Source: Siphonodentalium dalli
Taxonomy: Eukaryota; Mollusca; Scaphopoda; Gadilida; Siphonodentaliidae
Length of the DNA stretch: 64,000 nt
Assembly: GCA_032622095.1 (NCBI GenBank)
Contig: CP136064.1
Span: forward strand, 174,536,310 to 174,600,309
Direction of reading: 5' to 3'
This document shows, piece after piece, positions 1 through 64,000 of the stretch. How positions within the stretch are numbered: position 1 is the first letter of the stretch; the number at the start of each line of letters is the position of its first letter. The position numbers and the translations under genes are program-made. The notes under the pieces were generated by a model. It saw only the letters and a program-made list of their open reading frames with translations. It did not search any database and was not told where the DNA came from.

Positions 1-2378
1 GTTTTGCAGAATCCAATCGGACAGTTTCGTGACAACAACTTATGATATAGTTGAGACTTAAGATTATCATAAGTTCAAAATATTGTCATAAGTATATGTT
101 TCACGAACAAGGTCCTAACTTAATATGGTCTTAACTTGAAGTATGGGTGAGGTGTCTTAAAATAATCTTAAAGTTAAAGACCTAATTTATTTTCCGCCTT
201 TTGGTCGGAAAGATGGATGGGATCTAGTTCATGTTTATTATTATAAATACATGTGCATTTAACTGAATAACATCTTGCGGACGGGTGTTTCAGAAATTGT
301 AGTAAATAAATAGCCGACACGCTCGCAGGGACGTGATGCAGTGGTTGCGCGATTGGCGGGGTGTCCACTTCTAACTGTAAACCACCAACTATATATATTT
401 CTAATATTTTCTGCTGTAAAAAAGAGAATACATATCCACATATTTGGATATCATTTGTTTTAAATGGAGAAATGACTCATTCGATCTTCCAAATTTGGCA
501 ACGTAATTTGAAAGGAGGTACATAATAGGTTGACAAGTACACGAAATATTGACATACAGGCTTCATGTGCTCTGCAAAATACATGACATGGTCAAAGCCA
601 TTTCCCATTATTAAATTTTTCGCACAGAAATGAAATAAACGCTCTTTATATTACCATATCAGGATTAGACTATATCACGGGGCGCTCTTTTTGGTTCCAT
701 GCCGTACACATGCGTGTGTTGTTTGTTTTTGGGACCCAAAACACAGTGTTAAAAGTTTTTATTATTTCAATGCATCTTTCTGGGACATATATAATATAGT
801 ATTGATAGACCTATTTCGATACCGGGGGAAATTCATAAGCGAAAATATATATACAGTTCTTACATTTGCATCACAATATGATTTTACGGGCATATAACCA
901 GAGTAGAGCTTCGTGGGATTATCTTAAAAATCTTAAACACAATTTTTAATTATCAGAACGACTGAAAGCACTTGCTGGGGGAAGGCTCAAATCATATTTA
1001 GTATATATAATGCTCACTTTTTTTTTACCTGCGGTTCGGTTCCGCGATCAAAATAGGTCCAAAAACAAGTGAAATAACGTGACTTTTATACGGATCTGTT
1101 ATGCCTCCATAAGAATTATTCAAGTCCTAGAATCTATCAAAGTTTTTTTCTTCACGATGAAACAATAAAGAGCGTTAATGGTCAGTATATTCCTGATATG
1201 CTGATGACAGTAAATCTCTTGTTCTTACTTCTGTGTGGACCACCCGAAAAAGCTGATAATAATCTACAACTTCAGTGAGTTTATTTTTTTAGAATATATA
1301 CAAAGTCTGTAAACGGTATATATATATAGCGTGTGTTTCGACTTATATTGTCCTTCAAATTTAATACCAAATTACATATATGACCATGCATAATTTTGAG
1401 GTTCAAATGAGCAACGTCCGTTTAAATTATACAATGATTGTACTCACAAGTTCACTTTTTAATACCGTTAGTAACTTTGGGAATAGAACGACTAGCTGCT
1501 ATATAGTGAGAATACACAACAACTATAGGATATTAAGCTACCAATTATACTATGGACCTGGGGGTGTCAACTGCGGGAATATTATTTCCGTTGATCTAAT
1601 TGGCTAAGCTTTGGCATCGACGACAAATTAGCAAATATTGATGCTGTGATAATACCAGCCATCGCTTATTCTAATAACAATGAGATATGTCTGTCGAAGA
1701 TATTGCCTATTTCCCGTTCTTCAATTGTCTAGATCTGGAGTAATTGTAATTATACTCTCCGATTTATTTGTGATATGTTTGTTTAAATGTTATTCCAGTG
1801 CATTTATGGTTTTACTCCAACCTAATTGCAATGCAATATTTCTTAGCAGGAATAAGTACATTAATCAACCCAATATAAACAACATACTAAAAATACAAAA
1901 GAATCATGAAATGGAGGAAATAGACAAAACTCCGAAAAATGTCAAGGTAACTTGTTCATGGTCTGACTAAAACGCTTTTTATTCTAATTGTTCGGTAACG
2001 TGTCATATCACCATGCAGAACGTCACCGTCCACCGAGAGGAATTGACACTGGCAACTAATTTAAGATGACAAATACGTGCGTGCACATGTTTGTCGATGA
2101 ATAACGACATATTTTAGTGCTTGTGTATATGTCATCCCTTTTGACATATAGTCATTGAATTGTTATCAAATCATTGGGTGTAGCCGAAGCGAGTCGGATC
2201 TTGAAGCACTCAATTCATTATAATAAAAGGACCCTTTCCGATATTATATATGTTTGAACATATTGGTTACCATTGTGGTATGTAGCCAAACAAAGCCGTC
2301 CATGATGAACAAATATGCGTCCCATTGATGATTTTCTAAAAAAAAATTGCCAACAAGATGAACAATGATTGTGCAATT
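1..2378. other. AT-rich left flank, no gene recognised
   Basis: No reading frame here resembles a known protein. The longest, 1680-1970 (+), encodes a low-complexity peptide typical of AT-rich noise. The only structure I see is a short module at 631-690: AACGCTCTTTAT, then CCATATCAGGATT, then GGCGCTCTTTTT. A diverged reverse copy lies at 1166-1200. The same module recurs inside the TTAA-flanked MITE family of this window and at 31743-31800. Confidence 0.5.
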
Positions 2379-2880
2379 TTAAAGGTACGGTTGGCCTTGG
2401 CGGTGGGTATCATGTAAAAATATTTTCACCCGTCAAAAACCGCCACAAACAGAAAGAACATCAAAATGTAGACATACTTTGTCCGTATACAAATAAGAAA
2501 TATCGCATAAACAGTATGTTATTGTCATATTTGTGACCATTGTTATGTAAACAAAAGCATAAAAAGTTACTTTTCTGGTGTTTGTTTATATTATGATGGT
2601 AAACATAAAGAGCGTTCTTTGTTGGCGAATTCCTGATATGGAACGAATAAAGAGCGTTTATGCCATTTGTGTGTGATTAGCCAGCAGCATTGTGCTGTCT
2701 TCTGTAACACAATCAGGCTCTTGCTTAGGTAAAATATAGTAAATATTTATGATAACATGCTGTTTACGCGATGGTCATGGTATATATGAACGAAACTGTA
2801 TGCGTTTTAATGTTTTTCTGTTTATGGTGATTGGAACAAATATGAATATTTTCGACAACTAAGGCCTCACGTGCCTTTAA
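2379..2880 (+). mobile_element. TTAA-flanked MITE, copy 1
   Basis: This is a non-autonomous DNA element of about 0.5 kb. It begins TTAAAGGTACGG and ends GTGCCTTTAA, with TTAA at both edges. The inverted ends are imperfect: AAAGGTACGGTTGGCCTTGG on the left against the complement of CCTCACGTGCCTTT on the right. Four more copies lie in the window at 3675, 17889, 21556 and 25225, the last three inverted. It has no coding capacity. The TTAA target suggests mobilisation by a piggyBac- or Kolobok-type transposase, but the ends are not diagnostic. The interior carries three ATAAAGAGCGTT-type motifs. Confidence 0.8.
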
Positions 2881-3674
2881 AGAATTAGTTAACCACAATA
2901 TATGTATATGAATATAAGAATATTACGCGTATAAATGAAAGACAAACACGATGGAGTGTATACATTAATTTTGATCATGTATGCTATGTAATGTGGCGCA
3001 GAGTTGGCTTTTTTCAATTTTGATGATCATGGCAATTTTTCAGCAACCAGAATTGAAGTTACATCCTTGTATAAACTTCACTGTGAGGCTATAGCACTTA
3101 TCCAATGCAAATATTGATTTATTTTGCGGGAAAATGTATACTATTATAGACATATATTTTTTACACTCACAGACATTTCCTTCAAAACGTTAAAAAAAAG
3201 GGATGTAAATTTTACTATACATGCAAATCAGTGGCATCAAGTCTTATGAATTTCCAGCTCTGATGAACTGAGATTCATGTGGGGTTGAACATTGGCCATG
3301 ATGTGCGTAGGGGTTAGGAAAACTGGTCACATGTTTTAAGCCCCAACACACGGAGCGCGCGTCATGGACAATAACGAAATTTCGCGCTTTGAAGCAATTG
3401 TTATGTAATCAAAAGTGTTACAGTGATTTGTCAACAAACATCGCTAATCGTGCAGTAAGTTCAAATAGTTTAGTCTGAATGCGATTTTCCGAATATTTGT
3501 CAATGCGTTGACCTTTTCCTATGTTTACTGTCAAGTTTTCATTGTAACTTTGTTATCTTATTAGACTTACTCACAGTTTAACTGGACTTTTATCGGTAAT
3601 TAATCATTCCACAGTAACAGTAATATTTACACAACAATGGATTTCATATGTGAAATCTCATATTTAGAGAGTTA
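2881..3674. other. Spacer between two MITE copies
   Basis: No gene, RNA or recognisable repeat was seen in these 794 bases between MITE copies 1 and 2. It is ordinary AT-rich sequence. Confidence 0.4.
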
Positions 3675-4180
3675 TTAAAGGTACGGTTGGCCTTGGCGGT
3701 GGGTATCCTGTGAAAATATTTCCACCCGTCAAAAACCGCCACAAACAGAAAGAACAACAAAATGTAGACAGACTTAATTTGTCCGTATACAAATAAGAAA
3801 TATCGCATAAACAGTATGTTATTGTCATATTTGTGACCATTGTTATGTAAACAAAAGCATAAAAAGTTACTTTTCTGGTGTTTGTTTATATTATGATGGT
3901 AAACATAAAGAGCGTTCTTTGTTGGTGAATTCCTTATATGGAACGAATAAAGAGCGTTTATGCCATTTGTGTGTGATTAGCCAGCAGCATTGTGCTGTCT
4001 TCTGTAACACAATCAGGCTCTTGCTTAGGTAAAATATAGTAAATCTTTATGATAACATGCTGTTTACGCGATGGCCATGGTATATATGAACGAAACTGTA
4101 TGCGTTTTAATGTTTTTCTGTTTACGGTGATTGGAACAAATATGAATATTTTCGACAACTAAGGCCTCACGTGCCTTTAA
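3675..4180 (+). mobile_element. TTAA-flanked MITE, copy 2
   Basis: Same orientation and nearly the same sequence as the copy at 2379. It differs by a few substitutions and one short insertion in the left third (GACAGACTTAATTTGTCC here, GACATACTTTGTCC there). TTAA occurs at both edges (3675-3678 and 4177-4180). Two same-orientation copies about 1.3 kb apart could recombine as the 17.9-25.7 kb copies appear to have done. The intervening 0.8 kb is single copy. Confidence 0.8.
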
Positions 4181-4488
4181 TGATGACAATAACAACAACG
4201 TCAATCTATTTTACATGTACTTGTTGATGATAGTTGTCTTATGCAGACATTTATAAATTCTATGTTATTTCGCATGAACCCACTTCGAAGGCATTGAGTT
4301 CCTAGAATAACAGTAATATATATATATCTTTAGTTGTCGAAAATGATTACCAGACAATATAATGTACACCAGTGTCAGCCAGTGTTGTATTTGATTTGAT
4401 TGTTGTTTCTGGTATCGTCATCTGAAGCTAGGTTCACACAGATGACAAACTTACCTGGCAAATTTTCATTAAATTCTTCTGGAGGGGT

Positions 4489-4653
4489 ATATAAGGATTA
4501 ACTGTCATGTGGACTGTTTTTATGGAGATGTAACCGTGAGGTAAGCGGACATAACTTTCGTAAAACCCGAAGGGTTTTACATACAAGTTATGACCACTTA
4601 CCTCACGGTTACATCTCTATAAAAATAGTCCACATGACAGTTAATCCTTATAT
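4489..4653. repeat. Near-perfect palindrome (long hairpin)
   Basis: The left arm begins ATAAGGATTAACTGTCATGT and the right arm ends ACATGACAGTTAATCCTTAT. The centre is GTAAAACCCGAAGGGTTTTAC near 4571. Arms are about 80 bases with only a few mismatches, such as GGACTGTTTTTATGG against CTATAAAAATAGTCC. There is almost no loop, so the strand could extrude as a cruciform or fold in RNA. No coding potential. It is probably a foldback-type MITE. Confidence 0.85.
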
Positions 4654-5975
4654 TTATATACATTTAGCTAAAAAGCCACTTTTGTAAATGTATTTAAATC
4701 GAAAAGTGTATCGTGACAAAAACAGCCCAAAATACCCAATAGCACCCTTGGCAAAAGTTAATATATTAGGAACAATTTCTCTTCATATTGAAACCCGATG
4801 ATGTATTAAGTCAATCCTGCGCGAGTCCAAATGCGCCCAAAACATTACGCGTTCGTCTTTCCAAACCTAATGACGTATCGATGGTGTTATGAGCTTGGTG
4901 TTATGAGCCGTTGCGCATTCACCGAGAAATAACTGCAACTAGCCACGCGGGCGCCGACCAATCAGAATGCTGGATTTAGTGATGATAATACTTAGTATGT
5001 AAATATATCTATATATTGTACACTTAATTTTGACACATTTTGAAATTACAGAATAATTCTTTTGTAGCTTAAAATAGCGATGACATGCCACGATTCATTG
5101 GGCGAATTGATTCTTGCTAGATAGTTGAAGGCTATAATTTCGGTACTTCATGTAGGAATACACGAAACCACCCCCTTCCTTCTCCATATATGTATTTGGG
5201 TTAGTGTTATAGGGCTAGCTAGGGTAGGGTTAGGGTTGCTGCTAGGGTTGGGTCCAGGGTTAGGGTTATGGTATTCTTAAATTAAGGACATACCATAATT
5301 TATGATGCATAATAACTTATAGAATTGTATAGATTCTACTATACGCATGTAGAATTAAAACGGTATATACGTGGTGCATGCGTATTTTATAAGTAGTTTG
5401 TGATTCACATCCCAAACACACTACAGCGCTATACGACGAATTGCCTGCAAATCTGCCAGCGTGCGATTGTACCCTAATATAAGTTTGGTCTAAGTTTTGT
5501 CCCCGCCTGAGACGAGTCAATTCTTATAAGTTATATTTGGGAGAAGATATCAATCCAAACTGATCAATATATATTCATTGAACACGTGTTTCTGAATAAG
5601 AATCCTATCAATATCGAAGGGTGAAGAGGCGCCACCAATAAATTGGAGAATATGACGCCGGGAGAATTGGATGCTAGTAAATCGGGTTCCAACCGCCGAT
5701 AAGTGGCCACCATTCTGACGAGGATGTGATCAATTCGGATCACGTCAAAACCAAACTGCTGCTGATTTAATCACAGCTCGGAGCAGTGGATAAAACAATA
5801 AACAACCATGGAATACGCCGAGAATAGTTCATCTCCAGGCAATGATCATACGGTCGTGAACTCAGGGCACAATATCACTGTCGCCACGTCAAAAGGAGGA
5901 ACATACACATAGACACATAGATGGACGATGCTATATATAAGTGGTATGCCGAAGATATGAATTTATATACACATC
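4654..5975. other. Non-genic stretch with a telomere-like patch
   Basis: No gene recognised. It contains a degenerate TTAGGG-like patch at 5198-5272, annotated separately. The rest is unremarkable AT-rich sequence; the minus-strand frame at 5317-5520 matches nothing I recognise. Confidence 0.4.
5198..5272 (+). repeat. Degenerate interstitial telomere-like repeat
   Basis: Several TTAGGG or near-TTAGGG units occur in a row (GGGTTAGTG, TAGGGTTAGGGTT, GCTAGGGTTGGG, CAGGGTTAGGGTTATGG). TTAGGG is the usual animal telomere unit. A short degenerate tract far from any chromosome end is usually a relic of repair or chance. A shorter TTAGGGTTAGGG occurs near 52664. Confidence 0.55.
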
Positions 5976-6459
5976 TGATCAAGTGGTCCTGCTAATGTGC
6001 TATGATGCGGTTGGGTCCTGCCGAATTACTATGATTCTGTTAGGGCAAACTGATGCTGTTAACAAAAAGTACCGTTATATTATTTTAATTGTCATTTTCG
6101 TGGTGTTCCGATAATCTGAACATGTCCACGAAAAAGCCATTATGCGTATCAAACATTCCAAAACATTTATTGCGAAATATTTTAATACTGGTTGAATTTT
6201 AGTTGCTGAAAATCGACTATAAATTAAGATAGATATTCACATCGTTTTAGAAACACCAGCGCAGGCATTACAAGAAAACCATAGTCAGAAATGGTAACGC
6301 CACCAAGATCATATTATTACCCATAAATATAAATTATAATATAATTATAATATAAACCAGCTTTCAAATTCCATGTGGGAAATTTTGATACTTCCATATG
6401 TACCACGTTTTCCCGTTTCTCGTTTAATACATTACATTCTTCAAGCTGTCTCGCTTTTT

Positions 6460-6765
6460 AAAACACTGGCTGGTGGGCCCGACTTTGTCTGGGCTGTTCC
6501 CATCTGCTTTCCGGCGAAAGGCGCGATTTGATCTTGAATTGACTATTTTTATAGTCAAGGTCAGGTCGGGGTCATGATTTGACCCGTCCAAAATACTCCC
6601 CGGAGAAAAGTACCCATAGGTATCAAATTTCGTCGAAATCGGTACGTTTTACCCGATTTTACCATGAATTGACAATTTTGAAGGTCAAGGTCAGGTCGGG
6701 GTCACCTCTCCGGACAAAACTACCCTAGGTATCAAATTTCGTCGAAATCCATCCTTGATTACCAC
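6460..6765 (+). repeat. Interspersed repeat with CGTCCGGGCT head and TCAAGGTCA motifs
   Basis: The copy starts near GGCTGGTGGGCCCGACTTTG. It contains two TCAAGGTCA boxes (6555-6563, 6685-6693), TGACCCGTCCAAAA, and the phrase TATCAAATTTCGTCGAAATC twice. The same text recurs at 10794-14622, 19100-19480 and 22763-23145. It has no meaningful reading frame. I read it as a non-autonomous SINE- or MITE-like family whose class I cannot name. Confidence 0.65.
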
Positions 6766-6844
6766 ACGATCGCATGCTTTCCCAAGTGTGTGGTAATTAT
6801 CAATATCAGCACATGTGCTAATCTGTGTCGGACTATTTTATTGA

Positions 6845-6975
6845 GGATACCGCATTAGGGGTAACACTACAGCGACCCATTCGCAGCTTTTACATCGACC
6901 TAATCCCGCATAACACCAGTGGACATTATATTTTCAAGCACGGTATACACCGGTGGCGTTAATTGCAGTACACCA
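6845..6975 (+). repeat. Direct repeat copy 1 (GGTGGCGTTAATT end)
   Basis: It shares the phrases ATACCGCATT.GGGGTAA, CACTACAGC, CAGCTTTTACATCGACCTA, CATTATATTTTCAAGCAC and ACACCGGTGGCGTTAATT with 8413-8560, in the same orientation. It is part of the 2.3 kb insert inside the split MITE, so the two copies nearly bracket that insert's right two thirds. Confidence 0.6.
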
Positions 6976-8041
6976 ATTATTCTCCACAGGGCACAGACGA
7001 CAGTGTTAATGTCCGGGCTATGCTCGATTCCTTGTGAATGCTGGAACTATCTAACCTAGTCAATTGTGAAGAATGACTCTTCGGACCTAATATGACCAAC
7101 AGAAGAAAAAAAAATTAATAATAGGTCCGTGTGCCGTTTCCGTAAATTTGCCACTTTTGATACTACCCTAATTCCGCACAAAATCATCATCAACAAATTT
7201 TCAAACAGACCCCATTAAATGCCAGGTTGTGCGTGCGATTAATTATTTCATAACTGGGCCACTAAACGCTTTATAATAAGAATTCTCAGAATAAATCGGT
7301 CAGAACTGTATATATACCGTAACCAAACCCTGTTTTTTGTCCCACTCCAATATGTAAACAAAACGCGCGATCTTGCGAGATAAATAGCTCCCGTCTCCAA
7401 TGAATCAGAATGTGTATTACCAGGATGAAGGCATCCTACGAGAATAGAAACAAGACGCACGTGGTTTTATCGATAAAGCAATTGATAATTATACTGATAT
7501 CTGTTTGGTTTTTAGGGCACAATTATTTTTGCTCAATCACAGGCTAATATACTATAAGTAATTGGCCGTACATCTATGTATAATAATCAAGATCGTTTGA
7601 CATAAATAAGGTAAATAATTTATTAAATATTGCCGTTATCAATTATCTTTGTACGAACCGGTTACGGAAATTTTCAGTTCAGGGGTCAAGTGAGATAACA
7701 TTGGCTTCAAGCAAACTCACTTCTGCCTCAATAAATAGTTTGTCAAAACTGAAATGCAATTTGTAAACAAATACGATTAACATGCGTTTTAACGAGGTGA
7801 GCTTTAATTAAATGAAAGAAGCAATGCCACATAAACTATTTGTCATGGACTCAGCCAGTGTGTCATATATCTGTGTCAACTAAGGTCGCTTTACGTGGTA
7901 AAAATGAACAGTGAAAGTGAAAATTCTATCAAAGTCGGAGAATCCTATTGAAAATGAAAGTATAATTCTGGGAATTCTGCAGATTCAGAGAATGTATACT
8001 ATTGAAAGTGAATGTACGATTCCGGGAATTTTATCAGATTT

Positions 8042-8113
8042 CGCGACTCTGCTCGTTTTCGTGATCATAGATTATATAGGGCCTATATGACCACGAAAAC
8101 GAGCCGAGTCACG
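8042..8113. repeat. Short hairpin
   Basis: GACTCTGCTCGTTTTCGTGA at 8045 is mirrored by CACGAAAACGAGCCGAGTC ending near 8111, around a loop of about 30 bases. It lies in the insert of the split MITE. No coding role seen. Confidence 0.6.
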
Positions 8114-8412
8114 ATACATGCATCGGTACAAACACATTGTGTATATGACCAGAAAATAAAAAGATGGCGATTACTCCAACAGAACAGGCATGCGCACTCC
8201 AATAAAAATTACCCATAATTCACTTCACTACCCCAGGGGCTCCCAATGGGTTATAAATTATTTTCAGGCTATCAGTTAATTGAATACTATTTCCTTCTTA
8301 CTAAACTAAATAAATAAACTAAAGTAAAATAAAGTAAACTAAAATCAAATATAGGACTTACATATTATTTTTTGGCATATCTTATAACAAAAAACACAAA
8401 AATAACCATTAT

Positions 8413-8560
8413 TGATACCGCATTCGGGGTAAGACTACATCTTTTAAAGCGACCCATTAGGAGTACCACTACAGCTTTTACATCGACCTATTCCCCCATT
8501 GGACCAGTGGTTATTATATTTTCAAGCACAGAATACACCGGTGGCGTTAATTATAATTGT
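8413..8560 (+). repeat. Direct repeat copy 2 (GGTGGCGTTAATT end)
   Basis: Second, slightly expanded copy of the repeat at 6845-6975. It differs by an extra segment near CATCTTTTAAAGCGACCC. A shorter tail with CACTGCACCGGTGGCAATAT appears at about 40460, so this is a dispersed family rather than a simple duplication. Confidence 0.6.
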
Positions 8561-8806
8561 CAAATATATATCTTCTCTTGAATGTTTCATACTGGTTTTT
8601 TGTTTAAATCGCTCGGATCAGCCAAACACCGCGCAAATGACAACTTTAGAATAAATAACGGTACTTGTTCGTAACGGCATCAGTTTGCCCTACCCGCATC
8701 ATAGCAATTCAGCGGGACCACCAGCACCATATCATATTAGCAGGACCACTTGACCAGGGGTGATATACGATACTGCAGTGTAAGATTTGAGCTTCTTATA
8801 TATATA

Positions 8807-8966
<160 letters not shown>

Positions 8967-8984
8967 TATGGCACAGAGACGAGT

Positions 8985-10020
8985 CTATATCCATGGTTAT
9001 AAGAATGGAATTAGGGGTCCCTGTGGGCTTGCTTCCCTCATATGGTGTACTTATTGACTTAAAATTTGGTACCCCCCCCCCCCGAATTTCATGTTATCAG
9101 CATCCCTGCCCCACGAATATGTCTCCACTCCGGAGTTCTAGTAAATATTTGTAAAGGGGCATCTCATGCACAGACATATAGCATTTCCATGGTCATAAAA
9201 AGGGAATTATGAGTTATTGGTGGACTGCTTCCCACATATGCGCATGGTGGGCCTGTATAGACTCGTAAATTTAATAAAAACACATTTCCAAATGCATATC
9301 AACATCCCTGCCCCGTGAATGGTGTCTCCACCCCGGAGTTCTAGTAAATTTCAGTAAAGGGTCTCCACCCTGGAGCTCTACTATATTTAGGTGTTACCTG
9401 GGGCCTGCTTCCCCCATGTGGTGGGCCAGTATAGACTCGAAAATTGAAGAAAACACATATCTCCAAATGCAAATCAAAATCTCTGCCCCAAGAATATGAC
9501 TGTGTCTCATCACGGAACTATAGTATATTAGATTAAAGGGACATGCATCTCCTGCACAACCACATGCATTTCCATGGTCATAAATATGGAATTAGGGGTC
9601 CCCGTGGGATTGCTTCCCTTATATGGTGTGTACTAATTGACTTAAAATTGGTTTTAAAAAAAAAACCCATATTTTCATATATCAGCATCCTTGCCCCACG
9701 AATGAGTGTCTCCACCCGGAGCTATAGTATATTTAACTAAAGGGACATTTCCTGCACAGATATGTACCATAAAATGGTATTTATGAGTTACTGGGGGCTT
9801 GCATGCTTCCGTCATATGGTTGGCCTATATCGACCAGAAGATTGAAGAAAAACCCCTTTCCATATATATGCGTGTTATCAACGTTTCCGGTCCTAAGAAT
9901 TCATGTCTCAATCCCGGAGCGCTACTATTTTTGTTATTAAAGTGACATAAATTTCACATACCTATACCATTTCTAATGTCGTAAAAAGGGAATTAGGGGT
10001 CGCGAGGGGCTTTCTTCCAA
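8985..10020 (+). repeat. Tandem repeat, unit about 190 bp, five to six diverged copies
   Basis: The unit carries the recurring phrases CATTTCCATGGTCATAA, GGGAATTAGGGGTC, GGGCTTGCTTCCCTCATATGG, TATCAGCATCCCTGCCCCACGAAT and GTCTCCACCCCGGAGTTCTAGTA. Copies start near 8990, 9180, 9380, 9570, 9760 and 9970. Divergence is moderate, so the array is not recent. A single related unit lies in each 3.67 kb tandem unit (19680-19980 and 23342-23642). Non-coding. Confidence 0.75.
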
Positions 10021-10043
10021 GTGTGGCTGTTTTAATAACCAAA

Positions 10044-10790
10044 GTTTAGGTCCATATAGAGCGTATTTGAGTTTTCAAATAAAGCCAATATGAACGATTT
10101 CGCGCAAATTAAAAAAAGCCGAATTGTGGTTATTTTCTCGAGAACAGGCTTGATTTTACAGACTGTTCTTGTGAAAAGAAGTACATTACGTAATTAATTT
10201 AAATGTTGCGTTTTAGGCCCATATAGAGAGTAGTTGAGAAAAAGACGCTAATATATGGGTGTAAAACGCAGCGTTCAATATAAGCACGATATAGGCTTAT
10301 TTCAATACGAAGTAAGCCTTTATTGGCACCATTTATTCTACTTTTTCATCAATACGACTTACCAGATGCGCGCTCGCTCTTTATAATGGGTTGTGTGCGG
10401 CCCACCACATTCAACGGCATAACGGGCAAGTCAGCTCAAAATGGGCTTATTTCAGAGAAATAAGTCCAATATGAACCTATGTGAATATATATAGGTCCAA
10501 TTTGATATGTTATGAGGCGATTCTAAGCATACCATGCTTATTTTGAATGCCGCGTTTTATGCCCATATATATACATCATGTAGACAGGATATAGAGCATA
10601 TTTTTCCAAAAATATATACGCTCTATATATGGGCCTAAACGCAACACTGTGCTGCGTATTGTGCTTTTGTTCACAAGAACAAGCTGTTCTTGCAAAAATA
10701 AGCACAATACGGGCTTATTTTATAATTGCGCGAAATAAGCTCATATTATAACATTATTTGTTTGAAAACTGAAATACGCCATATATATAT
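10044..10790. mobile_element. Inverted-repeat element, about 0.74 kb
   Basis: The left end has GCGTATTTGAGTTTTCAAAT (10061) and the right end has its near complement, TTTGAAAACTGAAATACGC (10761-10779). Further mirrored phrases follow: a CGCGCAAATT patch near 10101 against AATTGCGCG near 10730, and the AACAGGCTTG region against AACAAGCTGTTCTTG. Several CCCATATATAGAGCG motifs lie inside. No reading frame. Probably a decayed MITE; no convincing target duplication seen. Confidence 0.6.
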
Positions 10791-10793
10791 ATA

Positions 10794-11845
10794 CTAGAAG
10801 GTGACCTGACTTCGTCCGGGCTTTGACATTGAATTGACCATTTTGAAGGTCAAGGTCAGGTGGGATCACGATTTGACCCGTCCAAAACACTCCCTGGAAA
10901 CAATTACCACTATGGTCCACTAAGTATCAAATTTTGTCAAAATCCGTCTGGCAATTTTCCAACACCAACACCCCAAAAATGGTGGAAATTGGGCAAGCGG
11001 ATACCGGGAAATCGGCCCAGCGGATACCGAGATACCCTATGTATCAAATTTCGTCCGTAAAAATCCGCCAGTTTTACCCGATTTGATTTCCACTAAAGTA
11101 TGTAAACGCGCCTCATATACACACGCTCATTAATTATCAAGCTTCAACGTAAAGATAAATTAGCATTGTGTGGTAAATTTTAACTAATTATTTTCTCGCA
11201 GTCAAAGTTGAACAATTTCGATGTTGTTGACATTGACGGCTTGGGGCCACCGGTAGATTCCATTTCGCAACAACGAAGTATCATTTCAGCTAAATGGATT
11301 CTTGGATGAGATTCCAGACCCGCGGGGTAAATGTAAACAGCTTGAGCCTATGCGTGGTGTGAATATACAAAAAATAAATCTATCGACAATAGACCTAAGA
11401 ATATTAGCTGTAACACAATTTATATATCAGAAATTGTAATAAATGATATATTTTGGGATAGATGCACGATTTTTTAATAGCCTGCAAATTGACAATATAT
11501 ATTGTAAATGTTATAATTTTGGGAAAAATACACGATGCGTAATTGCATGCCTGCAAATTGCTAACGTTCGTCGACGTATGAATATAGAGTTATCCTCCCT
11601 GCATCGCAGTGCTAAATCCGGGCGTGATAGCACTGCGGATCCCGAGATATGAGTTTTGAAGGTCAAGGTCACGTCGCACGGCCAAATCAATAGGCCTATG
11701 TTAACCCCCGGCCGAAAATACCCCCACGTACCAAGTTTCATCGAAATCGGGTCGGTCGTTTTTGAGTTCATCGATTACACACACACACACAGACAGATAC
11801 ACACACACACACACAACACACAGATCTTTCAAAATATATAATAGA
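10794..11845 (+). repeat. 1 kb interspersed repeat, array copy 1
   Basis: The head is ACTAGAAGGTGACC followed by GACTTCGTCCGGGC. Then come GACATTGAATTGACC, AGGTCAAGGTCA, a roughly 560 base unique middle, a second AGGTCAAGGTCACG block, and a tail of CA repeats ending CAAAATATATAATAGA. The frame of 66 codons at 10860 is identical in copies 2 and 4, but it is repeat sequence with no known domain. Confidence 0.75.
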
Positions 11846-12891
11846 CTAGAAGGTGACCCGACTTCGTCCGGGCTTTGACATTGAATTGACCATTTTGAAG
11901 GTCAAGGTCAGGTGGGGTCACGATTTGACCCGTCCAAAACACTCCCTGGAAACAATTACCACTATGGTCCACTAAGTATCAAATTTTGTCAAAATCCGTC
12001 TGGCAATTTTCCAACACCAACACCCCAAAAATGGTGGAAATTGGGCAAGCGGATACCGGGAAATCGGCCCAGCGGATACCGAGATACCCTATGTATCAAA
12101 TTTCGTCCGTAAAAATCCGCCAGTTTTACCCGATTTGATTTCCACTAAAGTATGTAAACGCGCCTCATATACACACGCTCATTAATTATCAAGCTTCAAC
12201 GTAAAGATAAATTAGCATTGTGTGGTAAATTTTAACTAATTATTTTCTCGCAGTCAAAGTTGAACAATTTCGATGTTGTTGACATTGACGGCTTGGGGCC
12301 ACCGGTAGATTCCATTTCGCAACAACGAAGTATCATTTCAGCTAAATGGATTCTTGTATGAGATTTCAGACCCGCGGGGTAAATGTAAACAGCTTGAGCC
12401 TATGCGTGGTGTGAATATACAAAAAATAAATCTATCGACAATAGACCTAAGAATATTAGCTGTAACAAAATTTATATATCAGAAATTGTAATAAATGATA
12501 TATTTTGGGATAGATGCACGATTTTTAATAGCCTGCAAATTGACAATATACATTGTAAATGTTATAATTTTGGGAAAAATACACGATGCGTAATTGCATG
12601 CCTGCAAATTGCTAACGTTCGTCGACGTATGAATATAGAGTTATCCTCCCCTGCATCGCAGTGCTAAATCCGGGCGTGATAGCACTGCGGATCCCGAGAT
12701 ATGAGTTTTGAAGGTCAAGGTCACGTCGCACGGGCAAAATCAATAGGCCTATGTTAACCCCCGGCCGAAAATACCCCCCACGTACCAAGTTTCATCGAAA
12801 TCGGGTCGGTCGTTTTTGAGTTCATCGATTACACACACACACAGACAGATACACACACACACACAGATCTTTCAAAAATATATAATAGACT
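11846..12891 (+). repeat. 1 kb interspersed repeat, array copy 2
   Basis: Nearly identical to the copy at 10794, with scattered one-base differences (TTCTTGTATGAGATTTC here, TTCTTGGATGAGATTCC there). It abuts copy 1 head to tail at TAATAGACTAGAAGG. High identity points to recent tandem amplification or unequal exchange. Confidence 0.75.
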
Positions 12892-13642
12892 AGAAGGTTA
12901 TCCGACTTCGTCCGGGCTTTGACCTTGAATTGGCCAATTTGAAGTTCAAGGTCAGGTGGGGTAACGATTTGACCGTCCAAAACACTGCCCGAACAAAAGT
13001 ACCCGACAAACGTGCCCGTCGAAATCCATCCGGTTTTACCCGATTTGACCTTGAATTGATCATTTAGAAGGTCAAGGTGAGGTCGGGGTCACGATTTGAC
13101 CCGTCCAAAATGGTCAGTGGACAAAAGTAACCCTATGTATCAAATTTCGTGGAAATCCCATCAAAATTGGCGATTTGACCTTGAATTGACCCGGTTTCAA
13201 GGTCAAGGTCACGTCGCACGGGCAAATGAATATGCTTATTGAGACTCCCCATTACGAAAGTACCCCCCACATACCAAGTTTCATCGAAATCCCGTGATAT
13301 TCGGGCGTTTGACCTTGAAATGACCCGATTTCAAGGTCAAGGTCACGTCGCACGGGCAAATTAATAGGCATATGCCACTTCTCGACCGAAAACACACCCC
13401 ACATACCAAGTTTCATCGAAATCCCGTGATATTCGGCATTTTACCTTGAAATAACCCGATTTCAAGGTCAAGGTCACGTCGCACGGGCAAATCAATAGGC
13501 CTATGTTAACCCCCGGCCGAAAATACCCCCACGTACCAAGTTTCATCGAAATCGGGTCGGTCGTTTTTGAGTTCATCGATTACACACACACACAGACAGA
13601 TACACACACACACACACAGATCTTTCAAAATATATAATAGAC
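12892..13642 (+). repeat. Related repeat, variant with tandem TCAAGGTCA blocks
   Basis: It shares head and tail with its neighbours but lacks the 560 base middle. Instead it holds about five repeats of a roughly 130 base module: TGACCTTGAA, TGACCCGATTTC, AAGGTCAAGGTCACGTCGCA, then ACCAAGTTTCATCGAAATC. Exact TCAAGGTCAAGGTCA occurs at 13197-13211, 13331-13345 and 13462-13476. It may be the fuller form of the family, from which the others derive by deletion. Confidence 0.7.
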
Positions 13643-14622
13643 TAGAAGGTGACCCGACTTCGTCCGGGCTTTGACATTGAATTGACCATTTTGAAGGTCA
13701 AGGTCAGGTGGGGTCACGATTTGACCCGTCCAAAACACTCCCTGGAAACAATTACCACTATGGTCCACTAAGTATCAAATTTTGTCAAAATCCGTCTGGC
13801 AATTTTCCAACACCAACACCCCAAAAATGGTGGAAATTGGGCAAGCGGATACCGGGAAATCGGCCCAGCGGATACCGAGATACCCTATGTATCAAATTTC
13901 GTCCGTAAAAATCCGCCAGTTTTACCCGATTTGATTTCCACTAAAGTATGTAAACGGGCCTCATATACACACGCTCATTAATTATCAAGCTTCAACGTAA
14001 AGATAAATTAGCATTGTGTGGTAAATTTTAACTAATTATTTTCTCGCAGTCAAAGTTGAACAATTTCGATGTTGTTGACATTGACGGCTTGGGGCCACCG
14101 GTAGATTCCATTTCGCAACAACGAAGTATCATTTCAGCTAAATGGATTCTTGGATGATATCCAGACCCGCGGGGTAAATGTAAACAGCTTGAGCCTATGC
14201 GTGGTGTGAATATACAAAAAATAAATCTATCGACAATAGACCTAAGAATATTAGCTGTAACAAAATTTATATATCAGAAATTTTAATAAATGTATATTTT
14301 GGGATAGATGCACGATTTTTAATAGCCTGCAAATTGACAATATATATTGTAAATGTTATAATTTTTGGGAAAAATACACGATGCGTAATTGCATGCCTGC
14401 AAATTGCTAACGTTCGTCGACGTATGAATATAGAGTTATCCTCCCTGCATCGCAGTGCTAAATCCGGCGTGATAGCACTGCGGATCCCGAGATATGAGTT
14501 TTGAAGGTCAAGGTCACGTCGCACGGGCAAATCAATAGGCCTATGTTAACCCCCGGCCGAAAATACCCCCACGTACCAAGTTTCATCGAAATCGGGTCGG
14601 TCGTTTTTGAGTTCATCGATTA
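13643..14622 (+). repeat. 1 kb interspersed repeat, array copy 4 (tail missing)
   Basis: It matches copies 1 and 2 as far as TTTTTGAGTTCATCGATTACA and then stops. The CA-rich tail is absent and unrelated sequence leading to a G tract follows. One variant (TTGGATGATATCC) distinguishes it from copies 1 and 2. Confidence 0.7.
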
Positions 14623-16510
14623 CATTGAAAAAGTTTGAGTTCTGTTGCATTCTGGGTGTCACGGGGGGGGGGGGGGGGGGGGGGGGGTATTTAAATGATT
14701 TCAGCAGTTTTCTATTTCTCTGTGGGCATCTTCTGAGACACAGATGTTTCAAATAGTGATGAATTATAATATTTTAATCATATTTTATGGCATAGATTGT
14801 TATTAAAAACCATATATCAAGTCACCATAAAAAAAAAAATCGGCGACTCGAAAATTAAGTGGGCCTTTAATTGAAAATACGGTGAAGCAATTCTGATAGC
14901 TATAAAAAGTTTAACCCTTTCACGACTGGAGCTTCCTGAAATTTTGCGAAAACCCTCAGCCAATGCATTCTCTTATATATGGGAGTCTACTATAAGTAGG
15001 GAGCCTCGCATATATAAGAGAATACTTAATATTAAAAATGAATGTTGGTTGCATGTGTTCCATATAGTATGGATGCAAGCTGTGAAAAGCGAAAGCGTTC
15101 CACATATAAAAATGTCAGACTAACCGGGGAGGGGGTGGTGTTGTAGCAAAAAAATTGCAGGAAGGTATGCCGTTTTTTTTGCATCTGGCATTTTGCTAGG
15201 ACCCACCACCCCCAAACCTGCAAAAAAAAAAAAAAAATTTAGTCCCAATGTTTTGACACCCCCCCCCCCAAATTTCACTAAAATTGGTCTAAAACTGCAT
15301 AAAACTATACTGATATCACTCATATGACTGGGAATGATCCCATTTAGTTCAAATAACAGTTTAACCTGTTTCAGAAGCTGATTTAATTGAAAAAAAAATG
15401 TTTTCTTAAATTGCTGATCATCTGTAAACCTAGGTCATTGTGCAGAATACACACAATTTCTTAATTTCTAACAATTTCCTGATTAGTCTGTCAATCAGCC
15501 CATTATCTAACATATTTCATACCACTTATGTTAGTCTACTTGAGCAACTTACTTCTATTATACTAAACTAGCTGAAACAGGGCTCCCGAATATATTCAGC
15601 GTCGAAGATACCTGTGGCTCCCTTTGTGGGACTTCGCACGTATTTTGATCTTAGACAGAGCCTTTATTTAGCGGCGGCCACTTTGTGATCATTAAAACAT
15701 TTTGATTTATATATATTGTTTTAATTATTTTTTTTTAGATTGAATTCCTTGCTCAATATACCAAAACCAAATTTATTTTATTTTTAATTCAAAATTTTGA
15801 ATAACACCATTATAGCATCCGCCAGGGTACAACCGACTGATCATACAAAATTTGGTTGAACTCGGTCCAGGGGTCTGAGAGAAAAATAAATCCGGGACAT
15901 CTAGTCATAGTACTCTACCAGACTTGGAACCTTAGGTCTTGTGAGAGATCATCTGAGTTGACAGACATGCAAATAAATTCACTGATTGGCTTGATGCACC
16001 GTTGATAGATACATTAATGTTTGAGACAGTTGCTCGCTCTTTCCATGCACACAATGATCTAGACATTAGTTACATCAGGACAAGTTTATTTATATATTCA
16101 AACTTAGGTCATTGTACAGGATACACACAATTCCATAATTTCTAACCATTTACCGATTAGTTAACCAGCCCATTATCTAGCATTATGCCTTAACACTTTT
16201 GATAAGTCTACTGGAGCAACGTCTGTTATAATAAATCGTCGCATCAGTGCTATAAGGTCGTAACTCCATTTTGGCCGGGAAACAAGTTATTGCTTTTTAA
16301 AAGAAAACGAGGGAGTAAGCAGAACAAATATGTGGTTCAATGGACAGATAATGTCAGTTTTTCATTGGGATAAATACAACAATACGTCATGCTTTGTCAA
16401 CATTAGGAGAAATGCTGCATGTTGGACCCTCAAAATTCAGATGACAAAAGTAGGATCCAACATTAGACCTACGAAAGACTATTAACATTAGTTTTCTAAT
16501 TAGATTTCTA
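14623..16510. other. Repeat-bearing non-genic stretch
   Basis: No gene recognised. ATTCTCTTATATATG (14967) mirrors CATATATAAGAGAAT (15013) to form a hairpin, and its flank GAAATTTTGCGAAAACCCTC is found inverted at about 62258. A direct repeat pair lies at 15425-15565 and 16098-16240 (TAGGTCATTGT, AATACACACAATT, CAGCCCATTATCTA, AGTCTACT.GAGCAAC). Confidence 0.5.
14663..14687 (+). repeat. Poly-G tract
   Basis: About 25 consecutive G. Tracts like this are length-unstable and can form G-quadruplexes. Similar runs occur in the hAT elements (20310, 23972, and C runs near 21249 and 24916) and at 39449-39464. The exact length is the least reliable part of any read here. Confidence 0.9.
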
Positions 16511-16792
16511 AATTTAAAATAACGTTGGAATTCTAACGTTAAAATAACGTTAGATTTCTAACTTTAAAATAACGTTAAATTTCTAACGTTAAAATAACGT
16601 TAAATTTCTAACCTTAAAATAATGTTCAATTTCTAACGTTAAAACAACGTTAGATTTCTAACGTTAAAATAACGTTAAATTTCTAACGTTAGAATAATGT
16701 TCAATTTCTAACGTAAAAATAACGTTAAAATAATGTTCAATTTATAACGTTAAAATAACGTTAGAATTCTAAATAACTTTAGAATTCTAACG
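16511..16792 (+). repeat. AACGTT satellite, left block
   Basis: The basic unit is about 25 bases, AACGTTAAAAT followed by AACGTTAAATTTCT, so AACGTT palindromes alternate at 11 and 14 base spacing. Variants include AATGTTCAATTTCT and AACGTTAGATTTCT. The array continues at 17133 after an inserted element. Confidence 0.85.
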
Positions 16793-17132
16793 TTAACCTC
16801 TCTTCGCTGCTAAATGACGTTATGACGTCGTTTGCTGGGCTGTTGACGTTAATGCTATTTTCCAATGGGAAAATATAGCGGGAATGTCAAAAGAACCATA
16901 AAAGTGACTCAGCTGAAAGGCTATTATCGGTCACAATCGTGGAACATCATACACTGTTTGAAACGTCGAGATACAGTTATTCTGATGCACTAATCTCTGA
17001 GTTCCAGTTATGTATGATGGCCTACTGCTAGTGTGCTGAAGTAGGTCCGTAGTACCTACGGACCATATAGCACACGGCGTGCACTTTTACGTCCGTAATA
17101 GATACGGACGTCATAGCAGCGAAGAGGGTTAA
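16793..17132. mobile_element. piggyBac-like MITE inserted in satellite
   Basis: This 340 base segment is flanked by TTAA (16793-16796 and 17129-17132). The inverted ends are CCTCTCTTCGCTGCTA on the left and, complemented, CCCTCTTCGCTGCTATGACG on the right. TTAA targets with ends starting CCCT are the hallmark of piggyBac-type elements. It carries palindromes GTAGGTCCGTAGTACCTAC near 17041 and GTCCGTAATAGATACGGAC near 17091, and no reading frame. The uninterrupted repeat at 17395-17430 shows the empty site. Confidence 0.85.
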
Positions 17133-17640
17133 AATAACGTTAAATTTATAACGTTAAAATAACGTTAAATTTCTAACGTTAAAATAATGTTCAATTTCTA
17201 ACGTTAAAATAACGTTAGATTTCTAACATTAAAATAACGTTAGATTTCTAACGTTAAAACAGCGTTAGCTTGATTACGTTAAAATAACGTTAAATTTCTA
17301 ACGTTAGAATAATGTTCAATTTCTAACGTAAAAAATAACGTTAAAATAATGTTCAATTTATAACGTTAAAATAACGTTAGAATTCTAAATAACTTTAGAA
17401 TTCTAACGTTAAAATAACGTTAAATTTATAACGTTAAAATAACGTTAAATTTCTAACGTTAAAATAATGTTCAATTTCTAACGTTAAAATAACGTTAGAT
17501 TTCTAACATTAAAAATAACGTTAGATTTCTAACGTTAAAACAGCGTTAGCTTGATTACGTTAAAATAACGTTAGATTTCTAACATTAAAATAACGTTCAA
17601 TTCCAAACGTTAAAATAAGGTAAAATTCCAAATGTTAAAA
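17133..17640 (+). repeat. AACGTT satellite, right block with higher-order repeat
   Basis: Same 25 base unit. A higher-order period of about 278 bases is visible: the marker AACAGCGTTAGCTTGATTACG occurs near 17268 and 17549, and AATAACTTTAGAATTCTAACG near 16773 and 17389. This indicates amplification of a multi-unit block. The array is not a CRISPR: spacers are not unique and repeats are not constant. Confidence 0.8.
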
Positions 17641-17888
17641 GAATGTACAAAACCTGAAAACGCTATATTTTACAAGGTTAAGCCAACTTAATATTTCCAA
17701 CATTATAAATCCAATTGTTTGATTATGAATTATTATGTGTGTATGGGCTCATAACCATTGCCACCAAATCGAACTTTCGCTTGAAAAATTCAATCTCCTT
17801 GTTAGATGCATACCAAACAATGGTATGGTGGCAACACAGCGCCGAACCACAGTATATTTGAGGAAAAAAAATACATCTGTGTCTTGGC

Positions 17889-18392
17889 TTTAAAGGCACA
17901 TGAGGCCTTAGTTGTCGAAAATATTCATATTTGTTCCAATCACCGTAAACAGAAAAACATTAAAACGCATACAGTTTCGTTCATATATACCATGACCATC
18001 GCGTAAACAGCATGTTATCATAAAGATTTACTATATTTTACATAAGCAAGAGCCTGATTGTGTTACAGAAGACAGCACAATGCTGCTGGCTAATCACACA
18101 CAAATGGCATAAACGCTCTTTATTCTTTCCATATCAGGAATTCACCAACAAAGAACGCTCTTTATGTTTACCATCATAATATAAACAAACACCAGAAAAG
18201 TTACTTTTTATGCTTTTGTTTACATAACAATGGTCACAAATATGACAATAACATACTGTTTATGCGATATTTCTTATTTGTATACGGACAAAGTCTGTCT
18301 ACATTTTGTTGTTCTTTCTGTTTGTGGCGGTTTTTGACGGGTGGAAATATTTTCACAGGATTACCCACCGCCAAGGCCAACCCTACCTTTAA
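17889..18392 (-). mobile_element. TTAA-flanked MITE, copy 3 (inverted)
   Basis: Reverse orientation of the copies at 2379 and 3675, with TTAA at 17889-17892 and 18389-18392. Left flank is GGCT and right flank is CTGAC. It differs from copies 4 and 5 in GTTGTCGAAAATATTC, CATATATACCATGACC and CAGGATTACCC. Confidence 0.85.
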
Positions 18393-18432
18393 CTGACAAT
18401 TTGAATTGAAAGCTGAATCAACGTGTAATAGA

Positions 18433-18628
18433 TTTCCAATGTTAACAATGTAATATTTCTAATGTTAAAATAATGTTATATTTCTAACGTTAAAATAACG
18501 TTATATTTCTAACGTTAAAATAACGTTAAATGTCTAACGTTAAAATAACGTTAAATTTCTAACGTTAATATAATGTTAGTTTTCTAACGTTAAAATAACG
18601 TTAAATTCGAAACGTTAAAATAATGTAA
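18433..18628 (+). repeat. AACGTT satellite, short block in unit 1
   Basis: About eight units of the same 25 base satellite seen at 16511-17640, starting with variant units (AATGTTAAAATAATGTTATA). The duplicate in unit 2 is at about 22097-22293. Confidence 0.8.
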
Positions 18629-19099
18629 AAAATTTAAAGCTATATTTTATAGGGTTGAGGCAACTTAAATTTGCCAACATCAATTGTAGCAACATCATAC
18701 ATCCAACAGTTTGCTATGAATTTTATGATCATGTGTTTGGCTTTAATGTTATATATGCATGAGGCCATATATATTGGATGAACCAATGACGATCATTGCA
18801 ACAAAATTCAACCCGCTTGTTATTTGCATGCAACATCATGGTGGCAACACAGCACCAAATCACAAAATGAAAAATAAATAGGAAGTCTCTGACTTGGCTT
18901 TAAGTTTAACTGACAATATTTCAGATGAAATAATTGTTCATAACAAACAGCTCTTTAACCACACCGATTCAATCCGCTTGTTATATGCACGCACAATCAA
19001 AATCATTACCGCTATGGATACCATTTATGCATGCAAACGAATTAACGATCCAGACTATATATACCGATACTGTTGGGAGTATAGGCCTATATATGTACT

Positions 19100-19480
19100 A
19101 GCTTGTGGGCCCGACTTCGTCCGGGCTGTTTCCCCTCTGCTTTCATCCGGATCTAACATCGAAATCCGTCGAAAGGCGCGATTTGACATTGAATTGACCA
19201 TTTTGAAGGTCAAGGTCAGATCGGGGTCACGATTTGACGCGTCCAAAACACTCCCCGGACAAAAGTACCCCTAGGTATCAAATTTCATCGAAATCCGTCC
19301 GTTTTACCCGATTTGACCATTTTGAATGTCAAGGTCAGGTCGGGATCACGATTTGACCCGTCCAAAACACTCCCCGGACAAAAGTACCCATAGGTATCAA
19401 ATTTCGTCGAAATCCGTCCGGTAGTTTTCCCGGCCATTGCTAACAGACAAACAGACAAACAGAAGTCCCAAAATATATAT
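19100..19480 (+). repeat. CGTCCGGGCT / TCAAGGTCA interspersed repeat
   Basis: It begins ACTAGCTTGTGGGCCCGACT and ends CAGACAAACAGACAAACAG followed by AAAATATATATTAGA. It has two TGACC..GTCAAGGTCAG modules, GTCCAAAACACTCCCCGGAC twice, and a ATCAAATTTCRTCGAAATCC phrase twice. The head is within a few bases of the start and the tail matches the 10.8-14.6 kb family, so this looks like a full-length short member. Confidence 0.7.
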
Positions 19481-19550
19481 TAGATCTGAAATAATTACAC
19501 CAAGGTCATGCCAATAGTTTATGGGTAGGTTAGATAGTAGTCACAATTAC

Positions 19551-19670
19551 GCTTAATCGCAATTGATTGCGCTTAAGCGCAATTCATCACGCTTAAGCGT
19601 AAATGCCCTATTTGTGCTTAAGAACAATATGTGGTATTTGCGCTTAAGCGCAATTGATTGCAATATTATT
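19551..19670. repeat. GCGCTTAAGCGC palindrome cluster
   Basis: Repeated copies of GCGCTTAAGCGCAATT with spacers GATT and CATCAC form overlapping short palindromes. Related single copies flank the hAT element at 20255-20293 and 21288-21330, so the hAT appears to have landed within this family. The duplicate lies at 23214-23334. Confidence 0.7.
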
Positions 19671-20293
19671 AAATGTGAATTTGGCCTCCCATACACTGCA
19701 CGAGGGCTTGCTTACCTCATATGGTTTACTTATTGACTAAAATCTGGGGAAAAAACATATTTTCATATTATCAGCATCCCTGTCCCAAAAAATTGGTGTC
19801 TCATTCCTGGAGATTTGGTGTCTCAGTCTTCGAGCTCAATTTTTTTTTATTATATCAACATCTCTTGCACAAATCTATAGTATTTCCATGGTCATATAGT
19901 GTGAATGTGGTGTCACCGAGGGCTTGCTTCCCTCATATATATATATGGTGTGCCTGTATACTCGAAAATTGAAGAAAATCAAAGTCGCCTCGACTAATAC
20001 AGAAAGTAATGCTATTGCGAGTAGCCCCAACTAATATATACCGAAGATAATATAATGCTATCACGAGTCGCTCCAACTAAAACAGAAGGTGATACTATTG
20101 CGAGTCAGCCATTTTGATAAAGAAGTACGTTGGGCTAGCTCTCTATCCATCCAAATCTATGAAAACAAGAGGTGATATATGTCAATAGGAGTTAAGGTTA
20201 AGTTATGGATAAACCTATTTATTCACCAGGGGTGTTTAGTTACATATAACCATGAATTGCGCTAAAGCGCAATTAATTGCACTTGATTGCGCT

Positions 20294-21287
20294 CAGAGAC
20301 GTGGCGACAGGGGGAGGGGGGGGGGTTGTGGGTGTCTCACCCCCCAACTTTGGTCAAAATTTTCAACAGTTGGAAATTTCATACCTGCCAAAACATTAGT
20401 TGGAAATTTCACACCAACAATAGGTTGAAAATGTTCTTGTAGTTTGATTTTCAAACAATTTATTGGGGGAATTTATTGTTTTTGGACCAATATTTGCATA
20501 TTATACTATTTTTTGTCAAACTTTTGGACTGAAATGGTCATCAGTTGGAAATTTTCCAACCTCAGGGAGGTGACAGGTTGGAAAATTCCAACACTTGGAA
20601 ATCTTGTATCCTGGTCCCTCCCCCATGGCCAGTCAAAAACTGCTAGTTAATTTAAGAAAACAATATTGTCATAAATTTGGTCAACATTGTCATTGGAATT
20701 GTCATCAGTTGTAAATTTTTCCAACCTAAGTGGGGTGTCAGGTTTGAAATTTCCAACTCTGAGAATGATTGAGGCTAGGATTTTGCGATTTACTTGTTCA
20801 GATTACAAAATGTTCGCACACCGGGCCATTGTCTCTCCCCCGTGGCCAATACAAAAATGCTAATAAGTTTAAAAATATTTTACTACATTTGGTCAAACTT
20901 GTGGGCTGAAATGGTCATCGGTTGGAGAATTTTCCAACCTGAGGGGGAGTATGAGGTTATAGGAAAGCTTTAGTTGAGGCCAGTCTGGATGCTAGGATTT
21001 GCGATTTTCTTGTTCAAAATTTCATAATTTTCTCACACCCGGCCGAACAACCATGGTCAGCCCGGTTGTCGTGGTCTCTCTGTCTGTATATAGCCGTTTG
21101 CATTTGTATTTGTATGGAGTTAGAACTTAGACTTAGACCACTATATGTTAGGATTTATGCAATGTTTCAGGTTAAAATATCTGAATGTTCTCATACCGGG
21201 AATATAGAACCATGGTTATGAAGATATAGGATATTATTAGGCGGACACCCCCCCCCCCCAAACGGAAACCCTCTAGCCACGTCCCTG
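20294..21287. mobile_element. hAT-type non-autonomous element, unit 1 copy
   Basis: The ends are CAGAGACGTGGC and, complemented, CAGGGACGTGGC, and they are inverted. The 8 base direct repeat ATTGCGCT flanks the element exactly (20286-20293 and 21288-21295). Ends starting CAGRG with an 8 base duplication are characteristic of the hAT superfamily. The 994 base interior is full of short palindromes of the form TTGGAAATTTTCCAACC, the kind of subterminal sites hAT transposases bind, and has G and C homopolymers near the ends. No transposase frame. Confidence 0.88.
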
Positions 21288-21365
21288 ATTGCGCTTAAGC
21301 GCAATTGATTGCGCAATTAATTATTAAATGTGAATTTGGCCTCCCATACATTTAAACATATATAA

Positions 21366-21436
21366 CACAGTGGTGCAAGATCGGTGGAGAAAACGGTGGA
21401 GAGTTTCAAGATGGCGACGGAAAAAAGTAGCGTAAG
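21366..21436 (+). promoter_or_regulatory. Duplicated promoter/5' leader plus first-exon module (unit 1)
   Basis: The leader ACACAGTGGTGCAAGATCGG with GGAGAAAACGGTGGAG precedes an ATG at 21411 in the context CAAGATGG. The frame MATEKSSVR ends at a good donor, AAG|GTACGT, after 21436. The identical module at 25033-25105 is the one adjoining the zinc-finger exon. This upstream copy is left without its own downstream exons, unless a transcript splices across the second unit. Confidence 0.55.
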
Positions 21437-21555
21437 GTACGTGGTTCAACTCAATGAATGTTTTCTGTCATTTCAGTAATTAATTTCACTACGACAAAGT
21501 TGCACGGGCAGTCGAATTGTGTGTGGAATATATTCGACATGTTGTTCAATTGATA

Positions 21556-22056
21556 TTAAAGGCACGTGAGGCCTTAGTTGTCAAAATATTCATATTTGTT
21601 CCAATCACCGTAAACAGAAAAACATTAAAACGCATACAGTTTCGTTCATATATAGCATGACCATCGCGTAAACAGCATGTTATCATAAAGATTTACTATA
21701 TTTTACATAAGCAAGAGCCTGATTGTGTTACAGAAGACAGCACAATGCTGCTGGCTAATCACACACAAATGGCATAAACGCTCTTTATTCTTTCCATATC
21801 AGGAATTCACCAACAAAGAACGCTCTTTATGTTTACCATCATAATATAAACAAACACCAGAAAAGTTACTTTTTATGCTTTTGTTTACATAACAATGGTC
21901 ACAAATATGACAATAACATACTGTTTATGCGATATTTCTTATTTGTATACGGACAAAGTCTGTCTACATTTTGTTGTTCTTTCTGTTTGTGGCGGTTTTT
22001 GACGGGTGGAAATATTTTCACAGGATACCCACCGCCAAGGCCAACCCTACCTTTAA
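21556..22056 (-). mobile_element. TTAA-flanked MITE, copy 4 (middle, recombinant)
   Basis: Left flank GATA is shared with copy 5 and right flank CTGAC with copy 3. Internal diagnostic bases match copy 5. This is the arrangement expected at a crossover between copies 3 and 5. Confidence 0.88.
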
Positions 22057-22096
22057 CTGACAATTTGAATTGAAAGCTGAATCAACGTGTAATAGA

Positions 22097-22293
22097 TTTC
22101 CAATGTTAACAATGTAATATTTCTAATGTTAAAATAATGTTATATTTCTAACGTTAAAATAACGTTATATTTCTAACGTTAAAATAACGTTAAATGTCTA
22201 ACGTTAAAATAACGTTAAATTTCTAACGTTAATATAATGTTAGTTTTCTAACGTTAAAATAACGTTAAATTCGAAACGTTAAAATAATGTAAA
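22097..22293 (+). repeat. AACGTT satellite, short block in unit 2
   Basis: Duplicate of the block at 18433-18628 with no differences I could see by eye. Confidence 0.8.
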
Positions 22294-22762
22294 AAATTTA
22301 AAGCTATATTTTATAGGGTTGAGGCAACTTAAATTTGCCAACATCAATTGTAGCAACATCATACATCCAACAGTTTGCTATGAATTTTATGATCATGTGT
22401 TTGGCTTTAATGTTATATATGCATGAGGCCATATATATTGGATGAACCAATGACGATCATTGCAACAAAATTCAACCCGCTTGTTATTTGCATGCAACAT
22501 CATGGTGGCAACACAGCACCAAATCACAAAATGAAAAATAAATAGGAAGTCTCTGACTTGGCTTTAAGTTTAACTGACAATATTTCAGATGAAATAATTG
22601 TTCATAACAAACAGCTCTTTAACCACACGATTCAATCCGCTTGTTATATGCACGCACAATCAAAATCATTACCGCTATGGATACCATTTATGCATGCAAA
22701 CGAATTAACGATCCAGACTATATATACCGATACTGTTGGGAGTATAGGCCTATATATGTACT

Positions 22763-23145
22763 AGCTTGTGGGCCCGACTTCGTCCGGGCTGTTTCCCCTC
22801 TGCTTTCATCCGGATCTAACATCGAAATCCGTCGAAAGGCGCGATTTGACATTGAATTGACCATTTTGAAGGTCAAGGTCAGATCGGGGTCACGATTTGA
22901 CGCGTCCAAAACACTCCCCGGACAAAAGTACCCCTAGGTATCAAATTTCATCGAAATCCGTCCGTTTTACCCGATTTGACCATTTTGAATGTCAAGGTCA
23001 GGTCGGGATCACGATTTGACCCGTCCAAAACACTCCCCGGACAAAAGTACCCATAGGTATCAAATTTCGTCGAAATCCGTCCGGTAGTTTTCCCGGCCAT
23101 TGCTAACAGACAAACAGACAAACAGAAGTCCCAAAATATATATTA
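22763..23145 (+). repeat. CGTCCGGGCT / TCAAGGTCA repeat, unit 2 copy
   Basis: Duplicate of 19100-19480, essentially identical. Confidence 0.7.
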
Positions 23146-23213
23146 GATCTGAAATAATTACACCAGGTCATGCCAATAGTTTATGGGTAGGTTAGATAGT
23201 AGTCACAATTACG

Positions 23214-23334
23214 CTTAATCGCAATTGATTGCGCTTAAGCGCAATTCATCACGCTTAAGCGTAAATGCCCTATTTGTGCTTAAGAACAATATGTGGTATT
23301 TGCGCTTAAGCGCAATTGATTGCAATATTATTAA
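23214..23334. repeat. GCGCTTAAGCGC palindrome cluster, unit 2
   Basis: Duplicate of 19551-19670. Confidence 0.7.
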
Positions 23335-23955
23335 ATGTGAATTTGGCCTCCCATACACTGCACGAGGGCTTGCTTACCTCATATGGTTTACTTATTGACT
23401 AAAATCTGGGGAAAAAACATATTTTCATATTATCAGCATCCCTGTCCCAAAAAATTGGTGTCTCATTCCTGGAGATTTGGTGTCTCAGTCTTCGAGCTCA
23501 ATTTTTTTTTATTATATCAACATCTCTTGCACAAATCTATAGTATTTCCATGGTCATATAGTGTGAATGTGGTGTCACCGAGGGCTTGCTTCCCTCATAT
23601 ATATATATGGTGTGCCTGTATACTCGAAAATTGAAGAAAATCAAAGTCGCCTCGACTAATACAGAAAGTAATGCTATTGCGAGTAGCCCCAACTAATATA
23701 TACCGAAGATAATATAATGCTATCACGAGTCGCTCCAACTAAAACAGAAGGTGATACTATTGCGAGTCAGCCATTTTGATAAAGAAGTACGTTGGGCTAG
23801 CTCTCTATCCATCCAAATCTATGAAAACAAGAGGTGATATATGTCAATAGGAGTTAAGGTTAAGTTATGGATAAACCTATTTATTCACCAGGGGTGTTTA
23901 GTTACATATAACCATGAATTGCGCTAAAGCGCAATTAATTGCACTTGATTGCGCT

Positions 23956-24956
23956 CAGAGACGTGGCGACAGGGGGAGGGGGGGGGGGGGGGGTTGTGGG
24001 TGTCTCACCCCCCAACTTTGGTCAAAATTTTCAACAGTTGGAAATTTCATACCTGCCAAAACATTAGTTGGAAATTTCACACCAACAATAGGTTGAAAAT
24101 GTTCTTGTAGTTTGATTTTCAAACAATTTATTGGGGGAATTTATTGTTTTTGGACCAATATTTGCATATTATACTATTTTTTGTCAAACTTTTGGACTGA
24201 AATGGTCATCAGTTGGAAATTTTCCAACCTCAGGGAGGTGACAGGTTGGAAAATTCCAACACTTGGAAATCTTGTATCCTGGTCCCTCCCCCATGGCCAG
24301 TCAAAAACTGCTAGTTAATTTAAGAAAACAATATTGTCATAAATTTGGTCAACATTGTCATTGGAATTGTCATCAGTTGTAAATTTTTCCAACCTAAGTG
24401 GGGTGTCAGGTTTGAAATTTCCAACTCTGAGAATGATTGAGGCTAGGATTTTGCGATTTACTTGTTCAGATTACAAAATGTTCGCACACCGGGCCATTGT
24501 CTCTCCCCCGTGGCCAATACAAAAATGCTAATAAGTTTAAAAATATTTTACTACATTTGGTCAAACTTGTGGGCTGAAATGGTCATCGGTTGGAGAATTT
24601 TCCAACCTGAGGGGGAGTATGAGGTTATAGGAAAGCTTTAGTTGAGGCCAGTCTGGATGCTAGGATTTGCGATTTTCTTGTTCAAAATTTCATAATTTTC
24701 TCACACCCGGCCGAACAACCATGGTCAGCCCGGTTGTCGTGGTCTCTCTGTCTGTATATAGCCGTTTGCATTTGTATTTGTATGGAGTTAGAACTTAGAC
24801 TTAGACCACTATATGTTAGGATTTATGCAATGTTTCAGGTTAAAATATCTGAATGTTCTCATACCGGGAATATAGAACCATGGTTATGAAGATATAGGAT
24901 ATTATTAGGCGGACACCCCCCCCCCCCCAAACGGAAACCCTCTAGCCACGTCCCTG
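23956..24956. mobile_element. hAT-type non-autonomous element, unit 2 copy
   Basis: Same element as 20294-21287, with the same ATTGCGCT flanks (23948-23955 and 24957-24964). It was carried along by the segmental duplication rather than inserted separately. Length differences are mainly in the G run near 23972 and the C run near 24916. Confidence 0.88.
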
Positions 24957-25032
24957 ATTGCGCTTAAGCGCAATTGATTGCGCAATTAATTATTAAATGT
25001 GAATTTGGCCTCCCATACATTTAAACATATAT

Positions 25033-25105
25033 AACACAGTGGTGCAAGATCGGTGGAGAAAACGGTGGAGAGTTTCAAGATGGCGACGGAAAAAAGTAGC
25101 GTAAG
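25033..25105 (+). promoter_or_regulatory. Promoter/5' leader and first coding exon of zinc-finger gene
   Basis: The leader is the same as at 21366. ATG at 25080 opens MATEKSSVR, 26 coding bases ending in AAG|GTACGT. Joined across the intron to the acceptor TTTCAG before 26588, the phase is preserved (AG plus A gives Arg). That supports this being exon 1 of the zinc-finger locus. A 38 base part of the leader is repeated on the opposite strand at 29294-29332. Confidence 0.6.
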
Positions 25106-25224
25106 GTACGTGGTTCAACTCAATGAATGTTTTCTGTCATTTCAGTAATTAATTTCACTACGACAAAGTTGCACGGGCAGTCGAATTGTGTGTGGAATAT
25201 ATTCGACATGTTGTTCAATTGATA

Positions 25225-25725
25225 TTAAAGGCACGTGAGGCCTTAGTTGTCAAAATATTCATATTTGTTCCAATCACCGTAAACAGAAAAACATTAAAAC
25301 GCATACAGTTTCGTTCATATATAGCATGACCATCGCGTAAACAGCATGTTATCATAAAGATTTACTATATTTTACATAAGCAAGAGCCTGATTGTGTTAC
25401 AGAAGACAGCACAATGCTGCTGGCTAATCACACACAAATGGCATAAACGCTCTTTATTCTTTCCATATCAGGAATTCACCAACAAAGAACGCTCTTTATG
25501 TTTACCATCATAATATAAACAAACACCAGAAAAGTTACTTTTTATGCTTTTGTTTACATAACAATGGTCACAAATATGACAATAACATACTGTTTATGCG
25601 ATATTTCTTATTTGTATACGGACAAAGTCTGTCTACATTTTGTTGTTCTTTCTGTTTGTGGCGGTTTTTGACGGGTGGAAATATTTTCACAGGATACCCA
25701 CCGCCAAGGCCAACCCTACCTTTAA
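25225..25725 (-). mobile_element. TTAA-flanked MITE, copy 5 (right boundary of duplication)
   Basis: Left flank GATA and right flank GTATT, with TTAA at 25225-25228 and 25722-25725. Homology to units 1 and 2 ends exactly at this right TTAA. It lies in the intron between exon 1 (25080) and the zinc-finger exon (26588). Confidence 0.88.
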
Positions 25726-26587
25726 GTATTTTAAGTGTGCTAGAAAGGTCAACATGTGGTGAATTTTTTTTTATACCTTTTGAGGTGGCGAGATTCGTGC
25801 ATTTGTGTGAATAAATTGTGAATCCGACGGCATTCAGACGGAATCCTAACGGTTGTGTTTGCTAGAGGATATGAAGTTACACGAGTAATGTAATTTATAC
25901 TTAACATCACACTTAGGACTAATTAAATTGGTAAAAATGAAATTATTTTCCAAATTGTCAAAATGGCGGTGTAGATGAAGACAATAATGATGACGGTGTA
26001 GAGTACAATATTTATGATGGTGTAGATTATTTTCTAAATTCAAATACCTGGATGTAATATAAGCAATCAACGTCGTTTGTGGTGTCATTTCGGGCGTAGA
26101 CCTAACTATCAATGTCAAGCATTATAGGCATACGGTATAGGCTATTTTGTACGGCAATTTCGGCTTCTGACACCTACATTGGCTTATGCATAAATGACAT
26201 GGCAAACGACGTTGATTCCATAATTATATAGTTTAGCGCACAGAGCAAAAATATACCATCAATTTGCATTTATGCTCGGAAAAGTCTTTTTTATTGGAAC
26301 CTGATGAATTTTAAAATATTAAAGGGTCTATATATATGATCAGTTGGATTGTATCGGTGTCCGGTGATCACGGATGAAGGTCATGAAGACCATGCTTCTA
26401 TAGTGGAATTTATAACTATAATAGCTATATGCCTACTTAATTGAGATGACAAACATAAGAAATTATTTTTATTAAGATTAATTTGGGACCTTATTTGGAC
26501 TCTTTCGCCACGTCCCTGTATACATATATTGAACTTTGATCTACATAACCTCACTTGTGATTGTTTCGTTGTTTTTTTAAATTTCAG
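25726..26587 (+). other. Intron of the zinc-finger locus
   Basis: AT-rich sequence between MITE copy 5 and the acceptor TTTCAG at 26583-26587. A solo hAT-like end, GCCACGTCCCTG, occurs near 26507 without a partner I could find. Nothing else recognised. Confidence 0.45.
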
Positions 26588-26989
26588 AATTGAAGCAATG
26601 GAAGAATCCTTCAACGCAGAATCAGGCTCAACGTCTCAGACAACGAGTGGTCAATAATCGGACTCGGACAAACGATTCAGACATGTGTGTGCGTATTGTG
26701 CAAATTCCTTCAACATGAAAAAGCAGGAGAATAACATCGTGTGGTGATGGTGGCCAAAAGTTTATTGAGAAACATTTGTTGCTTCAACTTGCTTGCACAT
26801 CGCGCAAAGCACGGTGATGGATCTAAATTTGAATACGACAAATGGCCTTTTTTTTCTCGCAAGTACGCCTTGAATCACCATATAGAAAGTCACCAAATTG
26901 GAAAGTGGCACACACGTGATAAATGCCGTTCTGTATTTACCAAGAAGGATACCTTAAGGAATCACACGAAAGCTGTACACGACAATTAA
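26588..26989 (+). pseudogene. Broken C2H2 zinc-finger exon
   Basis: After the acceptor TTTCAG the frame reads IEAMEESFNAESGSTSQTTS and meets a TAA at 26655. Past that stop, the same frame gives VCAYCANSFNMKK, a C-x2-C finger start, then a TGA. Traces of further fingers continue in other frames. The last part (26741-26989) contains KFEYDKWPFFSRKYALNHHI and HTRDKCRSVFTKKDTLRNHT followed by KAVH. Family fingers need C-x2-C and H-x3-4-H. Here ligand cysteines are replaced by Tyr/Trp and Arg while the histidine pairs remain. Stops, shifts and ligand losses together indicate a decayed zinc-finger gene, presumably a nucleic-acid-binding protein in origin. An undetected intron could explain some frame changes but not the lost ligands. 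Confidence 0.72.
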
Positions 26990-27212
26990 GGACGTCCTTC
27001 ATCGATGCCGCAGCTGCTGGAAAGTATATATCTGGCGTGCAGCCCTGTCTTCACACGTTGACATGTGTCACTAACTGACAACGGACCTATAGATACAGTA
27101 TAATGCGTGGAAAAACTACAAATATTTATGTTGTTATTATGTTTTGAAGATTGGAATTTATCTTTTTAAGAGTAAATATATATATGTTATGTATATATGT
27201 TGTGCGTTACTG

Positions 27213-27218
27213 AATAAA
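27213..27218 (+). terminator. Polyadenylation signal
   Basis: AATAAA about 225 bases after the zinc-finger stop codon, in the right place and orientation to be that locus's original poly(A) signal. The hexamer is common in AT-rich DNA, so this rests on position. Confidence 0.4.
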
Positions 27219-27274
27219 GAGGCAGGGTCTACTTTGTTTATACTTCGATGGTCGATCTTTGTTCAATAACAGGG

Positions 27275-27560
27275 AAGTTGTCACAAAAATACCATAGCCT
27301 GTAATTGTATAAGCATTGTCACTGAGTCGAGACCATCAATCCAGACCCGTTCTGTTGTTTTAGTGATACAGGTCAAAGTTCTGGAGTAGCATTCCATATA
27401 TGGAATTCGTGAACATTCCTGAAGATGACATGCTACTCCAGAACTTTGACATTGTACATAGCACTAAACGCCGGGAACGGGGCTGGATGGATCCAATATG
27501 GCCGCGACTCAGTGCCAAGGCTTATTGTATATGTCAATGTACATTGGAAATATATCATGC
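27275..27560. mobile_element. Foldback MITE, about 0.27 kb
   Basis: Mirrored phrases run inward: CACTGAGTCG (27320) against CGACTCAGTG (27505), CAGACCCGTTCTG against GGGAACGGGGCTG, and TCAAAGTTCTGGAGTAGCA (27373) against TGCTACTCCAGAACTTTGA (27431). The loop is short, around TCCATATATGGA. Interrupted arms of about 120 bases. No reading frame. Confidence 0.75.
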
Positions 27561-29238
27561 CTTAAGGGGAACGAAATAAGCCTTCGAAGAATTCACGAAT
27601 TGCAGAGTAACCATTCTTTCCGATGAGTTGGGGTAAACAGGAACGGCAACATATATTATACATATCGTGTGTTTATTCTTTATATATCTGAAAGTTTAAT
27701 CCCCGCCTGATGTCTGCAAATATTTTTTATTCCTGCATGGACACGGTGAAATTCTCTCACAGGAAATGGGTTTTTCGCTGGCTCCTCTGACTGTGACACT
27801 TTTCCACTTTTAAGTTTTCGAATTGATTATCCCTGCAGTGGAGTGTCATAACCTTTAAATTATACTGTATGTCTATTAATTGTTGCTAATGCATCAGATT
27901 TAAGAAGAATGCCATGTAACATTCGACTAGAGCGTCAGTTAATTCACCAAACATACATTATCATGGAACATTACCAATTTGGGACCAAAATATCTTAGTG
28001 TAGAGTTTATATTTACATTAAGATCACACATCCTTGTGGTGTTTGGAGTGGTTTGTTATGAATATCTAATCGAGCATCCACCGGTAATTTTTCATGAAAT
28101 ATATCTACCTATTGTATCACGCATTCCCCTGTAGATTATCTCAATGTCGGGTTCAAATATGACTTTTTATGAGGCAATTATATAATTTGGTTTTCTACTT
28201 GTTTCACTATTTCAATTTCGAACCTATTCCAATACTAACGTACCAGTCGTCAAACAAATATTATGGGTTGTATGGTTTTCCGAACCATGATACACTGGTA
28301 TCCATCACAATGAACAATTTTTTTCTCTCTCAATTTATTTACCAGAAAATGAAAGAAAAGATATTTTTCGTGTTCTCCAAATTAATGGTAATTTTTAGGC
28401 AAGTGACATCACGTCATTTATATTAGACAGGCGGGAATAGCTACTCACTATTAACCTAGAATGACCCTTGAGCTACTTGAAAATTATATTTTGGTTCATT
28501 TGACCTTATTTGGTAAAATATGAAAATATGCGTTGACTGCGCATGCGCGCATCATTGATCCCCAGTCACACAATATCTGGTGTTTAAGAGATTGTATAGT
28601 GAGGGCAATGACCATTCCAAAATATATTCATTGGATAGTAATAATGAAATACAGAAGAAGCAACAACATTCCCCGATGACATGCTTATATAAATGATGCA
28701 AATACCCATTATCGGTATCCATGGCCGCTTTTTCGTGGAATTCATGTGACATGGTGTAGAATTATGATAAGACACGACATCCATGCATGTACATACCATC
28801 ATCGTGTATTTCATCTACCCCATCGTTACTTATTGCTATTCGCCGTAACCAGGCAACATTCTTTTAAAACCGTCATAAACATTCATCTGCACCGCCAAAA
28901 TGGTTGTTTGTATTGAGGTAAATTCAACCGATTTTGAAGGTGATCATGCGAAGTAACTTAATTCTGTGTATCTAGAACCATCAACTATACACTCCGGTGA
29001 CGTTTCATGGCCATTAACAACATCCTGACCGAATAATACGGTAAAATAAAAATTTAATTCCACCTCAAATGCTAGCAATTTCATGAATGTCGGATTCGAA
29101 CCTGTTACTAACAGTAAGCTTAGAGTGAAGAAAAACGTCAATTATTATGCATCCCACTAACCGCCAATTTATAGCCAGTAAAGTTGCGGAAATGTGCGGT
29201 TACTACTGTCCGAAATATACCAATACCGCGATTTACAA
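27561..29238. other. Non-genic stretch between zinc-finger locus and FoxJ2/3
   Basis: No gene or clear repeat seen. Frames here are short and AT-driven. A tRNA-like GGTTCGAATCC box on the minus strand near 29096 was examined and rejected. Confidence 0.4.
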
Positions 29239-29273
29239 CGCACATACTCATCAAAACATATATCCTCCGCCAT
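29239..29273 (-). CDS. Candidate first exon of a divergent gene
   Basis: On the minus strand, ATG at 29273 in context CCAATATGG opens MAEDICFDEYVRCK and stays open for 34 codons. A donor-like GA|GTATGT lies after eight codons. It stands 20-60 bases downstream of the same leader as the zinc-finger exon 1 (29294-29332, minus). By analogy it could be the first exon of a related gene or a decayed copy of it. No downstream exon recognised. Speculative. Confidence 0.25.
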
Positions 29274-29293
29274 ATTGGATTATCTACATCGTT

Positions 29294-29332
29294 TTCTCCA
29301 CCGTTTTCTCCACCGATCTTGCACCACTGTGT
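29294..29332 (-). promoter_or_regulatory. Third copy of the shared promoter/leader element
   Basis: The complement of this stretch reads ACACAGTGGTGCAAGATCGG followed by TGGAGAAAACGGTGGAGA. About 38 bases are identical to the leader upstream of ATG 21411 and 25080. It points away from FoxJ2/3, leaving about 0.5 kb between the two opposite candidate starts. Confidence 0.55.
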
Positions 29333-29820
29333 ATAAGCCCCCCACCTATATATCCCTATGCATGGCTTTGAAGAAAACAATTACATGGCATTGGAAAAAT
29401 CTCCACCACCCACTGTTCACAAACGATATTAACATTTAACTGCAACAAAATATACATTCGAGAAAGCGCGCATGTGCTATTATTTACAAACAAAACCACG
29501 CGGTTTGAAAATTCCGCGAATGACTTTGCAAAACATCTTTCGTAACTAGGCAACGTCGCAGGTGTCCTACAGCACGTTGTACCGATACTATTAACAAACA
29601 ACACACTTAAATATAGTTCCTATTAATTTAGGATTTACTAACCAAAAGAAGATATATGAGTAAACATTATTGAAATCGCAGATTTATATACTTTATGTCT
29701 GTTAAATTTCTTCATATTCTTTTGATAATATACGTTATTTAAAATTTTATACTTTTACCATTCGAAGAGCAAGAATATTTATGACGTATTTCCGATAATG
29801 TGAAATAGTACCCAAACAAT
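29333..29820. promoter_or_regulatory. FoxJ2/3 upstream region
   Basis: This contains the 5' untranslated region and core promoter of FoxJ2/3, wherever transcription starts. No TATA box stands out close to the ATG. The last 200 bases are AT-rich, including TATTTATGACG. No repeats recognised, unlike the surrounding sequence. Confidence 0.4.
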
Positions 29821-30177
29821 ATGGCGGAGCTCGAGAGCAGTTTGACTGCGATGGACTGGCTCCATCGGCTTTCTGTCGGTGGAGCCATGGGAAATATCGG
29901 ACCTAATGCAAATAATGGACAGATAAAAACTGCCGCTGGTCAACTCGCTATGCGAAAACCTCCGAATTCCCCACTGGACACCACGGCCACACTTGACCAA
30001 AATGAAGGAATGGTTACGGGCACTCCAACGAAAGATGGAAAACCACCGTACAGTTACGCCAACTTGATAACATTTGCAATAAACAGCTCTCATAAAAAGA
30101 AAATGACTTTGAGTGAAATTTACCAGTGGATTTGTGATAATTTTCCGTACTATAAGGACGCGGGAAATGGTTGGAAG
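29821..30177 (+). CDS. foxj2/3: Forkhead transcription factor FoxJ2/3, exon 1 (start of gene)
   Basis: 119 codons from ATG in a strong context (ACAATATGG) to a phase-0 donor, TGGAAG|GTTCGT. The N-terminus ELESSLT.MDWL is the conserved FoxJ2/FoxJ3 signature near the start of the vertebrate proteins. Residues 45-70 form a low-complexity linker. The forkhead domain starts at KPPYSY (74-79) and continues with [11 protein letters not shown], the [20 protein letters not shown] helices, and GNGWK (115-119). In the family the domain continues with NSIRHN, which is exactly what the exon at 50261 supplies. Reading through the donor ends at a stop within 28 codons. The protein is expected to be nuclear and to bind DNA at RYAAAYA-like sites. 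Donor position +3 is T, a mild deviation from the GTRAGT consensus. Confidence 0.95.
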
Positions 30178-30673
30178 GTTCGTTTTGTGAATTATTTTTG
30201 GTTCCGAAAGAGGTATCAAAAATGTAAACATTCAATTTCATTTTCAATTTCACTGTGTTAGTATTACTTAGACTTAGTGTTAAACTTAAAGTGTTTTCAG
30301 ATCCGTCTACTCTTCACTGTTTCACATACATTTATCAGATTTCAGTAAATTTATCTATACTTTATAGATATTGACATCGTTGCTTTAATATTATTTGATG
30401 TTGCACACCACTGTCACCAGTCTTGCTCGTTGGTGAAATTTTGCTGGAAATAATTCATTATTAATTGCATGGTCATCTCCTGCATTCAGACTTTCAGTAT
30501 ACATTCTCAGATTCTGTAGTTTTAACTTAAGCTTTACATCTATTTATATATGCACCATATATTGCATCCAGGTAAACGGGTGATAAATCAGTGTTTCCGC
30601 TAGGGGGTAGGGGAATGGGTAGACCCAGTTGAGTCACATACATGATATACACATGTATGAGACTCAGATCTCG

Positions 30674-31309
30674 TCAGTAGTGGCCGGATCTGATGCTCAT
30701 ACCTTTTCTAATTACAGGCGACAAAGGACTCCTGGTCGCAGATTCTGCTTGGTTCTCTTATTATGGTGACAATAAAGACAAGATTCCACCAAAAGTTCCG
30801 AAATCCGCGCCTTCATGAGCTAAAATAAAGACTTTTGTCATTTGTGCAAAAGAAATTGTCTGTTTACGGAAGCGATATTTCACCACATGTTAATGCTGTT
30901 TGTCATGCGCAGTTCAATGTTTCATGATGGTCAATAAAACGTGTACTCCACCCCGAAGACGACTGTTGGAAATGTGTACTTGGAAGATATTATGGAAAAA
31001 CTAAATTCTTTTGCTAAATGTTATGCTACTATGCCAATATATTACATATGTAATAAAAATATTACCGAAAAATTATCAACATATACTTTTTAATAGAATT
31101 GTTGCATCGAAAATATACTATTTAAAAAGTGTACTCCAAGCCAGAATGAGAAAAAGTGTAGCCGAGTTAGATCATGCTTTATTACCCACTTCTACAAAAT
31201 GTTGTATTATACTTTCAACAAGTTGTAGAAATATATTGGTGATATGAAGTAATTATTTTATTCAGTGAAACATAATCAGTTCTCACATTTGTCATGGTGT
31301 CAAAAAATG
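30674..31309 (+). repeat. Left arm of 2.1 kb inverted repeat
   Basis: About 636 bases, from GTCAGTAGTGGCCGG to GACACCATGACAAATGTGAG-type sequence and TTTTTGACAT, mirrored with very few mismatches at 32129-32777. A 78 codon frame at 31011-31247 is preserved in both arms with two conservative changes, but resembles nothing I know. A terminal-exon-like module lies at 30718-30829. Confidence 0.9.
30718..30829 (+). pseudogene. Terminal-exon-like module in left arm
   Basis: A good acceptor (CCTTTTCTAATTACAG) is followed by an open frame in phase to read DKGLLVADSAWFSYYGDNKD and then KIPPKVPKSAPS. A TGA follows at 30816 and AATAAA at 30824. That order (acceptor, short balanced peptide, stop, overlapping poly(A) signal) is what the last exon of a small gene looks like. 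I do not recognise the protein. It may be a captured host 3' exon, a functional alternative terminal exon for FoxJ2/3 transcripts, or chance. Confidence 0.4.
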
Positions 31310-32128
31310 ACATACTCCGGCCCTGACGCCGACTCGGGGAAATTGTGTGTATACCGGTACCGGTACTCGGAAGATATATGGTATAATTGCATCACTATAC
31401 GGTATATATACTTATACCATTGTTAACTTCATTAAAAGTTGAACAAAACAATCATTCTCCTATTATAATAAAGTGTACATCGAAATAGCATTAAAAAGTG
31501 TAGGCCTACTGCCCTACTCCGGATCCGACTCATACATTTGGCCAATATCGGGGTTTTTTTTTTTCATTCAGTGTCTATTTGTTCAGTTTAATTACGGTAC
31601 CTACTCTCGTCCTGGGATTGGGATAAGCAGACTTCATGGTAGCCGTTTTGTTATAGTTTTCTTTGTCCTGGTTTTCCCCCTGCACTAACAGCTACAAACT
31701 TGCACCATCATCTGGTCGTCCGTTGTTCGCACAGTAGTGAAACAAACGCTATTTATTTATACCATATCAGGAATAGACTCACACGGAATGCTCTTTTCCA
31801 AAAGCAAATATTTTTAGGTGTAACATGTTTTCATATTAGCGAAACAAACGCTAATTATAATAACCTATTTAGTGACACTTTAGTGATAATATATCGCCAT
31901 TTTATTGTTCATAAATTGGCCTAACAAGTTTTGAGACTTTTTTTTACCATACAGTTGACTGGTTTATAGCATTAGTCTGTTGCAGTAAATCGATTCTGAT
32001 AACTAAAGCTTATTTTGAACAATTGTTGTTATTGTATATATATACGCAATAGGCACACGAAAGCAAACCTTATGGGTGTTAGAATACAAACACAGTTCGC
32101 GCAGCTATCAATGCGCGACGATGTGATT
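31310..32128. other. Spacer of the 2.1 kb inverted repeat
   Basis: An 819 base loop region. At 31735-31805 it has the same module as 631-690: AACGCTATTTAT, CCATATCAGGAATAGACT, then GAATGCTCTTTTCC. No gene recognised. Confidence 0.5.
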
Positions 32129-32777
32129 ATGTCATTTTTGACACCATGCATGACAAATGTGAGAACTGATTATGTTTCACTGAATAAAATAATTACTTCA
32201 TATCACCAATATATTTCTACAACTTGTTGAAAGTATAATACAACATTTTGTAGAAGTGGGTAATAAAGCATGATCTAACTCGGCTACACTTTTTCTCATT
32301 CTGGCTTGGAGTACACTTTTTAAATAGTATATTTTCGAAGCAACAATTCTATTAAAAAGTATATGTTGATAATTTTTCGGTAATATTTTTATTACATATG
32401 TAATAAATTGGCATAGTAGCATAATATTTAGCAAAAGAATTTAGTTTTTCCATAATATCTTCCAAGTACACATTTCCAACAGTCGTCTTCGGGGTGGAGT
32501 ACACGTTTTATTGACCATCATGAAACATTGAACTGCGCATGACAAACAGCATTAACATGTGGTGAAATATCGCTTCCGTAAACAGACAGACAACAATTTC
32601 TTTTGCACAAATGACAAAAGTCTTTATTTTAGCTCATGAAGGCGCGGATTTCGGAACTTTTGGTGGAATCTTGTCTTTATTGTCACCATAATAAGAGAAC
32701 CAAGCAGAATCTGCGACCGGGAGTCCTTTGTCGCCTGTAATTAGAAAAGGTATGAGCATCAGATCCGGCCACTACTG
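32129..32777 (-). repeat. Right arm of 2.1 kb inverted repeat
   Basis: Reverse complement of 30674-31309. Visible differences are few: an extra 13-17 bases in total and scattered substitutions (CATGCATGACAAATG against CATGACAAATG). Arms this similar imply recent formation or ongoing gene conversion. Confidence 0.9.
32629..32734 (-). pseudogene. Terminal-exon-like module in right arm (inverted)
   Basis: Mirror of 30718-30829: the same acceptor, frame, TGA (complement of 32634-32636) and poly(A) signal. One coding change is visible (CTG to CCG, Leu to Pro, in the fifth codon). It lies antisense to FoxJ2/3. Confidence 0.4.
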
Positions 32778-33760
32778 ACCCAATCTGAAGCTCTAAAGAG
32801 TGTAAATCTTTAGAGCTTCCCTGGAGCTAGGGAATGGGGTGGTTTGTAGATAGGGGAAAACACGAACACCTGCTTCGAAAATTTAGAAAAGTGCAACACT
32901 AGAAATGCATTGTCCAGCAGAACGCGAATTACGATTATAATTCTGGTATGTATACATTCTCAAAATTAAAACAAGAAATGTAACAATTTATGTGATACAA
33001 CAGTCAGTCAATTAAGTTGATTAACCACATTATTGTGGTTCAACTGAGTGAAATAAAAACAAACTTTTAACTGAGACTAAATTTAGATTTATTTTTTATT
33101 TCCGGTGGGTAGAATAATTAAATGTACTATGATATTTCGTACCAGTTAAAAGTCAACTATACTCTTGAGGAGGTGCCTCGCCAAGTCATCAAGGGAAGTT
33201 CATGACCAACAGTAACATTCACTCGTCTTTTAAAAATTCATTCGATCTACGAACACTGGTTTAAAAAGCTCGGAACTATTTTGTTGTTGCATTCAATCAT
33301 TTGGGGTCACACAATTGAAATTACCTCGAGAGAATTGCTGCTATCGGCGGGAAAGTGTTGGCTATGATGCTTCATTGGGCGGGAGAGGGGGGTCACACAA
33401 TTGATATTGACTCGAGATAATTGCTATATAAAGATTTGTACTTGGTAACCAACGAAGCTATGACGCTTCATTGGTAGAGTTACGTCACAAATATCGCATT
33501 CGCATCGTACACAAAATATATCGTTTCCGGCTATATATTACGAATCGATATACTGAAGGTTTTACGGTTACACGAAATTCCAGGGTTTTCAAGGAGTTTG
33601 CATTAAAACAAAGGGTTCAAGGGCCCTGGGAGGGGAATGCGTCAGGGGAAAATCAGAGAAAAACTTTGCTAGGGGAAAACTTGGCTAGGGGAAAACTTGG
33701 CTAGGGGAACGGGGCCGTCAAAGGGACCCCCTGCCGGTATAGCGGAATCCCTGGATAAAT

Positions 33761-34716
33761 GCAAAATTACGATGGGAACAGGACGACTCAAGCTGGAGAC
33801 AAATGTTGTAATGGGAGAAGTCAGCATTTTGAATTTGGATCTTTATTCCGTGATCTCGAATGAGACTTTTCAGCCTGACAAACTTGGTATCTGACTGTGT
33901 TCTGATTTTTGTCAGAATACCCTGACCACGTTGTGATCCTTGGTCCGCTAGCACGAGAGACCTGTACGCTACCGCTCTAATTCAATTTGGGGTGTAATTG
34001 TTATTCATGATTAATAAAGGGGCTTAATTAGATTATGATGACATCCTGCTTTTTCCAAATAGTGCCAAGCATTTCTGCATAATTTTCATCTTTTGTATTT
34101 AGTTTAGATTCCAAATATTATTGGTAATTTGTGAAATATAGGAAAACTGGAAAATGTGAATAAGACAATGTATGAACCTGCTTCAAAGTCGATCAGAAAG
34201 TGCATAACTGCTCTAGTCAATTTTATTTCAAATTCACCTTTGATGGCACAGTTCTAATCTGCAGTGGTGCTGCCATCATTTTCATACATCACATGCGATA
34301 GCATGTTGTCTTGGGCTGACCTCCTTGTTGCAATCAATTGATGCAGTAATACATTGTGAATTATGACTGAAAACACCCCACCCGATGGTTATATACCTAC
34401 CGACATATAGCGATATAATAAAGGTTCACGACAAAAGTAAATGACCGTTGACTACAACACCTGTCAAAGGATAGTCGATTAATCAAGTAATTGTGGCAAG
34501 CATAGACCCCGATTATATGCTTGTAGCCACTGACATACATGTACATGTACACATACAATGTACAGGTGGGTGTTGTTTTCTATTTCAATTGGACGCATGA
34601 GCTTGTAAGTTTATGAATGGAGCCCCAATTACAAATGCCATCATAATTTATTTTGCTGATGGCAATGCTGAATGCCGTTGTAAATTCCGAGGACTAGCTG
34701 CAATGTACCGTATACA
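33761..34716. other. Intron 1 stretch without recognised features
   Basis: AT-rich; no gene, RNA or clear repeat seen. TACATGTACATGTACA-type palindromes occur at about 34540. Confidence 0.4.
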
Positions 34717-34724
34717 TTCATTAT

Positions 34725-35204
34725 GGCCGATGGGTCATTGTCACAAGGCTCCGGTCACATTCGTAACCAGCTTTTTAATTCAATCACAAATGTAGCCAGC
34801 TTTTCACCGGCGATCACATTTGTAGCCAGCTTCTTTAATTACATGCTTTTATAATGCACAAAATATGACGTCATCACATTCGTGACTAAAATTTCGACGT
34901 CATACTCCAGAAATGATTTCGTTTTATATCAACTTGTATTGGAATATAATTCGAGCATTCTATAACGACATTGATCGGAAACCTCAGGTTATTAGATGAA
35001 CTAATATCAAATTAAAATTCAAGTTGTTATTCATCCATCAACTCAGAAAAATGAGGTTAACCTAATCTTGTTCATTGAGGCTGGCATGAATATGAAAAGC
35101 TGGCTACAAATGTGATCACCATAGAAAAGCTGGCTACATTTGTGATCGATTTAAAAAGCTGGCTACGAATGTGACTGGAGCTTTGTGACAATGACCCCAT
35201 CAGC
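34725..35204. mobile_element. 480 bp MITE with GATCACAAATGTAGCCAGC subrepeats
   Basis: The left end GGCCGATGGGTCATTGTCAC is mirrored by GTGACAATGACCCCATCAGC on the right. Inward, each arm has three tandem copies of a unit like GATCACAAATGTAGCCAGCT, in opposite orientation. Flanks are TTCATTAT (34717-34724) and TTCATTAA (35205-35212), a 7-8 base target duplication. No reading frame. GG-type ends with 8 bp duplications would suit Merlin-like elements, but this is only a guess. Confidence 0.75.
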
Positions 35205-35561
35205 TTCATTAATATGTCATCATCCTCTTTTATTATCTATTTACTAGTAGTTTTAGAATAATAGCATTCATGTATTTGCTAGTTAAACAGTTGGAAACAA
35301 AACAGTATAGTTTTGTTCCACATGGGGAATTACTAGGGACCTGCGAATATTCAAGATTCGATGACGACATTGGTCACCCGATTCAAGATCGACCCGAATC
35401 AGTCCGCTGACTCAGATCGGCATCATTTTGATATTGTCTCATTTTGTGTCTAGATACATGTAACACATCACAAAGTGCACGCAATCACAAAAATTGAAGC
35501 ACAAAGTTACCAACATAGGCAATTTTGTATATATTCCGTTCAGAACAGACATGCATTATAG

Positions 35562-36559
35562 CAGGGTTTCCGCCAGGGGGGAATTTATGAGTCCGTATTG
35601 GGGAAACACATAACGCGACGGGACGACCATGGTTCGTTCTGTCGGGCGAAAATTTGGTTATTTGACACTGAAAAGTAGCCATTTCCTTGCACCTGAGTGT
35701 CGCACAAAGCAATCTAAAGCTACGTATATTATGCAAGTCGATCATTTCCATGGGTGCATTAATTCTGTTGATGGTATCCAAATAATTAATCATGTAATTA
35801 CGTACGTAATAGACTGCCGTCTGATTGAAGACTATATAATTGAACGAGCTACGAGTTACTGTGTTTACACATTTATAACTTACAATAAGATTCCAACAGG
35901 TATAATGAATATATATGTGTTTGTGTTTATCCTCCATGCATGTAATATGGCTCTGAATGGTGTTGTCACTATGAATTCCCGCTATAAAGACTGATTTGGG
36001 ACAGGTTCCATACTATTGTGAAATAAATCACTTTGGGATTTTGTTGAGTATGCATGGCAATATACGCATAATAATCAACACACGTAGAGAATCACATGTA
36101 TTTTTCAGGAACTTCACTGACATCGAACTCAAAACAAATGATAATACATCAATAAGATAAATGATCAACATTGAGTAGTTTCATCCACGAAAATCCCATA
36201 AAAATGTCCCCGACTCAGCAATTGGGTGTTCTTTGATCCAATTATGTAATTGTACGATAGCACTGGGTCTTCGAGCATGAGTAGTTTCATCCATGGAATC
36301 CCATGCACAAAAACATCCTTACTCAACAGTCCGGCATATTCTTTGATGTTTCCACGACATGTATTACGCTGTATCTAATGTCGCTATTTGACACGCTCTT
36401 TCACCAGTGTTCTGTTTAACCCCCGAACTCCGGTTGCAGCGGGATTTTTTTTTATGACATATTGCTACTGACATTTGGTGCATGCATGAATCAAACAGAT
36501 CATCTGCGAGGGAAATGGGTCCGTGGGACGGACCCGCAGCCGGCCTGGGGGAAACCCTG
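35562..36559. mobile_element. 1 kb element with CAGGGTTTCC ends and 7 bp duplication
   Basis: The left end CAGGGTTTCCGCCAGGGGG and right end (complement CAGGGTTTCCCCCAGGC) are inverted. The 7 base ATTATAG flanks it exactly (35555-35561 and 36560-36566). Same family as 30589-33753 by its ends. The interior has AT-rich frames of up to 150 codons on opposite strands (35485-35994), overlapping each other and resembling no protein I know; I do not call them genes. Confidence 0.8.
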
Positions 36560-36566
36560 ATTATAG

Positions 36567-37458
36567 AAATTATGTGCTTCGAAATTGTGACGGTGATCGG
36601 TCACCGACTGCATACATTTATAATTTGCATTGGCAATTTATGGTTTGTCTACAAGGTGTGTGATCACTAGATGCTGAACTCAATTATGTTCAGATATTCA
36701 ATTCTCAGTTTGTAAATGTATTGGGTTATCATCATGTTCATAGAATCAAATAAATAATATACACAGTGCTGGGTGTTTTAATTATTTTAATTGTCTTTGA
36801 TTTATCTGCTCCATAAACAAACTAACCAGTAACTAATATTAATTAATTTTGTGCTCAAGTGTGAATTTGATCTGATTTAATAATATAAACAATATAATAA
36901 TATAAATCAACCACCTCATTGAAACACAAACACATCACGTGATCGTGTTGACAACACCGATTTAACACCCATTAGGCTTAAAACCCGACCTACCCATGTC
37001 CGAAACTGCCGACTGTCATAATTTTGTGCTGTTTTTATAAAAATATACGGTCAGATGCTCGTAGCCCATTTATATATAACCATGGCTATATGCCAGATAT
37101 AACCGTACAAAAAACTGCCATTCTTTTGACAGTGTATATAATTTATCCATCATGGTGTGTGTGCCTGTGATTGTCCGTAACCTGGTGCCCGGTGTTATTG
37201 CTTTGAGCCTTTGAAAGGTAATCATGTTCGACTGGTGTTGTTAGATTGGTAATGAGATTAGCGGTTTCTATGTCTTGTCTGGTCATATTTACTGTTTGAA
37301 CTTTGTCTTAAATAGACGCACTTTTTATACTAGAATTTGTGCAACAGGAGCGCAGGGGAATCGCACGTCGAGTTGGTTTAAGGGTTTTTAGAAAAAGTAT
37401 TTATATGATATACCGGTACCTGTAGAGAGGCCAAAAGAACGATACCATAATATATACT
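36567..37458. other. Intron 1 stretch without recognised features
   Basis: No gene or repeat recognised apart from short AT-rich runs. Confidence 0.35.
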
Positions 37459-37945
37459 ACTAGCCGATGAGCCCGATGTTGTCCGGGCTATTCAAAAACC
37501 AAATTTCAAGTCGATAGCTCCACCCGTTTCCGAGATCTGGTCTGCGCATGCGCGAAGCTGGCGTCGCACAGGCTGGCTACCCGATAAAATTCGTATCCGG
37601 GGCAAGATACATTCACATACCAAATTTCAAGTCGATAGCTCCACCCGTTTCCGAGATCTGGTCTGCGCGAAGCTGGCGTAGCACGGGCTCGGCGACCCGA
37701 TAAAATTCGTATCCGGGGCAAGATGCATTCACATACCAAATTTCAAGTCGATAGCTCCACCCGTTTCCGAGATCTCGTCTGCGCATGCGCTGCACGGGCG
37801 TCACACAGGCTCGCCAATACGACAACGACGACCACCTGGTCAAACTACATGTATGCACACACGTACGAAGTTTCGTCCCGATCGGTCGAGGTGTTGGTAT
37901 CTGATGCAAAAGACGAAATTGTGAGTGTTGGTTGGTAACCAGGAT
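37459..37945 (+). repeat. Interspersed repeat with three 118-121 bp subunits
   Basis: It opens ACTAGCCGATGAGCCCGATG, a variant of the CGTCCGGGCT head found elsewhere. Three tandem copies of a unit starting CAAATTTCAAGTCGATAGCT follow (about 37500, 37619 and 37737), each containing CCACCCGTTTCCGAGATC and CTGCGC. The tail resembles the GATCGGTCGAGGTG phrase also near 39200. The minus frames here are repeat-derived. Confidence 0.75.
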
Positions 37946-39607
37946 TTCTGAGAAGCATTATGCCTATATCCACACCAGTGAAGTATCCAGGGATTTTTTG
38001 GGGACACCTGTTTTTGGGCAATGATATGCCGAAGGCATACCGGTATCCCAAAGACATGAGCTAGGGAGGTTCGGGAGGGAGTATCTGTGATGGTGGTTGG
38101 GGGGGGGGGATTTTTTTTTAATCCAATGCATTGAGAGCTAACCTAGAGCTCTTGGAGTCAGTATTTTGAATTTTGCTGAGAGTTCACTTTGTTCAAGTTT
38201 CTGAAGCATAACTTTGGAATTTTTTAATATACCTTGGCTTATGGCTTGGAAATGCTTATAAGTTATCGTCAGATATCTTTTTGTTCAATGGATTATGCTT
38301 ATACTGCTTGAAATGAGACCATTATCACTGTAATTCATATAGTAGGCTATTTTCTAAAATTCAAGTGAGAGACACATTCATAATACACTAGTAGTACAGA
38401 AATGTTACATGTAGTAATTACTAGTAGTACTAATCTCTATGTTAATTATTCATTTGGTATTATGAGATCCCACATGATAGCCAGGTTTATAAATACTTGA
38501 TCAAATTGTCACTGTTCCTGTACTGTATTGTGTAATTTCACTTGAATTTGTTTGAAATACTGAAGTCTGAAGGGTTAACTCAAACTATTTGAAGTTTTCA
38601 CAGATGAAAGCTAGATAAAGCAAAAACATACTTTACAGTATTATTCCAACTGTTAAACTTAAGTTAAATCTTTTTGTAAACTTACATGTCTTATATCAAT
38701 ATATATATATAAATATATATCTTGTTATGATATTAATTGGGACCTGAATTGAATAAAAAAATAATTTTTTTTGTTTTTTTGTTTTTTGTTGGGCGCCTGG
38801 AGTTTGGGCGCCCAAACCGGTAAACGGTATGAAAAACGGCCTGGATATGTCCCTGATCCACACTAACTACCCCCCTAAGCCCTGACCTAAGTGTCATACA
38901 TACTATAACAATGATGTTGTAAGAGTACTATGGCATCCAATAAATCTCCCCGCATAGGAAACCACTCAAAAGTATTGTTCCCGTATATCTCTCTGCAGAT
39001 GATAATAACGTTGAATGGTAAACAAACGCTCTTTATAGCGATGCATCAAAAACAAACGCTCATTAAATTATCACTTGATTAACCACCGCAGTGCCGTTTT
39101 TTTGACTGAGAGTGGAGAATGGGTGCTCTGGGCTTCTCCAAAATGCGACGTCGATGATTCCCGTGGGATTTTACCTTTGGATAGGAAGTTTGGTCTCGAT
39201 CGGTCAACCCGTTTTCGATTCTATAAAGGACATACAGACAGACAGAGACAGAGGTCTTCAAAATATATATGAGATATGCGACTGCATCCAATTTGGGTTT
39301 ATTGGGATGTCTTTAGTGTACTTTTGTGGTTATGAGAGCTCATTTCCCCCTGATTTATGCTCCATATGTGGTCTTTAAAATTTCTATATGATTTCAAATA
39401 GGGGTGGCGCCAGGATATCCCCGATGCAGGGGCTATACGATTCCCGACGGGGGGGGGGGGGGGGAGGTATTAACTACCAGGTTGACCATTGCAGATCTTA
39501 CCGACGGGGGGTAGCGACCCTGACTCCTCCCTGGGTGCCACTCAACATAATTTAGTATCCATGATTTCTCGTCTTCAGTGAATGCAAAACCACGCTCTTA
39601 TCATGGG
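37946..39607. other. Intron 1 stretch with minor repeat fragments
   Basis: AT-rich. AACGCTCTTTATAGCG and AACGCTCATTAA occur at 39018-39065. A repeat tail (GATCGGTCAACCCGTTTTCG, CAGACAGACAGAGACAG) lies at 39195-39255 and a 16 base G run at 39449. No gene recognised. Confidence 0.45.
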
Positions 39608-39615
39608 GTGCCAAG

Positions 39616-40369
39616 CAGGGACGCGTCGACAGGGGTGGTTATGCAGGGGTCTTACCACCCCCCAAACTGTAGTCAAACATAATGCAACATTAATTGGAAA
39701 ATTCACACCAAAATTAGGTTGAAATTGTTCTCGTAGATTGATTTTCCAACAATTACATGTACTTAGTGACGAATTTGTTGTTTTTAGACCAACATTTGCA
39801 TATTTCCCTTTCATTTCCAAAATTCTGGACTGAAATGGCCATCAGTTGACAATTTTCAAATTTAAGAGTGAGTGTCAGGTTAAAAATTTCCCTGAATTGG
39901 AAAGCTTGAGCCTTGAGGCCAGTCTAGATGCTAGGATTATCAAATTTTCATGTTCAGATTTTCAAAATGTTCTCACATCCGACCTAACCATCGACCGACC
40001 AGTGTGTTCTGTGCCCTTGCCAGTAGTTACTTGCTAATTAATTTAAGAAAAAATAAATCAGGGTGTAAATTTGTCGGGCGTTATACCACTAGATGTTAGG
40101 ACTTTTTAATCTCATACTGGGCCGAACCATCCTTTTCATCCCCCTGCATGGCCAGTGGCCACAAGACTACTGGTCCATTTACTGGCATTTAGAATAGGCT
40201 ACCATCTAGTAGTCTGTGAGGGAACATTTGGGAAAAATAAAAGCACCGGGGGGAGGTACAAATTGAATTACGCAAACTTTTGAGTTTGGTGTGGTTCAAT
40301 GGGGTGGGGTGCAGTTGGAAATTCCAAGGTGGAGACCGCCCCAACGAAAACCCTCTAGCCAAGTTGCTA
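39616..40369. mobile_element. hAT-type element, older diverged copy
   Basis: The left end is CAGGGACGCGTCGACAGGGG and the right end runs CCCTCTAGCCAAGTTGCTA. Interior phrases match the 1 kb elements at 20294 and 23956 (AGGTTGAAATTGTTCTCGTAG, GACCAACATTTGCATATT, ACTGAAATGGCCATCAGTTG). Flanks are GTGCCAAG (39608-39615) and GTGCCAAA (40370-40377), a 7/8 match. It is shorter and mutated at the ends, so it is an independent and older insertion of the same family. Confidence 0.8.
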
Positions 40370-41227
40370 GTGCCAAATATCCCAGACTCAACTAGGGATG
40401 CCCCTTGCGACTTAGTTTCTGCTTTCGGCATAGGTCTATTTGTTTTCTATCCGAGAATACACTGCACCGGTGGCAATATATTGACCATACTCTGAATGAA
40501 AATGCTTCGTGGCGATCACACGGTAACATCGTGCTGCAAGTTAGACGATAACTGTGTTGTAGAAATGATATGGAAGACCGATTGTCAAAAAACGCAACAT
40601 CAAAATACACAGGGCAAGGGTTATCGATCCAAACTGTGGAGTGTGTCTTCATTGTGTATTTATCACATATACCCATGGTTATATATAAACAGGCTATGAG
40701 CATCTGACCGATAATGTCTATATGAAGCATAATAAGCCTATATGAAGATGTGTTGATGATTTGTAATACTGCTTGGTCTAGAATTCGATTTAAAAAAACT
40801 GTTCACTAGAATAAGTTGTGAACAGTTCAAATAGCATACAGGTCTAACATTCTCAGGGCAAGAATGTTATTGAAAACTAGCCAAATTATACACTTGGCTA
40901 TTTCAAATTCGGTTGTTTCAATAATGTATACATCATTACATGTATCTAATTAATATACATATCAAAAAGATCATTAACCTTGAACTACATGTAAATTATT
41001 ATTTTAAATGTCAGTACTTGGAATCAAGGAAATGAGGAATACAATCAGTTAAGAGTCCTGTTACCCTAAATCATATTTTAATATGGCAAATATTATGTCT
41101 ATATATGTATATCTGCCCAAAAGAATTGCCTCTTTGTGGAAATTGGACTGATTAAACAGTTACCGATGGTGGGGAAAAAAAATCAAATTAAAAAAAAATC
41201 ATATGAAATATAGAGGATATGAAATGA

Positions 41228-41350
41228 GTGTTTCTCTCATATGATATTTATGAAACTCGTCACGAATTTTCAGTTTTCTCGAGGCTCCGGCGAGAGAAAA
41301 CTGAAAATTCGTGACGAGTTTCATAAATATCATATTCATGAGAGAAACAC
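41228..41350. repeat. 123 bp palindrome
   Basis: GTGTTTCTCTCATATGATAT runs into ACGAATTTTCAGTTTTCTCG and is mirrored by CGAGAGAAAACTGAAAATTC, ending ATGAGAGAAACAC. The centre is GAGGCTCCGG near 41285. Arms are about 57 bases with one or two mismatches. The flanking phrase GAATTACATATTCTATTTAT right of the palindrome recurs at 41588. Confidence 0.88.
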
Positions 41351-43544
41351 GAATTACATATTCTATTTATCATATGACACCTATAAATTGATTATGATGT
41401 CCAAAACGCACACAAATCACTAAATAGCTATATGACATCGGCAGAAAAAGGTTAATGTGACGTCACTTCATTGCACCGGAAGCCCAATTACACCTGGTGA
41501 ACTAGCAGAAATAATATGCACGCGAAGATATAGTGCACTATTCTGTTCTCAGTTTGTGACATTATATCGTATTTTATTAGATAAATATGAATTACATATT
41601 CTATTTATCGTATAACAATGTCCAAAACTATATATTTCAAGATTATAATTGTGAGAATTTCGGCATCGCGTTGATTGACGCGCACGAATTTGACCTGCAT
41701 TTAGTTAGAGATACGGCTCGGCCCCGGCTGCCATTCAGCCAATCAAAACACACTTTTTGTCAACAAACCAATCAAATTATCGGAAGGTGATATGAACTAG
41801 TAGTTCATATGAAATTGATTTATGACATACTTTCCAACTTAAATAATGATTGAGTCATATGATAAAAAGTTATAACTAACACTAATTAATAGATATAAAA
41901 ACCCTTACTGAAAGTGAATGCCTTTCCTTAGTCTTCGATTAGCATTTGATGAGGAGCCAATGGACCAATCAGTGATAAGTTTATAATCTTAGTTTTCTTA
42001 ATCTTTGTATAGGCCAAAATATTTATAAGTATTTGAATGGTAAGCTGAGCATTCGAACCTCATCTCATTTGCATAATTACCATTCAGATGGATCACATTT
42101 CGAATGCTTAGCTTAATATTCGAATTCTAAGGCTCAAATGCTTAGCTTTTGCAATTCATATCCTTATTTTTGTACAGGATCTACACTTGTGTTATTAGTA
42201 GTGGAATGATAAAGATTTGGGACTTAAACTCATTATTATTGAATGAAGAAGGCATTCATTGAAAATGTATGTGAATTTTCTGCTATGTATACATGTATCT
42301 AGGTAGTACTATTCTAACAAATTTACATCCAGAATAAACTACTATCCAAGTGAATAAGAATGCTACTAGTAATTAATATAACTGGAATTTATTTTCAACA
42401 ATAATACTTCCGAACGATCATGTTCATCGACTTATCATACCGGCAATTAACACACCCCATCAGCTAATATTCTATTGGTCGCCTACTAGTTTTGAATTAG
42501 AAAAGTTAATGAACTTAATTCACCCAAAATCAAATTAAATATTTAGACAAAGAATGATCAATTATAGATTGCACACCAGTACAAGGAAATCAAAGCACCA
42601 AAAATTGCCATATAAAATATATTTGTACATGCAGATGGTGTACTATTCTAGTTTCTATAACTCTCAAGAGCTACTAGTAATGGGATAGGTTTAATAATTA
42701 CTTTCATAAATTCACAGACTCCTTCCAGAAAACAACCGAGCAGAAATTAAAATATGTCTGACTGGATGGAGATTTTCCCTCCTAATCTAGAACCAATGAC
42801 TGCTATTTAATGAGATCACATGACAACGTTCTTACCATTAAAATTTTAAGAAAGAATATCTCTTAAGATTTGAATGCTTAGCAAGAAAAATACTATAACG
42901 GCTAGCATTCGAATGGTAAGCGAATGTTAATTAACATGGCATTTAGTCTTCAAATGATATCACTTAGCAATGGTAAGCGAATGTTAGGGTGATCAAATAG
43001 AAATGGGAATAATCTTGCTTAAAGTAGTTATTTTTTGCAAATATTATATCCAAATTGACAAAACACACCGTTATTCTTATATATTAATTAAATGCAGAGA
43101 CTTTCGGTTACGAAATTGTTTTTGTTAGTTTATCGCAGATAGATGCGTCCCGATTCGAGAAGTAAATATTTAATTACTAGTAACAGTCCAGACGATGTGT
43201 TCTATGAAGTGGTACGGTCGATTTGCTTCAGATTTTCAGTGATGTTAGTAAAATGCTACATGTACATTCCTTCAAATGGTATAAGGCCTGAATACTAAAT
43301 TATCAGTTTCAAGCACCCGAACAAGTCCTTAATATGTCTTTAAGGAACATGGTCTTTAGTCTTCAAATGATATCTCTTAGTATTCGACTGGTAAGCGAAC
43401 GCTAAGAAATACATCTATTAGTCTTCGAATACTAAGCACATGTTAAACAAATACTTAATGTATTAAGTCTTTCCTCTTTGTTAGGGAAAATCTTTATAGA
43501 CATAGACTGTAAGAGGACATACATGTAATTATACCCCAACTTTT
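41351..43544. other. Intron 1 stretch with dispersed repeat fragments
   Basis: No gene recognised. Motifs of the type CATTCGAATGGTAAGCGAAT and their inverted form occur at 42045-42150, 42895-42980 and 43385-43440. A 350 base segment at 42990-43345 (AATAATCTTGCTTAAAGTAG to AACAAGTCC) recurs at 59100-59417. Around its first copy, the phrase AGTCTTCAAATGATATC.CTTAG is directly repeated at 42948 and 43358. Confidence 0.5.
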
Positions 43545-44350
43545 CAAAGAAAATTGGCAGTATATTGGAATGACTGCATCCATCTGTTTGTCTGTCCATA
43601 TCTCAGCCTTGGGTTATCATACCGGTATCTGAATGAAATTTGGTATGGATGTTTGCTATCATGTCACTTTCAAAAGAGGGGCAAATGACTTTGTTCATGT
43701 TTACCATTCTAGAGTTCTCCCTCTTTGTTGTCCAAAATTAATTTCTGGGGTCTACATGTATAGAAATCAGCGCAGTGCATCCGACCGATCTGGTCGTAAG
43801 AGCAATAACTCACTAATATTCACTGATTTCACTAATTTTCTGTTTTTGAGTTGGTTGCCACAATATCTCAGACGAGTTCGAAAACCAGTTTCATCCGTTC
43901 TTCTTACCTGAGTTATGCCCCTTAGTTTGATGATTTCTTGCCATTTTTTTGTCGTACATGTAAGTGCAATAACTCAAACAAATATTAACCGATTTAAAAA
44001 AAAAGTTATTTGTGAGTTGGTTTTCACAATATCTCGTACGAGTTCGGAAACCAGTTTCGTCTTATTTTTCTTACCTGAGTTATGCCCCTTAGTTTGACGA
44101 TTTCTCAACAATTTTTGTCGTAAGCGCAATAACTCGAACAATTATTAACCGATTTCAATTTTTGGTTTATGAGTTGGTTGCCACTATATCAAGGACGAGT
44201 TCAAAAACCAGTTTCATCCGATGTTTCTTACCTAAGTTATGCCCCTTAGTCTGACGATTTATCACCATTTTTTTGTCATACATGTACAGTATATGTATGT
44301 GCAATAACTGGAACAAATATTAACCAATTTCAATAATGCTGCAAATCTCG
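43545..44350 (+). repeat. Tandem repeat, unit about 180 bp, three to four copies
   Basis: The unit includes GAGTTATGCCCCTTAGTTTG, GTGCAATAACTC.AACAAATATT, ATTAACCGATTT, GAGTTGGTTGCCACAATATC and GAGTTCGAAAACCAGTTTC. Copies start near 43790, 43970, 44120 and 44300. A lead-in at 43560-43640 (CATCTGTTTGTCTGTCCATA) fits the cassette heads seen in intron 2. Reading frames in it are by-products. Confidence 0.7.
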
Positions 44351-45072
44351 GAGTTAGCCATCTTGGAGTTAGACACCGTTTCAGGGGACACTGTTGTCGG
44401 CGACCTTTTATTTATCTGGAAATGAGGGTTTTTTGTCTGTCTGTACTGATACATGTATCTGAATGAAATATGGTATGGGGGTTAAAATAAAGTCGTCAGG
44501 GATCCATTGCTATGCATAACTGTTACTGATGCTGAGTTTGTCGCATGGTTTCATGCAAAAAGCTATCCAGTACTCCCAAAAGTTAAATCACAAATAATAT
44601 TGTCCTAATTTATAATCGTGTTTATGGTGAGATCTTGAGATGCTTTAGGAAATCCTAGATGGCTTTTTGCACATTTGGGATATCCTGGGTAGCTTTTCAT
44701 ACATGTATATATTCCATTCATATTTGGTATGGTACTAGCGGAATTGAAACAGTTACAATGCATGTAAATTAGGAACTGTTGTCTGTTAAAGCTCCCCTCA
44801 TCATTTCTCTGGTCTTGGGACTGACTGATTCACATTTAAATTTGTCACGATAAGGTAAAAGATAAATAGTGTATGTGTATGTGTATGTGTCACGCAGAGT
44901 CCCCCAAAATATATATGTAGACCCATGGCAAATTTCATCGGTGCAGAAATGTGGCCGCCTGTAAGGAACTTACATTGAGTCTAGAGAGAGAGACACACAC
45001 ACAGTACTAGTACACATTCACATTTATATATTTACAAGCAAGATGGAACTTCCTAACAATATCCAGGCCTTG
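44351..45072. other. Intron 1 stretch before the large foldback
   Basis: Contains repeat-tail fragments (CCCCCAAAATATATATGTAG and GGCAAATTTCATCGGTGCAG near 44900; AGAGAGAGAGACACACACAC near 44985). No gene recognised. Confidence 0.4.
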
Positions 45073-46360
45073 TAGTCCGGGAGCTAATAGGGGTACCCTT
45101 GCACCCCCCCTGGGACTTAACTTCACCCCACTCATTTTGTTCCTTATTATGTCCTTCAACTTTTAAGCAATGTTAACAAGAAAAAAAAGCGGCCGTGTAG
45201 ACTCCAGACAAGATGGCGTCCATCATGGCCGCCGTTTTTCAGCCCAGACCCTAAGTCAGTTTTATGCAAATTATAGCGGGAAAATCTTGTAAAATGTATA
45301 CAAATGTATATATTTTCGTGAAGCTGAGACATAATGACACATTTTTGAGCCAAAATTGAAACTCACCATCCAAGATGGCCGCAAAAATGGCCACCGGAAG
45401 TTGAAAATATAACATTTTTTCACAAATATCTTCTAGATCAATTCATGCTGTTTGGAACTGGTTGAGTAATGCAACTTTATTTTGTGTTTTGTATATTAAC
45501 TGATCATTGGAGCAACGAAATATGCAATTATTGGGGTCCTAACCCCTTCCGATCCCTCAAAAATTCGATTTTACAGAATGCGGTATAAAATTTCACGAAA
45601 AATCACAATTGGGATTCTAGTCATATTTCAACAAGAAATGAACAGAACTTTGTAATGTAAGTGAGGCATATCATTAACTATTAATGTTCCAAATCACTGG
45701 GACCAAAATTCTTACTTTGGCTCAAAATGGCTGCCAATATGGCCACCAAAATATGGAAAATGGTAAATATTACACCAGCGTGTCCTGAAATCGCTTACAA
45801 GTTGTGGTTGATGTATACAATTGGCTAATCTGTATTCTATACATTGCATACTAACATGTCTAATGCACCATGGATCATTCTTACTATTGTCACCACTGAC
45901 ATCACCAGAAATATGGGATTTTTCTCTCACAAACTTGACAAAAATATTGGCAAAAATTCACTTTTCAGGGTTCAACCATTTGTTCAAGTAAACTGCAACT
46001 ATCTTTGGTATCAAAGTTGTTTATTGTTTTGGTCTATCTTAAGTGTGTCACACTGTGATGTTTAAAGACTGAAATGCTCAAGATGGCTTCCAAAATGGCA
46101 ACCAAATTTGTAAAAAGTTAAAAGTTAACATATCCCGAACATTATTCTCTGCGTTATCCGAAAAAGATAGCAAATTGTGACTCACTTGGTTATTTTACGT
46201 ATTAATTAATTAACTGACAAATACGTTCTATTATATTTGTTCCAGTTCCGTATGGGGCATGACAAATTCATTTTAAAGTTGCAGTATGGAATTTTGCGGA
46301 GAACCTCTTTTGTGACTCTGGCCATATTATTGAAAGGAAATGAGCAGAACTTTGAGACGG
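45073..46360 (+). repeat. Left arm of 4.87 kb foldback
   Basis: About 1.29 kb. It carries AAGATGGCGTCCATCATGGC, CCAAGATGGCCGC and CAAGATGGCTTCCAAAATGG motifs that reappear in complement in the right arm. Confidence 0.88.
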
Positions 46361-48649
46361 AACTGAGATTAATATGTTTACCTGGATTGACTCTATGGTC
46401 ATGTGTATGGTGAATAGGTATACATGTAGTGGCTGTATGGTCCACGGTGAGGTGAATATGTATACAATGAGTGACTGTATGATCGTGAATGTAGTGAATA
46501 TGTATACATAGAGTAACTTTTTGTCATGCGTCGGGTGTAGGTGTATACCTGGTGTTCATGCATGGTGACTCGTGACTGTATCGTCATTTGTGGTATGTAC
46601 GGGTATAACCAAGTATGGCTGCATGATCAGGTGTAGGTGTATAAAGTGGGTTACTATGTTGTCATTTGTGTGGTGTTTATGTACATATGGAGTGACTTGG
46701 GTAATGGGTGGGTTATATCTTGGTGGTAATGGGTGGGTTGTATCTTGGGTGGCTATCGCTTTCTACAATAACTCAAGGGTATGTTAATCAATAAAGAGGT
46801 CATGTCAGAGAGTTCTCCATCTTGATGATGTTTATGTAGATGGGGGTGTTAAGCGTGGAAAGCGATAGCCACCCATTAGCACACAGTCATTACATATGAT
46901 ATATACATAAACACCACAGACATAACAATATAGTGACCCACTGTATACATGTACACCTGATCCATGACCACGGATGACCATACAGCCATGCGTCACAATG
47001 CAGGCACACCGGGTATACTCCTAAACATGACCCATAACCATATAGTCACTCCCTGTATACCCATTCATCTCACCATTGGCCATAAGGTCAACCCCTGTAT
47101 ACCTATTCTCCAAACGCATGGTCAAATAGACAATCAATATCTACATCAACACCACAACAATGGCCATAAAGTCATTCCGGTATACATATGCACCTCACCA
47201 ATGGCTACATAGCCACTCGCTTCATACTCATACCCTCACCCATTTCACCTGGTATACTCCTTCATCTGACCTATGGCCATATAGTCAACCCGTGTTTACC
47301 TATTCAAAACATTCATACATGATCATGGTCAATCCTTGTATACATATTCGCCTCAACATTGGCCATGTCACTCCTTGTATCCCTATTTGTCACACCATAG
47401 CCGAATAGCCACTCAAGATATACTAATACACCCCATCCATGTCACTATAGTCACTCCATGTATGCATGTGCACCTCATCCATGGCCATATAGCTACTCGC
47501 TATATACACATATCCCTCGCCCATGACAATAAAGCAACACGTGTTATACTGGTATAACCTACACATGACCATACCGCCACGAGTCACCAAACAGGAGCAC
47601 CAGGTATACTCATACGCCTGACACATGACCATTTAGTCACCCCCTGTATAGATGTGCATTACATTTGTGACCATACAGTCACTACTGTCTTGTATACCTA
47701 CATGTTCTCATCTCACTATTAACCATTTAGTCACTACTTGTATACCTATTTGACACACATAGTCATATAACCACTCGATATACATATGCAGCTCACCCTA
47801 GACTATAGATTTACTCCAGGTATACATGTAAACCTCACTAATGGCCATTCAGCCCTTCCAGATATACCAAAAACGGCACACACGACCACTCAAACACTCC
47901 ATACTTGCATATACACCTCACACATGACAATTCAGCAATTCACTGCATAATCATACACGCCATCCATGATAATACAGCTAAGCCTTATATGCCCACAAAT
48001 GATAATACATCCACGAGATATATACATATACATCCCACCATTTACCACACGGACACTCCCTATATAACCACACCCTCGATAATGTCCACCCAGCTTACTC
48101 CAGGTATTCATATTCAATCATGACCATACAGTTATTCCATGTATACCTGTACACATTACCTGTAACCATAAAATCACTCCCTATTTATCCACACACCCCA
48201 TCCATGATCATACAGACAACACATGCACATACCTCCCAGGACCTTACAGTCACTCCATATATACACAATCAACACATAGATGACCATGTAGCTATATCCA
48301 TACACCACACCAATGACCATACAGGTACACCGGTTGCACCCGTACTGAATATACACAATCATACACCATAGAGTCACTCCATGCATACCGATTGACCTCA
48401 CACCTGACCATGACCTCTCCCTGTATACCTAGATGCATCTTACCATGGACAACCCACTAATAACCATATAGTCACTCATTGTATACCTACTCACATCAGT
48501 CATGACATACAATAACTCCCTGTATACCTATTCACCTCACATATGATCATAGAGTAACTCCCTGGCTATGATCTTGACATCCACAATGTATCATGTTGAT
48601 ATTTTTTTTATCATAATGGACCAGAATAGCCAAAGATTATGATCCATCT
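46361..48649. repeat. Central minisatellite of the foldback, unit about 42-46 bp
   Basis: The right-hand unit is of the type TGTATACCTATTCACCTCAC followed by ATGACCATATAGTCACTCCC; left of about 46830 the units are in the opposite orientation. The mirror phrase GGGTGGCTATCGCTTTC (46748) against GAAAGCGATAGCCACCC (46858) marks the axis. Roughly 10 units lie to the left and about 40 to the right, so growth was asymmetric. All reading frames here are repeat artefacts. Confidence 0.85.
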
Positions 48650-49939
48650 CAGTTCTGTATCAAAGTTCTGCCCATTTCCTTTCAATAAATGTGGCCAAAA
48701 TTACAAAAGAGGTTCTCAGCAAAATTGCATACTTTAAAATGAATTTGTCATGCTCCAAAAGGAACTGAGACAACCAGAATAGAACATGTAGTTGTCAGTT
48801 AATTAAATAACATGTACAATAACCAAGTGAGTCACAATATGCTACCTTTTCGGTTAATGCAGAGAATGTTCGGGATATATGTAAAATATTAACATTCTAC
48901 AAATTTGGTTGCCATTTTGGAAGCCATCTTGAGCAATTCAGTCTATAAACACTGTAGTGTGATACATTTAAAATAGACCAAAACAATAAACACCTTTCAA
49001 TCCAAAGATAGTTATATTTTACCTGAAAAAATGGTCCAAACCTGAAAAGTGAATTTTTTCCCATATTCATGTCAAGTTTTTTGAGAGAAAAGTCCAATAT
49101 TTTTGACGATGTCAGGGGTGACAATAGTAACAATTAACCATGGTGCATCAGACATGTTAGTATTCAATGTATAGAATGCAGAATAGCCAATTTTATACAT
49201 CAACCACAACTTGTAAGCGATTGCAGGACACGCTGGTGTAATATTTACCATTTTCCATATTTTGGTGGCCATATTGGCAGCCATTTTGAGCCAAAGTAAG
49301 AATTTTGGTTCCAGTGATTTGGAACATTAATAGTTAATGATATGCCTCACTTACATTACAAAGTTCTGTTCATTTTTTTTTGAAATATGACTAGAATCCC
49401 AATTGTGATTTTTTGTGAAATTTTATAATGCATTCTGTAAAATCGAATTTTTGAGGGATCGGAAGCGGTTAGGACCCCAATAATTGCATATTTCGTTGCT
49501 CCAATGATCAGTTAATATACAAAACACAAAATAAAGTTGCATTACTCAACCAGTTCCAAACAGCATGAATTGATCTAGAAGACATTTGTGATAAAATGTT
49601 ATATTTTCAACTTCCGGTGGCCATTTTGGCGGCCATCTTGGATGGTGAGTTTAAATTTTGGCTCAAAAATGTGTCATTATGTCTCAGCTTCACGAAAATA
49701 TATACATTTGTATACATTTTACAAGATTTTCCCGCTATAATTTGCATAAAACTGACTTAGGGTCTGGGCTGAAAAACGGCGGCCATGATGGATGCCATCT
49801 TGTCTGGAGTCTACACGGCCGCTTTTTTTTCTTGTTAACATTGCTTAAAAGTTGAAGGACATAATAAGGAACAAAATGAGTGGGGTGAAGTCCCAGGGGG
49901 GGGGGGGTGCAAGGGTACCCCCTATTAGCTCCCGGACTA
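48650..49939 (-). repeat. Right arm of 4.87 kb foldback
   Basis: Inverted copy of 45073-46360. Example mirrored phrases: TGGCGGCCATCTTGGATGGT near 49628 and GAAAAACGGCGGCCATGATG near 49770. Confidence 0.88.
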
Positions 49940-50122
49940 TTGTAATCCATAAAATTTTGCGAGAATCAAAATATAGCATTTATTCAGCGAATCAGCTGAT
50001 TTTACGAGAATCAAACTAAGAATCATGATTCTGGTTCTCATCAGAGTTTAAGCCCTGATAATCTCAAAACAAATGCCAACCAATTTGAAATTATATTCTG
50101 ACAAATTCACTCTTTTAGATAA

Positions 50123-50380
<258 letters not shown>

Positions 50381-51312
50381 TAGGTAAGTTAGAGGCTTAA
50401 CCCTTTGGCGGGTTAGTATCCTACATCAATATGATTTATTTTTCTGATATACTTGATTGAGTTCGTAAACTGACCAGGTCTGTGTATTGTGGGCGCAGTT
50501 ACCTTATGGCCCTTAATTAGTTAATTTTGATTGTGCTAGTGCGACAACTTGAAATTTTTGTTGTTGATTGTTGGTATATGAGACTTAATTGAGTTTGAAA
50601 ACTGGCCAGGTCCGCTTATTTTTGGTGGATTTTTTGCACTTATTTAGTTAATTTTCATGAAATTTTCGTGAATTTTGATCATGTTAGCACAATAACTTGA
50701 ACAGTGTTCGTGCTGTTGGTGACTAAATTGCCATTTTTTTTTTTTAGAAATTTGCCAATAAAAATTTCATTTGGCCAAACTTTTTTAATTTTTTACCCTA
50801 AATGGAGACGGAAAGCTAATTCAAAAGATCTGACAGTGCCGACAAAGTTAGGCAATGAAAGTATAGTGTGACATGCGGGTTTCCAACTTCAGAAATATTG
50901 TACCATGAAAACCCAAATTTATTTTGTAATGGGAGCATTGAATGAATGGTGACGGCTGTACAAAGGGGACATTAGCCATATCTTTGACATCTAATCAGTG
51001 GGTTTTTTTTGTTTATACGCAGTCGATAACACTGACCATTGTTGATTAGGCAGTCAGTGATATGAAATACGTAATGTGTCATAAACTGCCTCCTGTCTAA
51101 TAACAAAAACCTGGCTTCACATCATAAAAGGTTTGAATACAAGAGTTATTATCACCTCACAATAATAAAGCAACTTTGTTATAATTGTTTATGTTGGCAA
51201 AAATAGCGATGACAACTAACACAGCTTGACTATCTGTTGACTATTTGACCACCTTATGAAAATTTGCATTGATGGCCCAGCCATTTCTGACTTTGATTTC
51301 CACCATGCTTTT

Positions 51313-51730
51313 TAGCTCCCCTGAGACGAAGTCTCCGGTGGAGCTATAGTCATCACTCCTCGTCCGTAGTCCATCCGTCGCCTGTCCATCCATCCGTCAA
51401 CAATTCTTTAAACATCTTCTCTGGTTCCATAAGATTGAATGGGTTCATATTTTGTGTGGGTGTTCCCTAGGTGACTGGAATTCAGATTTGTTCAAATGAG
51501 GTCACTGGGTCAATTAGTTCCGAAGCCATAACTCTTTCCCTCCATAGTAATTCTTAAAACGACTTCTTCTCTATTAGCATCGGGCCGAAATGGGTTCATA
51601 ATTTGTATGAAGGGTCCTTGGGTGACTGGGGTTCAGATTTGTTCAAATGAGGTCACTGGGTCAAATGTGGGCGGAGCCAGGGACATAACTAAAAAAAACA
51701 AAAAACTTCTTGCTCAATTGAAAAAAAAAA
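51313..51730 (+). repeat. Hairpin-headed cassette (AGCTCCCCTGAGACGAAGTC)
   Basis: The head AGCTCCCCTGAGACG and AGTCTCCGGTGGAGCT forms a short hairpin, followed by CGTCCGTAGTCCATCCGTCG and a roughly 190 base direct repeat with GGTTCAGATTTGTTCAAATG and GAGGTCACTGGGTCAA. It ends in A- and T-rich runs. A diverged sister copy is at 53107. Confidence 0.7.
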
Positions 51731-52097
51731 AACAAACAAAATTTGAATTTAAAATTTAAGTAAAAATTGTTTTTAAATTTATTTCAATAATAATTTTTTT
51801 TATAGAGTTAATTATTAAGGACACAAATATTAAAGAAGCCCCTCACCCTTGCCCATTGGTGCTTCTAGCATACATGTACCTGTTATCAAACACTTGTCTA
51901 AAATTTATTTCACAGTCACAATACAATACAATACACCCTGTGCATATATGCTAGAATGCTATCTCTTACAGTGAATTAATACTACAGGTCAGCATACCAG
52001 TCTACTCTGTTGATAATTATCGACATGTGAAATCTGACAGTGCAGTATCAACAAGCACACAGCTCTCTCTAGCCAGCCAGAGAGGTTTTGTTTTGGT

Positions 52098-52640
52098 AAT
52101 TATACCCCTCCCCCCCTGCAATGAAGTTAGGGGGGGGTCTACTGGAATCAGCCCGTCCGTCCGTGGACACAAATTTGTCCGGAGTTTTTCTCAGTTATTT
52201 TTTTATCAATTTCCGTGAAACTTGGCACAGACATTAACCACCATGGGAACCTGTGCACGTGCGATTTTGACGTCTGTCAGACTTTTTTTGGTGGAGTTAT
52301 CCCCCCTTTTTCGACTTAGAAATTTTTCGCAACATGTATAATTTTGTCCGAGCTTTTATTCCTACATTTTTGGGTCCATTTTTTAAAAACTTGGCACATA
52401 TATTTAGTACCATGGGAACCTGTGCACTTGCGATTATGACGTCTATCCGACATTTTATGGTGGAGTTATCCCCCCGTTTTCGACTTACAATTTTTTTTGC
52501 AACATGCATAATTTTGTCCGAGCTTTTATTCCTACATTTTAAGGTCAATGTTTTTTAATCTTGGCACTGATATTGGAACCTGTGCACCTGCGATTATGAT
52601 GTCTGTCCGACTTTTTTTTTGTGGAGTTATTCCCCCTTTT
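52098..52640 (+). repeat. Cassette with three 175 bp subunits
   Basis: The head TACCCCTCCCCCCCTGCAAT and AGTTAGGGGGGGTCTACTGG is self-complementary, followed by CCCGTCCGTCCGTGG. Three units contain CTTGGCAC, ACCATGGGAACCTGTGCAC, GCGATT.TGACGTCTGTC and GAGTTATCCCCCC. A TTAGGGTTAGGG patch follows at 52660. Confidence 0.7.
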
Positions 52641-53106
52641 CAACTTAGAACATTTAAGATTAGGGTTAGGGTTGTGCACCTGCAATGGGAACTGTTATTT
52701 TATTATTTTAACTAAATGTTTACTGACATGTGAAACATCTTAGTATTTTAAAAACATGGGGGGTACCCTTAGTCCGATTGGAACAGTCACACCTCTAGTT
52801 AATTTTGAAGTTGAGTGTCAAATGTATTCCCAGGAGCCTTCAGTATCTACTCATATAAACTATTACTTTGTTCAAATGGTGGGTCTGTCATTTATACAGT
52901 TTTAACACTTCCTTTCAGTGAATTAATTTCTACCCTATGAATGGTTTTGTAGTTTGTGTGGACCACCTTTTGTTGATTGAGACTGTTTCTAATAGAGACA
53001 GCTTTATAAGTTTAAGAATCAGCCAATAACTCCAAAAACTTTAACCCCTTCCATAAGACAAACTATTTGAGTTGTTGAGTTCAAGTTTGGTAATGATTAT
53101 AGTTTT

Positions 53107-53535
53107 AAGCTCACCTGAGGCAAAGACTCCGGTGGAGCTACCGGGTATAGTCATCACTCCTCTTCCATCGTCCATCAAAAATTGTTTAAACATCTTCTCC
53201 AGACACATGAGACCGAATGGGTTCATATATGGTGTGGATGTTCCCTTGGTGACTCATATTCAGATTTGTTAAAATGAGGTCACCAAGTCAAATAGTTGCG
53301 AAGCCAGGGCCATAACTCTTTCCCTCCATAGTAATTCTTAAAACAACTTCTACAGAACCATTGGGCATATTAGGCTTATATTTGGTATAGTGGCTCCTTG
53401 GTTTACTGGGGTTCAGATTTGTTAAAATGGGGTCACGGAGGCAAACATTAGCAGAGCCAGGGTCAATATCTTTAAAAAAAAATAAAAAATTTTGATTTAA
53501 ATTCTTGCTCAATTTAACCAAAATTTAAATGAGAA
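53107..53535 (+). repeat. Hairpin-headed cassette (AGCTCACCTGAGGCAAAGAC)
   Basis: Sister of 51313: head AGCTCACCTGAGGCAAAGAC and TCCGGTGGAGCT, then TCATCACTCCTCTTCCATCG. It shares CATCTTCTCCAGACACATGA-type text and GGGGTTCAGATTTGTTAAAA with 51313. Confidence 0.7.
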
Positions 53536-53799
53536 AAAAAACATTTACATTTTTTTACTCCTTTCTCAATTTTTTTTTTTTATTAATTTTTTTTTTAATT
53601 TTATATTAAAATTTTGAAAAATTAATTATGTTATAACAACATACTGACTATTGCAGTCTTCAGAGTCCCAGTCTTCTCCGTCTTTACAGTCTGGTGAGCG
53701 ACCCCACAGTCATTGACTGTCTTGTTATCTCAACTGCCTGATCATTTTTAAATTGTGCAGACACGATTGTGATCAACTGTAGATGGGAGCTATCGAATT

Positions 53800-54780
53800 T
53801 GAAAAACATGGCCGCTGGCAGCCATCTTAGATTTTACTCTTTGCATGACTAAATCCTTTGGCACTCCTACAGATCACATCCCTCATCTGATCATCACCAA
53901 ACTTCATATGTATCTTCATGTTGGCCTACTATTTTGACCAAAATTTGTTGAAAAACATGGCTGCCAGCGGCCATCTTGGATTTTACTCTTTGTATGACAA
54001 AATTCTTTGGCACACCCTACAGACCACATCTCTCATCCGATCATCACCAAACTTCATGGATATTCGGGGTGACCTCTAGTCTAGATGGGAGCATCCTATT
54101 TTGACTTAACTTTTTTTTTAAACATGGCCACCAGCAGCCATCTAGGATTTCAAATTTGAATCCATCGGCTGACCCTGGAGCCCGCATTTATAGGAGAATT
54201 GATTTGAAAATTTACAGGCATGTTTAGAATCACCTGTAGATGGGAGCTATCAAATTTGAAATAAATACATGGCCACATGCATTTTGGGGTCATTCGGCAA
54301 AAAAACATGGCCGCCAGCAGCCATCTTGGATTTTACTCTTTGCATGACTAAATCCTTTGGCACACCCTACAGACCACATTCCTCAACTGATGATCACCAA
54401 ACTTCATATGTATCTTCATGTTGGCCTCCTGTGGATTTTACTCTTTGCATGACTAAATCCTTTGGCACACCCTACAGACCACATTCCTCATCTGATGATC
54501 ACCAAACTTCAGGGTGGCCTCTGGATGGGGGCCTCCTATTTTGACCGAAATTTGTTGAAAAAACATGGCCACCAATGGCCATCTTGGAATTACTCTTTGT
54601 ATGACTAAATCATTTGGCACACCTTACAGACCACATCCCTCATCTGATCATCACCAAACTTCATATGGATCTTCGGAATTACCTCTAGATACCTCTAGCC
54701 TCCTATTTTGACCAAAATTTGTTGAAAAACATGGCCGCCAGCGTCCATTTGGAATTTACTCTTTATATGACTAAATCCTA
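53800..54780 (+). repeat. Tandem repeat, unit about 170-180 bp (ATGGCCGCCAGC family)
   Basis: The unit includes AAAAACATGGCCGCCAGCAG, CCATCTTGGATTTTACTCTT, TGCATGACTAAATCCTTTGG, CACACCCTACAGACCACATC and GATCATCACCAAACTTCAT. About six copies of varying length. The same family heads 60534-61800 and 63519-64000. The 91 codon frame at 54269 is repeat sequence. Confidence 0.75.
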
Positions 54781-55849
54781 GATCCCGAGAGTATTCAACC
54801 CAGCTCATATCAGACCTACAAGCACACCCTACTGATAATATCAGAGTAGTTCTTTGACATTATTCTGGATATCCGATCATCTAGTGGTCTCATACATGAA
54901 AATTAAACTATTTCCTGTGTTTGTGGTGATAACGACATGCATTGCTATTTAAATGGGCAATGCCATTTTGGTCAGTTTATTATGATGACATTAAAATTGT
55001 GTACACAACATTTGGCACACAATATGGTATGGATATTCACTACTATGAATGCAATCAATTGAGTGTTCAATCGTTTTGTTCTTGTTTTCAGTTCTAGTTT
55101 GTATTTGGAAAGTTTCTCAATAAATTTTTACCCTATGCCCTTGCTCTTTAGCGCTTCCACCACCACTGAATACAAAGATAAGTACTAGCCTAGTACTGCA
55201 CACTTATTCTGGTAGCATCAACTTCAATGCCACTACAATTATTGACATTTTTTAAGCCTTTTAAGGTCAATCTAGTACAATTGTCCTTCAAGTCCTTTTC
55301 ATTGACTATTTCTCTGTTCTGCTAGATATATGCTCAAATTAAGTGGATTAATTGTGCATAAAAATACGTCATTTGTTTGAGTGAGAAGTTCTCTCTTGAA
55401 GCTCGGTTTAAAACACTCTTCAATGTTAACAATGCCTCTCTTGTGCTCCGTTGTGGATCAATATTTTATCTGATTCGGCATGCTTCTTGATGGACATGCC
55501 TCACTTAATGTCGATAATTGTCCTGTGAATTCTGATTGGCCCCTGTTCGCTTTCAATAATACATGTACTACACAGCAGGAGGGCATTGTATGCTGCTCGC
55601 ACTCTTTGCTTTTAATAGATCATTGAATTACGATAAGCTTGCTATATTGCATGCAAGCTTTTGTTGAGTGCTGCAAGGTGAATTGTTAATTGACATTATA
55701 CCACAATTGTAAAGTATACGCCTGTACTGTATGTGGACTACTGACCTACACTTATTGAATTGATTAGCTCAGGATCATTGAAAAATTATGAAGAATGCCA
55801 CTATTACACTCAGGCATCCATCACTATTATACCCCTCCCCCGATCTCAC

Positions 55850-56260
55850 TCCCCATGGCTCCCCTCATCACAACAAAATTGTGGGATGGGGAGTATCAGT
55901 CCTTCCCAGGAGACGGGAGTGATTGCTCTCGCACCCGTACACACTCATAATTTTCAAATCACGGGTGCTAAAAATTGCACCCATCCCTCATCTCAAAATA
56001 CTAATGGAGACTGTAATTGTTGGGTCATTAGTGAACTATTTGAAGGTTTATTTAGATCCTTTACCATCTCAGTTCAACTATGGCATATTAAAGGGTAACT
56101 AGACATAGGTCTATTCCACAATGACTTTTTGTTTGAGAAAAACCCAACTTACAATTCTAGTATGGGTGCAATATTACACCCGTCTTCTGAATTACGGGAG
56201 CAAATAAATGCTCTCGCTGTGTTTTCCTCGTGGGAAGGACTGGAGTATACAGGAAAAAGC
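55850..56260. repeat. Diverged inverted-repeat element
   Basis: GTATCAGTCCTTCCCAGGAG (about 55893) is mirrored by GTGGGAAGGACTGGAGTATA (ending about 56251). CTCTCGCACCCG and GGGTGCTAAAAATTGCACCC lie inside, answered by GGGTGCAATATTACACCCG. No reading frame trusted; the 112 codon frame at 55760 spans it. Confidence 0.55.
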
Positions 56261-56449
56261 TTGTCTGTCTGTCATTAATTGGGTGCAGTTTTATCCCTTC
56301 ATTTTCTGATACAGACCCTTACTACCATGGAAACCTGTGCACCTGTCAAATTTTTTGAATTAATTTTATTGCCCTTTTTACCTACAATTGCTTTGAAACA
56401 TATTTTGTTTCTTCAATTTTTTATACGCCTGTTTGAAAAAAAACAGTCG

Positions 56450-57700
56450 TATTATGTAAATGGGTTGTCCGTCCGCTTTTGGTTTCCGGATGAAAATTTA
56501 GATTGAATCAAGTGAACTGAACCAAATTTGGTATATTAGTTTACCACCCCAAAATACAGATCAAGTTCGAATATGGGATTTGTCCGCATGATTTTGACTG
56601 AGTTATGCCCCTTTTTGTCCGCCGACCCAACGGGGTTCGGAGGACTATTATAATCGGCCTGTGCGTCCGTCCGTCCGTCCGTCCGTCCGAGGTTTCCGGA
56701 TGATAACTTGAGTTAGAGTGAACCAAATTAAATTAAATTTGGTATGTGGGTTTACTAGCAGAAAAGACAGGTCAAGTTCGAATTCTGGTTCCGTCCGCCA
56801 ATTTTCACCAGAGTTATGCCCCTTTTTCGACTTAGAATTTGACCGTCTGTTAACATTTTTGGTTTCCGACCGATAACTCCAGTTTGGATTATTTGATCTG
56901 AACCAAAGTTGGTATGTGTATTTCCCAGCTAAAGATACAGGCCAAGTTCGAATATGGGTTCCGTCCAATTATTTTTACATGAGTTACGGCCCTTTTTCGA
57001 CTTAGAATTTGACCGTCTGTTAACATTTTTGTTCGACTTAGAATTTGACCGTCTGTTAACATTTTTGGTTTCCGACCGATAACTCCAGTTTGGATTATTT
57101 GATCTGAACCAAAGTTGGTATGTGTCTTTCTCCCAGCAAAACACAGGTCAAGTTCGAATTCGGGTTCCGCCCGCCAATTTTCACCAGAGTTATGTCCCTT
57201 TTTTACTTAGAATTTTTGCCAATTTGAGGTTTCCGGATGATAACTTTAGTAAATGTGTACTGAATGAAATTAAATTTGGTATATGTAGGTTTACTAGCAC
57301 AAAAGACATATAATTTTTTTTTAATTTGATTTCGTGTTCCGCCATGCCAATTTTTATGCGCAAACAACGGTCGTATCAAGCCGACTCTTAGAGGCGGACA
57401 TGAGGTCTACCGACCTTTTATTCGACTTAGATTTGACCTGATTTGCGGTTTCCGGATGATAACTTTAGATTGAATCAAGTGAACTGAACCAAATTTTGTA
57501 TATTAGTTTACCACTCCAAAATACAGATCAAGTTCGAATATGGGTTTCGTCCGCATGATTTTGACTGAGTTATGCCCCCTTTTCTACTTAGATTTTTACC
57601 TGATATGCAGTTTCCAGATAACTTTAGATTGAATCGAGTGAACTGAACCAAATTTGGTATACAGATCAAGTTCAAATATTATTTCGTCTTAAGTCAAAGG
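56450..57700 (+). repeat. Tandem repeat, unit about 160-190 bp (TTTCCGGATGATAACT family)
   Basis: The unit includes GGTTTCCGGATGATAACTT, TGAACCAAATTTGGTAT, GGTCAAGTTCGAATA.GGGTT, GAGTTATGCCCCTTTTTCGA and CTTAGAATTTGACCGTCTGT. About seven copies. A hairpin-like head with CGTCCGTCCGTCCGTCC lies at 56640-56690. Confidence 0.75.
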
Positions 57701-58625
57701 TTTCAAACAAATGAATTAAACCTTGCCCCACTCTACTCCAGAAACGGGTGTATTATGCCATGCCCTGACGGCGTGCTCTTGTTGTCATTTGCTATGGAAT
57801 TTGGCGAAAATATTAAAGACCACAAGCAACTGAGAGTTTGAGATTTATCATACTTATTTTAGAAGAGTTGTCTTTTTTTGACTCAGAAAAATTGCTTCCC
57901 CATTCAGTACGCAATATGTATGTAAACCATCTGCACCTTAAATTCAAATTGGGACCTTTCCTTTCCCATGGGATATTCACACCACTAGTTTTACTGGGTA
58001 GATAGTCTTATATGTACTAGTAAACTAATTACTGTAAAACACTACCATACATGTATAAAATTTACATATACATGTAGGCACTGAGTCAGGGTGATCTGGG
58101 AGATATATTCTCCATAAATTGTGTCACTTGTTCCAGGGAGAAGTGACTTCTCTCTCATTTATCGGTATGCATATGTCCCTGCAGCATATTTAAACTGTAT
58201 TTTCTTATTGTATTGGTGTCCTTTACTCATTGTAATCATTTTATAAATGGGATATTGTATTGCATAATATTATTGGATGATTGTATCATAAAATGGTGTT
58301 GTTGGGGGTTTAAATTGGCCGTGAGCTATTATGACATCTCCTTGATAATTGTAACTATCCACTTCTCCCTAATAATCCAACAATGAGAAGTCACTTCTCC
58401 CAATTCTCCCAATTTGAAACCTCTACGGTAGGCTGGTACCTTGACAGCCCTGTCATCTACATATGGTATCATCATCTGTGTACAGTGAACAAATCACAAC
58501 AAACTGTCACTGGTACTAGGGAATAAAATTTATAAATTTGCCTGAAAGTGGATTATTTCTGATTTTAAGACTTTACATTTACTATTACATTTACGTGCAC
58601 TTGCTGCACTGCAATGAGCTGTTAT

Positions 58626-59480
58626 GTCACAACCAATGAAATAGTGTCCAGTCTGAGTTCTCAATGACCAATGGAATGAAGGCAAACCCATCAATACAAA
58701 CATGGTTTGGCATATGGAATTCTAGAGACTTAACTCTGATGAGATTATTAATGCATTTTAAAAGAGGCTCAAGCCTCAGTTTGGATATCATTACATGTAT
58801 ACAGTAATGACCTAAATAATCGACTCCTTAACCACAGCAGAATTATGGGTAATTTATCAGGATTTAGTTGGAAATATGGCTTGTTGCCATTCATCTCAGT
58901 GAGAGCTTTCCAATGAATGGCAAGAAGCCATATTTCCGACTATATCCTGAAAAATTACCCATAATTCTGCTGTGGTTAAGGAGTCGATTATTTTGGGCAT
59001 TACTGTATGTCACAACCAATAAATAGTGCTCAGTCTGAGTTCTCAAAGACCAATGGAATGAAGGCAAACCCATCAATACAGAAATGGATATTTAAAGTGA
59101 TGTGAAACACTTAAATAGGAATTGAAAATAATCTTGCTCAAAGTAGTTATGTTTACGAATATTAATCCAAATTGACAACACGCACCGTCATTCTGATATA
59201 TTAATTAAATGCACTGACTCTCGATGGCGAATTCAGATGTAAATATTTACAATTGAGCGTAGTTTTGACGATGTTTTATATTGAGTGTTATGGTCAATTT
59301 CTTTGAAATTTTCGGCGATGTTAGTAGAATGCTACATTCTCGAGGTTCGCATAATACCTGAATATTAACTTATCAGTTTCACGAAAGCAAACAAGTCCAT
59401 AATATGTCTTTAACTATGATAAGATTATTAATGCTTTTTAAAAGAGACTCAAGCCTCAGACTGGATATCATTATATGTGG
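58626..59480. repeat. Nested repeat cluster around a palindrome
   Basis: Segment A (58628-58712, CAGTCTGAGTTCTCAATGAC and AATGAAGGCAAACCCATCAA) recurs directly at 59009-59085. Segment B (58745-58798, GAGATTATTAATGC and AGGCTCAAGCCTCAG) recurs at 59424-59478. The palindrome 58801-59007 lies between, and the 350 base repeat shared with 42990-43345 lies at 59100-59417. The order is A, B, palindrome, A', C, B'. Confidence 0.7.
58801..59007. repeat. 207 bp palindrome
   Basis: ACAGTAATGACCTAAATAAT and CGACTCCTTAACCACAGCAG on the left are mirrored by CTGCTGTGGTTAAGGAGTCG and TTTTGGGCATTACTGT on the right. The loop near 58903 is about 15 bases (CAGTGAGAGCTTTC). Arms are about 95 bases with few mismatches. 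The coding-looking minus frame 58891-59076 is incidental. Confidence 0.88.
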
Positions 59481-59604
59481 GACTAGTAATTAATGTCCAC
59501 TCCTGTACCTTTATCAACGAATGAGATCAATGGCCTCTGGGAGCTTCAGCAGTACTAAGTGTCAGTTACACATGAATAAGAGATGACTCTCTGCATGACA
59601 TATG

Positions 59605-60300
59605 GACTCATTCTCCCAATTACTTGTTAAAATATGCATTGGTGTTGGCTAATTTAACAGATACTGATTACTGGACTAGATAATAGTGCCGTAGTTTATG
59701 CTTCACAAGACTTGGGCATAAGTCACGAATTCCTGTACCGGTATATACAACTAGATAATGGCATGTTATTGTAATGCATGACTTATTCTCATAATTTCTT
59801 CTTGAAATATGCATCAATTGGTGTTAGCTGATTTAACAGATACCTGTACTGAACTAAATAATAATTGCAGTACACATGCTGCACACAAGACTCGGGTATA
59901 GTCAGACATACCTCTACATGTAGATACTAGTAGATGATGGCATGTCGTAATGTTATTATATGACTTATTATCACAATTTATTCTTGAAATATGCATTGGC
60001 GTCAGCTGATTTAACAGATATAGATGTGCTGAAATAAAGAATAGTTTAACTACACTTAGCAACTGCTTCACAAGACTCGGGCATAGTCAGGCATACATGT
60101 CAATAGATGATGGCATGTTATTGTATGACTTATTTTCACAATTTATTGTTGAAATATGCATTGGCGTCTTCGGATTTAACTGATATAATGAACTAAAGAA
60201 TAGTTCCCTTATATCTACATATGTACATTGTAGTTCACCAGACTCAGACATACATGTAGACAAGGATACCTGTAAATAGATGATGACAATTTATAGTATG
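59605..60300 (+). repeat. Tandem repeat, unit about 180 bp, four copies
   Basis: The unit contains TTGAAATATGCATTGG, GTTAGCTGATTTAACAGATA, CACAAGACTCGGGCATAGTC and GATGATGGCATGT.ATTGTATG, then ACTTATTTTCACAATTT. Starts lie near 59610, 59780, 59960 and 60120. Moderate divergence. Confidence 0.7.
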
Positions 60301-60533
60301 CATTCTCAACAGCTAAATGTTCTCTCAGCTGGCAAATAATAGTGTGTGCCAGATAATATGTCAAAACTTTTGGCTGAAGTTAATAATCTAGGAAAACTGC
60401 TTAATCATGGTGGATACCAAATGTATTTTTATGACATTTTAATAAAGTAATTGAGTAGTTTTGTGAAGACACATACCATGTTACTTCTACTGGGTACTTC
60501 ACAATTTAGGACAATTACCATTTTATTAGCTCA

Positions 60534-61810
60534 ACTTACTTTGTAAGTTTGAGCTATTGCCATGGTTTGGCGTCCGTCGTCCGTGTGTCCGTCAACAATT
60601 TCCTTTGGCGCGGGCTACAGGTCGTACCTTTGGTCTAATCTTTATGAAATTTGTCATGAATGTTGACATTGACATGTAGATGGGAACGAGTCATTTTAGG
60701 GTCATTCGGCAAAAAAACATGGCCACCACCAGCCATCTTGGATTTCAAAATTCAATCCATTGGCGCGGGCTACAGGTCGTACTGTTCATCTGATCATCAT
60801 GAAATTTGTCATGGATCTTAATATTGACATGTAGATGGGAACGAGTGATTTTGGGGTTGTTCGGCCAAAAAACATGGCTGCCAGCAGCCATCTTGGATTT
60901 TACTCTTTGCATGACTAAATCCTTTGGCGCGGGCTACAGGTCGTAGCTTTGGTCGGAACTTCATGAAATTTGTCGTGGATGTTAACAATGACATGTAGAT
61001 GGAAACGAGTCACTTTGCGGTCATTCGGCCAAAAATCATGGCCGCCAGCAGCCATTTTGGATTTTACTCTTTGCATGACTAAATCCTTTGGCGCGGGCTA
61101 CAGGTCGTAGCTTCGGTCAGATCTTCATGAGATTAGTCATAGATGTTAACAATGACATGTAGAAGGGAACGAATCATTTTGGGGTCATTCGGCCCAAAAA
61201 CATGACTGCTGGTGGCCATCTTGGATTTCAAAATTAAATCCATTGGTGCGGAATACAGGTCGTACTATTCGTCTGATCATCATGATATTTGTCCTGGATG
61301 TTAATATTGACATGTAGATGGGAACGAGTCATTTTGTGGTTGTTCAGACAAAAAACATGGCTGCCAGCAGGCATCTTGGATTTTACTCTATACATGACTA
61401 AATCCTTTGGCGCGGGCTACAGATCGTAGTGTTGATCGGATCTTCATGAAATTTGTCATGGATGTTAACAATGACATGTAGATGGGATTTGTAAAGGCTG
61501 TTGACATTGACATGTAGATGGGGAACGAGTCATTTTGGGGTCGTTTGGATAAGAAACATTGCCGCCAGCAGCCATATTGGATTTCACTCTTTGCATGACT
61601 AAATCCTTTGGCACAGGCTACAGGTCGTACCTTTGGTCAGATCATTATGAGATTTGTAAAGGCTGTAGATGGGAACAAGTCATTTTGGGGTAATTCGGAA
61701 AAAAACATGGCTGCCGGTGGCCATTTTATAATTTACTCTTTGCATCACTAAATCCTTTGGCACACCATAATCACCACATCCCTGATTCGATCATTATGAA
61801 ACCTGTCATG
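60534..61810 (+). repeat. AGCTCAACTT-headed tandem array, unit about 170-180 bp
   Basis: A hairpin head, AGCTCAACTTACTTTGTAAG and TTTGAGCT, is followed by GGCGTCCGTCGTCCGTGTGT. Seven units follow with GGCGCGGGCTACAGGTCGTA, GACATGTAGATGGGAACGAG, TCATTTTGGGGTCATTCGGC and AACATGGCCGCCAGCAGCCA. The same head and units restart at 63519. Confidence 0.8.
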
Positions 61811-62090
61811 AATGATGATATTGAGTGTATTGACATGTACATCTTGTCTTACTTAGACATTTCAATTATAGCACCTTTCCTATTCCTCCATTTACTGTCA
61901 ACTATTAAATTATTCCCCTACCTAACTTGAGCTACAGTGTCATTGACACTTTCAGCATTAGAAGTCTGTTGATTGGTCTCTCTGACTCAAAATTAATATT
62001 GTGTACATGTATCCCTTAGTCCATACAGAAAGTTCAGGGAAGGGATTTTTAATCCTTTCATAATGTGAGCTGTGCCGGTGCAGTATTAAA

Positions 62091-62280
62091 TATCCTGTGC
62101 CAGTGCATTCTCTTATATATAGGGAGCCTTGCATGTTTAAAAGAAATTAATGAATGCACTGGCTTACAACGTCATGATAAATATTGTTAGGTCAATGTAT
62201 TATCTTATACATGTATATATGTGACTCCCTATGGGAGAAGAGAATGCATTGGTACAGGGTTTTCACAAAATTTCAGGTAC
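62091..62280. repeat. Repeat fragment abutting exon 3
   Basis: TGCATTCTCTTATATATAGG (62105) and GAGAATGCATTGGTACAGGG (62240) are opposed copies of a motif also found at 14925-15030. Its edge lies only about 50 bases before FoxJ2/3 exon 3. Confidence 0.5.
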
Positions 62281-62328
62281 ATGTAGCCCCAGTTGTGGAA
62301 GGGTTAAAAATATTGCTTTTTGTTTCAG

Positions 62329-62409
62329 GGCTCATACTGGGCAATAGATGCAAACCCACCAGAAGATCCACTACCTCTCAGAAACAAGAAGCGGAAACCT
62401 AATGAAAGG
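62329..62409 (+). CDS. foxj2/3: Forkhead transcription factor FoxJ2/3, exon 3
   Basis: 27 codons, phase 0 on both sides: acceptor TTTTTGTTTCAG, donor AAAGG|GTGAGT. It encodes GSYWAIDANPPEDPLPLRNK and KRKPNER, residues 145-171. GSYWAID completes wing 1 and strand 3 of the forkhead fold. ANPPEDPLPLR corresponds to the TNPKEDVLPTRPKKR region of vertebrate FoxJ3 as I recall it. The NKKRKP patch is a likely nuclear localisation signal at the domain's C-terminal edge. Confidence 0.95.
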
Positions 62410-62493
62410 GTGAGTAGAGACCTACATGTAGAACGTAATCTATGTTTACATGGCAATATGTTGTCCGTTGTTAACCCTTTCCATACTAACCCG

Positions 62494-62994
62494 TGGTCAA
62501 GTGGTCCTGCTAATGTGCTACGATTCGTCTGGGTCCTGCTGAATTGCTATGATGCTGTTAGGGCAAACAGATTCTGTTAACAAAAATTACCGTTATATTT
62601 TTTTAATTTGTATTTTTCATGGTGTTCCTATAATCTGAATATATACAGTAAAAGCCATTATGCGTATCAAACATTCAAAAACATTTTTATTACAAAATAT
62701 TTTTAATACTGGTTATATTAGCTGTTGAACATTGACTATAATCAAGATGGCTATTCATGTCATTTTTAGAAACACCAGCGCTGGCATTATTATATTTTTC
62801 CAAAATATATATGTTATTGATTGTTTCATACAAACGCTGGTTTTTTCTCCAATTGCTCAGATTATCCAAACACCTCGAAAATGAAAAAAAAAATAATGGT
62901 AGTTTTTCGTAATGGCATCAGTTTGCCCTACCCGCATCATAGCAATTCAGCAGGACCACCAGCATCATAGCATATTAGCAGGACCACATGACCA
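62494..62994. mobile_element. 501 bp MITE with TGGTCCTGC-type ends, intact
   Basis: Inverted ends of about 95 bases start TGGTCAAGTGGTCCTGCTAA on the left and, complemented, TGGTCATGTGGTCCTGCTAA on the right. Each contains two TGGTCCTGCT..ATT..GCTATGAT units and AGGGCAAAC. No convincing target duplication seen. It makes up about three quarters of intron 3 (62410-63057) and is the reference copy for the split element at 5976-8756. Confidence 0.85.
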
Positions 62995-63057
62995 GTTGAT
63001 TGTAAGTAGAGCTGCTAGTTTTTGTATAAGATTATATCAATATTAAATCCTTTTCAG

Positions 63058-63168
63058 AGTTCGCCGTACAGTCCTGAGTTGATTATGAATGGAACTGGTC
63101 AGAAGATTAATACTCCAACTCTATCTGCCCTTAACGCACATGTATCAAATGCACAGACAGTCACACAG
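63058..63168 (+). CDS. foxj2/3: Forkhead transcription factor FoxJ2/3, exon 4 (last exon in window)
   Basis: 37 codons, phase 0: acceptor TCCTTTTCAG, donor ACACAG|GTGAGG. It encodes SSPYSPELIMNGTGQKINTP and then TLSALNAHVSNAQTVTQ, residues 172-208. The SSPYSPE start parallels the ASTPYSID text that follows the forkhead domain in vertebrate FoxJ3. The rest is a Ser/Thr/Asn-rich linker of low conservation. The gene must continue beyond 64000 because FoxJ2/3 proteins are several hundred residues long. Confidence 0.88.
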
Positions 63169-63261
63169 GTGAGGATGCTAACCAAGTATTTGTGGGTTTC
63201 TCTATAAATGTCTGATCCATGGTCATATTCCTGGAATCTTTTGTGTCTTTTTTTTGTCCCC

Positions 63262-63518
63262 CAGAAAAATTTATTTTTGGGGGACTATAGAAACGGGCTC
63301 TGTCGCACTGTCCGTTCGTCCGTCTAGCTGTTCGTCCGTCACACTTTTGAGTACCTTCATGGTGTAATCATCTCCTCCTATAGATTTCATCCCAGAGATT
63401 TGAAACTTCAGAATATTGTTGCCCATATATTGAAGATGTGCAACATGTATAGATGACGGAAACATTATTTTTTGACGGAGTTATTAACAATTTTCGACTT
63501 AGAAAATTTCAACATTTT
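63262..63518 (+). repeat. Hairpin-headed cassette (GTCCCCCAGAAAAATTTATT)
   Basis: The head CCCCCAGAAAAATTTATTTTTGGGGG type sequence forms a hairpin, followed by CTATAGAAACGGGCTCTGTC, GCACTGTCCGTTCGTCCGTC, and text ending TTCGACTTAGAAAATTT. It belongs to the same architectural class as 51313, 52098 and 60534. Confidence 0.65.
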
Positions 63519-64000
63519 TAGCTCAACTTTACTTGGTAAAGTTTGAGCTATTGCCATGGCTTTGTCGTCCGTCGTCCGTCGTCATAGCTGTTGACATCAA
63601 CATTCAGACCAGAATGATTAATTTTGGGGTCATTCGGCCCAAAAACATGGCCGCCAGCAGCCATCTTGGATTTTACTCTTTGTATGACTAAATTCTTTTG
63701 CACGGGCTACAGGTCGTACTTTTATTCTGATCATCATAAAATTTGTCAAGAATGTTAATAATGACATGTAGATGGGAACGAGTCATTTTGGGGTCATTCG
63801 GCCAAAAAACATGGCCGCCAGCAGCCATCTTGGATTTTACTCTTTGTATGACTAAATCCTTTAGCACGGGCTACAGGTCGTACCTTTAGTCTGATCATCA
63901 TAAAATTTGTCATGGCTGTTGAAATTGGAATGTAGATGGGAACGAGTCATTTTGGGGTCACTCGGACAAAAAACATGGCCGCCAGCGGCCATCTTGGATT
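63519..64000 (+). repeat. AGCTCAACTT-headed tandem array, cut by window edge
   Basis: The head AGCTCAACTTTACTTGGTAA and AGTTTGAGCT is followed by TTGTCGTCCGTCGTCCGTCG and then three ATGGCCGCCAGCAGCCATCT units, running off the right edge in intron 4. Confidence 0.8.

Follow-up and report, generated by a model that had tools for sequence, protein, structure and literature searches.

A tandem duplication bounded by Kolobok-type MITEs in Siphonodentalium dalli, probably formed by recombination between two of them

Two nearly identical units lie in tandem in the genome assembly of Siphonodentalium dalli, bounded by three copies of one MITE, and the question is how this arrangement arose. We analyzed a stretch of 64,000 nucleotides around it (the window). 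A sequence-only reading had described three inverted MITE copies as borders of two near-identical units, and self-BLAST of the window bore this out: positions 17890-22056 and 21556-25725 are 99.69% identical over 4174 columns, with periods of 3666 and 3669 bp. The unit without MITE measures about 3.16 kb. The features are:

17890..18392, + strand: M3, left outer MITE, with flanks GGCT and CTGAC and TTAA on each side
18393..21555, + strand: unit copy 1, the M3-M4 interval, with a 25-bp repeat array and a 119-bp tandem repeat
21556..22056, + strand: M4, middle MITE, equal to M5 at 501 of 501 bases, with an M5-type left flank and an M3-type right flank
22057..25224, + strand: unit copy 2, the M4-M5 interval, with 0 substitutions and four run-length indels compared to copy 1
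25225..25725, + strand: M5, right outer MITE, with flanks GATA and GTATT
2379..2880, - strand: M1, one of two dispersed MITE copies that served as outgroup
3675..4180, - strand: M2, the second dispersed MITE copy, likewise serving as outgroup

The three-copy anatomy with near-identical units cannot reasonably be put down to chance. The assembled unit copies differ only in the lengths of four runs, of which two are G10/G16 and C12/C13 and the others are short. Comparison of the flanks confirmed that the middle MITE is a hybrid, as had been proposed: it combines the left flank of M5 (GATA) with the right flank of M3 (CTGAC), and the junction is without any extra base. Before the first difference is reached, identity extends over 308 bp to the left of M4 and M5 and over 572 bp to the right of M3 and M4. 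Over the 40 bp next to the MITE, the left flanks of M3 and M4 do not match, nor do the right flanks of M4 and M5. Homology had also been said to begin and end at the TTAA edges of the MITEs, which agrees with an ungapped identity of only 0.30 and 0.25 across 200 bp past the two outer edges. For unit 1, no domain exceeded the Pfam cut-off in the 10 of 13 stop-free stretches of at least 55 aa that were scanned, and Pfam may not hold KolobokP families; a tRNA scan and an Rfam scan (gathering thresholds) of the window returned 0 hits each.

The MITE is about 500 bp long and TTAA-flanked, and M3, M4 and M5 share one orientation, which is opposite to that of M1 and M2. It carries Kolobok-type ends. 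According to PMC9587614, the Kolobok superfamily is recognized by a TTAA target site duplication and 5'-RR / YY-3' termini, with TTAA also used by piggyBac. All five MITE copies of the window start with TTAAAGG and end with CCTTTAA on the plus strand, their termini thus reading AG...CT, and TTAA is present at all four independent insertion sites (M1, M2, M3 and M5). Xenopus T2-MITEs and Kolobok MITEs, as described in PMC6004289, share the TTAA target and the AGG start of the inverted repeat; the terminal AGGRR motif of T2-MITE is absent here, where the motif reads AGGCA or AGGTA, with CA or TA, not RR, as fourth and fifth bases. A 31-base exact pattern of the MITE found 0 matches in viral contigs. 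The flank of M2 shows about 30 bp of extra similarity to the left flank of M4 and M5, which is short and diverged.

The base-by-base alignment of the three MITEs, proposed earlier as a way to locate the exchange, yielded four differences between M3 and M4/M5 (17900 A/G, 17917 G/-, 17990 C/G and 18361 TT/T); the expected switch of similarity inside M4 is not visible, since M4 agrees with M5 at all four sites. When polarized by M1 and M2, just two states prove derived in M4 and M5, the deletion at 17917 and the G at 17990, both absent from M1, M2 and M3; at 17900 and 18361 it is M3 that has a state of its own. The shared derived states imply that M5 differed from M3 before M4 arose, barring later conversion. 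If all four differences are old, the switch would lie to the right of them. However, the two states private to M3 could postdate the event, and 18361 could be a consensus error. The earlier placement of the exchange near the right end of the MITE is therefore not upheld, because it depends on this 1-bp run indel at 18361. Judged from the alignment, the safe interval of exchange is 17991-18392 (402 bp). Under a uniform crossover point, an M4 identical to M5 from end to end has a probability of about 0.80 if 17990 alone bounds the exchange, and 0.06 if the TT/T difference at 18361 is real and old. Both substitutions and all three non-run differences between the aligned blocks fall in the MITE (503 of 3667 bp); assuming an even spread, this clustering has P values of 0.019 (substitutions) and 0.0026 (non-run differences), for small numbers and with classes chosen after seeing the data. 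It fits outer copies that were already distinct before the duplication.

A related site without MITE is located inside unit 1 and allows a comparison with the surroundings of M3:

17659..17889, + strand: left flank of M3, of which the collinear pieces 17659-17731 and 17785-17893 are matched by 18636-18903 inside unit 1
18636..18917, + strand: paralogous site without MITE, ending in CTTGGCT-TTAAGTTTAA-CTGACAAT

The pieces of the left flank align collinearly with 18636-18903 at 82% over 45, 76% over 51 and 70% over 109 columns. The 12-mer TTAACTGACAAT follows at both sites and is otherwise found in the window only in the unit 2 copies. The paralogue carries TTAAGTTTAA in place of a single TTAA. 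Its match to the right flank of M3 is short, with 13 bases and an E value of 0.074; the score was reached by 2, 54, 251 and 707 of 5000 shuffles for the first 8, 20, 40 and 60 bp, respectively, and a MAFFT alignment did not put the right flank of M3 at the paralogue. From these similarities, the flanks of M3 may have been contiguous before the MITE inserted. A 20-mer of the 25-bp repeat has 29 near-matches in the window, 21 to the left of M3 and four in each unit. The other direct MITE pair, M1 and M2, encloses 794 bp that are unmatched elsewhere in the window; thus, the segment between two such MITEs is not always the same.

The best explanation, and probably the correct one, is a tandem duplication by non-allelic homologous recombination (NAHR) between M3 and M5. 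Two equally oriented Kolobok-type MITEs would have occupied TTAA sites about 3.2 kb apart. M5 of one chromatid would then have recombined with M3 of the other, which would have doubled the intervening segment in tandem and left the hybrid MITE M4 at the junction. This reading is favored because the outer MITE edges mark the limits of identity, and because M4 is a flank hybrid as a crossover predicts. It is further favored because M3 and M5 were apparently distinct beforehand and because the diverged paralogue reads from the left into the right flank of M3 without a MITE, although the match on the right is short. Recombination between two pre-existing MITEs fits all features seen with one event, and the earlier interpretation is partly supported. 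The description of M4 as the exact product of unequal crossing-over is too strong, since sister or homologue crossover, reinsertion of an excised circle, break-induced replication, template switching and reversed-ends transposition would all leave the same sequence. The locus would be a clean and apparently recent example of a known process, as neither the two parent MITEs nor the hybrid is truncated. Known NAHR between dispersed transposable elements likewise produces a segment bounded by direct copies with a flank-hybrid element at the junction; we found no anatomical difference, the element here being a TTAA-type MITE with all three copies of full length. PMC12628747 cites unequal crossing-over between transposable elements as an origin of tandem repeats. 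Two other candidates were rejected. Insertion of a macro-element, in which M3, unit and M5 moved beside themselves, would give two adjoining MITEs and four in total instead of the three observed. If three MITEs had inserted independently into an older tandem repeat, its end at the MITE edges would be unexplained, because the repeat does not extend into the outer flanks.

Replication could have produced the same outcome, by template switching or break-induced replication at one MITE, which can fold into a long hairpin, while the other MITE serves as template. As a single strand, M5 folds at -64.1 kcal/mol compared to -42.6 kcal/mol for shuffled sequences (z -4.95, matched by 0 of 100 shuffles), which is consistent with this route. 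The sequence does not separate it from a crossover; since the crossover is simpler and the junction is without an extra base, we regard replication as unlikely. An assembly artefact or haplotype mixture appears rather unlikely. Here, one real unit would have been looped twice by the assembler as MITE-unit-MITE, or two haplotypes joined at the MITE, and a loop through a 500 bp repeat would yield the same hybrid middle copy. The lack of substitutions between the unit copies points in the same direction, and so does the fact that, of the five 1-bp indels that separate the blocks, four lie in runs, where consensus errors are expected. However, the run lengths given above make neither unit copy a plain copy of the other. 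For a haplotype mixture at 0.5% divergence, 0 substitutions in 3665 bp would be expected with a probability of about 1e-8, although heterozygosity of the host could be low here. In addition, the 64 kb are free of N and include near-identical tandem copies of 1 kb at 10.8-14.6 kb, which suggests long reads that would span the array. That the animal itself carries the duplication, and not the assembly alone, is inferred.

Two further readings involve transposition. In reversed-ends transposition, a transposase would act on the right end of M5 together with the left end of a facing MITE farther right, outside the window, and insert them into the TTAA that adjoins M3 on its right, on the sister chromatid. 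M3 and M5 would stay unmoved, and M4 would repeat all of M5 and continue into CTGAC, so that this route predicts the observed end-to-end identity of M4 and M5. The fit of the structure to such a MITE version is our own derivation. According to PMC3744419 and PMC4270019, this route to tandem direct duplications is documented for maize Ac/Ds, which likewise leaves one element at the junction; Ac/Ds belongs to a different superfamily, and here no second donor element is seen in the window. No further MITE copy lies right of 25725 within the window, where only a 53 bp match to the MITE interior (31744-31796, 79%) and two isolated TTAAAGG 7-mers (26319 and 56088), both unmatched by the end-60 query, were seen. 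Furthermore, of the 530 TTAA in the window, the target would have to be the one beside a MITE already in place. We consider this route very unlikely; if true, it would extend the mechanism to TTAA-type MITEs of animals. Insertion of a KolobokP multimer, (LTDR-INT)n-LTDR, is the least probable reading and would be surprising, even though the architecture is alike. According to PMC9587614, KolobokP shows the same layout, with repeats that have their own weak terminal inverted repeats and RR...YY ends, and single repeats nearby, as M1 and M2 are here. These repeats are about 450 or 660 bp long, compared to 493 bp here excluding TTAA. The autonomous KolobokP INT encodes a transposase and a His-Me nuclease, and nonautonomous families exist, so that missing genes are no exclusion (PMC9587614). 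Against this reading, KolobokP is reported there to lack a strong target preference, with target site duplications of 3-5 bp, whereas TTAA is found here at every independent site. The inner segment is without a recognized domain in the stretches scanned and is apparently local DNA. The inner CTGACAAT and outer CTTGGCT of M3 adjoin each other in the paralogue. Moreover, M1 and M2 enclose an unrelated segment.

In a reading related to reversed-ends transposition, and likewise very unlikely, the array would be a newly formed composite and a step toward the LTDR-INT-LTDR layout of KolobokP, the origin of which is left open by its authors; unequal crossover is among their proposals for KolobokP multimers (PMC9587614). 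A MITE-MITE duplication of this form was not recognized among the matches listed (titles and abstract starts) on MITE- or repeat-mediated duplication and alternative transposition of TTAA elements, and may still be in print. The duplication alone leaves knowledge of repeat-mediated duplication unchanged. If it is real and polymorphic, it would allow a direct test of whether copy-number change is favored by pairs of MITEs at a distance of a few kb, and could show whether composites such as KolobokP can begin in this way. A forkhead-domain stretch is located about 4 kb downstream of the duplication (29809-30258).

Five full-length copies of one MITE of about 500 bp were found in the window:

2379-2880, minus strand, M1
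3675-4180, minus strand, M2
17890-18392, plus strand, M3
21556-22056, plus strand, M4
25225-25725, plus strand, M5

On the plus strand all five start with TTAAAGG and end with CCTTTAA, and TTAA is the target in 4/4 independent sites. The inverted ends are weak (16-18 of 25 terminal bases, counting TTAA), and the predicted fold of M5 is a single long hairpin (z -4.95; matched by 0/100 shuffles). Excerpts of two papers give a TTAA target and RR...YY ends as Kolobok criteria (PMC9587614, PMC6004289); the MITE, judged by these features alone, matches that superfamily.

In a self-comparison of the window, the block M3-unit-M4 was 99.69% identical to the block M4-unit-M5 over 4174 alignment columns. 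The two unit copies (18393-21555 and 22057-25224) have no substitutions between them and differ only in four run lengths:

18964, CC/C
19502, AA/A
20315, G10/G16
21247, C12/C13

M4 equals M5 at 501/501 bases. Its left flank (GATA) is that of M5, with the first difference after 308 bp, and its right flank (CTGAC) is that of M3, with the first difference after 572 bp; outside the outer edges of the block, ungapped identity over 200 bp is at random level (0.30 and 0.25). Because M4 is a flank hybrid and similarity drops at the outer edges, the sequence-only reading described flanks, units and edges correctly, and the duplicated arrangement is a real feature of the sequence.

Pieces of the M3 left flank (17659-17731 and 17785-17893) are matched collinearly by 18636-18903 within the unit, with identities of 82% (45 columns), 76% (51 columns) and 70% (109 columns), and a 25-bp repeat array precedes both the flank and this paralogue. 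In the paralogue sequence, CTTGGCT-TTAAGTTTAA-CTGACAAT, the two flanks of M3 adjoin without a MITE. The right-hand match is short (13 bases, E 0.074), and the right-flank score was equalled by 2, 54, 251 and 707 of 5000 shuffles over 8, 20, 40 and 60 bp; the M3 right flank was not aligned at this position by MAFFT. The paralogue thus supports, but does not prove, GGCT/CTGAC as the original junction and GATA/CTGAC of M4 as the new one. At 18894-18917, this paralogue without a MITE reads TTAA-GT-TTAA, which may be older sequence or a remnant left when a TTAA element excised.

A base alignment showed four states common to M3, M4 and M5 against M1 and M2, which places M3 and M5 in one subfamily or derives them from a shared recent source. 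The differences between M3 and M4/M5 were polarized, M1 and M2 serving as outgroup:

17900, A/G, private to M3
17917, G/-, derived in M4/M5
17990, C/G, derived in M4/M5
18361, TT/T, private to M3

M4 firmly follows M5 at 17917 and 17990, the only two sites that say so. Since M4 and M5 share these derived states without M3, M3 and M5 already differed before the duplication, unless M4 and M5 were later converted. Inside the MITE (503 of 3667 bp) lie 2/2 substitutions (P 0.019) and 3/3 non-run differences (P 0.0026) between the blocks, small numbers in classes picked after the fact. The M3 states at 17900 and 18361 may have arisen later than the duplication. The latter may also be a consensus error, since among the one-base indels that separate other repeats of the window some also fall in runs: 6/7, 4/5 and 4/6 in three pairs at 10.8-14.6 kb and 4/5 for the pair at 45-49 kb, against zero for M1/M2 and for the pair at 30-32 kb. 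An exchange near the right end of the MITE, as initially proposed, leans on 18361; the safe interval is 17991-18392.

The duplication is most likely a recent product of MITE-MITE recombination, and tandem duplication by recombination between M3 and M5 is the best explanation, as one event between two pre-existing elements would suffice. Unequal crossing-over, the route originally named, is not the only one: crossover involving sister chromatids or homologues, excision of a circle that reinserts, and template switching would all yield the same sequence. An assembly artefact or haplotype mixture is unlikely. The two simplest artefacts are disfavoured by the differing run lengths and by the lack of the substitutions that a join of haplotypes at 0.5% divergence would bring, although host heterozygosity could be lower; an assembly loop is less well countered by these findings.

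Transposition of M5 with reversed ends into the TTAA at the edge of M3, our own derivation, would account for M4 being identical to M5 throughout, and excerpts of two papers give maize examples of such duplications (PMC3744419, PMC4270019). It appears very improbable, requiring one particular TTAA out of 530 across the window, plus a second element in facing orientation. No further MITE copy lies between M5 and the right end of the window, where only an internal match of 53 bp (31744-31796, 79%) and isolated TTAAAGG 7-mers (26319 and 56088) were found. Slightly less probable still is a KolobokP-type multimer. PMC9587614 describes KolobokP as composite-like elements, abundant in bivalves, that form (LTDR-INT)n-LTDR multimers, with unequal crossover among the causes proposed for these; M3-unit-M4-unit-M5 has the same layout. 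Since TTAA is the target at every independent site, M1 and M2 enclose 794 bp with no second match anywhere in the window, the paralogue unites sequences inside and outside M3, and a scan of 10 of the 13 stop-free stretches of unit 1 gave no domain at Pfam's cut-off (two weak matches at E 0.0092 and 0.22, both to domains of unknown function), the likeness appears to be one of layout. Recombination between M3 and M5 would make the duplication a fresh, well-preserved example of an already known process.

About 4 kb downstream of the end of the duplication lies a stop-free stretch (29809-30258, plus strand) that may resemble the start of FOXJ2/J3. It carries a forkhead domain (PF00250 in Pfam, E 2.9e-17) and matches 46 solved forkhead-type sequences. 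An 82 aa stretch at 26741-26986 has a weak C2H2 zinc-finger match under Pfam's cut-off (E 0.00065). Other repeats in the window are:

10781-14624, local tandem duplication, offsets of about 1.05 and 1.8 kb, 97-98.6% identity
30673-31317 / 32125-32779, inverted pair of about 650 bp, 97.4% identity
45073-46369 / 48646-49939, inverted 1.3 kb pair, 91.6% identity, each beginning AGTCCGGGAGCTAATAGGG
60601-61487 and 63621-64000, arrays of a repeat of about 164 bp within 60601-64000, the latter continuing past the window end
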